A stretch of DNA of 64,000 nt from Picocystis sp. L7 (taxonomy: Eukaryota > Chlorophyta > Picocystophyceae > Picocystales > Picocystaceae): the NCBI GenBank assembly GCA_020975725.1, contig QXJR01000024.1, forward strand, positions 302,535 to 366,534, in the 5' to 3' direction. This document shows positions 1-64,000 of this stretch, one piece after another. The first letter of the stretch is position 1, and the number at the start of each line of letters is the position of its first letter. The position numbers were made by a program, and so were the translations under genes. Below the pieces are notes generated by a model. That model ran no database searches. It was not told the origin of the DNA and saw only the letters and a program-made list of their open reading frames with translations.

Positions 1-180
1 GTCGTTGACCGAAGACGGAAGGAAAGGAGAGGCTGACGCGAGACGAACGCGTGCGCCGATGCGGACGTGACCTACCTCCTACGTTCGTTCGCACGAAAGG
101 AACAGGCATCGAGCTTGCCCGTCTACGACGCGGGAAGCTTGCCCAGGAACGGATTCGGAGGTCTGTCCGGTGCGGAAGCC

Positions 181-717
181 ATGCGACGGTTCTCCACATC
201 ACCGGGCGGAGAGACCAGCTTCATGGTGGGAAGTGCACCCAATGCCAAAGCGGTGTCTCCCAAGACCAACTTCAGCATCAACCAGACCAAGAAGACCTCG
301 TCTTCCGCGCTGAAACCATCGGTCACGGGTGCACCGTCCAAGACCACCGGGAGCACCAAATACCGTGGGGTGAGGCAGAGGCCGTGGGGGAAGTACGCGG
401 CCGAGATACGGGATCCCACCCGTGGATCGCGCGTGTGGCTGGGCACCTACGACAGCGCGGAAGAGGCGGCCATGGCGTACGATCAAGCGGCTCGCGAGAT
501 ACGCGGACCGTCCGCCATCTGCAACTTTCCGGTGGGATCCGCCCCTCCCACGGTGGGCGCAGGGGAATACATGAAGCAAGGATTGGCCCATCGCAGACCG
601 ACCAGCAGCAGCGAAGAAGAGAACAACGGGGAAAGCTTCCGGGTAGGTAGCGTGGATCAGGCCCTGGCCAAGGAAGCGGAGCTCCTCCTCTGGCTCAGCG
701 GCAACGGTCCGGAATGA
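181..717 (+). CDS. ERF-type AP2 transcription factor
   Basis: Nuclear DNA-binding regulator with a single AP2/ERF domain encoded at about 358-534. The core reads [18 protein letters not shown] followed by [19 protein letters not shown]. Alanine at domain position 14 and aspartate at 19 are the ERF rather than the DREB signature, so a GCC-box-like target is expected from family knowledge. The Ser/Thr/Lys-rich N-terminus looks disordered, and the C-terminus ends in a short leucine-rich patch (AELLLWLSG) that might be a regulatory motif. The frame is open back to a stop at 34-36 and the only upstream start-like codon is GTG at 67. I therefore take ATG 181 (178 residues), but a first exon left of the window or a splice acceptor near 110 is equally possible. 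Which genes it controls cannot be seen. Confidence 0.85.
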
Positions 718-1385
718 ACCTCGGGCGACGTTCTCTCTCTCTTTTTGACTCCGGGGCAAGGCAACCGGACCGCACGGCCGTGCGACCGCCCGTCGGGCAG
801 CGTAGAGGCGGGCGGGGCATGCGGGACCTTTCGCGGACCTCCCTCTTGCTCTTGGTCGGGCGAGGGGGAACGGGGGTCCGCTTTCTCTGCATGGTACACT
901 CCAATCGACGGGGTCGCCCGGGCGACGGAGGCGCGGGCGGACGGGACGCCAATGTGCCAGCTCTGTTCTGGACCGTTCGGCATGGTCTGGCGTGGCGATG
1001 CGTTTCACCGCCCTCCATCCGCCCTCTCCACGGGGGGTCTCGGTTCCCCCATCCTGTACTATATTTGAACCTGGTTCCGTCGAACCCACGTCCTCGATGG
1101 GCGCGACGGCTCTGGATTCCCGCGTCCATCCAACACACACACGTGTGTTGGATCCTCCTTGCACACTTCAGCCATCACGTGCAACCTATCGTCCATCCAT
1201 CCCGGAAATAGAGAAGGGAAAGGAGGACCATCCGCCATAGCCAAGGCATTTCGACCCCCCTTCGTAGGTCGAACCCCTGCGGGGAGTCTCGATCCCTCCC
1301 ATTTCCGCCGCCGTCGCGCCTTCGCCGCGTCGCCTGGGCGTCGCGCGCGCTCGTTTCGCGTCTTTTTCGTGCGTTGGGGACGGCC
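718..1385. other. Intergenic region, likely promoter of the zinc-finger gene
   Basis: GC-rich with no supported gene. It is the 3' flank of the AP2 gene and the 5' flank of the next gene. A TTTGAACCTGG string near 1072 recurs just upstream of the RHL1-like gene near 47562, which hints at a shared upstream element, but two copies prove little. Confidence 0.5.
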
Positions 1386-2413
1386 ATGGACAGCGACGAT
1401 CCCATCGTGGACATCATCCAAGGATTGACGCAAGTGGCGGCCATCGCGGTGACGTTGAAGCACATCGGCACGTCCTGGCACGAAGTGTTCACCGGACACT
1501 GCGGCACGTGTCGCGGAACGGGACGCGTCACCTGCAAACACGTGCGTTTCGTGCTCGTGACGAAGGAAAAGGACGTGGGACGTGCGAAAGCGGAGGCGGA
1601 AGGAGGAACGGACGGATTTCGTACGAACCAGCACCAGGCTGGAAGCGAGAGAGACCAAGCCCATTTCCACACCTGCATGATGGAGGTCCAAACGATGGAG
1701 ATGGTAGACCTGGGATCGGAGATGGACGAGAAACGCGTGCCTTGGTGGGAGAAGAGAGGCTGACCGCGGATGCACGCGATCGTGCGATGCGACGATCGAC
1801 CATCCCCCGGGTGATGTGTATGGGAATTTCGGGACAGTGCCATGGCTCCGCCACGATGAGGAAGCGTCCGGCGAGCCTGCAGAGGATACACGAAGTGAAT
1901 TTGAGGGACTATCGACCGCGCAACCTGCCGGGGAGCACGTATCGTTGCATCTTCTGCGGGGACCGGGGGAACGCGGACGAGAAGGATCCGGACCCGGAGG
2001 AAGAAGAGTCCATCGCATTCACCGTGCAAGACAACCTGCGCGCGGCCATGGCCAACAAGCCGAGACCGGTGGTTTGGGAGCCGCTGGCCGGAACCATCCT
2101 CTGTCCCACGTGCAAAGGTTGTCCGGAGATCGATCGACACACGCCCGTGTGGGGAAGGATTTTCCGAAGGAACAGGAACCCGTTCTTTCGATACACCCAG
2201 CAGCAGCCCATGCTCCATGACGTCCGGCCGCCCAAAACGTACGCGGAAGCGCCCAGGGACCTCAGGGAATACCCGCCCCCGGCCAATTACGACCTGGACG
2301 AGATCTTCCTGGAAGGGTTCAAGAAAACAGAAACGTTCGATGGGGGGTTCGAAATGAAGGTGTCCGACGACGCGGCGTTCGGAAGGACGGGGAGGGAGGA
2401 GGAGGAGTCCTGA
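1386..2413 (+). CDS. DnaJ-type zinc-finger protein, two exons
   Basis: Small protein with DnaJ-like (CxxCxGxG) cysteine motifs, of the kind found in plastid chaperone-like factors such as BSD2 and PSA2; function not proven. Exon 1 (1386-1541, 52 residues) ends in CGTCRGTGRVTCKH. Exon 2 (1838-2413) opens with CHGSATMRKRP. Joining them rebuilds a classic zinc-finger half, which is why I place the intron here. Exon 2 also has YRCIFCG and CPTCKGC, giving further CxxC pairs, and ends in an acidic tail. The joined protein is 243 residues. The ATG at 1386 follows a TTG in the same frame and has hydrophobic residues after it. It is convergent with the ATP sulfurylase gene, with 220 bases between them. 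No clear transit peptide is visible. Confidence 0.75.
1542..1837 (+). other. Phase-0 intron of 296 bases
   Basis: The donor is GTGCGT directly after the codon for the last residue of exon 1, and the acceptor is GGACAG before TGC at 1838. Removing it joins two frames (1386 frame and 1838 frame) into one continuous zinc-finger motif. It is the only intron in the window I can place with confidence. Confidence 0.72.
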
Positions 2414-2633
2414 AATCTCACGGCGATGAAGTGATGCTTTTTCCCATCCGAGCGTCACGGCGCGATGGCATAACGGGAGGACGAGGTCCAAGCGTCCAAG
2501 GCGATCCCTTGGTGCGGCGAACGGAATGCTTTCAATTACAAGGATGGTCTTCCCTGCCCGAACGACAAAATGCATGCAATACTAATGTGTGACGTCGTGT
2601 GACACCCACGGGTGTGTCCAGTCCCGTCGTGCC

Positions 2634-3905
2634 TCAAGCGGCGACCGCGTCGCCCACCGTTGCAGCTTTGGCACGGCGGCTCATGTCATCGCGCAAGACC
2701 TTCACCACGGACTTGAACGCGAACCATTCCGGAATCTCTTCCCCACTCCTCAGCATCTTGCGAAACTTGGTCCCCGAGAGCTTCAAACAATGCAGGTTCT
2801 CCTTCTCCGCGACGTCCGCGGTCACGTACCCCTTCTCCTTGGTGTAGACGACGTTGAGGCTGGGCACGGTCTGCATGCCGAGTTCCGGAGCGTGTTCTTT
2901 GGCAAACTCCTGGGCGTCGTACGGTCCATAGAAGTCCTCCCCGGTCAGGGACGATTTGGAGCCCGCCATGTCACGTCCGATGATGAAGTGCGTACATCCG
3001 TAATTTTTCCTGATGATCATGTGCTGGATGGCCTCCCGCGGCCCTGCCATGTGCATGGAGTACGGCAGGTACGCCCAGTGGATGTACGGGTTGTTCACCT
3101 CCTCCTTGAGGACCTCGTAGGTGTGATAACGCACGATCCCTGGAATGTCGTCGTCTTGCGTGGGTCCGCAGGTGGGATGGACCAGGCACACCGCTCCTTC
3201 CCCCACGTTCTCCGCGTGCAGGGCACGGGTGAACAGCTCGTAGTGCGCCCTGTGTACGGGGTTCCTGCATTGGAAGGCCACCACGTCCACGTTGGAAGGG
3301 AGCTCTTGCCTGATCTGTGCCGGTGTCTTGCACGGGAAGACCCGTTTCGGCATACCGAGCCCGTGGATGGATCCGCCGATGTAATACTGCCCTCTTTCCG
3401 TGGCGATCATGTGCACCCCGGGGTGTTCGAGGGAGGACGTGCCGTAGCACATCTTGGCTTCCTTGGTCTTGTCTGGTTTCCACTTGGATTCGATGTCCAG
3501 CACACCCAGATCCTGTCCGTGGTATTTGAGCAGCACTTTCATGCCAGGTTGCAGGTCTTCCCTTCGGGTGTCCATGACAATGGGCAGTCCCCAGAGCAGG
3601 TTCCGATCGGGCAGCCTCATGTGTTCCACGACGTGTTCGTACTCGTGTTGGTTGAGGAACCCTTGGAGGGGGGAGAACCCGCCCACGTTGAGCAGTTCCA
3701 CGTCGCATGCGTTTTGATCGCTGCATTCCATCACCCTTCCTTCGCACTGGGACACCAGGTCGGCCTGTTCGTCCGCATCCTTCACCATACGATCCACCAG
3801 GGCTCCCCCGTGCGGGGCGATCTTCCCGTCCGAGGCGAGTGCTGCAAATCCACGTGGCACCCTCCCTGCCGCACGATGGAAGCCGCGAAGCATCGTGCGA
3901 AGCAT
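2634..3905 (-). CDS. ATS: ATP sulfurylase (sulfate adenylyltransferase)
   Basis: Makes adenosine 5'-phosphosulfate from ATP and sulfate, the entry step of sulfate assimilation and of PAPS formation for sulfation. The protein has 423 residues. Around residues 211-222 it has FQCRNPVHRAHYEL, the ATP-binding RNPxHxxH motif, and at 310-315 GRDMAG in place of the usual GRDHAG. The first roughly 25 residues (Met-Leu-Arg-Thr-Met-Leu-Arg, Arg/Ala rich, almost no acidic residues) look like an organelle transit peptide. The start ATG is at 3905, with a second in-frame ATG four codons later. No APS kinase domain is fused. The next gene upstream on the same strand is a sulfotransferase, which would use PAPS made from this product, so the pair is functionally coherent. 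Confidence 0.95.
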   Translation of the reverse strand: MLRTMLRGFHRAAGRVPRGFAALASDGKIAPHGGALVDRMVKDADEQADLVSQCEGRVMECSDQNACDVELLNVGGFSPLQGFLNQHEYEHVVEHMRLPDRNLLWGLPIVMDTRREDLQPGMKVLLKYHGQDLGVLDIESKWKPDKTKEAKMCYGTSSLEHPGVHMIATERGQYYIGGSIHGLGMPKRVFPCKTPAQIRQELPSNVDVVAFQCRNPVHRAHYELFTRALHAENVGEGAVCLVHPTCGPTQDDDIPGIVRYHTYEVLKEEVNNPYIHWAYLPYSMHMAGPREAIQHMIIRKNYGCTHFIIGRDMAGSKSSLTGEDFYGPYDAQEFAKEHAPELGMQTVPSLNVVYTKEKGYVTADVAEKENLHCLKLSGTKFRKMLRSGEEIPEWFAFKSVVKVLRDDMSRRAKAATVGDAVAA

Positions 3906-5079
3906 CGTGTGCGAAGCGCGAAAGCGTTCGCCTTCGGATCGCTCCTTTCGGCCACGCCCAGGCCTGGGTGGATCCTACGATCGGATCGAAAGGATGGGTT
4001 CGAACCGGAGGATTCCCCTTTCGAAACCGAAGGGACCCGGGTTCAGAAGGGAACGGATCGATCGGGAAAGGGTGGGTCGACGTTCCCGAGGGTCCCACGA
4101 ACGTGGACCGCGAATGGATCGCTGTTATCGCAGGAATCGAACGGTCTCTCGTGCCTCCCCCCCCCCCCAGGTCCAGGGGGGGGGTCGGCGTGGTGTACAA
4201 CGGTGGGGCGTGATGGGGACAGCACGGGTGGAGGCGGGGGGTCATACGGGGCGAATGGAGGGGGGGCTGGACACCCCAAGGCGTCCTCCCTGCGTCCATG
4301 GAACCCGCAAGGAAGCGCACCCATCGCCGTGCGCAACAAAAGGCGTCCGTGCCCGCGCGGAACGGGGAGTAGGCAACCCCATGCCAGCTAGAGAACCCAA
4401 GATGAACCCATGCACGCATCGGGCGTTCGAGACGAACGGGTGCATTAGCAAGCGCAAGCGAGGGCGCTCCACGGGAACGAAGGGCGCAGGAACGCCCGTC
4501 ACGGGGGTCACGGGGTCTGGCGGCAGGACACAAGACCCCAGGGTGTCCGCATGGACACGGGCGAGGAATCGTCGCCGAAAGGGCTCTCTCCATCGTACCC
4601 GGGAAGGATAGGACGGCACGAACCCAAACCAACCCGTGCCCGATCCCGTGGACACAAGCTCGCAAAACATGGGTGGGATCGAATCTGCCTACCGAGGAAA
4701 CCATGGAAAACCTGCTGCCACGGACAGCACGCGCGCCAAGCACGGCTCCGAGAAGAGTTCTCGTTGTCTGTACGTAAAGGAATGGATGCAAGAGATGGAT
4801 TGATAATCTGCGAATCACTGCAGGCACATGCAAATCTGCAGCCCGCACAAAAAGTCCCGCTGGTGCCGAATCCCTGAGATTCAACGGCACGGTGAAGTGG
4901 TGCCGAGATGGAGGAAGGAATGGAGCCACTGGCCATGGGATCGATAGCCATCCAGTCGCCAAGCGTATGTGCCCAGCATTGGACAGCACCAAGGAAAGAA
5001 AGCTGCACCGATCCTTGATCAAGCAAGCAGCCTGGTAGGTTGGCGAACCCAACACCCGGGCTCAACTCCCGGCACTGGA
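3906..5079. other. Intergenic region with C/G-run hairpin
   Basis: Upstream of the ATP sulfurylase gene and downstream of the sulfotransferase; no supported gene. It holds a run of 12 C (4157-4168) and a run of 9 G (4176-4184) that can fold as a nine-pair hairpin with a seven-base loop, and the G-run strand is quadruplex-prone. A copy of the recurrent CCCTTTCGAAACC motif lies at 4016-4028. Confidence 0.55.
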
Positions 5080-6300
5080 CTATGATGCAGAGTTTACTGT
5101 TGTTGCCAGATACATCTGGATCTGCATCTCCTGCGAAGGCTTTAATGATTCCGGATGATGCTGCAAAATTTCTTGGTATGCCGCCTTCAACCTGGCGGCC
5201 GCATCCTCTCGGAAAGAAAGCTTCCCGTAAACAACCTCCAGCCGTCCTGTACAAAGGAAGCGCCTTCCACTCTCCTTTTGAACTTCGTAAATGTCGGAGA
5301 GAAGACCCCACAGCCCGTGGACGAAGAGGCCTTCGTCAACCAGTGTAAGCTCGTCCATCTTTTCGAGCACCGCCGAAGACACGTCTTCTACGTGATGTTC
5401 CGGCACAGAATGGGTATTGTGTGTGTGACCAGCATGCTGCGGAAAAGGACAGTTGCAATAAGCAGGCAAGGATCCCTTGTACTTGTATACAAACACACAC
5501 ACAGATTCATGGTATAGATCTGCCACCCCGATCCATTCGTGTTTGTTGAGGTTCAGGATCGCTTCTACCAAGGAAGGCTCCGTTTCGTGTGCGAAATGCG
5601 GGTACACGGCTTTCGTGAATTGCCACTCGGGGTCGGGACCGTCAGGTGCTTGACAGGTGAGGTACCTGGACTGCATGTTCCTTGGATTGTAGCAATTGTA
5701 CGCAAAGTCTTTCCCCCAGGTTTCCTTATCCTTGTTGTTGCTGTGGAAATGACCGATCCACGTTGCAAAGTCTTCGTGTAGCTCTCCCTGCTGCGGGAAG
5801 TCGGTGTTCTTCGTCTTGGTGTGTCCCCAGTCCGTGTACTTGCATTCCATGAACTGCGAGAGCAAGTGCGTCCTGGGCGATCGTAGGAAGACCAGGTGGA
5901 TCCCTTTGGATTCTTTCAGGTCCAGGAAGCACTGTTCCATCTTCCAGGCGATCTCGTACTTCAGGTACAGGTGGTGCTTACCCTTCAGCTCGCTCACGAA
6001 GGACGTCCCTGCACACTTGGGGATGTGCGTGAAGATCAGGTTTCTCCCTCCTTCCATCCTCTTGGCGAACGTGTGGTTTTCGACCTTGACGTCCCCTTGT
6101 CTTCCTTCGTTGTCGCACGCCTCCTGTGCGCATGGCAATGGACAGGGTTCCCTGTGCACTTGGACCTTGAGCGTTTCGCTCCTTTCACGGTCGTTCCAGC
6201 TCATCCCACCCAGCGTCAGGGCCGTCATGGCACCCACCACCATCGACACCAGGTACAGCATCCTCGTCGGACCTCCTCGCGAGGCAGAAACCGTCGCCAT
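5080..6300 (-). CDS. Type II membrane sulfotransferase (carbohydrate sulfotransferase family)
   Basis: Predicted Golgi enzyme that moves sulfate from PAPS to a glycan or similar acceptor. The 406-residue protein has a short cytosolic N-terminus, one membrane anchor at about residues 14-34, then a lumenal domain. The PAPS 5'-phosphosulfate loop is IFTHIPKCAGTSF (about 89-101) and the 3'-phosphate motif is VFLRSPRTHLLSQF (about 137-150), both typical of the Sulfotransfer_2 group. An N-glycosylation sequon (NHT) and many cysteines fit a lumenal location. I chose the ATG at 6300; the frame extends eight codons further to a TTG, which is unlikely in a eukaryote. The acceptor cannot be told from sequence. 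Confidence 0.9.
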   Translation of the reverse strand: MATVSASRGGPTRMLYLVSMVVGAMTALTLGGMSWNDRERSETLKVQVHREPCPLPCAQEACDNEGRQGDVKVENHTFAKRMEGGRNLIFTHIPKCAGTSFVSELKGKHHLYLKYEIAWKMEQCFLDLKESKGIHLVFLRSPRTHLLSQFMECKYTDWGHTKTKNTDFPQQGELHEDFATWIGHFHSNNKDKETWGKDFAYNCYNPRNMQSRYLTCQAPDGPDPEWQFTKAVYPHFAHETEPSLVEAILNLNKHEWIGVADLYHESVCVFVYKYKGSLPAYCNCPFPQHAGHTHNTHSVPEHHVEDVSSAVLEKMDELTLVDEGLFVHGLWGLLSDIYEVQKESGRRFLCTGRLEVVYGKLSFREDAAARLKAAYQEILQHHPESLKPSQEMQIQMYLATTVNSAS

Positions 6301-6538
6301 GTGCGCTTCCAACTCGCCTTCCAATCCGACGATTCAAGTCGTCGAAAAATGAACTTCGAAGGAAGGAGACGCCTGGCCCCACCCGGGAGGGGTTAACTCG
6401 AAAGGAAACTCGAGTCTTCGCGGGGAGGACAGTGGGAGTTAAAAACGGGAAACACGAGGGTCGGAGGGGGGGTGGACCGCGTGGACAGCGGTCTTTGGAT
6501 CGGTCTTTGCGGTCCTTGGCAGGGGGGGAGGGGCAACT
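6301..6538. other. Left flank of the transposon
   Basis: Upstream region of the sulfotransferase gene, ending in a G-rich stretch (seven G at about 6522-6528). The outer transposon begins at 6539. Comparison with the right flank at 19750 shows no convincing target duplication. Confidence 0.5.
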
Positions 6539-6686
6539 AGGCTTGGTCCATTTTTTCGTGCTGTTTGGAAGCATCTTGGCCTGAGGGATCGTGGGGCGAA
6601 CCATTCCCCAGATAGGGGTAAATGGGACATCGATCCCGTTGCTCCCCGGTCCCGTTTCGGATGGGCAAATGGGCCCCCTCTTTCTC
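6539..6686 (+). repeat. Left inverted end, outer portion
   Basis: The first 148 bases of the left arm; matches the reverse complement of the outer part of 19154-19749. It ends in the 7-base string CTTTCTC that was duplicated by the nested insertion. Confidence 0.85.
6680..6686. repeat. Left copy of 7-bp insertion-site duplication
   Basis: CTTTCTC, identical to 9317-9323 and present once in the undisturbed arm. Confidence 0.8.
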
Positions 6687-6689
6687 GAG

Positions 6690-6718
6690 AAATATTGTAA
6701 GGTTTCGTTACAAACTGA
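6690..6718. promoter_or_regulatory. Putative recombinase core site, left end
   Basis: Arm AAATATTGTA, a nine-base spacer, then TACAAACTGA, a degraded second arm. It lies three bases inside the element's left end, where strand exchange would occur. Confidence 0.5.
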
Positions 6719-6844
6719 CCCTATTTATCGATATCTTTTGTAACCATTCGTCCAATATTTCGAAAATCTTTTCTTTTTCGGTCCCGATTCCCCTTTCAAG
6801 GACCAAAAACGAAACCGGGGAAAACGAGATGCCAAAATTTATGG

Positions 6845-6873
6845 AAATATTGTATTGATATCTTACAATATTT
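6845..6873. promoter_or_regulatory. Putative recombinase core site, internal
   Basis: Perfect 10-base inverted arms AAATATTGTA and TACAATATTT around a nine-base spacer TTGATATCT. The layout resembles lox/FRT sites. It sits 110 bases before the recombinase ATG and could also be an autoregulatory binding site. Confidence 0.5.
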
Positions 6874-6982
6874 GATCTCGATCAACGCAGTCGAAAGTAT
6901 CGATGTTCGTCGACAGAGATATCTACCTTTTGTCGACCGTTGGGAGACGTACAACGACGAGCACGGAGGATTGGCAACGACG

Positions 6983-9130
6983 ATGGCGCAAGACCCGAAC
7001 GACTGCCTCGGCAACGAGCGCGTTCGAAGAGATGCCATCGATGTCTCTATGACTCGAGATATTCAAAGAATGAGCAGGTCCAAAGCTACCTTGAGAGATT
7101 ACACGACCAAAAACTCAAAGTTCCTTCTTTGGGCGATTGAGAACTATGAAGGGCTCAAAGAACTTGGTGCCCACGAATTTATGTGCGAAGATTGGGTAAA
7201 ACGAGTGATTTTGCAAGATGAAAACCGAAGAGTGAAAGAGGTGAAGAATATACTTGCTAATATTGACCCTATAAATAGGAGTGGGTTGGAAGGTATCCTT
7301 CATTTGGATCGGTTGGACTTCTCCGCATGGAGCTACTTCCTTACAAGTATACGGCGCAAGAACAAAAACGGAGGGGAATCCTACTTGAAAAACTATGGCA
7401 ATTTTAAGTCGGCCCTTCGCTTTTTGTTTCGTTCGGTGGGTGTGACTTTGCCACCATGGTTTGACACGCATGCAAAGGAGCTTGTCACTGCCCTTAGGAG
7501 AGTCTCTGCTCAAGAGCGTGGGGAAGATGCCGGAGAGTCACATCAAGTGGGAAAATGCTCTCTCCCGTTTCCTCTCTATTGTGCAATGGCACATGAGCTT
7601 CTTCGAGATGGATTGTGGAGTGCCCACTTCATTCATGTGTACTCATGGAATCTCTCGGCAAGGGCATCTACAACTTGTGCTCTACGGCTATCTCACTTTG
7701 CTTGGGACAATGATTGCATGAAGATTTACATTCCAACACAAAAGAATGATCAAGATGGAGGGAAGCAAGGTCAATATCCACACCATGTGTATGCAAACCC
7801 AAACATTCCATACATATGCCCATTATTATCCTTGGCAATGTTTTTAGCCACTACCGAGAGGGCAGATTCAGATGGAAATGCTTTCTTTGATGAACAAGCA
7901 GCTTATGCAAGGCATTCAAAGCAAATGGTAGCATGGAAAGAAAAAAATGTTGAAATGCTCCGTGCATATGGCCTTGAACCTAGTGATATCGGGACTCATA
8001 GCAACCGGAAAGGAAGTAGCACCTTCGTAACATCTGGGGTTACCGATGGCCCAAGCATTGTTGCTATGTGCAATCGAGCCGGATGGGACACCGGCAAGGT
8101 GTTGAGCACCTACTTACGGTACGAGGCGGCCGGTGATCAATACATTGGTAGGATTGTGGCCGGCCTTTCACCATCAAGTGGAACAAAGTTTGCTCAGCTT
8201 CCTCCTCACTTCCTCCCCGGAGTAGATTTGCTGGTTCTTAATCAGCTCCTCAAAGTGGCATTTGGGAGTTTCACACGGAGACCACTAGTGCAACCTGTGT
8301 TGGAGCATTGTTTGGCCACTCTTTTGTTCCATGAGGCATTCTTGCTTCACGATTTGGGCCAAGGGAACCCTCTACGGTTTATACCGCTATGGCACGATCC
8401 ATCCCGAGAGCATTTGCAGAGATTTCTGACCTGTGATGGCAATGAGGACAGATGTGGGAACGGCATCACGGCCACCGGCATACCGATGAATGTGCACATC
8501 CTGTCCAGTTGCACATCAACAGCCAAGTCCATCGAGAAATTGAAGGACAACCTTCCTAAAGTTGTTCTTCAATGCCTCGAAGAAAGAGATGTTGACTGTG
8601 GGAACATCACATCAGCCTCCATCCGCAACATATTCCAAGAAATGATCCAGCCCCTCATGACGGCAGTGACGGAAAGCATCGAGGGTGGTGGGCAGCGGCC
8701 ATGCGTACATCCACTTCAAGAGCCCAACATGCTTGGGCTCACACGTTTGCCAACAGCTCCTCTCCATATACCAACCAAAATATCTGTGAAAGCAGCCTTT
8801 GTGAGCTATTCATCAGGCCAAACTCCATGGAAAAGGCTCACAAACGCTATGGTGGACAAAAAAGACCGAGTATTGTTAGCCGACCTCAAGTTCATCATGG
8901 AACACATCGAACGCGAGTTGGTCAAGAAGAACGCATGGAACGGAGAAGTGCCCATCGATCCAAGCTACGCAACGAGGCTCTTTGATCTCGCGAAGGAGCA
9001 TGTGCCCACGAAGACAAAACACGGACGTACCCTCATGTGGCGAAGCGCATGCTTGTACCTCCGGAAGCAATGCAAGGCGAGGGCACAAGAAGACCAAGAC
9101 GGGGACTCCTCGCCGCTTCCGCCATCTTGA
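6983..9130 (+). CDS. Tyrosine recombinase of a Crypton-like element
   Basis: Site-specific recombinase that would cut and rejoin the element's ends without TIR/DDE chemistry. From ATG 6983 it has 715 residues. The catalytic residues are all visible: Arg227 in NLSARAST, Lys254 in PTQKNDQDG, His339 and Arg342 in GTHSNRKG, Trp368 in RAGWDTG and the nucleophile Tyr387 in GDQYIGR. An N-terminal helical SAM-like DNA-binding region precedes them, as in other tyrosine recombinases, and a long C-terminal extension of more than 300 residues follows. The frame is open upstream to 6872 but only through a TTG, so ATG 6983 is preferred. The reading frame is intact and could still be functional. Confidence 0.87.
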   Translation: MAQDPNDCLGNERVRRDAIDVSMTRDIQRMSRSKATLRDYTTKNSKFLLWAIENYEGLKELGAHEFMCEDWVKRVILQDENRRVKEVKNILANIDPINRSGLEGILHLDRLDFSAWSYFLTSIRRKNKNGGESYLKNYGNFKSALRFLFRSVGVTLPPWFDTHAKELVTALRRVSAQERGEDAGESHQVGKCSLPFPLYCAMAHELLRDGLWSAHFIHVYSWNLSARASTTCALRLSHFAWDNDCMKIYIPTQKNDQDGGKQGQYPHHVYANPNIPYICPLLSLAMFLATTERADSDGNAFFDEQAAYARHSKQMVAWKEKNVEMLRAYGLEPSDIGTHSNRKGSSTFVTSGVTDGPSIVAMCNRAGWDTGKVLSTYLRYEAAGDQYIGRIVAGLSPSSGTKFAQLPPHFLPGVDLLVLNQLLKVAFGSFTRRPLVQPVLEHCLATLLFHEAFLLHDLGQGNPLRFIPLWHDPSREHLQRFLTCDGNEDRCGNGITATGIPMNVHILSSCTSTAKSIEKLKDNLPKVVLQCLEERDVDCGNITSASIRNIFQEMIQPLMTAVTESIEGGGQRPCVHPLQEPNMLGLTRLPTAPLHIPTKISVKAAFVSYSSGQTPWKRLTNAMVDKKDRVLLADLKFIMEHIERELVKKNAWNGEVPIDPSYATRLFDLAKEHVPTKTKHGRTLMWRSACLYLRKQCKARAQEDQDGDSSPLPPS

Positions 9131-9274
9131 TTTGCGTCTCCATTTCTCCCGCACGTGTGTTGCAGTCGACGACCTGTGTACTGCACGACGTAACGCAAAC
9201 TAGGGCAAAGTCATTCCATTGATCGATATTTCTTTCCTGCATCTATCGCGATCTTTTCCAAAGATATCGATTAA

Positions 9275-9304
9275 AAATATTGTAACGATCTCAATACAAT
9301 ATTT
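9275..9304. promoter_or_regulatory. Putative recombinase core site, right end
   Basis: Perfect 10-base inverted arms AAATATTGTA and TACAATATTT around a ten-base spacer, 12 bases inside the element's right end. Confidence 0.5.
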
Positions 9305-9316
9305 CCAGGTAAAACA

Positions 9317-9323
9317 CTTTCTC
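9317..9323. repeat. Right copy of 7-bp insertion-site duplication
   Basis: CTTTCTC, partner of 6680-6686. Counting it once makes the two transposon arms exactly equal in length. Confidence 0.8.
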
Positions 9324-9771
9324 TCCCTGTCTCTCCTCTCTCTCAAACCCACACAATCGTACAGCCGGGACATCCAGGCGACTGGACGACGTGCAGGACG
9401 AACGTCGGTGGCAGCGCGTGTCCATGCGCACCAGGGACGGAGCCAAGGAAGGTCGAAATGCGACATCCGAAGCGTGGAAACAGATGCGAAGGGAATGGAA
9501 GGAGAAAAGTGGAGAGGAAAAGAGGACGGGAGCCGCGACGCCGCGACGTGGTCGAATCTTGCCTGGACGACACTGCGAGGAGGACGAGGGGCTGGCGAAG
9601 CAAACAAGGGTGCGTCACCAGTCTTCCTGACACGCAAAAGTATCAGGAAGAATGGTCACGTAGACTGGGGGGGACTCGCGCGAAACGTGTTGACGTGATG
9701 GAAGGATGGGAGGGGAGAGCCCATCCTGGGACTGCAGATGAAAAAAAAAACTGGCAGGTTACATGATGCAT
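9317..9771 (+). repeat. Left inverted end, inner portion
   Basis: Continuation of the left arm after the nested element. The first seven bases are the second copy of CTTTCTC. The match with the right arm ends at 9771, next to a run of ten A present in both arms. Confidence 0.85.
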
Positions 9772-9846
9772 AGGTTGGGCAATGGAGAAAACCGCAATAT
9801 GGTACACTCTAAAATGGGTGGTATGTCTATTGAAATTTGGGATCCA

Positions 9847-12597
9847 TCAGAGCTCCCTCAACCTTTGTTGCTTCTTGGCATTCCAATACAGAGCTTGAGC
9901 GCAAATCAAGGTAACATATCCAACTTGGGAGCTGAACATCATGCTGTTTTGCCGGCACCGAACAGAAGCATTGAATTGCTCACTTAGAGGACCATTGATG
10001 CTTTTGTTGTGTTTGGAATTGTAGTGCTCAGGAGCAGTCGTATGATTTCTGTGGTGCATTTGATCTTGATAGTAGCGAGTCCTCCCGAAAAAGGACGGCT
10101 CACGGAGGCTGGCTGCCAACTCAAGTTCCTTGCCATTGTCATACACAATTTCTTCAGGTGCATGCTGGAAGAAGGCATAGAGGTACTCCACAATCTCAAT
10201 TGTACTCTCCGCATTCTTCTCGTTGATGACATGGAACCCCACAACATTTTCACACCCTCCACAAAGGTAATAAACGAGACCAGGGGTGAAGCTGAAGCTT
10301 CTTGCATGCTCTTTCTCTGGTTCGACCGCACTATCTCTTCCATATTGTCTCGCTGATCTTACCCATCTTTTTCTTGGCCCCATGGCTCCTACCTTTGTCA
10401 TTAAGTGTAGGTTTGAAGTACCCTCAAAAGAGTCCAAGTATGTTGAATGAGACCTACCCTCTCCAGTCTCAACAAGACGCTCTTCAACTGTGCTTCGTTC
10501 TACCCGCAGAAGCAAATACTTTAAGAAGGGGTACAGTTGCTCTTCTTCTGTGAGCTTCATCAGAAATTGCATAGATATACCCAAGAATCTACTGCTTGAA
10601 AAAATTCTAGCAACCAATGGATCCGTGGCCTCGCACATGGACTCCATGGCACAAATTTTCTCCAATATCTTGCGGCAATCTAGAGGTATGAGCGAGTTTA
10701 ATGGGTAATGCGATCCAACGGCCATTCCTAACTCTCTGAGGTCCCTCACTAGGTGCCAAAGGTGAAATTTATCCTCCACAAGGCACCCATCCAAGAGCAA
10801 TATTTGTAGTTGCCAAGGACATTGAAGTCTCAACTCCAAAACATCTCGATGCTCAAGTCCACTAGTCGCAAGCTTCCACAGCAAATCTCTGGCCTTTTTG
10901 TGTAAGTAATTTTGCGTGAATGGCTTCACGAAGGTTGGGTTTCTGCAATTCAACCATGGTTGGTCAAATCTTGCAGCCCGCCTTTTCACGCCTAAAACCA
11001 ACCCATCAATGTGAATTCTTTTGCAATTCTTGTCGTCTTGGCAAACGCATTCAAATGGGCAATACTTGTCTATGTCAATGGATGCTATCAAACCTCGCAT
11101 AGCCTGGCGAAAGCTGTCTCTTGACGCCTTGATCAATAGCCTTGGGTTCAGGCCTGCAGAAGGAGATGAGTATTGACCTTGTCTCACGAGCGTTGTCAAC
11201 AAGCTTATGAACGAATGTTTTGTCTCCGAGAAGGAATTCCAGCAAAGCATTAGGTCACGCACCAAATATACGTACTGATGATAGCTGACACTCTCTCGTG
11301 CACTGCTCTTGGGAACGAAAAACAAGCCACAAGCCCTCGGGTCGCAAGCACATGTAGGACAAACCCGAGCTCCTTGTAGTTGCACAATCCCGTATTGGCT
11401 CACAATTAGAAAATCATTTTTCGGCTCAAAGGATGAGGTTTGGCACCTTGAACAAACGGTTGAGTCCATAACCTCTCCAAAGCAATTGTCCATATTCAAT
11501 GCCAGGGTCTCGCGGTGCTCGCGAATGCTTTCAGCCATAACCCTACTTACTGCTTCTGTTATTTCGTGCATACCAATCGCGACCTCCGTTTGTGTTGAAT
11601 AGAAAAAATTTCCAAGTTGTCTCCTTTTGAAAATCATCTCCAGCTTTGCAAATTGTTCAACTTCATTTGCTCGTGTATCCATCGCAGGATCGTTTGGTTC
11701 ATATGCGCCGTTATCTAGGAGGATGTCTGTGCAACAACGGCTAGCACATTTTGCATGCACACATGTGCTTGTGTGCCTCTTGCAAGTCAAGCAGATCTCT
11801 TGTCCACGTGTCCCATATTGCCTTGTTAGTCCCCAAGCATGTGCGTTCTCTTTCAACCCACAACAAACTGCCTTGAATGCAAGTCCATTCTCCTCTAGCT
11901 CAAACTCGAAAGCAATGCCAGCCATCGTTCTCCATTGCTCTAGATGTGCTTCGTCGATGGTAGACTTGCCCAAAGGTCTAGATGTCATGTCATGCACAAT
12001 ATCTTCTACTTCATCTATTCCTAATCCATCACTAAGCATTGTCATCGCACGTTTGAATGGAATCTCTACGTGAAGAATGCGAGGGAATACGCGCATCAAG
12101 CTCTGGGCACAAGAGCACAATTTCCCGATACCACGGGTCGCCATGTCCATGTGTGCCCAATCGCTTCCCTGACAACCATCAACACTGCAATGGCTCATCA
12201 ACATACCATCTACTTTCTTCAAGCTACACACTCCCATTGGCGACACTGTACGATTGCCCATCAAACCCACCACGACAAACACCACCTCATCCATGCCTCT
12301 ATATATTGTCGCCACACCATTTGTGGAGAGATACGATTGAAAAAAAAGTTGTGGATGCGACCATGCAGTCAAGTCATCCTCCAATTGCACATCAAGAAGC
12401 TCAATACCCACATGTTCATCTCGACTATCACTCTCGTGATCAACCACCAATTGTGTTGGAGTGGATCCTTCGGGCACATCCAAGTCCTTTTTTTCACCTT
12501 GAAGTGCCGGACTCGCATTCTTGGGTCTTTTACTTATATTGACTCTAGCAACATATCTCTTCCTTTGTGACTTCTTGAATCCAAGGTGCTTTGGCAT
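9847..12597 (-). CDS. KDZ-like transposase with cysteine clusters
   Basis: Probable cut-and-paste transposase of the outer element, about 916 residues from ATG 12597 (MPKHLGFKKS). The frame stays open to ATG 12705, whose hydrophobic extension looks less natural. The middle carries several cysteine clusters (CLTCKRHTSTCVHAKC, CSRC, CPTC, CPFECVCQDDKNC) like the CxC modules associated with KDZ transposases. The C-terminal part has the order expected for the RNase H-like core of this group: FTPGLVYYLCGGC, then an acidic VYDNGKE, then RYYQDQMHHRNH, then SEQFNASV. The stop is only 76 bases from the inner end of the left arm, so the gene reads towards that arm. No break is seen. Family assignment rests on recalled motif order, not on a search. 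Confidence 0.7.
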   Translation of the reverse strand: MPKHLGFKKSQRKRYVARVNISKRPKNASPALQGEKKDLDVPEGSTPTQLVVDHESDSRDEHVGIELLDVQLEDDLTAWSHPQLFFQSYLSTNGVATIYRGMDEVVFVVVGLMGNRTVSPMGVCSLKKVDGMLMSHCSVDGCQGSDWAHMDMATRGIGKLCSCAQSLMRVFPRILHVEIPFKRAMTMLSDGLGIDEVEDIVHDMTSRPLGKSTIDEAHLEQWRTMAGIAFEFELEENGLAFKAVCCGLKENAHAWGLTRQYGTRGQEICLTCKRHTSTCVHAKCASRCCTDILLDNGAYEPNDPAMDTRANEVEQFAKLEMIFKRRQLGNFFYSTQTEVAIGMHEITEAVSRVMAESIREHRETLALNMDNCFGEVMDSTVCSRCQTSSFEPKNDFLIVSQYGIVQLQGARVCPTCACDPRACGLFFVPKSSARESVSYHQYVYLVRDLMLCWNSFSETKHSFISLLTTLVRQGQYSSPSAGLNPRLLIKASRDSFRQAMRGLIASIDIDKYCPFECVCQDDKNCKRIHIDGLVLGVKRRAARFDQPWLNCRNPTFVKPFTQNYLHKKARDLLWKLATSGLEHRDVLELRLQCPWQLQILLLDGCLVEDKFHLWHLVRDLRELGMAVGSHYPLNSLIPLDCRKILEKICAMESMCEATDPLVARIFSSSRFLGISMQFLMKLTEEEQLYPFLKYLLLRVERSTVEERLVETGEGRSHSTYLDSFEGTSNLHLMTKVGAMGPRKRWVRSARQYGRDSAVEPEKEHARSFSFTPGLVYYLCGGCENVVGFHVINEKNAESTIEIVEYLYAFFQHAPEEIVYDNGKELELAASLREPSFFGRTRYYQDQMHHRNHTTAPEHYNSKHNKSINGPLSEQFNASVRCRQNSMMFSSQVGYVTLICAQALYWNAKKQQRLREL

Positions 12598-13403
12598 GGT
12601 TGAAGGGTAGGAAGCAAACGTCTCAACCCAAGCAATAACCCCGTTGAAGTAACCTCCTACAACAAAAGAGCAGCCAAGAATTAGTACAACACCACGCTCC
12701 TTCATTGTCAGATCTACCACGCCATCCCCGTCGAATTCTTTTCCGAATACTTTTCAATATTCATGCAACGGACTGGGCAATGTTGACCCCTTCAAGGAAG
12801 GTTACTTCCTCAAGCGCTCATCAACAACCTATGGCGTGCGGCACTCATTTGTCCCGTTCTCTCGTGCAAACTAAGGACACTGTTTGAAACTCCTCGCACT
12901 CACCGTCGTCTGTTCGTCTCAGCGCGGTATTGTGTCCGCCGTCCGCCGCCCGCCGCCCGCCGTCCGCAACCGTTGTTGTGGGACCGGAGCCGGGGTCCCG
13001 AGAGGAAACCAACGCTTTGCTACAGGGGCGGTATCGTCCGTTCGTCGTTCCGAAAGGAGCGGGATCGCCTCGCGTCCACGTCGCGGAAACGTCGACGCAC
13101 GGTGATCTTAGGCGTCGCGATCGAATGGCCTTAGTACAGTAGATCCCGTGGTGTTGTGAACGACGTGACGATGGCGTTTAGGCGCGTCTTCTGATGCGTC
13201 GACATGCTTCTGCACCGACGCATCGGAATCAAAACGACGCGTCGGTGCAGCAGCACGCAATCGTGCACGGAACGAGACGGTCAAGCTCAGGCGAGGTTAT
13301 GTAATGCCACGTAAGAACATTACACAACGTGGTTGGTTGCATACGCCTACGCCCACGGAATGCGTCGACGTCGGGCCGCAGGTACACCGACTCGGACGTG
13401 TCA
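12598..13403. other. Transposon interior without supported gene
   Basis: Region upstream of the transposase, probably its promoter. It contains a 12-pair hairpin, CTGCACCGACGC at 13210-13221 with GCGTCGGTGCAG at 13239-13250, with a 17-base loop. A short stretch of repeated CCGCC/CCGTC units lies near 12940-12965. Confidence 0.5.
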
Positions 13404-14187
13404 CTACCGGATGGCGATCGGTGAATGGATGGATCATGTAGGGTGGTAAGGTCCCAACTCACCACAATACATCCATACGTTCGTCTTTTGAACCAGTCTA
13501 CCGGATTTGGTAATCAAGTGCCTCCGGCAATGGTTCTCCCACGAGAAAACGAGGCTTTGCCTGGAATTGGCATTGCGATTTGAAATAAGTTCTTCTTGTT
13601 CCGCGTAGGTATGGTTTTCAACGATAGGCTTCATAGTTTCCATTCCTATTTCTACCGATTCCGCGGAAGAAAAGAGTGCTCGATAGCTTTCTTAGCCACC
13701 TCCGCATCTTTGCAAACATTTCAATCCCATGCACCTAAATTCACGTTGATTGGCGGTGACCATGGACGATGGAAATAGGCAAGCATCTTTTCGGCAATGT
13801 CCTTGGCAGTAGCATCAAGACGCAGAAGACATTGACGACGGGAATTCTCACGCTTCTCCGTGCTAATTCGGTCATCCTCGAAGGGAGTAAGGTATGACCG
13901 GGAATCCATCACAGTACGTCATCGAACTTCTCCGCAACTAAGTGAAGCGGAAGTTGAATCATCGAAAAACCTTCGGTCCCAAAAAAAACAAACTTGTGGG
14001 TCCACTTCGTGTGGACCCGCCCAATCAACAGAGAGGATTACGGGGAACGTGCAAGCCATTGTGCATGTCCAAGTCCAATGTCCATACTTTTTGCGTCGTC
14101 AAGAACGCCATCTTCTTCTTCCGCACACTGTCTTCTTCAAGGGAACTAAACGCCAACATGTAAGGGAAAGGATGATGTTGGTGTATG
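13404..14187 (+). repeat. Left arm of a 784-bp inverted repeat
   Basis: Matches the reverse complement of 14479-15262; arms are equal in length and the small reading frames they contain translate identically. The match stops at the same base on both sides, with no flanking duplication. It carries fragments of a possible gene (frames of 63 and 69 residues on the minus strand) that I do not recognise. Confidence 0.85.
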
Positions 14188-14478
14188 GTTGTAGAATAGG
14201 CGTGCTAAGTACCGACAATGTGACACCACATTTATGTGAATATTTGCAGTATACGCGAGGGGAACGAAACCATAAAGGGGTTTGCAACCATAGAGGAGGT
14301 AACTCCTACATATGCAAAGATTTTAGAGCCATACCCTTAAAAACCATACGAGTAAACCGAAATCAATACTGGTCTTCACTAAGCTTACACGAGAGCGTTC
14401 ACTTGTAAAAGCTTGGTCTCTTTGTAGTGAAGGGGCTCAAGCACGGAGGAATACCATTGGAAACCCGTGGAGTGTAAA
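14188..14478. other. Spacer of the inverted repeat
   Basis: 291 bases of unique AT-rich sequence that would form the loop of a hairpin transcript. No gene seen. Confidence 0.7.
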
Positions 14479-15262
14479 CATACACCAACATCATCCTTTC
14501 CCTTACATGTTGGCGTTTAGTTCCCTTGAAGAAGACAGTGTGCGGAAGAAGAAGATGGCGTTCTTGACGACGCAAAAAGTATGGACATTGGACTTGGACA
14601 TGCACAATGGCTTGCACGTTCCCCGTAATCCTCTCTGTTGATTGGGCGGGTCCACACGAAGTGGACCCACAAGTTTGTTTTTTTTGGGACCGAAGGTTTT
14701 TCGATGATTCAACTTCCGCTTCACTTAGTTGCGGAGAAGTTCGATGACGTACTGTGATGGATTCCCGGTCATACCTTACTCCCTTCGAGGATGACCGAAT
14801 TAGCACGGAGAAGCGTGAGAATTCCCGTCGTCAATGTCTTCTGCGTCTTGATGCTACTGCCAAGGACATTGCCGAAAAGATGCTTGCCTATTTCCATCGT
14901 CCATGGTCACCGCCAATCAACGTGAATTTAGGTGCATGGGATTGAAATGTTTGCAAAGATGCGGAGGTGGCTAAGAAAGCTATCGAGCACTCTTTTCTTC
15001 CGCGGAATCGGTAGAAATAGGAATGGAAACTATGAAGCCTATCGTTGAAAACCATACCTACGCGGAACAAGAAGAACTTATTTCAAATCGCAATGCCAAT
15101 TCCAGGCAAAGCCTCGTTTTCTCGTGGGAGAACCATTGCCGGAGGCACTTGATTACCAAATCCGGTAGACTGGTTCAAAAGACGAACGTATGGATGTATT
15201 GTGGTGAGTTGGGACCTTACCACCCTACATGATCCATCCATTCACCGATCGCCATCCGGTAG
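14479..15262 (-). repeat. Right arm of a 784-bp inverted repeat
   Basis: Partner of 13404-14187. Its plus-strand frames at 14754-14945 and 15023-15232 repeat those of the left arm residue for residue, so the duplication is recent or kept identical by gene conversion. Confidence 0.85.
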
Positions 15263-18161
15263 ATGAGTTGTAAAATCTCCCATGGCACCTCATCATCGCA
15301 TCCACCAAGTGTTGCCACTACGTTGCCTATTGTTGAGCAAGCTTGCCACTGATGGGCTCGTTTAGATGAATAGCACGTTGCTATCAACAATCTTAAGCAA
15401 TGTTATAGGATGTTAATTCACTAGACTTAATGTGTTGGGTGAGTAGCAAAAGCTTTTTGAAAACCATGTTTCACAAGGTTGCGGAGCGTCGAGGTAGCTT
15501 CCTCTTTCTTCGTACCTCACTACTTTCATTCATTTATCTCTGGTATTATTCGCCATATCTGGCTTCTGGTTGGGGCGTAACCTTGCCGAACGTGCCTCCC
15601 TAACCCTCATGTACCTTCTCTGAAGTGTGTGTGGTTGTTGTCATACACAATTGCTCATGAGATGTGTTGGTCCATGCTAGTACTACCATTTTTAAATGCG
15701 ATGCAAGGTCCACTTGGCTATCACGCGTACTTATGAAGCGATCATGTGCTCGATTTGGAACGAGTACAAAGATGTGCACGTAAATCTCTAGTAGTCCTTG
15801 ACGTGGCAACAGACTCGAAGGGTATAACAAGCCACATTGCTTTAGCATTGACAATGAATGGCTTTTCAGGTGATCTCTCGGCTTTGAAGACATGCAACGG
15901 TAGAAAGGTAGGAGCGCTTATTGATGGGCAAGAATTTAAGTAGTCTTTCAACGGACATGCAAGTACATGCACACATTCCGCATGGGGCCACCGTAGGTAC
16001 GGCCTACTATATGAGTCATTGGCCCGATACAAATGTAGGAACTATTGTGTTGCATATTAGTTTCATTCGTTCAATGATATTTGGCCGAGTATCACTTGAT
16101 GAATTTAAACTCAGGCATTTTTCTATATCCATTGCCTTTTGTCTAGACGGCAAGCCAATGATAAAGCGATTCTCTATCACCTATCCCAAGCTCAAATCTT
16201 TGAGCAATCCTAGCGGTCACTCGCTATCCGAGTTTACATTGGATTAGGGAACCAACTACATGATTGCGTCTCTTCATCGAAGCCTTCGTGGTTGCCGAAG
16301 AAGTAATCAAATTGGTCGAAACTCCCACTGCAATCTTGTGCCTTTTACTTCCCGGGAGACAAATTGTGGATGCTTGGTGGGGGCCAACAACGCGTCGAAT
16401 AGTAACCAAAGTGTGCAAGGGCTTCCTACGAAAAAAAGAATGAAGCATGGCACCTCAAATGTGCATAGGAATGATTGTAACGCGCATCCTAGTCGGAAAG
16501 AAGGGTCCATGCCATAGATAAGGATATTGTTATATGTACGGCTAACACGATGGCCAAAAGGCTATGCTTCCATACATCAGCGGGTGCATGGAATAGAGTT
16601 CAAGTGCGACGCATAGTACAAAAAATTTCGGAATGAATTTGGACAACGATGAAATGAGTATTGCATGAAGAACACATACAAATAAAAATGCAATTGACTC
16701 CTTGGCCTACGTGGACAAGCGCATGCAGGCTCACCAAAAAGTGCCGGGCATCCTTCTCCAACTTTTTCCAGCGGGCAATGGAGGGATGCATGTGCACGTA
16801 TCCGTAGTTTGCGAGGACGTTCGAATCCTCGTAGAACGCCATTCATCGACTGGCGTTCCACGTGTCACGTTTTACCTGTTTGATCGAGAGAGCTTAACTT
16901 GAAACTCGGTTCCCCGTCCGTGATGCGACGTTGTTGTCCGCATCAACGGTGGGGTCCGTCGGTGTTCCCCTTCTTGCTGGTGAGGTAGATGAACGTTGTC
17001 CCTTTGTATCTCTCAAACCGCGGTTTGGATTGACACGTACAACCTGTCATTCAGTAGAACTTACAGTGTAATATCGTACTATGTTACTTGTACGCTTCAA
17101 AACGCTTTTGGTGAGATTTTACATGCCATAAGCAACTGTCACTTCAAAGAAGGTACCTCATACCGTTCGATAGACACGCTTTGCCAAGTAGCTCCCCAAC
17201 CACGAAATCTACCACAGCGATCAAGACGTTCAAAGAAAGAACGGAAGTTGAAAATATGGCGTGAAACAAAAAGTACAGCAAGATGCGTTGTTCATTCCGA
17301 ACACGCAATTTGCCAATTGGCGTCTCAAGCACGCAAGGAAAAGCATGGTTTGTGAACGTCACGTCCCCCACCGAGGCCGAACAAAGCATGGGTCACGAGG
17401 CTACTGGTGAGGAAAGACCGTCCCAGTGAAAGAGCGTTCAAGACGATGGAGACTCATGCCAAACTCACGGGCAAGACATGACTTAGTGGCACTGGAGCAC
17501 TTGGGACTCCTCCGCCCACAAAACTGCCACAAGGGTCCCCCGACCCTTGTGGGTCCTTAGCCTTGAGTCGGACAGGATGAGACTCGTTTGGTGTCATTCG
17601 ACCCATATACCTTGCCCGATCGAGTGAATCATAAACTTGGTACGAATAGAAGAAAATGTGATAGTGGCACATCAAGGGTCGATGCTTGCCACAGTTGCTT
17701 ATACACATTGGGACTACCAAACCCCAGTGCAGCTTCGACTCACGGCCAATAGTCAAGCATAAAGCTCGTGGCTTAGTGCATGGTACAAAATTAGCTCCAA
17801 GGTACGAATCTTTTAGAGAAAGTCATTCTTCATGAGACGTAGGAGGTTGCCATCGATTGGCTCCACATCGTTGCAAGCAATTTCATCCACTCTGATAGAG
17901 TGGTAGAAAAAGGGATCGAATCTATAAGTCGAGGACTTCAAAAGCCATTTCTTTTTGTGTCTTTTGAATAGCCTTTATTGGCATTCTATTGTGCAATGTA
18001 AGCTTGGAGATTGTTGTAGAAATCGCGCGAAATGCATGTGTAAACTGTGTTGAAGGATTGGGATTGAATGTGGACCGCGTCGAAGGGTCAATAGGATATC
18101 AACATGCTCTTGCTTCAATGCACCACTACATGTGTAAGGAGATCGTGAAAATCCATCCTCG
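15263..18161. other. Transposon interior, no supported gene
   Basis: AT-rich 2.9 kb with only short open frames on both strands, none recognisable. A 75-codon frame at 17989-18216 reads up to a GTAAGA at 18169 and might be an upstream exon of the ORF that follows. Otherwise it looks like decayed or non-coding transposon sequence. Confidence 0.5.
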
Positions 18162-19082
18162 ATGGATGGTAAGACGAGGGAGAGGTGTTGGTCACCGCAA
18201 GGGGTCTTCCAACTAAAAAGTATGCATAGAAAGGGCCAGACTTCCTTCTATTGCCCATCTATCTTCTCCGTGATTAGACGAAACAGATCTCGATTGGCCC
18301 CCTACGAGGTAAAAGGCTTCTTCGGTTTCGTGGTGCGGTCATCGGACTTCGACGGCATTGCAAGCAACTCCAGCGTTCGAAAAGCATCAGCGCTTTACTT
18401 GAGAACAGTGCAGACGAGAAGGAGTATGGAAGGCTACGTTGAGCCGGTGCACAACACATCGTTGGGCCTCCCATTGAGGGCCACCACCTTCTCTCACTTG
18501 GTCAATGCTTTGAAGTATCTTGAAAAGGCAAAGAAGAAAGAAGAAAGGTTACATTATGTTTTGTTGCTTTGCAAGGACAATCATTCTTCTACAGTACACT
18601 CTGAAAGCCTAGAGCATTTGCCGATCTTAGGGTATTGGATGAGAGAAGCACCGGACATGATCCGCACACACCTCGCCATGCAAGTCGAGATCGATGCTAG
18701 GCGGTCTCGAAATGGCACACAGAGGACCCTCAGCTTACAGCAGAATTGTGTTGCTATTAGATATGTGCAAAAAGCAATTGTATCGAACATTCCGAGAAAA
18801 TCAAAGGCACTGCCCCTTGAGCACGGCGGGACTCGTCCAACCTTACTCTCCGCACGCCAACGGGATTTGTTGAGCAAGGAAGCACCATGGTGGCCATATG
18901 AAAAAGTTGGGTGGTACTCCTTCACCAAGCCAAATGCAAATATGCAAAGGGAGGCTGCTGAGGTCTTGAGGCTGTGCATGGCCAACATGAACGAGGCACA
19001 CTACCAATTCGCTCTTGCACTTTCCGTGGGAGAAGGAAATGACCATGTGTCACTTTTTATGCAAGAGCATTGGAGGAAGTAA
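18162..19082 (+). CDS. Transposon-borne ORF of unknown function
   Basis: 306 codons from ATG 18162 to a stop 71 bases before the right arm, mirroring the placement of the transposase at the other end. The protein is basic in its N-terminal third and has no motif I recognise. Near the C-terminus lies WWPYEKVGWYSFTK, followed by helical-looking sequence. A splice donor-like GTAAGA at 18169 overlaps the proposed start, and the upstream frame (17989) could be joined to this one by splicing, so the true N-terminus is uncertain. By position it may be an accessory protein of the outer element. I do not assign a function. Confidence 0.5.
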   Translation: MDGKTRERCWSPQGVFQLKSMHRKGQTSFYCPSIFSVIRRNRSRLAPYEVKGFFGFVVRSSDFDGIASNSSVRKASALYLRTVQTRRSMEGYVEPVHNTSLGLPLRATTFSHLVNALKYLEKAKKKEERLHYVLLLCKDNHSSTVHSESLEHLPILGYWMREAPDMIRTHLAMQVEIDARRSRNGTQRTLSLQQNCVAIRYVQKAIVSNIPRKSKALPLEHGGTRPTLLSARQRDLLSKEAPWWPYEKVGWYSFTKPNANMQREAAEVLRLCMANMNEAHYQFALALSVGEGNDHVSLFMQEHWRK

Positions 19083-19153
19083 CATACCTCCTGGTAACAC
19101 ATGGTCATATCCTCCTCAAGCTTTGTCACCGGCAGTGTAGATTTAAGTGGAAG

Positions 19154-19749
19154 ATGCATCATGTAACCTGCCAGTTTTTTTTTTCATCTGCAGTCCCAGG
19201 ATGGGCTCTCCCCTCCCATCCTTCCATCACGTCAACACGTTTCGCGCGAGTCCCCCCTAGTCTACGTGACCATTCTTCCTGATACTTTTGCGTGTCAGGA
19301 AGACTGGTGACGCACCCTTGTTTGCTTCGCCAGCCCCTCGTCCTCCTCGCAGTGTCGTCCAGGCAAGATTCGACCACGTCGCGGCGTCGCGGCTCCCGTC
19401 CTCTTTTCCTCTCCACTTTTCTCCTTCCATTCCCTTCGCATCTGTTTCCACGCTTCGGATGTCGCGTTTCGACCTTCCTTGGCTCCGTCCCTGGTGCGCA
19501 TGGACACGCGCTGCCACCGACGTTCGTCCTGCACGTCGTCCAGTCGCCTGGATGTCCCGGCTGTACGATTGTGTGGGTTTGAGAGAGAGGAGAGACAGGG
19601 AGAGAAAGAGGGGGCCCATTTGCCCATCCGAAACGGGACCGGGGAGCAACGGGATCGATGTCCCATTTACCCCTATCTGGGGAATGGTTCGCCCTACGAT
19701 CCCTCAGGCCAAGATGCTTCCAAACAGCACGAAAAAATGGACCAAGCCT
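19154..19749 (-). repeat. Right inverted end, uninterrupted
   Basis: The intact 596-base arm. It gives the pre-insertion sequence of the left arm and so defines the nested insertion exactly. Confidence 0.87.
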
Positions 19750-20605
19750 TACTCGGGAGGGGGAGTCAGGTAGGAATCCCCACCTGGGACTCCTCCCTGG
19801 GGATGGAGGAACACCATGGTATGAAACACACGAGGAAGGACATCCATCCATCCAACCCATCCAGCGAAGGATGGCGGTTTCCAAAGGATGGTGCTGGATT
19901 TCCAGGCCGCGGGAAAGGACGATCGACAGTGCCACGAGGGAAGGAACGCTGCGCGGTCCCGAGGGGAGAGCCGGAGCTTGGGGCGCGATCTCGGAGGAAG
20001 GAGTCAAGCACAGGAAAATTGCCAAGAGAAACGGCGGATGCCAGTTTCCAAAAGGCACGGACGAAACAGGTCTCTTCTTCACAACGCCATCAACGAGGCG
20101 GATGTCGCGACGAACGGTCGCCGGAGGTCGGCATCCAACAGAAACAGTGCTTCAAATTGTATGACCAAGCACCTGTGGATGCTTCAGAGGCACATGCACT
20201 TTCAACGTGCCCCGAGCGTGGTCTTGCATGGGGCTTTGTAATCGTCTTCGCATACACTGCGCTTCCGAGGCGATCGAAAAGTTTCTGGCATGCTCTTCCT
20301 CCAATCCCAAACGATGTGACGTGCGATGCGCTGCAGGTACCACCAGCAAGGACGACCGTGCTGAGAAATTTCACGACCAGTCCATGCTTTGGCAACTGCA
20401 GGACTGGTTTCTCCATGCTGATATTCTACAATCAGAATGCCTACAGCTTGTACTGAAACGACGCGGAAATAGCATGCAGGCCTCGAAAACGCTATCATCA
20501 CATCGCGGGCAAGGCGCTACTGCTACAGTAGACGGTTGGATGTCCAACAAAGATGCTCAAATCGATTGCATTTTCCAACAGGGTGTGGTGACGCAACGAA
20601 GTCGC
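19750..20605. other. Intergenic region right of the transposon
   Basis: No supported gene. It contains short imperfect repeats of CTGGGACTCCTCCCTGGGG type near 19785-19805. It is the 3' flank of the Rieske-like gene. Confidence 0.5.
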
Positions 20606-21229
20606 TTATAGCCACCAGCCCTTCTCGCCCGTTCGAGGGTCGTTCCCCTTCCATTCTGTGACAACCACGTTGTCATTGGAATCAACCGAGCACTTCCAGA
20701 TGGGCAGCGGGTTCAACGCAGGCCCTCTCAAAACTCCGCCAGTTTCGCGATTGTATTGAGATTGGCAGCAAGGGCACAGGAACACGCCCGCACCGGCATC
20801 CCAGTTCACTTCACAGTTTTCGACCGAGCAGTTGGTTTGAATGACGTAATCCGCGATCGCTCCATTCTTCACCACGAGCGCGAACGGCGTGGAGTCCTCG
20901 TCCATTGCCCCAATGGGTGGGTTCCCGTTGCTGGTCCATTTGCTGAATTTAATGGGATCGCCCGATCCATCAACCAGCACGAAGGAATCATCTGCAACAG
21001 CCCACCTGGGCTTCGTCACAGAGCTAGCAACAGCAGCGGTTGCTGCGAGAAGGGCCTGGCGCCTGGCGAGACCCTTCAACGGGACATCGTTGGCACCAGG
21101 AATTGCATTGAGCTCGTTTTTGTCAACCCTACCTGCAGAAGAGGCCTGGACGCGGAAGGCGATCTGCGATAACATTACGAGTCTACCTGGGTCAGCACTG
21201 GTTCTACCTAGCCACAGCGTACACTGCAT
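20606..21229 (-). CDS. PetC-derived Rieske-like lumenal protein without histidine ligands
   Basis: Clearly related to the Rieske subunit of cytochrome b6f: PFALVVKNGAIADYVIQ, then RGPA, then a C-terminal RTGEKGWW. In PetC the cluster ligands are the first Cys and the His of CTHLGC and the Cys and His of CPCHGS. Here the first motif is CSVENC (134-139) and the second CPCCQS (152-157), so the histidines are replaced by Val136 and Cys155 while the spacing is kept. The usual membrane helix is absent. Instead there is a stroma-type presequence and a twin-arginine-like signal, RRQALLAATAAVASS, ending at AVA before Asp80. That predicts a soluble thylakoid-lumen protein. ATG 21229 gives 207 residues; ATG 21175 (189 residues) or a spliced first exon are alternatives. 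Confidence 0.82.
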   Translation of the reverse strand: MQCTLWLGRTSADPGRLVMLSQIAFRVQASSAGRVDKNELNAIPGANDVPLKGLARRQALLAATAAVASSVTKPRWAVADDSFVLVDGSGDPIKFSKWTSNGNPPIGAMDEDSTPFALVVKNGAIADYVIQTNCSVENCEVNWDAGAGVFLCPCCQSQYNRETGGVLRGPALNPLPIWKCSVDSNDNVVVTEWKGNDPRTGEKGWWL

Positions 21230-23423
21230 TCCCTTCGCGCGACCCTCAAGGCGCACCGTTCGTCTGGTCACCTTGTGGCTCACTCCCGTCCTGCAGCTTG
21301 TTGGACGGCTTGGGCTCCTGCGTGTACCATTCACGACATATCCCCGTTTGTCAGTTCTGCTCCCCTTCCTTGTGCTCCATGCTTCGGCGTTGTCTTTCAC
21401 GGATCTACGTTGTCCCACCTGATGCTGCGTGTGGTCCCCACACGTCCTTGGATGCGTGCTTGCATGGCGTTTGCCATCGTGAACTGATGCCATCCAGCCC
21501 CACAGGTTGGCCATTGGATCCAGGGTTCCCTTGGGTGTCGGAGAAGTGACGTCACGAAACGTCAGCTGTGCCGATTTCGCCCCACCGAGAAAGAGGGAGG
21601 AAGGGACCGTTGGGAACCCCCCGGGGTCTTTCTCCTGACGACACTTGGCAGGAACCGACCAATCGGAGGCCTCGGTTTTGCGGGAACGCCCCGGTGGATG
21701 TGGACAGGTGGACCGAGGCCAGGGGGCTCCCCCACGAATGACCGTAAAAGGACTGCATGGACCGACGGTCCATCGATCCACGGTCGAGAGCGAAGCGTTT
21801 GTCGCAGAGGAATCGTCGGGTGGGGAGGGAGGATTCGAGGACGTTCGTGTTCGGCGGGGTGGGGTGTCGATGGCGTTGGACAGCTGCGGTTGCCATGGTG
21901 CTCAGTGTCGTGGCACATTCAAGCCCTGTGAACACACACCGAGTGGAATCTTCGACACCTTTCGAGAGATTCGATGGCCGGTGGATGACGTCCAGGTTCG
22001 AAACTGACACCTGTCGATCCACCGCAGCCACGAACCGGTCTGCTCCAGGCGATTCTCATCCATTCCGGATCAGGGACCGAGGTGTGGATTGGATCGTGGA
22101 ACAGCCCCATGCAACAGCACACACCGAGTTCTCATGGGAGATGCAACCGGGCAAGAGACTTGAAAGAGGGACGTTGATACCATCAACGACACCCAGGTGA
22201 AACCCGAAGAGGCAGGCCACAAAGGGCGCGGAAAGCCTGCATCGTTGTGGATGCGAGAGTGCAGTGATGAGCGTGCCTTCAGATCCTTGCGCTCCACCAA
22301 CGAAGTAACGGCAGGCGGGAGAACCTCGGTCCGGCTGCCACCCCGAAGACTCGGTCATTGGTTTAATTTGGATCACGGCCGAACAACGACAGACTGCAGC
22401 AAGCAGCATGAACGCCATCCATCCTTGCCCGCAGAGGACGCAGCGATGCCGAACGCAGTTTGCATCGGAAAGTCCTGTCCAGACACCGCTCGTGCTGTGA
22501 TGCACTCGAGAGGCAGACGTGCAGGCGTTTCAACTTGAGTGCAAACGAGCATGGGCAGGGACAGAAAGGCAAAGCAAGCCACCCTTTCTCATGACTGCGC
22601 ACCGAACAGTGCAGTTGGCTCAAGATGGAGGGCGGATGCTGATATTGGTCGACGAAGTGCCTCCCGTGCAACTGAAGGCTGGAACGAAGGACAGGCGTCT
22701 GTTCGATGCCATCTTCAATGCATGTGCTGTTGTGGTGCTGTTGCTCTGTTCTTCAGTGCTAGGGTGTGTAGAGGCACACCTGTTGGTGAATCAGGGGAAC
22801 TTCCATCTTGCCAACTCGGACCAAGTTCTGCTGCATCTCTACCGAGATGACCAAGGTTGCACGGCCCGATGGGTAGGGGCGAGAAAGTTGCGGTCCTTGC
22901 GTTCCATGTGTGCTTCTTTGGGCTGCATCCGGGGAAGATTTGGGTACATGCAAAGGCATTGTGCAGGCATTGGTATCTCACCAGGATCCGTGTGGATCCT
23001 GCCAGGTGTGCGACCGAGGGAGGAACGTCCATCCCGTTGCTTTTTCCCAGCTTGCGTCCCCGGGTGGGAGTTGCATGCAACACCACTCGATTCCATGCAC
23101 TCTGCGTGTTTTCATCTTACTATATCCACTCCCTCCAAGGATACATCCATACGCTTGGGTTCCCGTCTGCTCTTTCTGCATTGTTGAAACACCCTTCGGT
23201 TTTGTCCCCCCCCTCCTTCTGGTGTGGGTTCATGGATCGCATGGACCGACGGTCTTCGCGGTCTTCACGGTCCATGTTCCACGTGGAACCGGCCGCGGAC
23301 CAGTCCGGTGCTTTCCCGCCACGAAAGCGCGTCACGTGTCGCGAGCGCCCCCCGCCCCGCCTGCCACGTCATCCGTCCGTGGAGAAGGTTCGGCCAAGTG
23401 TCGAGCTGGATTTTGGCGGGAAG
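21230..23423. other. Divergent upstream region, no supported gene
   Basis: 2.2 kb between the Rieske-like gene (minus) and the decarboxylase (plus). Many short overlapping open frames on both strands, none with recognisable protein character. It may hold 5' untranslated exons of either gene; the decarboxylase frame stays open upstream with an alternative ATG near 23232. Confidence 0.5.
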
Positions 23424-25118
23424 ATGGCCACGGTGGCGGAGTACGCGGTGGACCGCCTGGCCAGGCTGGGCATTCGACACGTGTTCGGTTTGCCAGGTGA
23501 TTTTGCATTTCCCATCGATGATGCAGTGGAAGAACATCCAGATCTCACATGGGTGGTGTCCACCAACGAACTGAATGCCGCGTACTCGGCCGACGGATAC
23601 GCGAGGATCCATGGATGTGCCATGCTCACCACCACCTATGGCGTGGGTGAACTCAGTGCCTTGAACGGTATCATGGGATCCAAAGCGGAAAACTTGCCCG
23701 TGTTCCACCTGGTAGGTGGACCTGCGGTGCGCTTGGCCAGGACGAAAAGACACCTGCACCACACCCTGGGAGATGGCGAGGTCGGGAACTTCATCCCCAT
23801 CTCCGCTGCAGCCACCTGCGCGTGGACCAGCCTCACGCCAGACAACACGGTGGCAGAGATGGAACGCATCGTTACCCACGCATTCAAGGATATGCAACCT
23901 GTCTACATATACATCCCCCAGGATATTGCAATGATGCATGTGCTGGACTCCCAAGTGCTAGTTCCCACCTCGATCCAACCCAGGAGCTGTCGAAGAGAAC
24001 TTGGTTCGGCCGTGAAATCCATCCTGCAACGGATCCGTGCTGCCAAGACGCTGGTTGTGTTGGTTTCCTACAAGGTGGGAAGGTACAAGCTCACCGACAA
24101 GGTTCGAATGCTGATCGAGAAGCTGAACTGCCCCTTCACTGCCACGACCATGGACAGACAGACTTTGCCAGAGACTCACCCCCAGTTCCTCGGCCTGTAC
24201 CGCGGTGCGGTCTCCCCGCCCGGTGTCATAGAAACGGTTGAAGGAGCTGATCTGGTGCTGAACGTGGGGGGATGCATATTTGATGATCTCTCCACGGGCT
24301 TTGCAACGACTAATCTTTCCAGCGAGAAGCTTGTCACATTGGGGATTCACTTTGTTGAAATTGTTCACAGCTCCTCCAAGGTCCAAGTGGAACAGCACAG
24401 TTACGATCCTGTTTGGCTTGAAGACGTGCTTGATGCCCTTCTAGCGACAGGTGACCTACCCTCCTTCGATGCGGAACATTTCCCTCCCCCGCTGTTGCCG
24501 GAGGCTCCAGTAGCGGACATGTCCCTCACCTACCCATCGGTGCTGAGTATTCTCGCTCGCTTTTTTCAATCCGGCGATGTTATTGTGTGCGAGACAGGAA
24601 CCATTTCCGTGCAGATGTCAGGGATGACCATTCCAGAAGGTTGTACATACATGAACCAGACTCTCTGGGGTTCGATTGGTTGGGCGACCCCAGCTGCCTT
24701 AGGGGTTGCCCTTGCAGCACCCAACAGACGAGTGATCCTGATCACTGGGGATGGGTCGCACCAAGTGACAGCTACTGAAATTGGAGTCATGGGGCGCTAT
24801 GATGTCAACGTTATCTGCATTGTGTTGAACAATGGTATGTACGGTATTGAGGCCTTCTTGGAGAAGAACAAGCTTGTTTCTTACAATGATCTTGCCCTCT
24901 GGGAATACAGCAAGATACCTCAGGCCATGGGCTGCTACACATGGAGATGCTTCAAGGTCAGAACCAATGGTGAGTTAGAGGAGGAATTGGTGGCAGCCCG
25001 TCAATGCCATTCCTCCACCTACATTGAGGTCTTGCTTGGTGAGAAACTCCTCAAACCACTGGCCTCTTTCCAACTGAACCACCAGTACATGGTGAAGCCA
25101 TTTAGTGAAGACTTGTGA
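23424..25118 (+). CDS. Thiamine-diphosphate decarboxylase, pyruvate decarboxylase-like
   Basis: Non-oxidative 2-oxo-acid decarboxylase; by family most likely pyruvate to acetaldehyde plus CO2, giving fermentative ethanol together with an alcohol dehydrogenase, although indolepyruvate or phenylpyruvate cannot be excluded. 564 residues, the usual length. Catalytic Glu49 lies in STNELNAAYSADGYAR. The adjacent His112-His113 of LHHTLGDG are the pair typical of PDC/IPDC. The ThDP-Mg motif starts at about residue 441 with GDGSHQVTATEIG and ends in LNNGMYG. ATG 23424 (MATVAEYAVDRLARLG) matches the normal start of the family. The frame is open upstream, and an ATG near 23232 would add an Arg/Ser/Pro-rich leader that could be a targeting peptide. 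Confidence 0.92.
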   Translation: MATVAEYAVDRLARLGIRHVFGLPGDFAFPIDDAVEEHPDLTWVVSTNELNAAYSADGYARIHGCAMLTTTYGVGELSALNGIMGSKAENLPVFHLVGGPAVRLARTKRHLHHTLGDGEVGNFIPISAAATCAWTSLTPDNTVAEMERIVTHAFKDMQPVYIYIPQDIAMMHVLDSQVLVPTSIQPRSCRRELGSAVKSILQRIRAAKTLVVLVSYKVGRYKLTDKVRMLIEKLNCPFTATTMDRQTLPETHPQFLGLYRGAVSPPGVIETVEGADLVLNVGGCIFDDLSTGFATTNLSSEKLVTLGIHFVEIVHSSSKVQVEQHSYDPVWLEDVLDALLATGDLPSFDAEHFPPPLLPEAPVADMSLTYPSVLSILARFFQSGDVIVCETGTISVQMSGMTIPEGCTYMNQTLWGSIGWATPAALGVALAAPNRRVILITGDGSHQVTATEIGVMGRYDVNVICIVLNNGMYGIEAFLEKNKLVSYNDLALWEYSKIPQAMGCYTWRCFKVRTNGELEEELVAARQCHSSTYIEVLLGEKLLKPLASFQLNHQYMVKPFSEDL

Positions 25119-26990
25119 TCTTCGCACTTGCTTGCGATGTGGTAGTTCCGACTCCTCAACTAGGGTGGTGGTTATTTTACGTACTCTTGTGGCAAAGCTA
25201 GGGGTATACAATATTGTACATGTGCGTTTTTGAACACTACATTAGGTACAGTCCTTTGGGATTATGTATCTGGACGGTCATTTCTAACATAATTTACAGA
25301 GATCTGAAGTGGTGCCCTCATGAGCTGCCGTGGCTTGTTCAAGGTGTAACAAGGATGCTTTATACAGCCCATCCATTGTTTACACGGATTTGAACGTGCT
25401 TTCTGGCCAGAAGCTACCCTTACATCTGTTGGCGGTGGATGTCGTTCTGCCAAAAGAACTGGTGTGAGAACACCATGAAGGTGGTTCCAACAGCCGGTCA
25501 GAGGGGATGTTCATACAACCCATTACCATACAGATGTGAACCAGAGCGAAGAACCACCTTTGTTTATGCCCATGAAGAGGAAATACAGAGCAGCACTTGA
25601 TTGGAGTAGTTCTTGGAGTCGGAGGAGAACATGAAATGCTACGGCTCTGGATGAAAAACCCTTAGTCCGTTGATCCTTCTGCGTAATACGAACAGCTTCT
25701 TGCTTGACTTGAAGGCGCAGTGGAAGTAAAATGGCCATTCTGTTCACCTGCATATCTGACGACTCCACGCTACTCTGCACTTGGAGAAAAGTGTTAGAAT
25801 GGCGCACAACATTGGTTTGATTCGGCCCAAGTATTTTTACGATGATGGCCAAAGATTAAATGGATACATAACAGGCCAAGTGTAGGAGCAAACACATGTG
25901 CATGTGCACAAGTAAATACTGTATACAAAGATTTCTGAAAGCCCATGTGGATCTCCATCTCAAAATCTTGCCCTGATGCAAAATGGAGTCGCTGAATCAT
26001 CCTGATGTACCTTCAGGGATTGCTGCGGAAGCAAAATGAAGCTCTGCCATCGTGGTTGATATCCTGGCATTGCATTCTGTTCTCAAGTGCAAACTGTCCG
26101 TCCCAGCAATTTGAAGCCCCCACAAGTGCACGCAAGCTTCGTATCAATGGGATTGTCGCCATGATGTTGAAGATCACAACAGGAAACAATTAGCAGTCAC
26201 CCTGTTGAAACTTGCAAACCGCATCGAAGGAAAGTTGACAAGAGTGTGAACAAACATGTGCGAAGCTGCAATTTAGTCTAGAGCAAGCAGTTACTCATTC
26301 TAGCGGGTTGAACGGTTTGGTTCGTCTGCGAGTTGAGGCTCAACCTTTGGACTGTCTATTGGGATTCAACGATGGCTGGAACGACCATGGATGTTTACAC
26401 GCAAAGCATTGCAATCAGCTGGCCGAACACAGGACATGACATTTGAAGTTTGCATGCATCTCTTGGGCAAGTCTGAATGTGATATTGGTAAGATTTGCAC
26501 CATGTACTACACAGACACTTGGACTGTCTCTCACAAGTACAAGAAGGTCCTTTGTTTGCCTCCACTAACCTACTGTGTCAAGGAAGATGAAAGCATGCTG
26601 GTGACCTTGAGCTATTCCTCTCTCTCTTGATGAGCACGCCCAACAATGCTGTGGGACATGGGAATACACAAATTCTCAAGCGAAGAATTGCATTAGGTAC
26701 CTTCCCGTTGTTTCAATGCGCGCATTTTAGTGGGACTTTACTTGGAGAATAGTATAAGAGCAACTCATAGTAACGTTGACAAAAATTTGCATCCAAAGTG
26801 TACAAGGACCCTCATGAATGATGCGTGGTTTGCTAGGATTTGGTTGACACGGCACATTGTTCCTGGTGGATAAGAATGGGGATTGACCCATCCAAGGCAA
26901 TTGTAATTACTCATTGACAATGACTGTAGGAGAGTTTGACAATTTCCGGCCATCATGGGAGTTGAATGCCCACGTAAATGGGCTTTAAAG
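25119..26990. other. Intergenic region between convergent genes
   Basis: 1.9 kb of moderately AT-rich sequence between the 3' ends of the decarboxylase and the first iron-cluster gene. Only short open frames; nothing I can support. Confidence 0.5.
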
Positions 26991-28220
26991 TTATTCATCC
27001 AGCAATGGCTGGGCAACTCCTTCCTCCACGCCGCTGTCAAGGGAGGTATTTGGCTGAAACTTCTGCCAGGCCTTCAACAATCCTATTGACATAGTTAGTG
27101 CTGCAGCGAACCCAAGTATGAGTGCAAGGGGTGGGAAAAGGAAAGCCAGGCGGACGCTAGCATTTGCTTTCTGCATTTCATATTCTCGCCAACTCCAAAT
27201 GCAAAGGAGAACCAAAAGCTGGGCAAGCAACCCGCCAATGAAGCTGAGAGACATTTGGTAGGAGCTTGCATGATCTTGATCGAGGCCTTTACACCAGCGC
27301 ACCGCCATTTCAGATGCTAAAAGAGCACTTGCAGGTTGTAAGAATATGGCAAATGGCCACCAATGAGCTGCTGCAGTAATGGCTACAAACACTGATGTTG
27401 TCCGGTGCAAGTACGGCCACCAGGCACGTACCCGTTCTGTCTTGCGCCAAGAAAGAGCGGCTTGGATAGTAAAACCAGCTAGGCAAAGAATGCCAAAGGA
27501 GTACAGCAACCCTTCCGGACTCATCAGGAGCTGTAGAAACCCTCCTACATTCTCGTGGTTCCCAAGGAGATAGACAAGTTCTAAAGCCCCATGCAGAATA
27601 GCAAAAAAAAATGCAGACTTGCTGATAAACTTGTGAAGATGTATGGGTCGTAGACCTCCTACAACTCCCAGAATACGTGCAGGGACACTGGATACCAGGA
27701 TTGGCAACAGGGACAGATGCCAGGATAGTGGAAAAGCTGCTGCAAGAGAAATGGCCAACAAGAAATGGTAGGTGGACGTCCAGTAAAACGAACTTCCCAG
27801 AAAGTACACCAAGGGAACCACAAACCACACAAAGGAGGCAACACCCCAAGTCCACTTGTACACATTGCTCAAAGTCATGGATTCGCAGTCCCACTTTTTC
27901 TTTCCTCCCTTTACAAGCGGAAAGAAGGCTAGCAATATGCTTGGCATTATCCAGAAAGCAAGAGTCACCATAGCAAAAGGGGTCAGCCCGAACATGTATC
28001 CTCTGTAGAAGCAATAGTAACCAGCTTCTCCTGCTGGACTCGAGCAGTAGGTCGGATCACCGAGATTCATCAATCCTCCCACACCACCCACACCACCAAC
28101 CCCATATCGAAGTTTCTGTGGAATCTCGAACGATACGAGCAGCCGCAGTGGCTCATACAGCGCTGCCAGTACTAATGGACCCATCAGCCAGGGTGCAGGG
28201 CTGAGTGTTCTCTCTGCCAT
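26991..28220 (-). CDS. Ferric-reductase-like bis-haem membrane protein lacking the flavin domain
   Basis: 409-residue membrane protein with about nine hydrophobic segments. Two helices carry the ferric reductase/NOX haem ligands with exact HX13H spacing: His196 and His210 in HKFISKSAFFFAILH, and His272 and His286 in HRTTSVFVAITAAAH. It therefore should bind two haems across the membrane. It stops after the membrane domain, with no FAD (HPxS) or NAD(P)H module, so it needs another electron donor or works as a cytochrome b561-like shuttle. It is the first gene of the iron cluster and is divergent from the FBP1-like gene, sharing a promoter with three TGTCGACA palindromes. The start ATG at 28220 is followed by a plausible cytosolic N-terminus. 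Confidence 0.87.
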   Translation of the reverse strand: MAERTLSPAPWLMGPLVLAALYEPLRLLVSFEIPQKLRYGVGGVGGVGGLMNLGDPTYCSSPAGEAGYYCFYRGYMFGLTPFAMVTLAFWIMPSILLAFFPLVKGGKKKWDCESMTLSNVYKWTWGVASFVWFVVPLVYFLGSSFYWTSTYHFLLAISLAAAFPLSWHLSLLPILVSSVPARILGVVGGLRPIHLHKFISKSAFFFAILHGALELVYLLGNHENVGGFLQLLMSPEGLLYSFGILCLAGFTIQAALSWRKTERVRAWWPYLHRTTSVFVAITAAAHWWPFAIFLQPASALLASEMAVRWCKGLDQDHASSYQMSLSFIGGLLAQLLVLLCIWSWREYEMQKANASVRLAFLFPPLALILGFAAALTMSIGLLKAWQKFQPNTSLDSGVEEGVAQPLLDE

Positions 28221-28779
28221 CGCCGAGGATGTTTGAACTACCGATTCTTCAAGCGACCAGCCAGTCTCTGTCTCACAACACTACAAATTCCTCCTGTCTC
28301 GAAATCACTGGTCCAAAGTAATTTTTCTACTTTCAGGAAGACTAGGACGAGGCAATGTCGGGAGTCTCCAGCGACCTTTGATGTACCCTCCAGTAGGACA
28401 CGACTTCCTTCTTGAGTAGGCCTGCTGCTTGGACGGTTTCGGTGCCCAGGCTTGGTACCTGGTCGAAGGGCAGGTAGAGGAAGCGTTCGGCGGGTCCAGT
28501 TGGAGGTATGGATGGGTGTTCGAGGTGAATGCGACCAGTTCTACCGTGGTTGGTTTTCTCTGGTCACGCAGAGGAGTGGTCTTGGTGGGACGGGGACACG
28601 GATGTGGTCATCCATCTCAAGAGCCATCACGACTGGGGGGATCTACACACACAAACACCACCCCACAGTGGACATTCCCCGGGAATGATTGGGGTAAGTT
28701 TCGACTGGCGATAGATGAGAAAAGACGGGTTCGTTTGTAGCTCTCGCGCATATGTCGTAATCGGTGGGACACCACAACG

Positions 28780-29009
28780 TGTCGACAGAAAGAAGGCGAG
28801 GAAGGTCCGCCATCTCCCTCAACGCGTCGACATCCTGCACCTTGTCTTCCGAGACCGCCATCCCGCGTGTCGACATGGTGAAGGTCCCTACCTGGGGCAG
28901 GTTCCGCCCCTCTCGATCCGTACACACCCGTCCCTCCCCCGATCGCCCCCAGCTGGTGCCCCAAGTGAGGGCCTTTCCCCAGGGATCCCCCCACCCTCGA
29001 ATGTCGACA
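28780..29009. promoter_or_regulatory. Three TGTCGACA palindromes in a divergent promoter
   Basis: Exact copies at 28780-28787, 28868-28875 and 29002-29009, plus a one-mismatch copy at 28825-28832. They lie between the reductase-like gene (start 28220, minus) and the FBP1-like gene (start 29156, plus). The rest of 28221-29155 holds no supported gene. Candidate binding sites for an iron-responsive factor. Confidence 0.65.
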
Positions 29010-29155
29010 CATCTCGGAGGACGGTTGGGGGGAAAGAAACCTGGAAGTCGAGGGGACACCCGCTCACCCCAGGACCATCCCATCAATGAACCATGCCATG
29101 GATCATTTGTTGGGGTGCAGGAGAGAGCAGGTGCGCTCCTGTCCGTCCAAGAACC

Positions 29156-31063
29156 ATGCCCACACGACGCGATGCAGGCAAGAAGAACCACCGACCGATC
29201 CAATGGATGTGGATCGTGGCCACCGCTTGCACACTGGCCTGGGGGAACAAGGGAGTCCAGGCCGCCTGCGAACGACCGGTCTCCAATTGTGACCGCAGCA
29301 AAGATTACTTTGATACCAAGATGAAGTTCGACCATGCAGGAAGCGTAAAAAAAATCGAGTATCACAATCACTACGTGACCTTGGATACAGAATGGACAGC
29401 TTGGAGTGGCTTACATGAAGAAAAATATGTGTTCGTCCGCTGTGGTTGCCCGGCGCCTGAACTGAATGGTTACAAGGAGTTCCACGTCCCTGTCGACAGT
29501 GCCTTCCTGCAGGAAACAGTTGTGGTACCCAAAATTCACCTCATTGGACAGAGGCCAAAGTTGGTTGCAGTTGAAACTGGACAATGGATCACCACACCAC
29601 AACTGAGGGATGACATAGAAAATGGAGTCGTCGTCGACATTGAGCGAAACTATACTAAGCTGTACGAATTGCCAGAGGGCATCCCAGATGTTTTGATCAC
29701 CGGGTCCGGGGATTCCAGTGACTGGGAAGGTTGGACAGAGGAGCTCGAAGCGCGGCGAATTTTAGACGCTGATCCTGGGGAGTTGTCCCCTCTTGGGCGT
29801 GCGGAGCTCGTGAAGATCGCAGGTATCCTATTTGGTGCAGAAGATACTGCACAAGCACTGTTTGATCTAATTGTTGCCAGGTATGAAACAGCTAGAGACA
29901 AGGCATTTGCTGCCCGTAAGCGACCTTCTGTGATGCTGGGCCTACCATCCCCAGGCTGGGGCTGGTCGGTAACCAGGGGTAGCTCTTACGTTGGCAGATT
30001 CCTCGCAGATGCTAATGTCGAGTACAAGAATGCAAACGATGAGTTTGAAGTGCCCCAGGAATCCAATGTCATACTAGAAACTTTCAGGGAGTCTCAATAC
30101 TGGATCAACGTTTACGTGAGGACAGACGATCAATCGCCCACCACGATGGAAATGCTGCTGCAGGGCAATAGGACCGAGTCTCCAGGCGGAGATCAGAGCG
30201 TATTTCCACAATTCCGAGCATTCAAATGCGGCAACGTCTTTTCCAACGGAAATGCAGTACAGCGTGGGATGCCTGGTAATCCGTATTGGGAAGAAGGAGT
30301 GCTCCGTCCAGATTTGATCCTGATGGATATGGTGCAGTTGTTCCATCCTGATGTTACCATGTTTGAGCATGAAGCGGAATTTCACTTCTACCACAAGCTT
30401 GCTCCGCTTCCCAATAACGAGAACATGGGCGAGTGCGGTTTGACAACCCTCTCAGCACGTCCAGAAAAGAACGGCATGTATCTTTTTGCCCATTTCTCAA
30501 TGCATGACGTGTCTCAGTATGATTTCTTGGACAATCTTGTGGAGAAAGTGCAACCAGCAATAGCGAACTTTCTTGAGCTGGACATGGAAAAAGTCGAGGC
30601 ATTCGTTTCAAACGATCCAGCACCATCAGCAGATGCATTTACGATCCAGGTGATTGCCGATGTTGGAGAATGTGGGTCCTGTGGGCTGGAAGGTCCAGAG
30701 AGCATGCACTCCAACTGTCAAGACCTAGCGACCCGTTTGAATGACGTTGGAACAGTTGTTTTGAATGCGCTTTCCCATGGAAACACAGGGCCTTCAGTGG
30801 AAAATACTGTACCGGCCCATGCGATGTGCCACGCAGGTGATCCTGTCATGACCTCGGCTTTCGTTCCTGCATCCACCTCTTCTTCCTCGTTGAGTGGCGG
30901 CGCCATCGCTGGTATCGTGGTGGGCTGTGTTGTGGGTGTTGCCGTTCTTATTTTGGTGGCTGTCAAGTTCTCCTACCGCAAGGGTTCAGACGATATGTAC
31001 CAACAGCTCCTTGCACAGCCAGGCCAGGAGATGAGCAAGGGAGCAAACGGTACGCCAATTTGA
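29156..31063 (+). CDS. FBP1-like membrane-anchored siderophore-binding protein
   Basis: Surface protein with an extracellular periplasmic-binding-protein fold of the TroA/FepB iron-complex class, like diatom FBP1, which captures ferric siderophores. 635 residues from ATG 29156. There is a signal peptide (hydrophobic core WMWIVATACTLAW, cleavage likely after VQA near 36). The binding domain spans about residues 40-520 with RPKLVAVETG, PDVLITGSGDSS and PSVMLGLPSPGWGWS. A Ser-rich linker precedes one membrane helix at about 580-605. The cytosolic tail contains DDMYQQLL, where YQQL (615-618) fits a YxxPhi endocytosis signal, consistent with uptake by internalisation. ATG 29093 would add 21 residues in front of the signal and is less likely. 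Confidence 0.85.
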   Translation: MPTRRDAGKKNHRPIQWMWIVATACTLAWGNKGVQAACERPVSNCDRSKDYFDTKMKFDHAGSVKKIEYHNHYVTLDTEWTAWSGLHEEKYVFVRCGCPAPELNGYKEFHVPVDSAFLQETVVVPKIHLIGQRPKLVAVETGQWITTPQLRDDIENGVVVDIERNYTKLYELPEGIPDVLITGSGDSSDWEGWTEELEARRILDADPGELSPLGRAELVKIAGILFGAEDTAQALFDLIVARYETARDKAFAARKRPSVMLGLPSPGWGWSVTRGSSYVGRFLADANVEYKNANDEFEVPQESNVILETFRESQYWINVYVRTDDQSPTTMEMLLQGNRTESPGGDQSVFPQFRAFKCGNVFSNGNAVQRGMPGNPYWEEGVLRPDLILMDMVQLFHPDVTMFEHEAEFHFYHKLAPLPNNENMGECGLTTLSARPEKNGMYLFAHFSMHDVSQYDFLDNLVEKVQPAIANFLELDMEKVEAFVSNDPAPSADAFTIQVIADVGECGSCGLEGPESMHSNCQDLATRLNDVGTVVLNALSHGNTGPSVENTVPAHAMCHAGDPVMTSAFVPASTSSSSLSGGAIAGIVVGCVVGVAVLILVAVKFSYRKGSDDMYQQLLAQPGQEMSKGANGTPI

Positions 31064-32226
31064 GCTCTGCAACCAACCAAATGGAATCTTTAAATTTAAG
31101 TGCATCTTCTAAAACTTTACAAGGCACATTGCCGCAGCTTCAGTCTTTCTACAATGTCACACCGTGAATGGCCATGTTGATGAGCACTTTCACCTTCGTG
31201 CTGGAGAAAAGACTCAAACATTTTGCTCCAGCCGATACCTCTTGCCCCCTCGATGCACCCCACCCTCCTGATCTGCGCAGTACTTCTTGCGAAGGTTGAT
31301 TAGCTGCTGCTGCATGCATGGCGCAGGATTTTCCTTCCATGGCCAACGCATTTTTCTACCGATGGGTGCTTCTGTGCAATTTCCATTGAGAACGGGAAGA
31401 ATGCATTGGTGGGTGTTGTGTGATTAGCCTTTCTGTCTCGAAGGGAAGTGGAAGCTATCAAGGAACCTTGAAGAAAAACAGCAAAAGGAGTTGCCGGAGC
31501 AAATTCAGAGACACGGTTGCAGCACACGCACCCTATCTACGGCCGCACAGGAATGGGTGCTTGAGATTCTACTTTATGTCAATGCAATAAGATGCTGGTT
31601 TGTCCATGACATGACCAGTTATGTCTCTCCCGGTCGACAACTTGCGCCCGACATTTCGATTGGAGGGCACAGGTCAGGAGATCACCGGTGCGGGATTGTT
31701 CTTTTGTAAAGAATTGGATGCATTTGAGGAGTCACCAACACAGTTTGTCGTGGTTTTGGAGCGTTTCGGGCGGTCTCTCGGTCGTTCGTCGAGTCGGGCC
31801 ACGACAGGCGCAGTGGATGTACAATCTCTACACCGGTTCACTGCTAAAGTGCATCGGAATTTCATCCCAGGAAGCGAGCGTTCAACGACCGGAGCTGCCC
31901 TTGTCTACCTCGTGCATCCTTGTCACTACTGGAATTCAATTGGGATTTTCGACGATCCCTTTCGCCTTCCATCTCTTCGGATGCCATGCCTTGTTGTTGA
32001 CGTTGGAACGATGGGCTCTCGGGAGGACCCATTCGCATCCCAGTCTTGAATCTTTCCGTTTTCTTCGTTCAACCATCCCAAGGATGGATACGCCTGCTTG
32101 TCCATGCTGGTCCAGGTGGATCCCAGACCATGGGCATCCCCGAGGGGAAGACCGGACGGGTCCGACGTTCGTCCGCCCCTGTGGCACCCCGCGCCCTGGG
32201 CGGAGGCGGGTGTGGGGGCCGAAGGG
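31064..32226. other. Intergenic region upstream of the selenoprotein gene
   Basis: 3' flank of the FBP1-like gene and upstream region of the hemerythrin selenoprotein gene. A 142-codon frame at 31621-32049 has no recognisable features and I do not call it. Confidence 0.5.
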
Positions 32227-32296
32227 TGTCGACATCGGGGCGGTCCTTCGAGTGGGTGGGATCGAGCTCGGGATCGAGGGTTGAGAGATGTCGACA
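32227..32296. promoter_or_regulatory. Two TGTCGACA palindromes upstream of the selenoprotein gene
   Basis: Exact copies at 32227-32234 and 32289-32296; the second extends to the 10-base palindrome ATGTCGACAT. Both lie within 150 bases of the proposed start codon at 32372. Confidence 0.65.
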
Positions 32297-32371
32297 TCCA
32301 GGGTCGAACCAGCAGGGAAACGCGATCGTCCTGGTGACACAACTACACCACCACGTGCTCGTGGTCCCGCC

Positions 32372-33238
32372 ATGGACATCCGCTTTCGAAGGCTGGTGGA
32401 CGGCGAACGTGGAGGCGTCACCAGTGCAAGCACATTGGCCCAGACGCAGGGCATGCCGGTGGTGCTGCATCTCTACAACAACAACTGAGGAGGATGCCGG
32501 CCATGTGCACATCAGATGGACAACTGGTCGTGCACGTGGCTGGCCGAACACGTGGTCTTCGCCTGCGCCAGCACGGCTGGAGCGGAGGTCGCGATGCTCT
32601 TCGCCGAAGAATTCGGATTCGAGAACGTCGTCAACGGGTACGCCGAATCGGAAAGGGACATCCCTTTCGGTCAGCTGGGATGCTCGGGACTCATCGTGTT
32701 CGATGCCGCTGGACGTCTGCTCGTGCGAGCCTTCACACCCACGTACCTGGAAGCAAGGCACAAGTCCTTCCGGATGTTCGAGCAATGGATGAAGCAGACC
32801 TTTCGATTGAGCGCGCCAGATCGAAACAAGGGACCGAAAGCATGCCTCCGGCCTGCACCAGAAGTCCACGAGAAGAAAGCAGAAGAAACAACAACAGGGA
32901 AGCTAATCCAGTTGGGAATCCGAGAGCTGGACGAAGAGCATGAAGAATGTGATGTGGTGCTTCAGCAGCTGCTGTCTGCACCAACGCTTGGGACACTTCG
33001 CGCGTTCCTCCAACTACTTCAAAAGCACTTTGCCCATGAAGAGGAAATACTGGCCGCTCATCCCTCTATGCCAGATCGCGCTTTGGCATCGCACAAGGAA
33101 GATCACCGACAGATGTTGAAAAGTTTGCAGAATGCCTTGGACGATGGACTTACAAGTGAATTCCTGGACGAAATCAAGGAACGCTTCTTTTCCCACATAG
33201 AGTTGTTTGATATGCAATATGCGAAGATGGTAGCTTGA
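32372..33238 (+). CDS. Selenoprotein: Sec-thioredoxin-like domain fused to hemerythrin
   Basis: 288 residues with TGA at 32486-32488 read as selenocysteine 39. The N-terminal domain is thioredoxin-like: MPVVLHLYNNN, then Sec-GGCRPC (Sec39, Cys42, Cys45), then a later strand GLIVFDAAGRLLVRAF. The C-terminal domain has every ligand of a diiron hemerythrin with canonical spacing: His190, His219 and Glu223 (HFAHE), His241 and His245 (HKEDH), His275 and Asp280 (HIELFD). A SECIS-like hairpin follows the stop. It may combine redox chemistry with iron or O2 sensing, as hemerythrin domains do in FBXL5 and BTS/HRZ. Start ATG 32372; another ATG lies at 32288. If TGA were a true stop, a 240-residue protein could start at 32516, but that would discard half the thioredoxin fold. 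Confidence 0.8.
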
Positions 33239-33266
33239 GTCGAGAATATATTGGATCACGCAAGAC

Positions 33267-33336
33267 AGGACGGTTTGAGTGATATGCGCAGGTTAAAGCC
33301 AAGGAAGCCAGCGCATTGAAGTAGGTGACCGGTCCT
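33267..33336 (+). promoter_or_regulatory. SECIS element
   Basis: Begins 29 bases after the stop. Helix I: AGGAC/GGT (33267-33274) with ACC/GTCCT (33328-33336, one bulge). The quartet is TGAT at 33280-33283 and TGA at 33317-33319. Helix II: ATGCGC (33284-33289) with GCGCAT (33311-33316), an A-A mismatch, then GGTT with AAGCC (one bulge). The apical loop opens with AAA (33295-33297), 11 bases after the quartet, within the 10-13 usual for eukaryotic SECIS. The base before the quartet is G rather than A. Confidence 0.78.
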
Positions 33337-34248
33337 ACGCTGATCAACAAGTAAATACATCCGAAAGCACAGTACTTTTTACACGTGTTCATAGCCGGTA
33401 GGAGTGTTGGTAGGGCAGGGTTGCGCTAGATAGTGCACCTCATAGAGAAATAGTAGGATTGGAGTGTAGGCAGTGTTTCACATGCGCCCACTTCTTCTTC
33501 CCATTGTGCAATGTTCCTTGCAGCTGTGTCGCACGTCCTCACTCCCGGATTCACGTGCAGTCTAGTACTGACGGTTCTCGGGCATTTCCCAAAGGAAAAG
33601 CCAATGCACCAAGATCACCCGCTGACCAAAAGTTAGAATTATGTACTTGCTCTCTGACTGTATTACCGAGCGAGCACGTCTCCATGGCTTGCAGCAAGAA
33701 GTAGCTTGTCAAAGGACATGAGAGCGTTGTCAAAATCAAAAGCATGAACGGTGGTCATCGGGGCCACTGACAAAGTGGGGCAGTGGAAGAAACATGCAGA
33801 TATGATGCGCTTTGGTAGCTTTCAAGGATGGACTGGAAGAATCTAGCAGCCGGTGGATTATCCTGGCGATGCTCTAGATGAAGAAAATGACTGGTGGTTC
33901 ATCATTGTGTTCAAGTCAGCATCCCTGAGTAGACATTCGAGATCCAGCCTTGAGCACTGGACATTGGTCTTTGGTGCCCAGGAACGAAAAACCCACTTCT
34001 TCCTAGTTCATTGCTTGAGTGTTTGTCAATACCGTTCAGGGCAGTTGATTCTACAGCAAGCTCAGAAGGGAAACTTCTAGATCGATCTCCAGCGAGTTTG
34101 CGCCTTCTCTTGGGTCTCTGCGCATCCATCAGTAGGTTTATCGTGGGAAGCTGTGAGCGGCGTACTGTGGTTCTGAAGGAGAGATGCAAGTGCACTTGCC
34201 AAGGGTATTCGTGATCTACTGCAGAGGCAGAGAAAAGCATCGACAAAT
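33337..34248. other. Intergenic region between convergent genes
   Basis: 3' flanks of the selenoprotein and ferric reductase genes. Short open frames only, no supported gene. Confidence 0.5.
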
Positions 34249-36429
34249 TCAGGGTAGAGTACGACAAACAAATTGAATGTCTTGGCGACGCGTTCCTTGC
34301 ACAATCGTGTACACGTCTTCAGACAAACCTCGTGGCCCGCAAACATGAACTTCGCTGATATGGGTCATGCTTCCAGCAAGTAAATCTCCAAGGCGAGAAC
34401 GGCCATGGATGAACCTAATCGCACTCTGGTCTCCTAGCTTCTCCTGGTCAATATGATTATCCTCAAGGAGGACATTGCCCTCCTGAAAAGGATCACCCTG
34501 CAAGTCGAGATACCTTCTCTTGATTGCGAGCCCCCCCCAGGCCCCGAAGGCTACTGCTGCACAGACGGAAGAGATGAGAGGAAGAGCTCGAAATGCGAGC
34601 CAGCATGACCAAATTCTACAACAACCGACCGCTGGACATACACTGCAAAACTCTGTCTTCCACATAAACCTGCAACTCGTGCCTTCCTCTCCAGCACTCC
34701 GGCATGAAACAAGCCGTGCCGCAATAAATCCTACGACACTTCCAACAAAGGTGATAAATGTCATGAGCCCCTTAGAGAAATTCTGTTTGGCCTGGGACAG
34801 TCTGGCATCACGTGCCCGAACTTGCTGTGTGTTTCTGTTTGGGAGGGTGCTATATTCGTCCTTTTGTTCACCTAGGCATAGAATGGATGCTGGGTTCACT
34901 TTGTCTTTCAGGAGCGCGGAACACCTAATGTTTACCGTAACCGTTGCTCCATTTCTTGATGCATACTGAAGTAAGAGGTCAAAGCGAGCGTATTCCTGCT
35001 GAGACTTCACGAGCCACAGTATGCTCAGCTGTTCACCCTTTCCTGAAGAGCAAGATTCATAAATGGAAGCGGAAAATGCTGCAAGGCCACTTCCACCTGC
35101 TACAATGAGAACATCTTGCAGACCGCCAATAAGCACCTCAGGTTGACCGAATGGCCCCCTTATGAGTGCCGCCCCTGATTGTTCAGCAGTCATTAAGCTT
35201 GTGTGATGCAGTATAGCTCGAGTCCAATCTCCCCTCTCAAACACAGCCACTTCAAATCCGTCGTCATTCATTGCAGAGACTGAAAGAGGATGAAACTGAT
35301 CAGAAATTGCAGGAACCTTAAGCTCTATTGACTGGCCAGCTTGTGGTACGATATACGGACTGGTCAAGAAGCGAAGCTTGAAACGTCCCTCTTTGTTTTG
35401 GTACACCCTTACATGGTCCTGTAGAACAAACCTGATGTACAAAACGTCTGAGATCAAAAGTACAATACCAGCATGGGCGTAGTGAAAGGTCTCATAGTCA
35501 TGGAGCTGTGCACAGAGAAGAAAGCCAGCAGATGAGAAGTGAAAAATCTGGAAGCGCTCGTAGTGCTTTCTCCTCACCTCGTCAGCAGAAGACATGGACA
35601 GAATCAAGAGAAAAATATACGAAACCAAACCGGAGAAGTTCACCACAGCCCCCGTGTATCTGGAAGACAAGTTGAAGAGATGACTCCACAGAGTGGACAT
35701 TGAGACACTCAGCCAGAGAACAGGAGGGAGGAGGGAGTGCAACGAAGCCCAAAACACGAGTTGCTTGCCAGCAAACTGATGCAGATACCTCACCAACGTG
35801 TACGGGTAGCCTGTCAGCAAGTATAAAATACCGCAACGATCGGCACTCAAGCAAACAAATGCAAGATTCAACAAGGTTGGCCAGCTAGCAACTACTGCAG
35901 CTCCATACAGCAATCGCCGGGCAGTCAACCACAAGTCCTTGCTCGCCTGATCGGTTAACCACTGGGGTCCGTCTCGGTGGAGCGCCTCATACCGAATGAA
36001 GTACATAAGAAACCATCCCCAGCTCAGCACGAGCGAAGCACACTTCACTAACCTTACACTTTTCACGGTGTCTCTGAATTCCTGTGGTTTTCTCTTCCAT
36101 CGTACATCAAAAGCCGCAGCTACGTATCCCGCACAGGTCAGGAACAACGCCGCAGCGAAGGATAGCAGGGCCGCTCGGCCTAGGCAGAGATATGGTATGT
36201 CGGTGGCGTAGAGCCTCGTCCACGCTTTGGGCAGATAGAATCGGCCAAGGGGATAGAACAGCATGGCCAATGCAGAAATCCATGCCCAACCCTGCACCAA
36301 GGTCCATTTGCTCTGGACCAGAGGGACAGTACAGCCGATGAAGTCATTAATCAATCCCTTCACTAGGGCCTTGGCTCTCTCGTGCCATTCGCTCTCTTGC
36401 TGGAGATTGCTGGATCCCAGAAGCTCCAT
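34249..36429 (-). CDS. Ferric reductase of the FRE family
   Basis: Moves electrons from NADPH through FAD and two haems across a membrane to ferric iron or ferric chelates. 726 residues. The membrane domain has His217 and His231 (HX13H) and His297 and His310. The flavin motif is HPLS at 380-383. The nicotinamide motifs are GPFG (425-428), AGGSG (444-448) and a C-terminal VCGP. Between the nucleotide motifs and VCGP two extra hydrophobic segments interrupt the domain (FITFVGSVVGFIAARL and a second near SSVCAAVAFGAWGGLAI), an insertion I also recall from some fungal and algal FRE proteins. It is divergent from the permuted binding-protein gene and shares a promoter with three TGTCGACA sites. 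ATG 36429 gives a clean start. Confidence 0.93.
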   Translation of the reverse strand: MELLGSSNLQQESEWHERAKALVKGLINDFIGCTVPLVQSKWTLVQGWAWISALAMLFYPLGRFYLPKAWTRLYATDIPYLCLGRAALLSFAAALFLTCAGYVAAAFDVRWKRKPQEFRDTVKSVRLVKCASLVLSWGWFLMYFIRYEALHRDGPQWLTDQASKDLWLTARRLLYGAAVVASWPTLLNLAFVCLSADRCGILYLLTGYPYTLVRYLHQFAGKQLVFWASLHSLLPPVLWLSVSMSTLWSHLFNLSSRYTGAVVNFSGLVSYIFLLILSMSSADEVRRKHYERFQIFHFSSAGFLLCAQLHDYETFHYAHAGIVLLISDVLYIRFVLQDHVRVYQNKEGRFKLRFLTSPYIVPQAGQSIELKVPAISDQFHPLSVSAMNDDGFEVAVFERGDWTRAILHHTSLMTAEQSGAALIRGPFGQPEVLIGGLQDVLIVAGGSGLAAFSASIYESCSSGKGEQLSILWLVKSQQEYARFDLLLQYASRNGATVTVNIRCSALLKDKVNPASILCLGEQKDEYSTLPNRNTQQVRARDARLSQAKQNFSKGLMTFITFVGSVVGFIAARLVSCRSAGEEGTSCRFMWKTEFCSVCPAVGCCRIWSCWLAFRALPLISSVCAAVAFGAWGGLAIKRRYLDLQGDPFQEGNVLLEDNHIDQEKLGDQSAIRFIHGRSRLGDLLAGSMTHISEVHVCGPRGLSEDVYTIVQGTRRQDIQFVCRTLP

Positions 36430-36949
36430 GGCTGCCTGCTACCAATTCTGAGGCTTCAACCCTTCAATACAGAAACACGCACACGACCACAATACGCTTG
36501 CACATCATCAGCGGAGAAAAGGATCGCTTCATTGTCGGAAATCCGTTCCTGTAGGATAGATCGTTCTTGACAGTCGCACGTCCTGCCCTTCGGTTCTTGT
36601 GCACCTTCCCTATCCCTGTAAACGCTCGATTGCTTCTGTTTCGCCTTGTGCAGCCGTGGTTTGTCCTTCCCACCGATGGGTTGGATGGCAACCCAAGGTT
36701 CTGCGTCTCAGAATCCTCCTTCTCCTTGGCACACGTTTCGGCCAGGCTTCCCGTGCAGGCACCACCAGCTCTGTCACCTTGCTTGTTGGCTTTGGTCTGG
36801 TGTTGACCCTCTCGTGTACGAGCCCTGGGCAATATCCAAGGGGTGTGGTCCGATTCTGGGTGGCCATGGCTGGAAGATGGCGACACGATCGATCGCCCCT
36901 CGATGCACCAAGGATGCATCCCCACCGTCCATGGCGCCCCAGAAGATGA

Positions 36950-37133
36950 TGTCGACACGCTGCTGCCACGTGTCACCCCGGTGGTGTCGACACCCCGCCC
37001 CGGTGGTTGATCCGATGGTGGGATGCTGGGTACGGTAGGTCCCCCATCGATACGGCTCCGTCCCCATGGGAGGGGATGGGCAGGAGGGCGTCATGAAAGG
37101 ACATGGATGAAGCAGGCCATCCACATGTCGACA
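36950..37133. promoter_or_regulatory. Three TGTCGACA palindromes in a divergent promoter
   Basis: Exact copies at 36950-36957, 36985-36992 and 37126-37133; the second is part of GTGTCGACAC and the third of ATGTCGACAT. They lie between the ferric reductase (start 36429, minus) and the giant binding protein (start 37254, plus). The rest of 36430-37253 has no supported gene. Confidence 0.65.
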
Positions 37134-37253
37134 TGACGATTCATTCCACTCCGGTGGACAACCGACGAACACCTCAAGGTGCCCTTCCTGCCCAAGGGAA
37201 GAAAACAAAGCTACCGTGGCTTGCCTGAAACATCTGAGATCCTCAAGAGCAGC

Positions 37254-40200
37254 ATGAGTTCAAGGAGCAATGGGACGAATGGCACGATGGGCGCGATATT
37301 CTGGACTCTTCTCTCCTGCATGATCACAAGCACCACCGCCTTGGGAAGAATAGAGGTGGACTTCGTGTTCCTCGAAGATCATCCCTTCCAAAAGAGCATG
37401 GAGGAAGGAATCCGAAAAGACCTTGCCGCTTTTGGGGTCATCGTACAAGCCAGGCCTCTGGACAAGGAAAGGCTCAACGAAGCAATGCAGACTGGAGACT
37501 TTCACATGGCCTTCACAGAAAGTTGGGGGCCACCCTACGATCCACATTCCTATGTGGCTTCATTCCGAGTGGCCGATGAAGCTGGGCTTGCAGCCACCTC
37601 GGGCATGAGAGAGCCCATGACCAAAGGAAGGCTAGACGAAACCATCACACATGTGCTCAAAGAAGAAAACGTCACCGCTCGAACCCAGCTTTGGGAACAC
37701 ATCCTCGAGTCCCTGCACGATCAAGCTATATTTTTGCCGATATCATATCATCGCAATCCTGCAGTTTTCAACAACAGACTCGAAGGATTTGCCTTCGGAC
37801 ACCAGCAATTTGATTACCCGATGGAGCAGATCACTGCAAGATTTGGCAGCCAAGTTGCCCTAGTGTCTCCCGGAGCTCAGACCGGGCTGTTCAGGGATGT
37901 TGGCTTCATGCATCCCCACGCCTACAGGCCAAACGAATTCTTTGCAAACAATTGGGTGTACGAAGGGCTTGTAGCCTACGGTGCTGACGGTACCATTATG
38001 CCCGCCCTGGCAGAGAACTGGGAGATAACGGATAGCGAAGGCGGCGAGAGAATTCGGTTCCAGCTTCGTCGGAACGCGACCTTTCACGATGGCTCTCCTT
38101 GGAATGCGGAAGCCGCCAAGCTGAACTTTGATCATGTTCTTGCTGGGCCGCTGACCGGTGGTGATTTCCATGGCTGGTATGAGCTCCCAGCCCAAATTGA
38201 CCGATGGGAGGCGGTCGACGAGCACACATTCGATATCTTTACTAGAGGAGCCTACTATCCATTGCTGCAAGAGTTGAGTTATATACGACCCTTGAGAATG
38301 CTGTCTCCTGGTGCGTTCAAAGGCACCTCGCCCTTTGAACAGAATTCTTGTCCAGAGAATTGGGGCAATGTGGAAGAAGACGGTGTTACAGTTAACTGCG
38401 CAGGAATTGTTGGAGCGTCAGGAACAGGTCCCTGGAAGTTTGCAGAGAAAGTCACGAACAAGCGCGTGCTGGATGAAAAAGAAGTGGTGTCCACAGTGCT
38501 GGATCAAGACGAAGTGGTGACTGAAGTGAAGTTTGTGAGGAATCTTGATCACTGGAACCTTCCTAGCAATTTTGAAGGTGGCAGCTACATCACAGAGCTG
38601 GTGGTCAAGTCTTTCGATGACCACAATGCAGTCCTAGATGCTTTGCTGTCGGGTAATCTCGATATCGCTGTTGGGGGCGGTCCCCTCCAAGCCGATGCAT
38701 TAAAGAGGATAGAAGCAGATCACGGCAACCTGATGACGGTCATGTTTTCACCACCGTTGAACACCAGGCTGATTGCGTTGAACTCGATGAAAGCGCCTCT
38801 GGATTCTGAAGAGATACGGAAACTTATTGTCCACGGCGTCAACAAGCAAGAAATCATTGAAGAGAGCCTGGGTGGGTTGGAGGAGAAGGCCCGAACCATT
38901 TTCCCAACCGACTTGCCTTATACAAACGTGACGTTGCTGCCCGTGATGGATTACGACCCAGAAAAAGCTTTCATGATAAGGCACCATGGCTTGGTGACGC
39001 TTGATCCCCGCAATGACACTGGGGTGCGTGAAGTAGGGATTAAAAACTGCGGGTTACGCTACTGGTCTCGAAGTGTACCAAGGAGAGCGGTCACGCTCAA
39101 TCAAGGAGCCACAGAGATTATGCTTGCCCTGGGCCTGTCAGGAAACATGGCTGGCACAGCTTATATCGATGACAATATATGGGAGGAGTACCAGTCGGAT
39201 TATCTTTCAGTCCCTATCCTAGCACCCAGATACCCGGATATCGATACCCTCTGGGGCGCCCAGCCAGACTTCTTGTACGGGTCCTATGGTAGTGCGTTTT
39301 CAGACAGAAGCATCAACTACTCAGATGTGATCGGACCGTGCACGGTTGCTCAAGAAGGGCAGCATGTCGACTCGCAAGATGACTGGAGTTCCTGCCGAGG
39401 GAAGCTCCACAATGTTGGTGTCCTCACGTACCTCCAAGAGCCATATTGCGAGACGAACCAGCACAGACCCGAGAAAACCACCGTGCAGACGCTATTCGCG
39501 GAGATATGGGAAATCGCCAACATTTTTGATGTGATCGAGAATGGGCGCATCTTGATCAACTCCATCGTGCAGCACTTTACAGATGCACAAGCAGTTCAGG
39601 TATCTGCTGGCCCAGATCTTCCTGACCTTGATCTATTCTGGCTGGATTCATGGAGCGAAACCGAACCCTTTGTAGGTGCATGCTGTGGTTCCGTTAACTT
39701 GATAATTGAAAATTCTGGTGCTCACAACATATTCGATGACCTTGGTGTTGATACGCAAAGATCCTGGATGGCAGTGCCATGGGAGGAAGCTATAGAGAAG
39801 GACCCCGACATCATTGTGTTGGTCGATGCTGTTTGGGATACGGCAGACTCAAAACTCCTCAACCTGTGCAACACGACAGAAACTCGAGCAATGCGTGCTG
39901 TACAGAACAGGCAATTCATAGTAGTTCCATTCAGTGGGACAACGCTTGGAGTGAGAATTGGGGCAGTTGCCTACAACCTTGCAGAAGCAATGGTTGCATT
40001 AGCAAGAGGAGTACCTCTTCAGGAAGTTGACTTCCAGGCAGTAGAAACGAACAACGCTAACGGATTCTTGAGTTCAAGCGGCGTTTTCGTCTACAGAAAC
40101 CTGCCTGAGGTAGAAGGCGTTGATTTGGATACGTTTTGCCCAGGCACAAACATGATCACAGCCAATGAACCAGCTAATGAAGGATCAAGCTCCCTATCGG

Positions 40201-40400
40201 GTGGAGCTGTTGCTGGCATCGTCATTGGATGTGTCGTTGCTCTTGCTATTGCAGTAGTGGCCATTCTGTACGTGCATAGAAGGCTCCCAAAAGACGGAGG
40301 AAAGGGAAAGGCTTCCCTCACAACCATGGAACGTGCATTTGGCAACGACAACCTCACTGGCAGGCCTACACTAATGACTGACGGTGCAATCTCAACATGA
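37254..40400 (+). CDS. Membrane-anchored fusion of circularly permuted NikA-type and FecB-type binding domains
   Basis: 1048-residue surface protein. A signal peptide (core MGAIFWTLLSCMITSTTA) is followed at once by what is normally the C-terminal lobe of a NikA/oligopeptide-binding protein (about 33-195; WGPPYDPHSY matches the NikA signature). Next come the normal N-terminal lobe (about 205-430; NWVYEGLVAYGADG, TFHDGSPWNAEAA) and middle part to about 580. A FecB/TroA-type iron-complex domain runs from about 605 to 960 (RAVTLNQGATEIMLALGL, AYIDDNIWEEY). A membrane helix lies at about 982-1008, with a Lys-rich tail. The linker SSSLSGGAVAGIVIGCVV closely matches that of the FBP1-like protein, so the two share an anchor by descent. 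Likely binds a ferric or other metal chelate. The frame opens upstream only at a GTG. Confidence 0.87.
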   Translation: MSSRSNGTNGTMGAIFWTLLSCMITSTTALGRIEVDFVFLEDHPFQKSMEEGIRKDLAAFGVIVQARPLDKERLNEAMQTGDFHMAFTESWGPPYDPHSYVASFRVADEAGLAATSGMREPMTKGRLDETITHVLKEENVTARTQLWEHILESLHDQAIFLPISYHRNPAVFNNRLEGFAFGHQQFDYPMEQITARFGSQVALVSPGAQTGLFRDVGFMHPHAYRPNEFFANNWVYEGLVAYGADGTIMPALAENWEITDSEGGERIRFQLRRNATFHDGSPWNAEAAKLNFDHVLAGPLTGGDFHGWYELPAQIDRWEAVDEHTFDIFTRGAYYPLLQELSYIRPLRMLSPGAFKGTSPFEQNSCPENWGNVEEDGVTVNCAGIVGASGTGPWKFAEKVTNKRVLDEKEVVSTVLDQDEVVTEVKFVRNLDHWNLPSNFEGGSYITELVVKSFDDHNAVLDALLSGNLDIAVGGGPLQADALKRIEADHGNLMTVMFSPPLNTRLIALNSMKAPLDSEEIRKLIVHGVNKQEIIEESLGGLEEKARTIFPTDLPYTNVTLLPVMDYDPEKAFMIRHHGLVTLDPRNDTGVREVGIKNCGLRYWSRSVPRRAVTLNQGATEIMLALGLSGNMAGTAYIDDNIWEEYQSDYLSVPILAPRYPDIDTLWGAQPDFLYGSYGSAFSDRSINYSDVIGPCTVAQEGQHVDSQDDWSSCRGKLHNVGVLTYLQEPYCETNQHRPEKTTVQTLFAEIWEIANIFDVIENGRILINSIVQHFTDAQAVQVSAGPDLPDLDLFWLDSWSETEPFVGACCGSVNLIIENSGAHNIFDDLGVDTQRSWMAVPWEEAIEKDPDIIVLVDAVWDTADSKLLNLCNTTETRAMRAVQNRQFIVVPFSGTTLGVRIGAVAYNLAEAMVALARGVPLQEVDFQAVETNNANGFLSSSGVFVYRNLPEVEGVDLDTFCPGTNMITANEPANEGSSSLSGGAVAGIVIGCVVALAIAVVAILYVHRRLPKDGGKGKASLTTMERAFGNDNLTGRPTLMTDGAIST

Positions 40401-41287
40401 GACATGGCAACGGTCCTGCGGGGCCCTCAAGTAATTGACTTTCTCAGTGCTCTATATTTGAGCCATTGTCGCCATAGGCACAGTAGAGAGTAAATGCTAC
40501 CTGAATGACAACTATTTTTGTTTACATTCTCAACCATCCTGCTGAAGAAAGCCATGATTCCTATGCACACTCCCGACTACATCGTTTTCTCTTGAGCTTA
40601 TCGGGGGAAGAAAAGGAACCTCAGTCAACATGGCTAGTCCTCATTGCACTGGCATCTCTCAACGGGCCAAGCGGTACAAGTGCAAAACTGTAGAGTGGGA
40701 CAGTCCTCTTGCAAAATGCATTCTCCTCGAATCCGCTGCTTTCTTAGAGCAGATGGCGGGGCAGTGCTTGCACCCGCAAATCTAAAGGATTGATTTGCGG
40801 GTCCTAAGCCTCGATTGGGAGTGAGGAGTTCAAAACAGATCTCCATCCTCATAAAGCTTCTTCTAGGGACAGCAACAACCAAAACGCTACCAACTTGGTA
40901 AGAGTGCCCATTTCAACAACATCAACAATGTTCTGATGCACTCGCTTGCCATGAAAAACATTCCACCACATTGTTACTTATGCTTCATAAGTCCGCGGAT
41001 ATTCCCTTCGCAAAGTAGAACAAGAGGGCCTTCCGTTTTAGTTACAGAGAACAGACACTACCATTGCCTTTTGCTTGGCCGGTCAACCGCAAAACGAGTC
41101 TCAACTGTAGCACCAGTGATCCATGTACCGACCCAAGGAATTAAAAGTACTGCAAAGACACTGAAAGGGGTCACCTCATTCACTCGTGATGCCACAACAC
41201 TAGATACAATAGCCTCCGGCATATGGACCGGCGATAGACTTACTTCTTCAAAGCTTGCGCAATTGTCAAAGAAGTATGGTGCAGCAT
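40401..41287. other. Intergenic region between convergent genes
   Basis: No supported gene. Right border of the iron cluster. No TGTCGACA site occurs here. Confidence 0.5.
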
Positions 41288-42325
41288 TCATTGGCTGTAA
41301 CCGAAGTAACCCATCAACTCTCTAGCATCTTTCCGCGCCCAGAAATAGTCTGCCTCAACTTTATCCAGTCCAGCCTCCGAATCGAGTTGAAGATCTTGCC
41401 ATGGTTGTGACACCTGCCATCGACGCAATTTACCATGCTGCATACCGGTCAAGTTTGTTTCACGGAGGCTGGATGGTTTCCCTAAAGTGAACAGTAGGGA
41501 CTCTTCCAAGTCATTAAACTTCGCCGTGTCATTCGGGTACATTGTACAGACCCCCTTTGGAGCCTGGTAGATTGTATCCCCTGGGCCTTGAAGGGCAAGC
41601 AGCTTGTGCAATTCTGAGCAGTGCAAATGTAAAAAGTGGCATAGCTGTTCCAAGGTACCAAGAACAGTGTTGGCGTTCGTGAAGTCTTCGAATCGTATGG
41701 ACAGAACATTAGCTGCAGGTAAGAGCTTTGTCATTGCTTGGTTGTCTTGCACCCAACGGTCCACTGCCTTTTCCAGCGTGTATCCTCGTTCGATCAACGA
41801 GCGCACTACATCCCTACCATCCCTATAGATGAAAATGAACTTTGCGTTCGAGGCAACTGTCTCGATTTGTCTGATTTTATTTATGTGCTTTGGTGTTTTC
41901 TCCACCCATGCCTGATAACCGCCCTGGTACGCTTCCACATCCCATTTAGTCAACACAATCTTAATGATAGGCTTGTATAGCGGGTTGATAAAGACCCCGG
42001 TTTCGGTCCCTCGGCACAGCATTCCTGGTAAGTTTCCGACCGTTCTGTACAGCAGGGTGGTACCCGAGTGACCGCAGCCGACGATGAATGCCCTCGTGAT
42101 GTGCATCTGTTCGACAGATGAAACGTCGCTGCAACCTGGGCAGACCAGTGAAGTGCCATTCGCGGAACCCCGGGTACGAGGTTGTTGGTACAGTTGGAGC
42201 GCAATCTTCTCCTGTCCACCCTTGTTCCACAACAGGACAAGTGCTGCACCCAGAAGAGTGCATGGCACGATGTACCGAAGCGCACCCATCCGTTTCAGCC
42301 TCTGCCGGTACGATCTTGGATGCAT
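41288..42325 (-). CDS. Type II membrane sulfotransferase
   Basis: Predicted Golgi PAPS-dependent sulfotransferase of 345 residues, different in subfamily from the one at 5080-6300. A basic N-terminus is followed by a membrane anchor at about 17-34. The PAPS motifs are FIVGCGHSGTTLLYR (80-94) and FIYRDGRDVVRSLIERG (165-181). WVEKTPKHI between them matches the WxEKTP pattern of protein-tyrosine and glycan sulfotransferases. ATG 42325 is chosen; ATG 42289 would leave almost no cytosolic tail. With the ATP sulfurylase and the first enzyme this makes three sulfation genes in the window. The substrate is unknown. Confidence 0.9.
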   Translation of the reverse strand: MHPRSYRQRLKRMGALRYIVPCTLLGAALVLLWNKGGQEKIALQLYQQPRTRGSANGTSLVCPGCSDVSSVEQMHITRAFIVGCGHSGTTLLYRTVGNLPGMLCRGTETGVFINPLYKPIIKIVLTKWDVEAYQGGYQAWVEKTPKHINKIRQIETVASNAKFIFIYRDGRDVVRSLIERGYTLEKAVDRWVQDNQAMTKLLPAANVLSIRFEDFTNANTVLGTLEQLCHFLHLHCSELHKLLALQGPGDTIYQAPKGVCTMYPNDTAKFNDLEESLLFTLGKPSSLRETNLTGMQHGKLRRWQVSQPWQDLQLDSEAGLDKVEADYFWARKDARELMGYFGYSQ

Positions 42326-43525
42326 TGGGCTCAGACGGTATATTGTCCTGGTCCTTGGTTCTAACCACTCCTGGTCGTAGCAAAGGTCACGGAGAGCACC
42401 CTCTGCATGTCGTGGTTTGTGTTTCTTTTCGGTTCCCGATGTGTGTTGGAGGTGCCAAGGAGTGGGGGTTGTATTTCCTGGCGGGAAGGCAGCTCCACCA
42501 GTCCACCATGCACAGGTGCACGCGTTCGTGACTGTTCCCTCTTGGTTTCGGTTTCCTTTTTTGCCGAAACCCTGTTCCACCTGGGGGCGCCTTCGACCAC
42601 GTGACTCCGACCGCACCGGTTGCTGCCGCCCTTTTCCCCACCCGAGGGGAGGTGGTTGTGTTCCTGGCACGGTACGGATACGATTCAAACGTGCGATGCG
42701 GTTCCACGTGGCACGTTCTCGACCGTTACGATCGGTGGTGTGGGTCGTGTTCCCTTTCGATCGGGGATTCGAAAGGACGGGTCGATCGGGGGGATACGAA
42801 CCGACCCGGGTTCGAAAGGGAAGGATGTACCGTAGGAAAGGACGCAAGAGACCGATGGAACAGAAGGGATGGGTGCCCTTTTGTATCGCCGAAGAAAAGG
42901 GGTTTCTTTCCTGGGAATGCGAAGACAAAAGGATCCATCGGTTGGAAGGGGAAGGTGCATGGGAAGGGTGCCAATCCGGTGATCCATCCAACACTGGTCC
43001 TCCGTGGGATCCACTCGCGCACCGGCATGGAGTCCTACCACCGCCAAGGACGCGTCCGAAGGCCTGCCCTTCCCAAGGAACTGGCCGAGATCCCCATCGG
43101 CGGACACAACGGTTGTGTGAACGGGGGAGGAGACACGGTCTGACGTGGCCAGAATCGGATCTGCCCGATTCGATACGCCTCCACCCCTCCCCCACCCCGA
43201 TCCCCACCGACCCAGGGTCGCCGCAGAGGATCCGACCGCCTTCCTCCGAGGATCCTCTGCGCTTGCATACCGTCGGTTCGTGGGGCAGTGGCAGCCTCGC
43301 CATCGCCAGGGGAAGCTGGGGTGACCCACACCATATGCCGCAGCCACAACCGCCTCCTCCACGTCGGAAGCAAAGCAGCTGCCTCTTCCCACGGTCGACC
43401 ACCCCTCGAACGGGTTCGCAAGCCGACGTCGGTGACCTGCCTCGTCCATGCACCTGGAGAGAAGCCTGGTGGAAGTGGGGAGTCCACCTTCAAGGTAAAG
43501 CTCAGCATCCAACAACACGGTTCTG
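42326..43525. other. Divergent upstream region
   Basis: 1.2 kb between the sulfotransferase and the secreted Pro-rich protein. Contains the motif GGGTTCGAAAGGG at 42808-42820, the reverse complement of the unit of the minisatellite at 49886. No supported gene although long open frames occur because the DNA is GC-rich. Confidence 0.5.
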
Positions 43526-44692
43526 ATGGCGAAAGCGGTGCTGTACCTGGTGCTGCTTCTGTGCATCCCCGTGCTTTCGCTTGGCCAACTTGATCCGTTC
43601 GAAGAAGAAGAATGGAGGGCCAGCGCGAGAAAGGCCGACGAGTCAACCATAGGGAACGACACCCGCGAAACTGAACTATACACCGCTCAAGTATGGCGGC
43701 AGCTCGACTTCGAAGCGGTGCTCCGCATTGAATTGTACACAACCCTGGCTCGAGAGGTAACGTTCGAGATTCAGTTCTGCGACGGCGGAGGAACAACCAC
43801 CCTTGTTTCTCGGCCGGGACGAGTCCTGTCCTGGTGGAGGAAGCCTTTCACTTGGAACCGACGTTCGGTTCCCCTCCTCATTCGAGGACCGGGCTTCGAC
43901 TGGAGGAGGATGTACGGAGGGCGCAAGTATGAGTTCTACTTGTTGTCAAATGGAGCGCTAAGCTTGCGTCTGAGAAGCGGGAGCCCTCGTGGGCTTCCAA
44001 TCAAGAACCCGTGGTGCCAAGTTTATGGACTACAATTGACGCACCGACAGTACCATCGGCAGCCTACTTGTTCAACCCATCGTGAGAACCTGATCGGCGT
44101 CGGTGCTGGATCTATTGCGCAAAATTTGGCCAGGGATTTCCGAACGCTTGTTCAAGACTACCTGTCTGCAGTCTGCTCGGATGTCGGTCCTATCTTTGGA
44201 AGTTACGATGCAGGTTCCCGTACTGCGAGGGGGGACCTTTTCCTCAGTCAATCGTGCAGCCAGATATTTGCAAGGCAATTCAACACACTTCCGCAGTCCT
44301 GGTCACTGCAGCTGGAACCTGGCTGCGATGTGTCACCTTATACTCCTCTGGCAACGCAAGAGCCGTTCCCATCTAATGCCCGTAGATGTGAAGGCACAGG
44401 AACAGTCATTTGCCCAGTCAACTTTGTCGTACGAGGACCAGCACCCACGTTGCCTCCACCTCCGCTACCGAGACCTCCAGTGCCCCCTCCACCACCACCG
44501 CCTCCTCCTCCTCCTCCCAGTCGGGACTTTGCTGACGAAAGGGGTGTATGTTCTTGTGTGGACGAGTGCCAAGTGTTTAGCGGCACACCGGATATATGCC
44601 TGGTTGGTGGTGCAAAAAAATCATGCCGTGTTGATAGAGGTTGTTCAAGGGGGAGAGTTCTCAACTTCAGGAGGTATCTCTGCTGCGTATAG
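43526..44692 (+). CDS. Secreted proline-rich, cysteine-rich protein
   Basis: 388 residues, no known enzyme motif. A clear signal peptide (MAKAVLYLVLLLCIPVLSLG) is followed by an N-terminal domain of about 150 residues with many tryptophans and arginines. A middle region follows (IGVGAGSIAQNLARDF) and then a hinge of PxPP and polyproline at about 310-335, resembling the proline rods of algal wall proteins such as pherophorins. The C-terminal domain of about 50 residues has eight cysteines (VCSCVDEC, CLVGG, CRVDRGC, CCV) and is probably disulfide-bonded. The likely location is cell wall or extracellular matrix. I recognise the architecture but not the family. Confidence 0.75.
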   Translation: MAKAVLYLVLLLCIPVLSLGQLDPFEEEEWRASARKADESTIGNDTRETELYTAQVWRQLDFEAVLRIELYTTLAREVTFEIQFCDGGGTTTLVSRPGRVLSWWRKPFTWNRRSVPLLIRGPGFDWRRMYGGRKYEFYLLSNGALSLRLRSGSPRGLPIKNPWCQVYGLQLTHRQYHRQPTCSTHRENLIGVGAGSIAQNLARDFRTLVQDYLSAVCSDVGPIFGSYDAGSRTARGDLFLSQSCSQIFARQFNTLPQSWSLQLEPGCDVSPYTPLATQEPFPSNARRCEGTGTVICPVNFVVRGPAPTLPPPPLPRPPVPPPPPPPPPPPPSRDFADERGVCSCVDECQVFSGTPDICLVGGAKKSCRVDRGCSRGRVLNFRRYLCCV

Positions 44693-45906
44693 ATCCTTCT
44701 GAGACTTGTTTGACGGTTTGATGGTCCGAAAAGGCTTTTCCTCCGGTGTTCTATTAGTCCTAGGAGACGTCAATGCATGTGTTCTGTTGCTCTCTTTCGC
44801 CCCGTGCCAGCCTTTTCCTAGAAGCTCACAAGTAAACAGTTTCAAGTATTCTTGGAACCGTCATTGAACAGTGCCCTGAATCTAGCATCCATGCAGCTCC
44901 ATGAGGTTACAAACACCAGTGTCAGCTCCTCGTCCTCTGCGTACAAGCCCAGACCAATGCCTGTCGCATGTGGGCCACCTTGGATCCTATGGTATTTTGA
45001 CAACCTCACCGTCAAATCTATCCAACAAAGTCTTCGTTGTAAGAAGCGCGCAGGACTGCACGTTGCAAGCTCTCAACTGCATTAGTGTCCATATCTCCCT
45101 GTGTCGTGTTTTGCAATGTGCTACATTCTGGTGGAGCAGACTTGAGGAACATGAATGGAAACGCTGCTCAAGGCACTTGTAAATTTGTATTGCGGAGCTG
45201 TAGGAAGTAGGGGACGTAGAAGATCTGTCTTGAAGGAGGGATGTTCAAAGAGCATGGAGCATGTAAGGAGCATCCGGAAGAGCAGAAGCAACTCAGGAGA
45301 GTCCTACGTTGTCACTACTGGCAGAAACTTGCATTGCGGAGCAACAAATAGCACAGATTCAGCCGTCCCTTCTCGAGATAGGTGAATGGGCATTTGCCCA
45401 CAACAATTGCAGTAACTCGAGGTTAGGATCCCATGGAATGTAATGGAACAATGCCAGCAGAAAGAACAGGGTTCCAGGCTTTCACCATCACGGGGTTCTT
45501 GCTGTATCCACCGAAAACAGTAGACTACCATCGTGTCCCAAGTCGGTGCTACTGGAATATTTAAATAGTACAACCGGAGGACAAGACTCAGGGACACATG
45601 CATAGTTCATAGTGAGTTCAATGGTGCATCCCAACGTCCCGAATTTGTACCTGTCTGGTGGGCAATGCACAGCATTCTAGATGGCAAAGTTCGCGTTGCG
45701 TGTTTATGCTCAAAAAATACCCAACTTTGGAGAGAGCACAGATTTGCCCTAAGCTACAAGGTATGTGAGCACTGGATATTCCAGAAACAGCGGAACGATC
45801 CCAAAGAGACTATTACAAGAACACATGTGAACCCTTGATAAGGCATGCAAGAGTAGCACGCCCTTGCAGGATGAGCATGTCTATACATTGGAATGGTCCA
45901 TTGAAC
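44693..45906. other. Intergenic region
   Basis: No supported gene; short open frames only. I searched the minus-strand sequence here for a SECIS that could serve the neighbouring TGA-containing frame and found none. Confidence 0.5.
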
Positions 45907-46539
45907 TTAGTGGTCAATGGCACTCGCAGAAAACAAGTTTTCCTCAAATGCGTCGACGACATCTGTTTTCGCTTCTTTGGCCTCTTCAGTATCCTCCGGA
46001 TGATCTGGACCGCTCTTCAGAACGTTTTCCGCGTATGACAAGTTTGAAAGCAACCTCCGACCTGTGCGGGGCGGATTGCATGCGGTGTTTCTCCAATCCC
46101 GGCACGTAGCAGTAGAACGGACCCTGAAAATGTCGTTGCAAAAACGACGCGGATAAACCGTGGGTCGGCAGGTGCTGCCAACCTGTCCACGAAAGGACCT
46201 TCCGTTGGAAGCAGTCAAGCTTCTAGGACATACACAGTACCTGTATTCACCGTACTGGGTTGCTGTTCGTTCAAAAAACCTGATACGGACGTTGTTGGTT
46301 CTAGGACATCTGGCGATTGCTCGTCGGGGCCCACTGCCCATGTACTGACCACCTTGTACAGCAGCTGTGCTGGAAGCACAATACTGGGCGTAGGTGACTG
46401 GACCAGCATATCTTTCGGTGTACCCCTGGCAAGAGAGTCTGCTGCGACCAGCATCTCAGTAAGAGCAGATGCATTGAGCTCTGATGGACTGCAGCAAGAG
46501 TACAACACTGAGCAACACTAGCAGCAGGTGAAGCAACAT
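45907..46539 (-). pseudogene. Small secreted Cys-rich protein with one in-frame TGA
   Basis: From ATG 46539 the frame reads a textbook signal peptide (MLLHLLLVLLSVVLLLQSIRA), then QCICSY, a TGA codon at 46456-46458, then 182 further codons without a stop. The latter part is cysteine-rich (CICSY, CQGY, YCVCP, CNDIF, CRDW) with an acidic tail, which looks like protein-coding sequence. Because this genome appears to read TGA as selenocysteine in the hemerythrin gene, the TGA could be Sec28. However, I see no SECIS downstream, and the residues around it are not a known redox motif. A recent nonsense mutation or an unseen intron are alternatives. Function unknown. Confidence 0.4.
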
Positions 46540-47590
46540 CGTAGCGGATCAAGATTGATATGTCTATGGGGGAGAGGAGCGTTTGCGCTAGCTGCGTTTC
46601 GGAGTAACATTGACACGTCAGTCCGGGAGGTTGTGATGGGGGCAAGCATTCTCGTTTCGAAACGCCGCACAAGACTCCCAGAACCCCTTCTTCCCTCTCC
46701 TCCCCTGCAAGCGTCTTCTGTTGTGTCCTGTACCATTTGGTGTTCGCGTTTTGATTCTACATCTGTTCGCCTGATGCGCCCTGCGCATGGGAGCCAGCGT
46801 ACCTTTGAGGGAACCCAGTCTTCTGGTGTGTTGGGGAGGCGGGCTTGGTGCCATCTGGCGAAGCAGGACGGTGTGCATGTGATTTTACGTTTCGTTGCTC
46901 CGTTGCTTGTCTTCACGAAGACGTGTCCGTGGTCTTTCCCGCTCCTCTACGCGGATAGAGAAGGACCATCGAGGATGCAAAGCTTGGCTTGGAGGCACGT
47001 GTCGGAATTCCGCCCTTCGTCGAGCAGGACGAGAGCTTCCTTCACAAGCGATGTGGATGGAACCGCCACACCCGCATCCTCCACCGTCCGATGGGTTGGA
47101 AGATCTCATCCGAGGGCGCAGAACGGCCTTCGCCCCGGGGGGAAAGACCACGGTTCGACACAACGGGGCGAGGTGGGTGACGTGTCCTCCCCCCACTTTT
47201 CTTGGATCGGGTGAAACTCCCCACCGAACCGGGGCGCCCCGGACGGACCCATCGGAAGCAAGAAGCGTGGATCGGACGGTCGTGAACGGTCTCGGATGGC
47301 ACACAACGGACGGTCGGATGGGTCCGATGCGAGATCCGATCGCCACCGTCCGATGGGTCCGGATCCGTTCCGACCCGAACCCTTCCTTTCAAGAACCACC
47401 CTTCACCTCCGATCCATCCCGACTCGCAGACCCGGACCCTGCCCGATCGATTCTCCCGATCGAAAACGTTCCTTTGTCCCGTCCCTTGCCCCGATCCAGG
47501 AAACCCTGAAGGTGTCGGTTCGATCGGCAGATCCTCCCGATCGAATCCGGGTCTATCCCGCATTTGAACCTGGATGGACCTCGAAGCACG
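46540..47590. other. Divergent upstream region
   Basis: Between the secreted-protein frame and the RHL1-like gene. GC-rich towards the right, with dense GATCCG/CGATCG-type repeats at 47330-47560. No supported gene. Confidence 0.5.
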
Positions 47591-48523
47591 ATGGCGCCAA
47601 CCGCATCCGCAGCCAAAGCGACGCGCGAAGAGGAAGAACAGCGCGCCGTTTCGGAACGCCTGCTGAACAAGGCCAAGAGACGCGGTGTGCTGGCCGACAA
47701 CCGCCCACGTGTGCCCGAGGAACGTCCTGCTTCGTCGGCGCTGCTCCAGAGCCACGGATTCGACGTGGTGAAGAAATCCACCCAGAGGAAGCAGAGGTAT
47801 TTGATGGTCTTTCCAGGACAACTCGCACCCGCTGGTGCAGGTGAAATGGGACAGTTGGACCAGCTGGACACCCAGAACCCAGTGATGTACTTGCAGTTCC
47901 CACAAGGTAGGCTGAAGCTCCTGGGGACGCTGGTGTATCCCAAGAACAAATACATGGCACTCAGCATTGGTAGAAGGAAAGTGGTGTGCGAGGACGTCTT
48001 CGAAAGCCTGGTCGTGTTTTGCGAGTCCTACTGGATTGGCACCGCGGAGGAGAACCCCGAAGAAACACCCATGCCCATGCCCAGAGAACTGGAAAACAGG
48101 AAACATGAAAAATATTCGTTCCATGGAGGTGCGTCGAAGAAACCAGCCTCGGACGTTGGCGAAGAAGCCACACAAAAGTCCCAAGAATTCAACGAAGAAG
48201 TCGACCTGGAGGACGAACTTCCCACACAGACGATGCCCTCCTCCCAAAGGCGTAGCAGGCATCCGACAGACACAGCCCAACAGCAAATTTGCATCACGGT
48301 GGACGATGCTTCTCAGGAAGAAAGTCCCGCAGAGGAACAGGAACAGGAAGAGATCCTTCTCCCTCCCCGTCCCAAGCGCCAGAGAGCCGCTCGATCCAAT
48401 GGACCCAAATCAAAGGGGAATGTCACCGTGGATGGAAAGGCGGAGCTGCCTGAGGACGAACCCTTTGCGGATATCAGCGACGAAGATACGCAAGATGAGG
48501 AAGATCCAGATTTTGAAGCCTGA
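47591..48523 (+). CDS. RHL1: RHL1-like topoisomerase VI accessory protein
   Basis: Nuclear DNA-binding partner of the plant-type topoisomerase VI complex, needed in plants for endoreduplication and chromosome decatenation. 310 residues. The conserved core at about 55-160 has QRYLMVFPGQLAP, MYLQFPQGRLKLLGTLVYPK and a SYWIGTAEENPEE ending, which line up well with Arabidopsis RHL1. The second half is disordered and acidic, with a basic cluster (PPRPKRQRAARS) that could be a nuclear signal or AT-hook-like contact. ATG 47591 is preferred over a TTG nine codons earlier. A single-copy housekeeping gene, it helps place the organism near the green lineage. Confidence 0.87.
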   Translation: MAPTASAAKATREEEEQRAVSERLLNKAKRRGVLADNRPRVPEERPASSALLQSHGFDVVKKSTQRKQRYLMVFPGQLAPAGAGEMGQLDQLDTQNPVMYLQFPQGRLKLLGTLVYPKNKYMALSIGRRKVVCEDVFESLVVFCESYWIGTAEENPEETPMPMPRELENRKHEKYSFHGGASKKPASDVGEEATQKSQEFNEEVDLEDELPTQTMPSSQRRSRHPTDTAQQQICITVDDASQEESPAEEQEQEEILLPPRPKRQRAARSNGPKSKGNVTVDGKAELPEDEPFADISDEDTQDEEDPDFEA

Positions 48524-49885
48524 AATGTTCACCAGGAAGGGATGCTCTTTGGTCCGTGACCCAAGCACCAGTTCTACAGGAGGATTGGCGACCACTGTCC
48601 CCCTTTGGATCTTGGCATGGAGAAGGCTTGCCTGGCTTTTCCCATTGAATGGCTCGACCGCCTGCAGTGCAGGCGTGGCGAATTCCTTGGGCCGCTAAAC
48701 ACGTATCCCCTGTTGTGCTCTTTTTTGCACATCCGCTGTCAACAGCAGCCACGAAAAGAAACGGGCCATCCTTGACGTGGTCCCGCGGTGGCCCCCTGCA
48801 CAGGTCTCAGATCCGTGGTTGAAGCTTTTCAGCCGCATGAAATTCAGCCCCTTGAGCCACAGTCAATGTGCACTGGATCAATGATGACCAAAGAGTGTTA
48901 CCAATGGGTACACCAGATCGGGGGTTTACTCCCCCTGTGAGCAATGGAACGTCCACGAGCAACAAGTCTAGCCAGCGGTTGGTGCGAATCCGTCGGTTGG
49001 CACGCTTCCGTCACGCCCGGCTGGGGCACCGACTCGAAGGTGGGCGCGAGGAGTGCAGTCGCACCTGATCTCATGCCCTCCACCATGAATAAAACGTGTG
49101 CACTGTTTCGTCGTAACGCAGGTTCTATGCTCAGACAGGGTCATCGTTGTGTCTGTCCTGAACGATGAAGCTCTTGTCGAACGACAATCAGGATCAGAGC
49201 CAGCTGGATGCCGCCGACATTGTTCGTCGTGGACCGGTCCTAAACCCATTAGTGCCGATTCGCCAGAGCTGCAGTTTCATCCGCCAGCGGCTGGCTGCGA
49301 AGTTTCGCCTTGCTGGTGAGAATCCCGTGGTGCTCTGCAGCAATATTGGAGTATGAAGAGAGCGGGCATGCCTTGATCGAAGCTCCCTTGTTGCCCGTGC
49401 GTCAGGGCCGGCAAGCATGCGTTTTGAAGACAGCAGCATGCGGACAGGACCGTCCAGGCATGGGCTGCATCGGGCGGGTTGGTCTCAGCGATGTCCTGCA
49501 GATGTCGCATAGGAGGGGAGGCGTGGCTCTTTCATTTTCCGCGACATATCGCTCCTGGTCCATTGTTTTTCATGTTCTGCTGTTGGTTGTTGAAGCTTGC
49601 GATTTGGGTATGGTTCCCTTTTTGTGAGACAAGGGAGGAGCAGGATGCACCCCGTTTGAGGGATGTCTCCATCCTTCTGGTTGGTTCTTGGGCGTGGTGA
49701 TCTGGCATGAAAGGATGCAGCATGGAGATCCCTCGCGCATGCCCCCACGTGTGGGATCAGTAGTGGGAACCCACACGTAATGGTGGTAATGGTGGACCAT
49801 CCGTTTTGTGTGTGTGCAAGATGCCTTTCATGGTCCTCCCTGGTGCTGGACTCCCCCATCGCTTCCGTCGAGAAGAAACTCCCTT
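48524..49885. other. Intergenic region
   Basis: 1.4 kb with no supported gene, leading into the minisatellite. Confidence 0.5.
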
Positions 49886-50250
49886 CCCTTTCGAATCCTT
49901 CCTTCCTTCCCTTTCGAATCCTTTCTTCCCTTTCGAACCCGTCCTTCCTTCCCTTTCGAATCCTTCCTTTCTTCCCTTTCGAATCCTTCCTTTCTTCCCT
50001 TTCGAATCCTTCCTTTCTTCCCTTTCGAATCCTTCCTTCCTTCCCTTTCGAATCCTTTCTTCCCTTTCGAACCCGTCCTTCCTTCCCTTTCGAATCCTTC
50101 CTTTCTTCCCTTTCGAATCCTTCCTTTCTTCCCTTTCGAATCCTTCCTTCCCTTTCGAATCCTTCCTTCCCTTTCGAACCCGTCCTTGATTCCCTTTCGA
50201 ATCCTTCCTTCCTTCCCTTTCGAATCCTTCCTTCCTTCCCTTTCGAATCC
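49886..50250 (+). repeat. Minisatellite of about 17 CCCTTTCGAA units
   Basis: Seventeen copies of a 19-23-base unit beginning CCCTTTCGAAYCC and ending in TTCCTT/TTTCTT variants. Four-unit blocks are themselves repeated, so it grew by block duplication. It ends 64 bases before the cyclase ATG and so is in the promoter or 5' UTR. Open frames that run through it are artefacts of its composition. Confidence 0.9.
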
Positions 50251-50314
50251 GGTTTCGCGTGTTCGCGACGCGCATCGCGTCTGTCGCGCGCATTTCCTCT
50301 TGTTGTTTTCGGCC

Positions 50315-52423
50315 ATGGCGCACGACACGATGGAGGACTTGAAGGAGGAGAACGCGAGGCTGAGGAAGCAGCTTCAGGAGCTGCGTTTGCAGCAGCGTTC
50401 CATGGGCGGTTCTGCGGACGGTTCCAAGTGTTCGTCCCAAGGTTGCGGTTCGACGTCGGAACGTCGCGCGAGCAGCCAAGAGGAGATGGAGACGCGCAGG
50501 AACACGTCCTTCAAATCGAAGATCCAGCGCCTCTTCAGCCGCACGAAGCGCCTGGGATCCGTCTCGGAGTCCACGGACAGCGCCGACGCCTGGGATCGTT
50601 CCACGTCTTCGGCGAGGAGGATCCAGGACGCGTTCTGGCACGAGCAGCTGGATCGTCCATCGGACGACGACATGGGCGATCGGCTGCTGCACGTGCTGGA
50701 TCGATTGGATCCAGGATGGATGGAAGAAAACGCGCGCAAGAAGAAGAACGTGGCACCGGTCCTGGACCAGACGGTGCTGAAGGAAGTCTTGGGCCAGGAC
50801 GATCGCGCCTGCTGGGCCACGCACTGGGACGACGAAAGAGGCGTGTATCGCCTGTGGGGAAACCGCGCCGCCAAGATGCTGTTCGGACTGGACGGGAAGT
50901 GGTTCTCCAAACGCAAGGTCAAGAAGCGGATCCTGCTCACCGACGCCATGAGCGCCCAGATGCAAGCGGTGTTCTGGAGGGCCAGAGCGGATTTCGATGA
51001 AGGCGTGTGCACCCCCAGGGCCACCTTCATGTTCTTCTACCCCGGGGACCAGAAGAACCCGGTGCTGCTGCGCACGTTCGTGTCGGCGTTTCGTTACAAG
51101 GAACCCCACTGGATCAACAAGGACGAAGGGGTGGCCGGCGAAGGGGTGGCCCTCTTCACCGAATGCGTACCCCAACGCTTGTACAGCCCGAGGCACCAGA
51201 ACATCTTGGTGAGACAGCACATGATGATGAAGAACTCCGCCAGCCCCATGACCATGTTCTTGGTGGAGGAGGAACTCAAGGTGTGCGCCATGGAACAAAA
51301 CCCGGCCTCCATGGCCTTCATGGGATACCTGGCAGACGACGAGATGAAGACCATGGACCCGAAGGACGCCCCGTCGTCCTGCTGCGACGACGACTGCGCG
51401 GTGGTCCTGAAGGACGACCTGGAGAACCTCTTCGGAAGCGAGAACCTCCAGCTGGTGGCGGAGCTCCTGGAGGACGTCCGTAAGGGGAAGAGATGGGTCC
51501 AGAGGGTCAAGATCTCGTCCAAAGCGAGGCTGCCCTCCTGCTTCACCAAAAACACCGGCCTGTACAGCCGAATCAGCACCAGCGATCGAGACATCTGGCA
51601 CGAGGTCGCCGCCATCCCCACCAAAGACCCCGTGACGGGACAGAAAACGGTGGTGGTGAACCAGACCGACATCACCGACGTGGTGGCGGCCGAAGCCAGG
51701 GCCCGATCCGCGGCCCATTCCACCAAGCAGCTGCTGCGTTCCCTGCTCCCCCAGCACATCATAGAAAAGCTCATGGAGCTGGGGGGAGGAGAAGGGGCTC
51801 TCTTCCGTCGATCCGCCACGATGATGGATCGGGTGGAATACCTCGCCGAGGAGCATCCCTCCGTGACCATCCTCTTCGCGGACATCGTGGGATTCACCAC
51901 CTTCTCGCAATCCGTGAAACCGAAGCAAGTGATGTCCATGCTCAACATGCTCTACGATGGGTTCGATCGGATGATCGACGAGTACGATATCTACAAGGTG
52001 GAGACCATCGGGGACTCGTACATGGTGGTGGGAGGGCTCCTGGAGTGCAAGGACGGGGTCTGCTTCCCCGCCAAGGGCGACAAATCCCACGCGTCCCGGG
52101 TCGTGAACTTCGGCATCGCCATGCTGGAGTACGCGTCGACCTTGACCAAACCTGATGGTACCCCCATCGACCTTCGGGTAGGTGTACACTCTGGGGCGTG
52201 CGTGAGTGGCATCGTGGGCACCAAGGCTCCGCGATACTGCCTGTTTGGGGACACGGTCAACGTGGCGAGCCGGATGGAGTCGACAGGGATCCCCGGCTGC
52301 ATCCAAGCTTCCACGTCGACCAGGGAGCTCTCTAGAGAACTGCCGTGGGTGTCCCTGGGAGAGAAGGAAATCAAAGGCAAGGGGAAAATGGTCACCTACA
52401 AGCTTCAGCCTTCCCTCGACTGA
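50315..52423 (+). CDS. Soluble PAS-containing guanylate cyclase
   Basis: Class III nucleotide cyclase of 702 residues without membrane segments. A short N-terminal coiled coil (EENARLRKQLQELRLQQ) is followed by PAS-like regions at about 150-300 and 365-455, a linker helix, and a cyclase domain from about 515 to 700. Metal-binding Asp523 (FADIVGFTTFS) and Asp567 (VETIGDSYMVV) are present, as are Asn649 and Arg653 (NVASRMES). The purine-selecting residues are Glu563 and Cys642 (RYCLFGDTVN), the guanylate rather than adenylate pair. It should act as a homodimer making cGMP. The PAS input ligand is unknown. ATG 50315 is the first after the minisatellite and begins the coiled coil. Confidence 0.92.
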   Translation: MAHDTMEDLKEENARLRKQLQELRLQQRSMGGSADGSKCSSQGCGSTSERRASSQEEMETRRNTSFKSKIQRLFSRTKRLGSVSESTDSADAWDRSTSSARRIQDAFWHEQLDRPSDDDMGDRLLHVLDRLDPGWMEENARKKKNVAPVLDQTVLKEVLGQDDRACWATHWDDERGVYRLWGNRAAKMLFGLDGKWFSKRKVKKRILLTDAMSAQMQAVFWRARADFDEGVCTPRATFMFFYPGDQKNPVLLRTFVSAFRYKEPHWINKDEGVAGEGVALFTECVPQRLYSPRHQNILVRQHMMMKNSASPMTMFLVEEELKVCAMEQNPASMAFMGYLADDEMKTMDPKDAPSSCCDDDCAVVLKDDLENLFGSENLQLVAELLEDVRKGKRWVQRVKISSKARLPSCFTKNTGLYSRISTSDRDIWHEVAAIPTKDPVTGQKTVVVNQTDITDVVAAEARARSAAHSTKQLLRSLLPQHIIEKLMELGGGEGALFRRSATMMDRVEYLAEEHPSVTILFADIVGFTTFSQSVKPKQVMSMLNMLYDGFDRMIDEYDIYKVETIGDSYMVVGGLLECKDGVCFPAKGDKSHASRVVNFGIAMLEYASTLTKPDGTPIDLRVGVHSGACVSGIVGTKAPRYCLFGDTVNVASRMESTGIPGCIQASTSTRELSRELPWVSLGEKEIKGKGKMVTYKLQPSLD

Positions 52424-54139
52424 TACAGCGATGCCGGGATGGCTTTGGGCCGCTTTCTCCAGTTGGTGGGTCGCCTCCGTCCCCATGCGCCCCCAGGAGG
52501 GGACGGCGGCGCAAAAGGAACGGTCCAAGGAAGTCTTCTTTGTTGTTCCGTTGCACCCTGAAGCTGGGCACCCTTTCCCGTCTATATGCGAATGCTGCAC
52601 AGCACAGGGTGTATTCACGTCTGTGACACCTGTAAAAATAAAGGAACAAGCGCGTGGGTGCGCTCAGGGATGGGAAAAATTGCAGGACTTCCTTGCGATG
52701 AATCTCGGTATCGCATTGGTAAGGTATGCCATCCTTGCTGAAGCCAGGGAGCTGGCGCAGGTCGCAGCCCCTTGTTGGACCGGTACCACCCCTTCCCGAA
52801 GAGCTCCTGGAGAAGGACCAGGCAAGCGGCAGAGAGCTTGTCGAGTGTAAAGGTCCTTGTTGCGGTCTTCCATTGCAGGTGCAGTCCCTCCATTCTTGCA
52901 TGCAAGCAAAGGAAATGTGAAAGGAGCTACTGACTGGTGCGCTTCAACTCTGGTGATTGTCTGTGCATCGTCGCACGCCGATCGTGGTTCGGTCCACCGA
53001 TTCTTGCCAAGATAGGTGAGATTACCATGATGGGCGGATACGCTTGCCAACCAAAAATTTGATAGAGATATGCTGGCACCTTGTGCATGCGCATGAAATT
53101 TGCGAGGCGAACGTGTCGCATGCAATTCTCTCTTGTGCTGCACGTTCGCCCCCCCCTGCATGTGTTGTACTTGGACGGCAAGGAGTGTTTTGGTCCTCAT
53201 CTCTACATGCTGCCATGTGGACAGCGGTGGATCGAATGTCACAACCGCGGAAAGTGGAAAAAGTGTCGACTCGGTCTGTCGGCACATCGACGCCACGTTG
53301 AAGAGAGCGTTTCCTGGTTCGAGGGTCGGATTGCACCCAAGTGGATCGACGGCGGGTTTGCTCCCGGGTGAAATTCTCCAGCGGTTGTGGATGGGAGCCC
53401 TTGTCGAGAATGATGGCTTCCTACAGTAGCACTGCGATCGATAGGAAGAGCCTAACGGTTCAATCCAAAGGTGGTTTCCCAGCGGACGGATCCCTCTTGG
53501 ATCGGTACGTCTTCCACGTTGTGCGGTGGCCAACGATCGATTGCATCGGGCGCCACTGTCCTTGGACACTTGGGGTCCAGTTCAAGCCCCTTCCTCCTCC
53601 TTTTCGAATCCCTCGGGTAGTTCCGTTGCGGTTGTTTCCCCTTGTAAGCCATCCCTCCCTCCACCACTCTGTGCTTGTAGGGGGGGGGAGACCTTCCCCT
53701 GTCTCTCCCCCCTCCTCCTCCGAGGCCTCCGATCGAGGGGGGAGAATCTTCTCTCCCGGGTGGGGTGTCCCTTTCCTTGGGATTCGTTCGGGTGGTGGAA
53801 CGAGGTACGCCCCGGGTTCAGATGGGACGAACCCATCGGATGGATCGAGGCACCCACCCGTGCTTCGACGCGCAGGGGACGTTCGAACGTTTGAATGTCG
53901 ATGGGTTCGAGGTTCGGGGGGGGGGACCCACCCAACGGTCTTCCACGTACGTGGGAGCACACCACCCGCTTCCATGGAACCATGGTCTCTCACAACCGGA
54001 TGAGAACGGAATCACAACCGAGGACGTGGTCGGTGCATCGACGCCGTACAAGGTCCAGGAACGATCCAGGTGGGGATCCCAACCGTCCGTGTATACAAGG
54101 GACGATCGGGGGGACGCACGAGAAGAACCGAGGAACAAC
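52424..54139. other. Intergenic region
   Basis: 1.7 kb with no supported gene. Contains G-runs (nine G near 53680, eight G near 53920) and stays open in several frames because of high GC from 53400 on. Confidence 0.5.
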
Positions 54140-56293
54140 ATGAAGCACGAGCTGCTGGACGGATCCCCAACCAAGACGAACAACTACCTGAAGCACGTGG
54201 ATGGCCTACGTGCATTGGCGGTGCTGCCCGTGGTGGTGTATCATGCCGGACTCGCCGTGTCCGCCAAGCCGACAGGAACGATCCAGCTGATGCAAGGTGG
54301 ATTCTACGGAGTAGACATCTTCTTCGTCATCTCCGGATACCTCATCACAGGACTGCTGGCCAAAGAATTCGCGTCCGATGGAACGATCTCCCTGCGCAAG
54401 TTCTACGAGAGGAGATTGAGAAGGATCGGACCGTGCCTGGTGACCGTGCTCGCCGTGTGCACGTTCATGGCCTCGATTTTACTCGATGCGGCAAGGAAAA
54501 GAGACTACGCCCAATCTCTGCTGGCATCCCTCTTCTCCGTCAGCAACTACTATTGGTGGACCACCATGGCAGAGTACGAGGCAGAAGCATCGCAGCTGAA
54601 GCCCCTGCTGCACACATGGTCCTTGGCATGCGAAGAGCAGTACTACATGTTGGTTCCAATCGTTTTCTTGGCCACCATGCGGTGGTCCGGAACGCGTGGA
54701 ACCGTAGCGGTGCTGGTCGTCGCCGGCACGCTGAGCTTCGCGTTGGCGCAGTACTGGTCGACACATGCTCTCTTGAAGGCCTTCTACCTCTTGCCTAGCA
54801 GGTTTTGGGAGATGGCCACTGGTGGCGTGCTCTCTCTCACGACGGAATTCTCCAGTTCCAGGAAGCCTTCCCATTTGAAAACCATCTTGTCGTACGTTGG
54901 CTCAGCCTGCGTAATGTTTTCATTCCTTTGTTTGCCGTTCGGAGAGAACCATCCGGGCATCTTCACTCTGCCAGCCATTACGGGGTCGTGTTTACTCATC
55001 GCGTTCAGCGATGATAGCAGCGTTCCAGGCAAGGTCCTTTGCAGTCCGCTCATGGTCAGCATCGGTAAGGTCTCCTATTCGTTGTACCTGTGGCACGTTC
55101 CGTTGTTCGCGTTTGCAAGGATATGGATCATGCTGCTGGCTGCTGGAGACAAAGCGTTGCTCGTCGCCTTGTGTGTAGGACTGTCGTATGCATCCTATGT
55201 TTACATCGAAACCCCGTTTCGCAATCGAGAGCAGACATCCACCCTGGCATGTTTGACCTACGTCGTCGGCACAACGCTCCTGCTAATGGTTTGGTCAGGA
55301 TCAGTCCTGATACGATCCACGACAGGGGAGGCACTCCTCGGTGCCACGGGGGCGGCGGAGTTTTCGAAAGACGAAAGTGGCACACGCAGTCTAGGGAATG
55401 GAACTGGTCTAGAATGGCTAAATGACACCACATACACTTGGCCTAGGGTTGAATCGTTGCAGCGGACGCCGGTGAGCGAGAATCGAAATCTTTTCTTAGC
55501 AGAGCTGCCAGCAAAGTTTAAACCGCACTCACAGAGGTATGGGGGAGGCGGCATGTTTTCTAGCAACCCATCAACACTCAAGGTCCTGGTTGTGGGCGAT
55601 TCGTACTCGATGAATCTGTTCAATGCCTTGTACATGCACAATGAGCTGTACGCCAAAGGCAGTATCGAGTTTGCCAGGTACGGTTCTGGACCGGGGGTTA
55701 TGAAGGGAATGTCCGATGATGCAAACAGCAAAGCCCGAGAAAAGCTTGTCAACTTGCGTACTACAGAGGAAGACTTCCGCAGAGCCAATATCGTGGTATT
55801 CAGTTGGCGCTGGAGGGATATCTACAAATTTGCAGAGCCTCTGTCTGCCGTCTGCAACCTCTTTCAAGGGATAGAAAATAAAACCATCATAGTCACTGGT
55901 AAACGCCCTGAGTTCTACTTTCGGCAAGATGGAGAGTTTGACCAAGTGACAGACTTGTACGAGAAATACAGAATGAGCAATGATTACTCTGCAGCGGGGA
56001 TGAACAGGTATTTCTTTCTGCATGCAGATTTTTTTCATGAGGAAAATGCCCTCTTGCGGGAGGCAGCGGAGAACTGTTCTCTTGATTTCTTGGACTGGAA
56101 GCCGGTGGTGTGTGACTTGCTTTACAAAGAATGCTTAGGAGTGACACCCAGCGGCATGCCTGTATATCAGGCAGATGGAGCCCATTGGTCTCCTGAAGGA
56201 TTCAAGGCATTCGGTTTGAAGCTTTACCAGCTGGATTGGCTAGGCGTCAGGCCAATGGCAGCACCTGCTGTCCCAAAGCAGGACCTGCGGTAG
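54140..56293 (+). CDS. Acyltransferase-3 / SGNH two-domain O-acetylase (OafA-like)
   Basis: Bacterial-style membrane O-acetylase that moves acetyl groups onto surface polysaccharide. 717 residues. The N-terminal acyltransferase-3 domain has about ten helices, with catalytic-type His35 in VVVYHAGL, the FFVISGYLIT motif and an Arg-rich YERRLRRIGP loop. A luminal SGNH-like domain begins near residue 480 with VVGDSYSMNLF (block I GDSY in place of GDSH) and ends with DGAHWSPEG near 678, supplying the Asp-His pair. The architecture is common in bacteria and scattered in algae, which suggests horizontal transfer (inference). ATG 54140 starts just before the first conserved segment YLKHVDGLRA. Confidence 0.92.
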   Translation: MKHELLDGSPTKTNNYLKHVDGLRALAVLPVVVYHAGLAVSAKPTGTIQLMQGGFYGVDIFFVISGYLITGLLAKEFASDGTISLRKFYERRLRRIGPCLVTVLAVCTFMASILLDAARKRDYAQSLLASLFSVSNYYWWTTMAEYEAEASQLKPLLHTWSLACEEQYYMLVPIVFLATMRWSGTRGTVAVLVVAGTLSFALAQYWSTHALLKAFYLLPSRFWEMATGGVLSLTTEFSSSRKPSHLKTILSYVGSACVMFSFLCLPFGENHPGIFTLPAITGSCLLIAFSDDSSVPGKVLCSPLMVSIGKVSYSLYLWHVPLFAFARIWIMLLAAGDKALLVALCVGLSYASYVYIETPFRNREQTSTLACLTYVVGTTLLLMVWSGSVLIRSTTGEALLGATGAAEFSKDESGTRSLGNGTGLEWLNDTTYTWPRVESLQRTPVSENRNLFLAELPAKFKPHSQRYGGGGMFSSNPSTLKVLVVGDSYSMNLFNALYMHNELYAKGSIEFARYGSGPGVMKGMSDDANSKAREKLVNLRTTEEDFRRANIVVFSWRWRDIYKFAEPLSAVCNLFQGIENKTIIVTGKRPEFYFRQDGEFDQVTDLYEKYRMSNDYSAAGMNRYFFLHADFFHEENALLREAAENCSLDFLDWKPVVCDLLYKECLGVTPSGMPVYQADGAHWSPEGFKAFGLKLYQLDWLGVRPMAAPAVPKQDLR

Positions 56294-58402
56294 TAGTCTT
56301 GATTATTTAGGTGGCCTATGCCAAGTTGTCTCCTCTATCATTTGCTGGCTGCACAATTAAATTGGAGGATGGCTGTGGCTCTCACAACTCTTTCAGACAC
56401 GATCTTCAGCAGAATGATGGACCAAAGCGCATACACAGGACCCAGTCCTCGCTTGTGCACGATGGCTGTGTGCTTCTCTGCAGAAGCTGTTGCAGGAACG
56501 TTGAAGGAACACAATCCTCAGTCTCCTGACACGAAACTCTTCGCTCCTTGCATCTGACAAGCTTGCCCAGTGTTCCTATGCCATACCCGAGGGGCAGCTA
56601 ACTAGCATCCACATGAACGTACAACATGCAAAGTGCCCTCGCTGCAAAACACTGTCCACCAGTTTTGTATTTATAAATTTCTTTGAATTGTTTGCGAGCC
56701 CACCTGCACGGAAAGTAGAAGCCGGAAATATTGTTACAACTAAAGTCGACCATCGGATTACAAAAGGAAACCCTATCAATGGAGATGGGCAATTTAGGAA
56801 TGACGAGATCCTTTTGCAAGATGTGCAGTGTCGGGGTATGGGTGGAAACCAAACCTTCATCTCTAGGTCCGGAAGCATATTTCAGACAGAAGAGAGGGGA
56901 GGAATGAAAACGACGTTGGAGAACACCACCCTTGCAATGAGTGATGCATAGCGTGCTGGATGGATGCGCCCCCTTCTATTGCAGGCACCATATTTGCAGA
57001 TCCTTGGCTCACCCTTCAAAGACAAGGCACGTGGTACAATGCATGTGCGTGCACGCTGTGCCTTGCTGGAACTTCTACTATGGACCTATCCTTTGGCCAA
57101 TGGATGCACATGGCTACATATCAAAGAAGAGGCAAGTGTGTTTAGAATCGTACTGCCTGTAAGATGTTATCATTTGCCTAAGAATGTGGAGAACCGGAGG
57201 ATTGTGTAGATGTGACGAGGAGCTGATCTGTTCGTAAATATTTTTGGATATCCGCTGCGCGAGGCAACGGGTACGAGCAGTGACCTTATTCCACCTTACA
57301 ACGTACTTCAAAGGATGCACTATAGCAGACAGATTCCCGTCTAAAAGATGCTTCTTCTTGCAGACGAAGGAAATCGTGTCCTACATTCTCTGCCTGACAC
57401 AGTTGATATGAGGGATTTCGGAGCCTTGCCTATATTCTGGTAAAGACGGAAAGGCCTGTTCAGGTTCCAGAGTGATGTTCGTGAAGAGTTTTGTGCAGGA
57501 AGGCAGTGGGATCGACCAGAATTTTCGCAATGGGTTTGACTTGTGCGCATCCAACCATGCTCTCTGAGTATGGCCCCCTCTGCGAGGATGTTGACCTCAG
57601 TGATTCCCTTGGAGTATCAATCCACCCCAAAACCCAGATGCAAAAGAATCCTTCAGGCTGGATGTCATAGGAGGGACCGTAGGCAAGGAGCATCACCAGG
57701 AGATTCCCTCCAGTCAATGAAAGTCCGGCTTCATTGAAGGTATCCGCACAAAGACAAGATGTAACCTCAGGCACAATCCAATCGGCAGGTCTCATAGAAA
57801 CTAGTAGAGAATGGTTTGTCGGCTCGTGGTGATAATATGCCCACGCCGAGAAGGTGCAGAGGCTGCACTGAGGCAGGCAAAATGAATACGTACTGCAGGC
57901 TCTTCCTGGAACACATCAGTGTATAGTTCAGTTGTAAAAGAGCAGTGCAGGCCAAGACAGAACATATATCGTTCCTCACCATCGCAAGGAGGAAAACCCG
58001 GCATCGTGGTATGATTTGGTGCAGACCGGGAATCACTCAGTGGTTTGTCATGGGAATGAGAACATAAGCACCGGGTTTGAGACAACAAGGCTCGCAAAAA
58101 GAACCGGCAAGCCGAGGGCGCTGTTGATGTTGGAACTGTTGCACACCTTCTGCAAAAGGACAGAATCGGACAATGTTTTGGCGCAGCAAGCGCTAGACAG
58201 GCTCACAGACCAAACAACGTTGCAAGCCGGAAACGCAAAGAGACCTCTTCACAAATGCAAGGGCTACGTAGACTCGGCCTCTGTAGCACTACAGCTATGC
58301 AAAGGTAGTGTCACTTCATTTGCTTACAAACATGATAAAAGAACACTACAGTACGACTGTGGGTTGCGCAACCACAACCATTCCAACCTCACCCACGGGG
58401 GT
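56294..58402. other. Intergenic region
   Basis: 2.1 kb between convergent genes. A 112-codon frame at 56613-56951 opens with CPRC but has no other protein character; not called. Confidence 0.5.
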
Positions 58403-59471
58403 TCAGTAATCGTAGAAAATTTGTTGGACTTCCTCTCGATCGTTTGTCACTGTCAAAGCAAGCTTCAAGAGTGTGTTGGCCTTTTGCGGGGTCAAGTTAT
58501 CCGCAGAGATGTAGGGCTCGCCGCGGTCGCCAACGCGTCCAGAGCTTCCTCGGTTACCCAAGACAACCAGTACTCCGTTGTCTGCTGCTTCCAGCAATGG
58601 GGGTCTCTGACTTGCGTGAGCTGATGCGGTCCCAAACGCAGCTATAACCAGACCTTTTGCATTGGCCTCATTCACAGCAGCATTGACCAATGCCGGACTT
58701 GCATCTGTGTAGGAGTACAAGATTTCCGTTCCAGGGAGGTCCTCAGCTGTTATGTTGGCAATATCGAACATGCTGTCCATCGTGTGGAGGCGCATGGGGG
58801 AGCGGTAGAAGTATGCTTTCCCATTGCTGATGATTCCCAATGCTCCAGTGTCCAACGATTCCCACGTGTCTACGCGGGACACAACATTCTTGGTCACCTC
58901 GCGGGCCGGGTGGATGAGTTCATTAACCACCAGCAACACACCTTTTCCGCCGGCCTCTGGAGTAGCAGCTGTGATCAATGCATCAATGAAGTTACGGCTA
59001 GCATCCTCACTGAGGGTTTCGCGCTGGCGTTGTGCAGCAGTCACGACAATGGGCTTGCTTGTCTTGACGACAAGGTTGAGGAAGTAAGCGATGTCTTCCG
59101 CTGCGTTTGATCCGATGGTCACCATGTAGCCATCGACATCCGGTTCCTCTTCTTCGGTCCGCTGAATGGCGACAGCAGTGTCAATGAACTCCTGCCAAGA
59201 CAAGGTCGAACTTCCGACACGAGTGATGTCCTCTGCTTCCAATTCAGCAATATCGAGGACTTGTGGGAGGGCCTCCACGATGGCTTCCACAGAGACACGG
59301 CCATCTGGAGTGTTTGCAATGGTCCCGCCCGTGGCAAAAAATTTTGACCGTGGGCAAGTCTTGGCACCACGCTGGCACGGTTCCACTGAAGGCCAAGAAG
59401 ATCAACGCTGCCAGGGCAACCCAGCTCCACATGCGAGAACATGCTTGCTGGACTTGTGACACACCTGCCAT
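58403..59471 (-). CDS. Secreted bacterial-type L-asparaginase with frameshift and altered active site
   Basis: Type II asparaginase relative. A signal peptide begins at ATG 59471 (core WVALAALIFLAF) and reads to LPTVKIF. The rest of the enzyme continues in the next frame from ATGGTIA. The frames meet at a run of six A (plus strand 59336-59341), so either one base is extra, by mutation or sequencing error, or there is an unseen splice. Numbering from the second frame's ATG at 59386, the first catalytic Thr (TGGTIA) and the Lys of REVTK are kept. The second catalytic pair, HGTDT in the family, is IGSNA (91-95), losing the Asp and changing Thr to Ser. A normal asparaginase activity is doubtful. 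Divergent from the amidase. Confidence 0.75.
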
Positions 59472-59856
59472 TTCTCGTGTCTTGGCTTGATCAGTCTGTC
59501 AGCGTTCTTGTCTTTCGAGGCACGAAGTGCTGCTAGTCCTCCCGCGTCCAGAAGCTGGCTGGACGTCTGTGGCTGCAAGGCGAATTCTCTACAAGTCGGC
59601 GAGCAGGCTCCTTTAAATACTGGGGCAAGATACTGGTGGTACGGCTAGGGTTTCTTGAGGGCTACGGCTTGTCTTTGCATGGTCGTGCATCCCTCGTGGA
59701 CTTGCATTGGACGGTTGGGAACCATCCTGCTGTCGAGAGGGGCACAGTGATGATCGATGGTTGGAAAGGATCCAAGGATTGGTCCCTGGTACACTCCCGA
59801 CTGGCAGCCCCTTTACCAAGGAAGGTAGGGGGAAGGTTAGTTGGGAGCCTGGTACC

Positions 59857-60488
59857 CACGTGACCCCCCTTCGATGCGAACGACCAGGAAGGCACCCCAG
59901 CCTCGGAAGGATCGAGGGTTCCACCCGGATGAAATCCTGGTGAGGAGTCACGTGGGCCGTTCGTCGAGGACCGACCTGTTCGAACTCGTCACGTGGGGTC
60001 CCTAGGAAGGGCGATTTCCTCGGACGGATCGAGGGCTTGACCAGGTGCAGTCTCGCCCAGGGATCACGTGCACCGCTCGTGACGCTTCGACTTCCTTCGA
60101 CCCCCCTACACGTGCGGTCCAGGGGTGGGGGGTTCCCCGGGAAGGATCGAGGGCGCGACACGTGGGGGCATGTGCGCACCCCCCCGGTTCCAACCCTCGA
60201 GTCATCCGAGGTTGGGGCGTCCACCTGGGCCTTTCACGTCGGGGTGGCCACAGCGGTACCAGACACCCCCTTGTCCCTTTCGGTTGCTTCCTTGGTAAAG
60301 GGTGTGGATGCAGGGAGGGAAACCGGGGACCGATCCTGGGTTCCCACCCACGTGATCCCTAACGGTCGAATGGACCAGGCCACGTAATCCATGAGGAGAT
60401 GTAGCGCACGTGATCGACGTCTTGTTCCTCGTCGCGGTCGAAACCGCACGCTTGGGGCTGCTGCCACCCGCCAGGAGGAGACCACGTG
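59857..60488. promoter_or_regulatory. Nine CACGTG boxes in a divergent promoter
   Basis: Exact CACGTG at 59857, 59949, 59990, 60065, 60109, 60159, 60349, 60407 and 60483 (start positions). Several extend to TCACGTGGG or GATCACGTG. They sit in diverged repeats that also contain GGATCGAGGG. The region separates the asparaginase (minus) and amidase (plus). CACGTG is the target of bHLH and bZIP factors, so shared control of both genes is likely. No other gene is seen in 59472-60607. Confidence 0.65.
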
Positions 60489-60607
60489 GACGAGGGTTGG
60501 GGCTCGTACCGTGGCGGGGTGCCCCTTCGACTCGCCGTACCGGTTCATATTCCCCACCGAGGTTGGAAGTGGCCAGAACGACAGGAGCACCTGGCGCACG
60601 CGCTTCC

Positions 60608-62239
60608 ATGGCGAAACGCAACTCATCCATCGGAATGCTCGGTTCCACCATGCTCCGAGCCGCATTGGTGCTGCTCGGCTTGCTGGCCTTGGCCAGTGGA
60701 GACATCGATGTCGTCGAGCTCACCGCTACACAAGTGCAGGAAGCCTACGAACAAGGAGAATACACCGCAGAAGAGCTCACCATGGCCTTCCTCGAAAGGA
60801 TCGAGATGTACGAACCCGTGTACAACGCCTTCGTCTACCTCAACCCCAACGCTGTTGAAACCGCCAAGGCATTGGATAAGGAATACGCAGCCAGTGGACC
60901 TCGCGGACCGCTGCACGGTGTACCTGTGGTCATCAAGGACAACATGAACCTTGCCGGCGTTCCTACGAGCAACGGCTACTGGGGATTCCAGCGTTCTACT
61001 GGCGGACTGGACATGATTCCCTCCAGAGATGCCAGCGTGGTGGCCCGCCTGCAAGAGGCGGGTGCCATCGTCATGGGCAAGACCAACCTTCCGGACTTTG
61101 CAAGGAGTGGGACCGTGTCCGACAGCTCAGCCATCAACCGTACACACAACTCCTATGGCTTGGAACTTGTTCCTGGCGGTTCCAGCGGGGGTACAGCCAC
61201 GGCCGTGTCCGGAAGCTTTGCCGTTCTTGGCTTGGGAACGGAGACTGGAGGGTCCATCCAGAACCCAGCGGCCTCCCAGAGCCTGGTGGGGATCAAGCCA
61301 TCCATTGGCTTGGTTCCCATTGATGGCATTGCTCCCCTGGTTGCACAGCGCGATGTTGCGGGTCCACTGACCAAGACCGTGGCGGATGCAGCGGCAACCT
61401 TGGAGGTCCTCGCTGGCGTCACTATTCAAGATGTGAGAACGTACAATGGCTTGGCAAGCATTCCCGAGGAAAGCTACGTTACGTTTCTGGATTCAGAAGG
61501 GTTGCAAGGCAAGCGGTTGGGTGTCTACGACGGTGTGTGGGGCAACGCACTTTCGCCCGAGGTGGAGGAAGCCTACAACCAAATGTTGGATATTGCCATG
61601 GAGCTTGGGGCCGAGTTGGTCATGAACGTGTTTAATGATTCAGGATGGACCGAAGTCTACGAGGACTCTCCTCCCAACTACACGGGATATGCGGAGACTC
61701 TGTACCATGACTTGAACCTGTACTTTCAGGACCTGGGCGATACGTCCGACTTCAACTCGGTGGAAGAGTGGGAGGAGAAGACCAACCGCACCATGGGGGA
61801 AGAGTCTGCTGTCAGTCCTTTCTCTGTGACCGACAGTGGAACAGGTGGAGATCCCCTCACCGACCCAGAGTACTGGGAGTATGCAGCTTGGCGGGGCCAG
61901 TTGTACAAGAAGTATCGCGAGATCATGGAAGAAGAGCAATTGGACGGCTTGATCTATCCCTTCGCTGCCATTCCTTTGCCCACGTTTGACGAGGGTGGAG
62001 TTGGTGCCATCAGTGTGCCTGAGATCAATCACATGGGGCTACCACAGATAACCCTTCCAGCAGGCTACATTGCTGGTGGGCGACCGTTTGCGATTAACAT
62101 CATCGGTAACGATCTTTATACCGAACCTGAGTTGATCTCCATGGGGTATGCATTTGAGCAAGCCACAATGCTGCGCGAAGCGCCAGAAGGCCCGAATGAG
62201 CAGGTATCTTTCGGAAGCTGCCAGTGTACCACGTTTTGA
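60608..62239 (+). CDS. Secreted amidase-signature hydrolase
   Basis: Hydrolyses amide bonds with release of ammonia. 543 residues. A signal peptide at about 14-31 (LRAALVLLGLLALASG) places it outside the cell or in the secretory path. The Ser-cisSer-Lys triad is complete: Lys110 in VVIKDNMN, the cis-Ser of PGGSSGGT (192/193), and nucleophile Ser216 in GTETGGSIQNPAA. Length and layout match bacterial and fungal amidases. With the divergent asparaginase it suggests scavenging of nitrogen from extracellular amides. The frame is open upstream to 60410, but ATG 60608 gives a proper signal peptide within 14 residues. A bacterial-type enzyme, possibly transferred. Confidence 0.93.
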   Translation: MAKRNSSIGMLGSTMLRAALVLLGLLALASGDIDVVELTATQVQEAYEQGEYTAEELTMAFLERIEMYEPVYNAFVYLNPNAVETAKALDKEYAASGPRGPLHGVPVVIKDNMNLAGVPTSNGYWGFQRSTGGLDMIPSRDASVVARLQEAGAIVMGKTNLPDFARSGTVSDSSAINRTHNSYGLELVPGGSSGGTATAVSGSFAVLGLGTETGGSIQNPAASQSLVGIKPSIGLVPIDGIAPLVAQRDVAGPLTKTVADAAATLEVLAGVTIQDVRTYNGLASIPEESYVTFLDSEGLQGKRLGVYDGVWGNALSPEVEEAYNQMLDIAMELGAELVMNVFNDSGWTEVYEDSPPNYTGYAETLYHDLNLYFQDLGDTSDFNSVEEWEEKTNRTMGEESAVSPFSVTDSGTGGDPLTDPEYWEYAAWRGQLYKKYREIMEEEQLDGLIYPFAAIPLPTFDEGGVGAISVPEINHMGLPQITLPAGYIAGGRPFAINIIGNDLYTEPELISMGYAFEQATMLREAPEGPNEQVSFGSCQCTTF

Positions 62240-63389
62240 ACTCCCTCTTTTTGTAAGGAAGCCTACGCTGAATGTACTCCTCCATGCGAACCATTTCACA
62301 ACCTTAACTTCCCGAGGGGCACTGGATTGAGCTTGGTCGGACTTAAGTGAAAGAATCCAGCTGTACAACGAAGTAGCAGGGAATCCAATTGTTGGAAAGT
62401 GTGACAACTCTTTCCAAGGCCTATGCATGTTATCCAACAACCGATTGACCAGGAAGGGAACCTTTCTAGAGGAAAAGCCAGAAGACCAGACAGTTCATCG
62501 ACCGCGAACAAACTACCTATACATAAACATCTCGAAGCCACCACGAGGCATGAGATATCTTCTGATAGGGAAAGTACGGCTGTAAGAGACTTGAAGGTCA
62601 CCGTGCACATCCCGTTACACGCGCCTAACTTTACCTGGATCGTCTTTCTATGTATGGAGACGGGAAGGAACCGGCGGACTACCATCGTCAACACGTTCGA
62701 AAGGCGACGTTCAGAGCGCACCTGCTCGCGTGCGGCTGGGTGGTAGGTGTTTCTATCGTCCTCTTGTCCATCCTGTCGGAAGGTCTGGCCATGGCGACCG
62801 ACTCGCGATTCATTCTCAGATGCGCACTTCCTTGGGCATCGATCCACGGTGTCTACGCCGTCGTCCGTTCGGCATCGGATCGATCTCCAAGATGCGAACC
62901 CGTGTTGCGTCTTCGCAGTTGCACGCGTGCGTTTCCAGAGGTTCCATCCATCCGTGCACGTGTTCCCTTTCGAACCAGGGATGGGAACCAAGGGAGTTCG
63001 GTGGGTGCCATTGCGAAAGGGGCGTTGCCTTTCGTGGTGGGAACCGATCCCCTTCCGACCCCGAATCCGTTCGGATCGGATCCAGGACCTTCACTTGTGG
63101 AACGTGGAGATGCCCCCCCTGTCCCTGTGCCACCCCGACCCTGCCCGTGTGTCCTTCGATGGGGTCGGGGGGCTTCTGGAAGCCTCCGGAATCGGGGCGC
63201 CCCACCCAGCTGAGATGAAAGCTGGACGCCCCATCCTCTTACGGGGACTCCCACCGCCACCCCAGTCTCCTATCCACCCTCGGGAGGTACGGGTACAGCC
63301 ACAACTGTCGTGGACGACCCTGGGACGAAGGGCAAAGGCGTGGAGGGAGGGAACGACCGAACGGTGCGCCACGGCCTGCCGCTCCAGCC
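62240..63389. other. Intergenic region
   Basis: No supported gene. A copy of CCCTTTCGAACC is at 62965-62976. Upstream region of the terminal gene. Confidence 0.5.
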
Positions 63390-63918
63390 ATGACCTCGCC
63401 CACCTTCCTCCTCGCCATGCTCCTGCTCGTCGGAACGGGCCTCCAACAAGCCTTCGCGGGAGATGGTCCGAACGTGTTTTTTCTGGCCGACAACGACGTG
63501 ACCGTGCTGTGTCCCGATGGCGAAGTGGGCGATTCAGGGGAGGTCAATGGGAATACCTACACCAAACGGACCCGGGCCCAGCTGGACAATCTTATTGATA
63601 ATGATCCAGCGGACGAGCAGATACGACTGACCTGCACGACCGGGATCACGGACATGAGTCTTTTGTTCAATTTCAAAGGGACCTTCAACCAAGACATCGG
63701 GAGCTGGGACACCAGCAGCGTGAACAACATGTTTCAAATGTTTAGGTCCGCCATCAACTTCAACCAAGACATCGGCAGCTGGGACACCAGCAGTGTGATT
63801 ACCATGCAAAATATGTTTGCTGTTGCCTCCAGCTTCAACCAAGACATCAGTGGCTGGGACACTAACCAGGTGACCAACATGGCGTCCATGTTCAATGGGG
63901 CCAGCAGCTTCGACCAAG
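63390..63918 (+). CDS. BspA-like DUF285 repeat surface protein, truncated by the telomere
   Basis: N-terminal 176 or so residues of a secreted protein. A signal peptide ([23 protein letters not shown]) and a short domain are followed by three DUF285-type repeats of about 25 residues ([13 protein letters not shown] pattern; FNQDI, W and M conserved). These repeats usually continue for many units in lectin-like or adhesin-like proteins. A fourth repeat begins with SSFDQ and is cut in the next codon by telomeric repeats. Reading on gives Gly-Val-stop. So this copy is a broken remnant or, if transcribed, a short form. Bases up to CAAG at 63918 still match the repeat, which places the break. Confidence 0.87.

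Positions 63919-64000: not shown

Follow-up and report, generated by a model that had tools for sequence, protein, structure and literature searches.

Does the TGA triplet in an otherwise open frame of this alga end translation or is it read as selenocysteine (Sec), and what would a selenol do in the same chain as a hemerythrin domain? The frame in question lies in the window, i.e. the whole stretch of 64 kb that was analysed, and comprises the following features:

32372..33238, plus strand: predicted selenoprotein gene of 288 codons, the 39th being TGA; the coordinates include the terminal stop TGA (33236-33238)
32486..32488, plus strand: in-frame TGA, predicted Sec39 of a U-G-G-C motif, aligned with the first Cys of the thioredoxin CGPC
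32288..32371, plus strand: possible extension by 28 codons if translation began at an upstream in-frame ATG, which lies in an intergenic repeat motif and is the less likely of the two starts
32372..32812, plus strand: thioredoxin-like domain (TlpA/ResA-type fold), residues 1-147
32672..32689, plus strand: QLGCSG motif, residues 101-106, just before strand 107-110
32915..33229, plus strand: hemerythrin domain, residues 182-286, a four-helix bundle with seven predicted diiron ligands
33267..33336, plus strand: SECIS-like element with helix I, GTGA/TGAA quartet, helix II and apical AAAGCC, its core at 33279-33319

The preliminary description had claimed a single in-frame TGA in a frame otherwise open for 288 codons, and this was confirmed: the triplet at 32486-32488 is codon 39 and the frame closes with the TGA at 33236-33238. 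Translation of 32372-33238 gives NNN-U-GGCRPC around codon 39, and the GC contents at the three codon positions are similar before the triplet (codons 1-38, 0.61/0.42/0.76) and behind it (codons 40-170, 0.61/0.48/0.69). Since the second in-frame ATG, at 32288, sits within an intergenic repeat motif, 32372 is the likelier, though not a certain, start codon. The repeat covers 32207-32298 just 5' of the gene, has the ends GTGTCGACATC/ATGTCGACATC and contains the upstream ATG inside one copy. In the host genome (20.5 Mb, 30 contigs), the Sec/hemerythrin gene was found once by protein search; the light-harvesting-protein matches in this genome number 18, from which we take its owner to be a photosynthetic eukaryote.

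A SECIS element with both helices, quartet and apical adenosines had been claimed to start 29 bases after the stop. Folding and our own scanner both confirmed a SECIS-like hairpin at 33267-33336, the core of which begins 41 bases 3' of the stop codon. In the minimum-energy fold of 33264-33336, helices I and II are separated by an internal loop and capped by an apical loop that opens with AAA; the z is -2.57, and 3 of 200 shuffles fold equally well. With more flank included (33239-33360), z is no better than -1.08, and 27 of 200 shuffles are equally good. Because the scanner, the patterns of which follow the SECIS literature, was written after the candidate had been seen, its figures are supportive and not independent. 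The element scored 43, compared to 41-49 for native glutathione peroxidase (GPx) SECIS elements, and came first of 19 on the plus strand of the 64-kb window. On both strands it ranks third, tied with the second, as one minus-strand stretch scores 50 and another 43. The stretch with a score of 50 (about 2650-2684 in plus coordinates) lies in the 3'-terminal part of frame 2634-3905 on the minus strand, a frame that we take to resemble ATP-sulfurylase. After dinucleotide shuffling of the 400 bases behind the stop, 4 of 2000 sequences reached a score of 43.

The native GPx elements of L008, L009 and L011 carry ATGA, AAAGC and TGAA/TGAT in the corresponding places, and the window element differs from these three by GTGA, combined with TGAA, instead of ATGA. 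The Rfam model SECIS_1 gave no match in the window at the gathering score, nor at E up to 10 in stretches of 2001 or 122 bases. This miss says little, since all five native candidates were likewise below threshold or unmatched: L008 reached 30.1 bits and L013 26.1 bits against a gathering score of 35, L011 reached 22.0 bits only if the 122-base stretch was supplied, and L009 and L014 remained unmatched. The assignment for L014 is itself weak, with a fold z of 0.22. A covariance model planned from the native elements was dropped, since MAFFT misplaced the core of the window element, L014 and part of the 3' cores. By our scanner and by folding, the 3' UTR contains a SECIS-like element.

The genome also has genes for Sec decoding. 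One of five matches to tRNA-Sec lies above the gathering score (76.2 bits compared to 47), SepSecS was found with 377.5 bits, and for eEFSec both eukaryote-specific domains (PF21208 and PF21131) were above cut-off. Four of six GPx matches contain TGA, in three frames within SEUGLT and in one minus-strand frame within ASEUPLQ, and two of three Rdx-family matches have CxxU. As a control, in-frame TGA was found in none of 40 thioredoxin-family and none of three MsrA matches of the same genome; one of the 40 holds a TAG.

Several of these genes show features of their own. The four GPx genes L007, L008, L009 and L011 stand in tandem (G000:C15:307697-313359); Sec occurs in three of them (SEUGLT) and Cys in the remaining one (SECGFT), possibly reflecting a Sec/Cys switch within one cluster. 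The Rdx-family frames L013 and L014 contain CVRU and CGAU, and a SECIS-like element is strong for L013 and doubtful for L014. For the minus-strand GPx frame L012 (G000:C5:627338-627622; ASEUPLQ), no SECIS was found by our scanner in the flank after the stop.

For comparison with other organisms, three protein searches gave 10, 41 and 132 matches, the second scoring only the 7999 candidates that share most words and the third contributing by the best 120 of its 132; altogether, 148 distinct proteins are listed. Aligned to the window protein, 109 of these 148 have their first residue precisely opposite Met49, which is the next Met behind codon 39; 29 start later, 7 reach position 39 and 3 are other cases. 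P0040 and P0046 precede the Met49 equivalent by one or two residues. This pattern could be explained by a true stop at codon 39 with a truncated protein starting from Met49, and the preliminary description had named homologues that all begin after the TGA as evidence against its own reading. Literally, this holds for 138 of the 148 listed homologues, but the entries that read further are conserved upstream: in an N-terminal alignment of four rows S18, V31, H33 and Y35 are invariant, followed by GGCRPCA.QM. Gene callers that stop at TGA would yield just such a set of starts. Furthermore, a protein beginning at Met49 would be without its active-site motif and without the strand that opens the thioredoxin fold, and the SECIS-like element and the Sec machinery would be left unaccounted for, which makes a true stop very improbable. 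The in-frame TGA, with an open and conserved frame on both sides, is as expected of a eukaryotic selenoprotein gene, and the 138 entries seem to be misannotated, starting after the Sec codon and lacking the active site.

An alternation of Sec and Cys at position 39, proposed earlier as a check, did not appear: the six listed homologues that reach this position with related sequence comprise five with W and one with Leu, and none with Cys. The W precedes GGCRPC in P0005, P0006, P0020, P0043 and P0097; the Leu occurs in P0044, a degenerate-looking relative. P0132 (F) and P0014 (E) have unrelated upstream sequence. As printed in the databases, the W could be a real tryptophan encoded by TGG, the TGA of the window then being a sequencing error or a changed codon. 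This is hardly credible, because a tryptophan would displace the attacking Cys of the thioredoxin motif. Since W makes no catalytic sense at this position, it more plausibly arises from TGA translated as W by a gene caller using code 4. The same is indicated by a second W in P0006, which shares 223 of the 248 residues of its close relative P0009 (Chaetoceros debilis) and has W exactly where P0009 ends; P0006 was thus most likely translated with TGA as Trp. It has to be considered that TGA in the homologues was deduced from W and from ORF ends in proteins and not read from DNA. Profile A3 picked out 27 pattern stretches in viral contigs and 13 in genome contigs, with no relative among them, and the exact back-translated motif had 0 matches in the viral and 0 in the genome contigs. 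Altogether, Sec is very probably inserted at codon 39.

A profile of the N-terminal domain matched thioredoxins with an E of 3.3e-5, and in this match the two Cys of CGPC correspond to position 39 and Cys42, in that order. In the predicted structure UGGC lies at a helix start within a thioredoxin fold, as in TlpA/ResA-type proteins with a CxxC-type motif. Cys104 is Cys in all 149 aligned rows (window protein and 148 listed homologues), with the string QLGC in 148 of them. A crude hydropathy test, for which the uncertain start codon has to be kept in mind, showed no signal peptide or anchor at the N terminus, the highest 19-residue window starting at residue 60. The predicted structure covers the folds of both domains, with low confidence for the linker at about 156-174; with a pTM of 0.60, it is uncertain how the two domains sit relative to each other.

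The C-terminal part is a hemerythrin domain. PF01814 matches residues 182-286 with 31.0 bits (cut-off 25.3), and the four-helix bundle presents the ligand set H, H, E, H, H, H, D, predicted as H190, H219, E223, H241, H245, H275 and D280. The canonical spacing claimed for these seven ligands was borne out, as the distances of 29, 4, 18, 4, 30 and 5 are near those of myohemerythrin, which are 29, 4, 15, 4, 29 and 5. One helical turn after H190, Cys193 is Cys in 123 of the 149 rows, with 16 gaps. The hemerythrin fold was recovered by VIA-align and by sequence searches and is absent among the 50 matches listed by Foldseek, which contain the thioredoxin part only. Frame, motif, seven ligands and SECIS-like hairpin together agree with the selenoprotein first proposed, in which a Sec-thioredoxin-like domain is fused to a complete hemerythrin domain.

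The statement that no described protein has this pair of domains, by contrast, fails. Jiang et al. 2020 (PMC7539508) mention, in one sentence of section 11 and with no mechanism given there, that a hemerythrin (metal-binding) domain was found in the algal TlpA selenoprotein. The window protein resembles it by description, having a Sec-containing thioredoxin-like domain and a hemerythrin domain in an alga. Sections 5, 10, 11 and 22 of that article contain no mention of a second Sec site or of a mechanism for TlpA. While the sections consulted give 80% of TlpA members as Sec-containing, implying about 20% non-Sec forms (PMC7539508), the homologues listed here comprise one Leu form and no Cys form. 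The window gene is a further member of an already mentioned, barely described domain pairing, likened to it by description and not by sequence. Another protein close to it by description is the thioredoxin-like selenoprotein of the diatom Thalassiosira pseudonana (Lobanov et al. 2007, PMC2375036), likewise a Sec-containing thioredoxin-like protein, for which the portion of the article consulted mentions no hemerythrin.

Compared to ResA/DsbE/TlpA oxidoreductases, the window protein has Sec in place of the first Cys, a fused hemerythrin domain, Cys104 in the loop before strand 107-110, and no N-terminal hydrophobic stretch. Unlike in myohemerythrin and the bacteriohemerythrin DcrH-Hr, the hemerythrin is fused to a Sec domain, and the loop between helices C and D has a Cys/stop site in many homologues.

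Among the 149 rows, 34 have both ligands of helix D, 90 have H245 but not these two, and 25 have neither. Of the 90 loop-ended rows, 82 have a Cys between H245 and the end of the tail (10 residues or fewer from the end in 78) and 8 have none; one of these 8, P0121, ends early. Since helix D supplies two of the seven iron ligands, a functional protein should continue past the C-D loop. The six named homologues, all of them loop-ended, are Chaetoceros debilis, Amphora coffeaeformis, Nitzschia inconspicua, Thalassiosira exigua, Odontella aurita and Epithemia clementina; four of these species names were checked as diatoms, and the other two we presume to be diatoms as well. P0005, P0006 and P0020, with W at position 39, continue through helix D and have a W in the C-D loop too. 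P0017, P0039 and P0040 show W at other places of the C-D stretch. As these three start at Met49 or one residue before, TGA was probably treated as a stop in their translation, and the W they show is likely to be a genuine residue. The loop contains two Cys in P0016 and three in P0116; both W and Cys are missing from it in 16 of the 34 rows that have helix D. The window gene and its relatives P0002-P0004 have a short C-D loop with no Cys and no stop.

An intron at this site is less likely, since the MMETSP complete transcript ORFs P0051, P0066, P0091, P0100 and P0123 also end there and the frame of P0006 continues across it. Against a second Sec speak the 8 tails lacking a Cys, the 16 helix-D rows with neither residue in the loop, and contig truncation, which may account for part of the loop ends. 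Judged from the protein ends, a second Sec in the loop-ended homologues is quite probable, and the 90 of 149 rows seem to be misannotated at this end as well, stopping before two iron ligands. A second Sec site in this family was not found described in the literature searched, most subscription journals being outside its scope. More tentatively, and at slightly less than even odds, the family would be a selenium-wired diiron redox protein in which the first Sec, the pair of loop Cys and second Sec, and the diiron centre form one relay; the 90 rows would have the second Sec, and the alga of the window a one-Sec form that never had it or has lost it.

For the window protein itself, the following course is assumed. 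The UGA at codon 39 would be read as Sec via the SECIS element, tRNA-Sec, SepSecS and eEFSec, as supported by sequence and comparison. Sec39 would then occupy the position of the attacking Cys of thioredoxin with Cys42 as its resolving partner, for which alignment and model speak, and by analogy with the thioredoxin fold the invariant Cys104 would be located near Sec39. The hemerythrin domain would bind a diiron centre at which O2 or H2O2 reacts, by analogy with the BRUTUS domains as treated in the consulted part of PMC12022348. The selenol/thiol pair and the diiron centre would be coupled, so that the Sec domain keeps the iron reduced or handles peroxide made by the iron, perhaps in iron-limited cells. 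In many homologues (the named ones diatoms), electrons would pass from domain to domain via the apparent second Cys/Sec pair of the C-D loop, a pair that is absent in the alga of the window. We thus favour, with a probability of roughly 0.5, a Sec-thiol oxidoreductase with a coupled diiron site, acting as a thiol-dependent reductase of peroxide or O2 or as a redox relay.

It is also conceivable that the protein is an ordinary Sec thiol-disulfide oxidoreductase, the hemerythrin domain of which only stores, delivers or repairs iron (e.g. loading or Fe-S repair) with no electron transfer between the domains. FetE of Campylobacter jejuni, a thioredoxin oxidoreductase that is associated with the membrane and has a role in iron uptake, is among the fold neighbours, and a profile search matched the iron-sulfur repair protein YtfE. 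Since the YtfE match is weak (E 0.17), and both Cys193 and the Cys/stop pattern of the C-D loop suggest redox coupling, such a division of labour is considered unlikely.

The place of the gene among siderophore-binding and ferric-reductase genes, as claimed at the outset, leads to a further possibility. Neighbours of the iron-uptake type were indeed seen, partly by matches below threshold:

37179-40400: frame with SBP_bac_5 and Peripla_BP_2, both above the Pfam cut-off
34249-36429, minus strand: Ferric_reduct frame above cut-off, its FAD and NAD domains narrowly missing theirs
29093-31063 and 26991-28220, minus strand: Peripla_BP_2 / Ferric_reduct matches, below cut-off only

Judged by these predicted domains, the iron context of the gene is real, yet it rests partly on sub-threshold matches. 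Two further long frames of the window, at 6872-9130 (plus) and 9847-12720 (minus), appear to be a tyrosine-recombinase type, as assumed by eye, and presumably a Cys-rich transposase-like gene, and repeats at 49800-50300 code for FPFESFL-like units that are open in more than one frame. For comparison, FRE2 and FBP1 of Phaeodactylum are a divergent, iron-responsive pair, the synteny of which, according to the part of the source used, was not seen in the few other diatom genomes considered there (PMC6876252).

In this setting the protein could be an iron or O2 sensor, in which the occupancy or redox state of the diiron centre alters the Sec active site and thereby signals to a regulator of iron uptake. 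The ferric-reductase-like and siderophore-binding-like neighbours would fit this function, and the hemerythrin domains of plant BRUTUS are proposed as iron sensors (PMC12022348, as far as consulted). The window protein shares with BRUTUS/BTSL a hemerythrin domain in a photosynthetic eukaryote, but according to the same part of that source these sensors have three hemerythrin-like domains and an E3 ligase output, whereas the window protein has one such domain and a redox domain. None of the output domains of a BRUTUS/FBXL5-like ubiquitin ligase passes the Pfam cut-off in the window protein, in which only PF01814 does, and PF01814 is the sole family at E 0.01 in the 42 members of profile A3. A better BRUTUS-like candidate is present in the genome, namely a single frame, open over 1269 codons, in which hemerythrin is matched three times (L016-L018, G000:C20:128227-130335). 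The architecture of this frame is, in our view, reminiscent of BRUTUS-type iron sensors. As the gene neighbourhood of one alga is weak evidence, a sensor function appears rather unlikely, and the coupled oxidoreductase remains the preferred reading.

Iron often limits the growth of algae. A selenol and a non-haem diiron centre in one chain would be an unusual coupling of selenium chemistry to O2, peroxide and iron, and a correction of the entries that seem to be misannotated would make the protein accessible to ordinary biochemistry.
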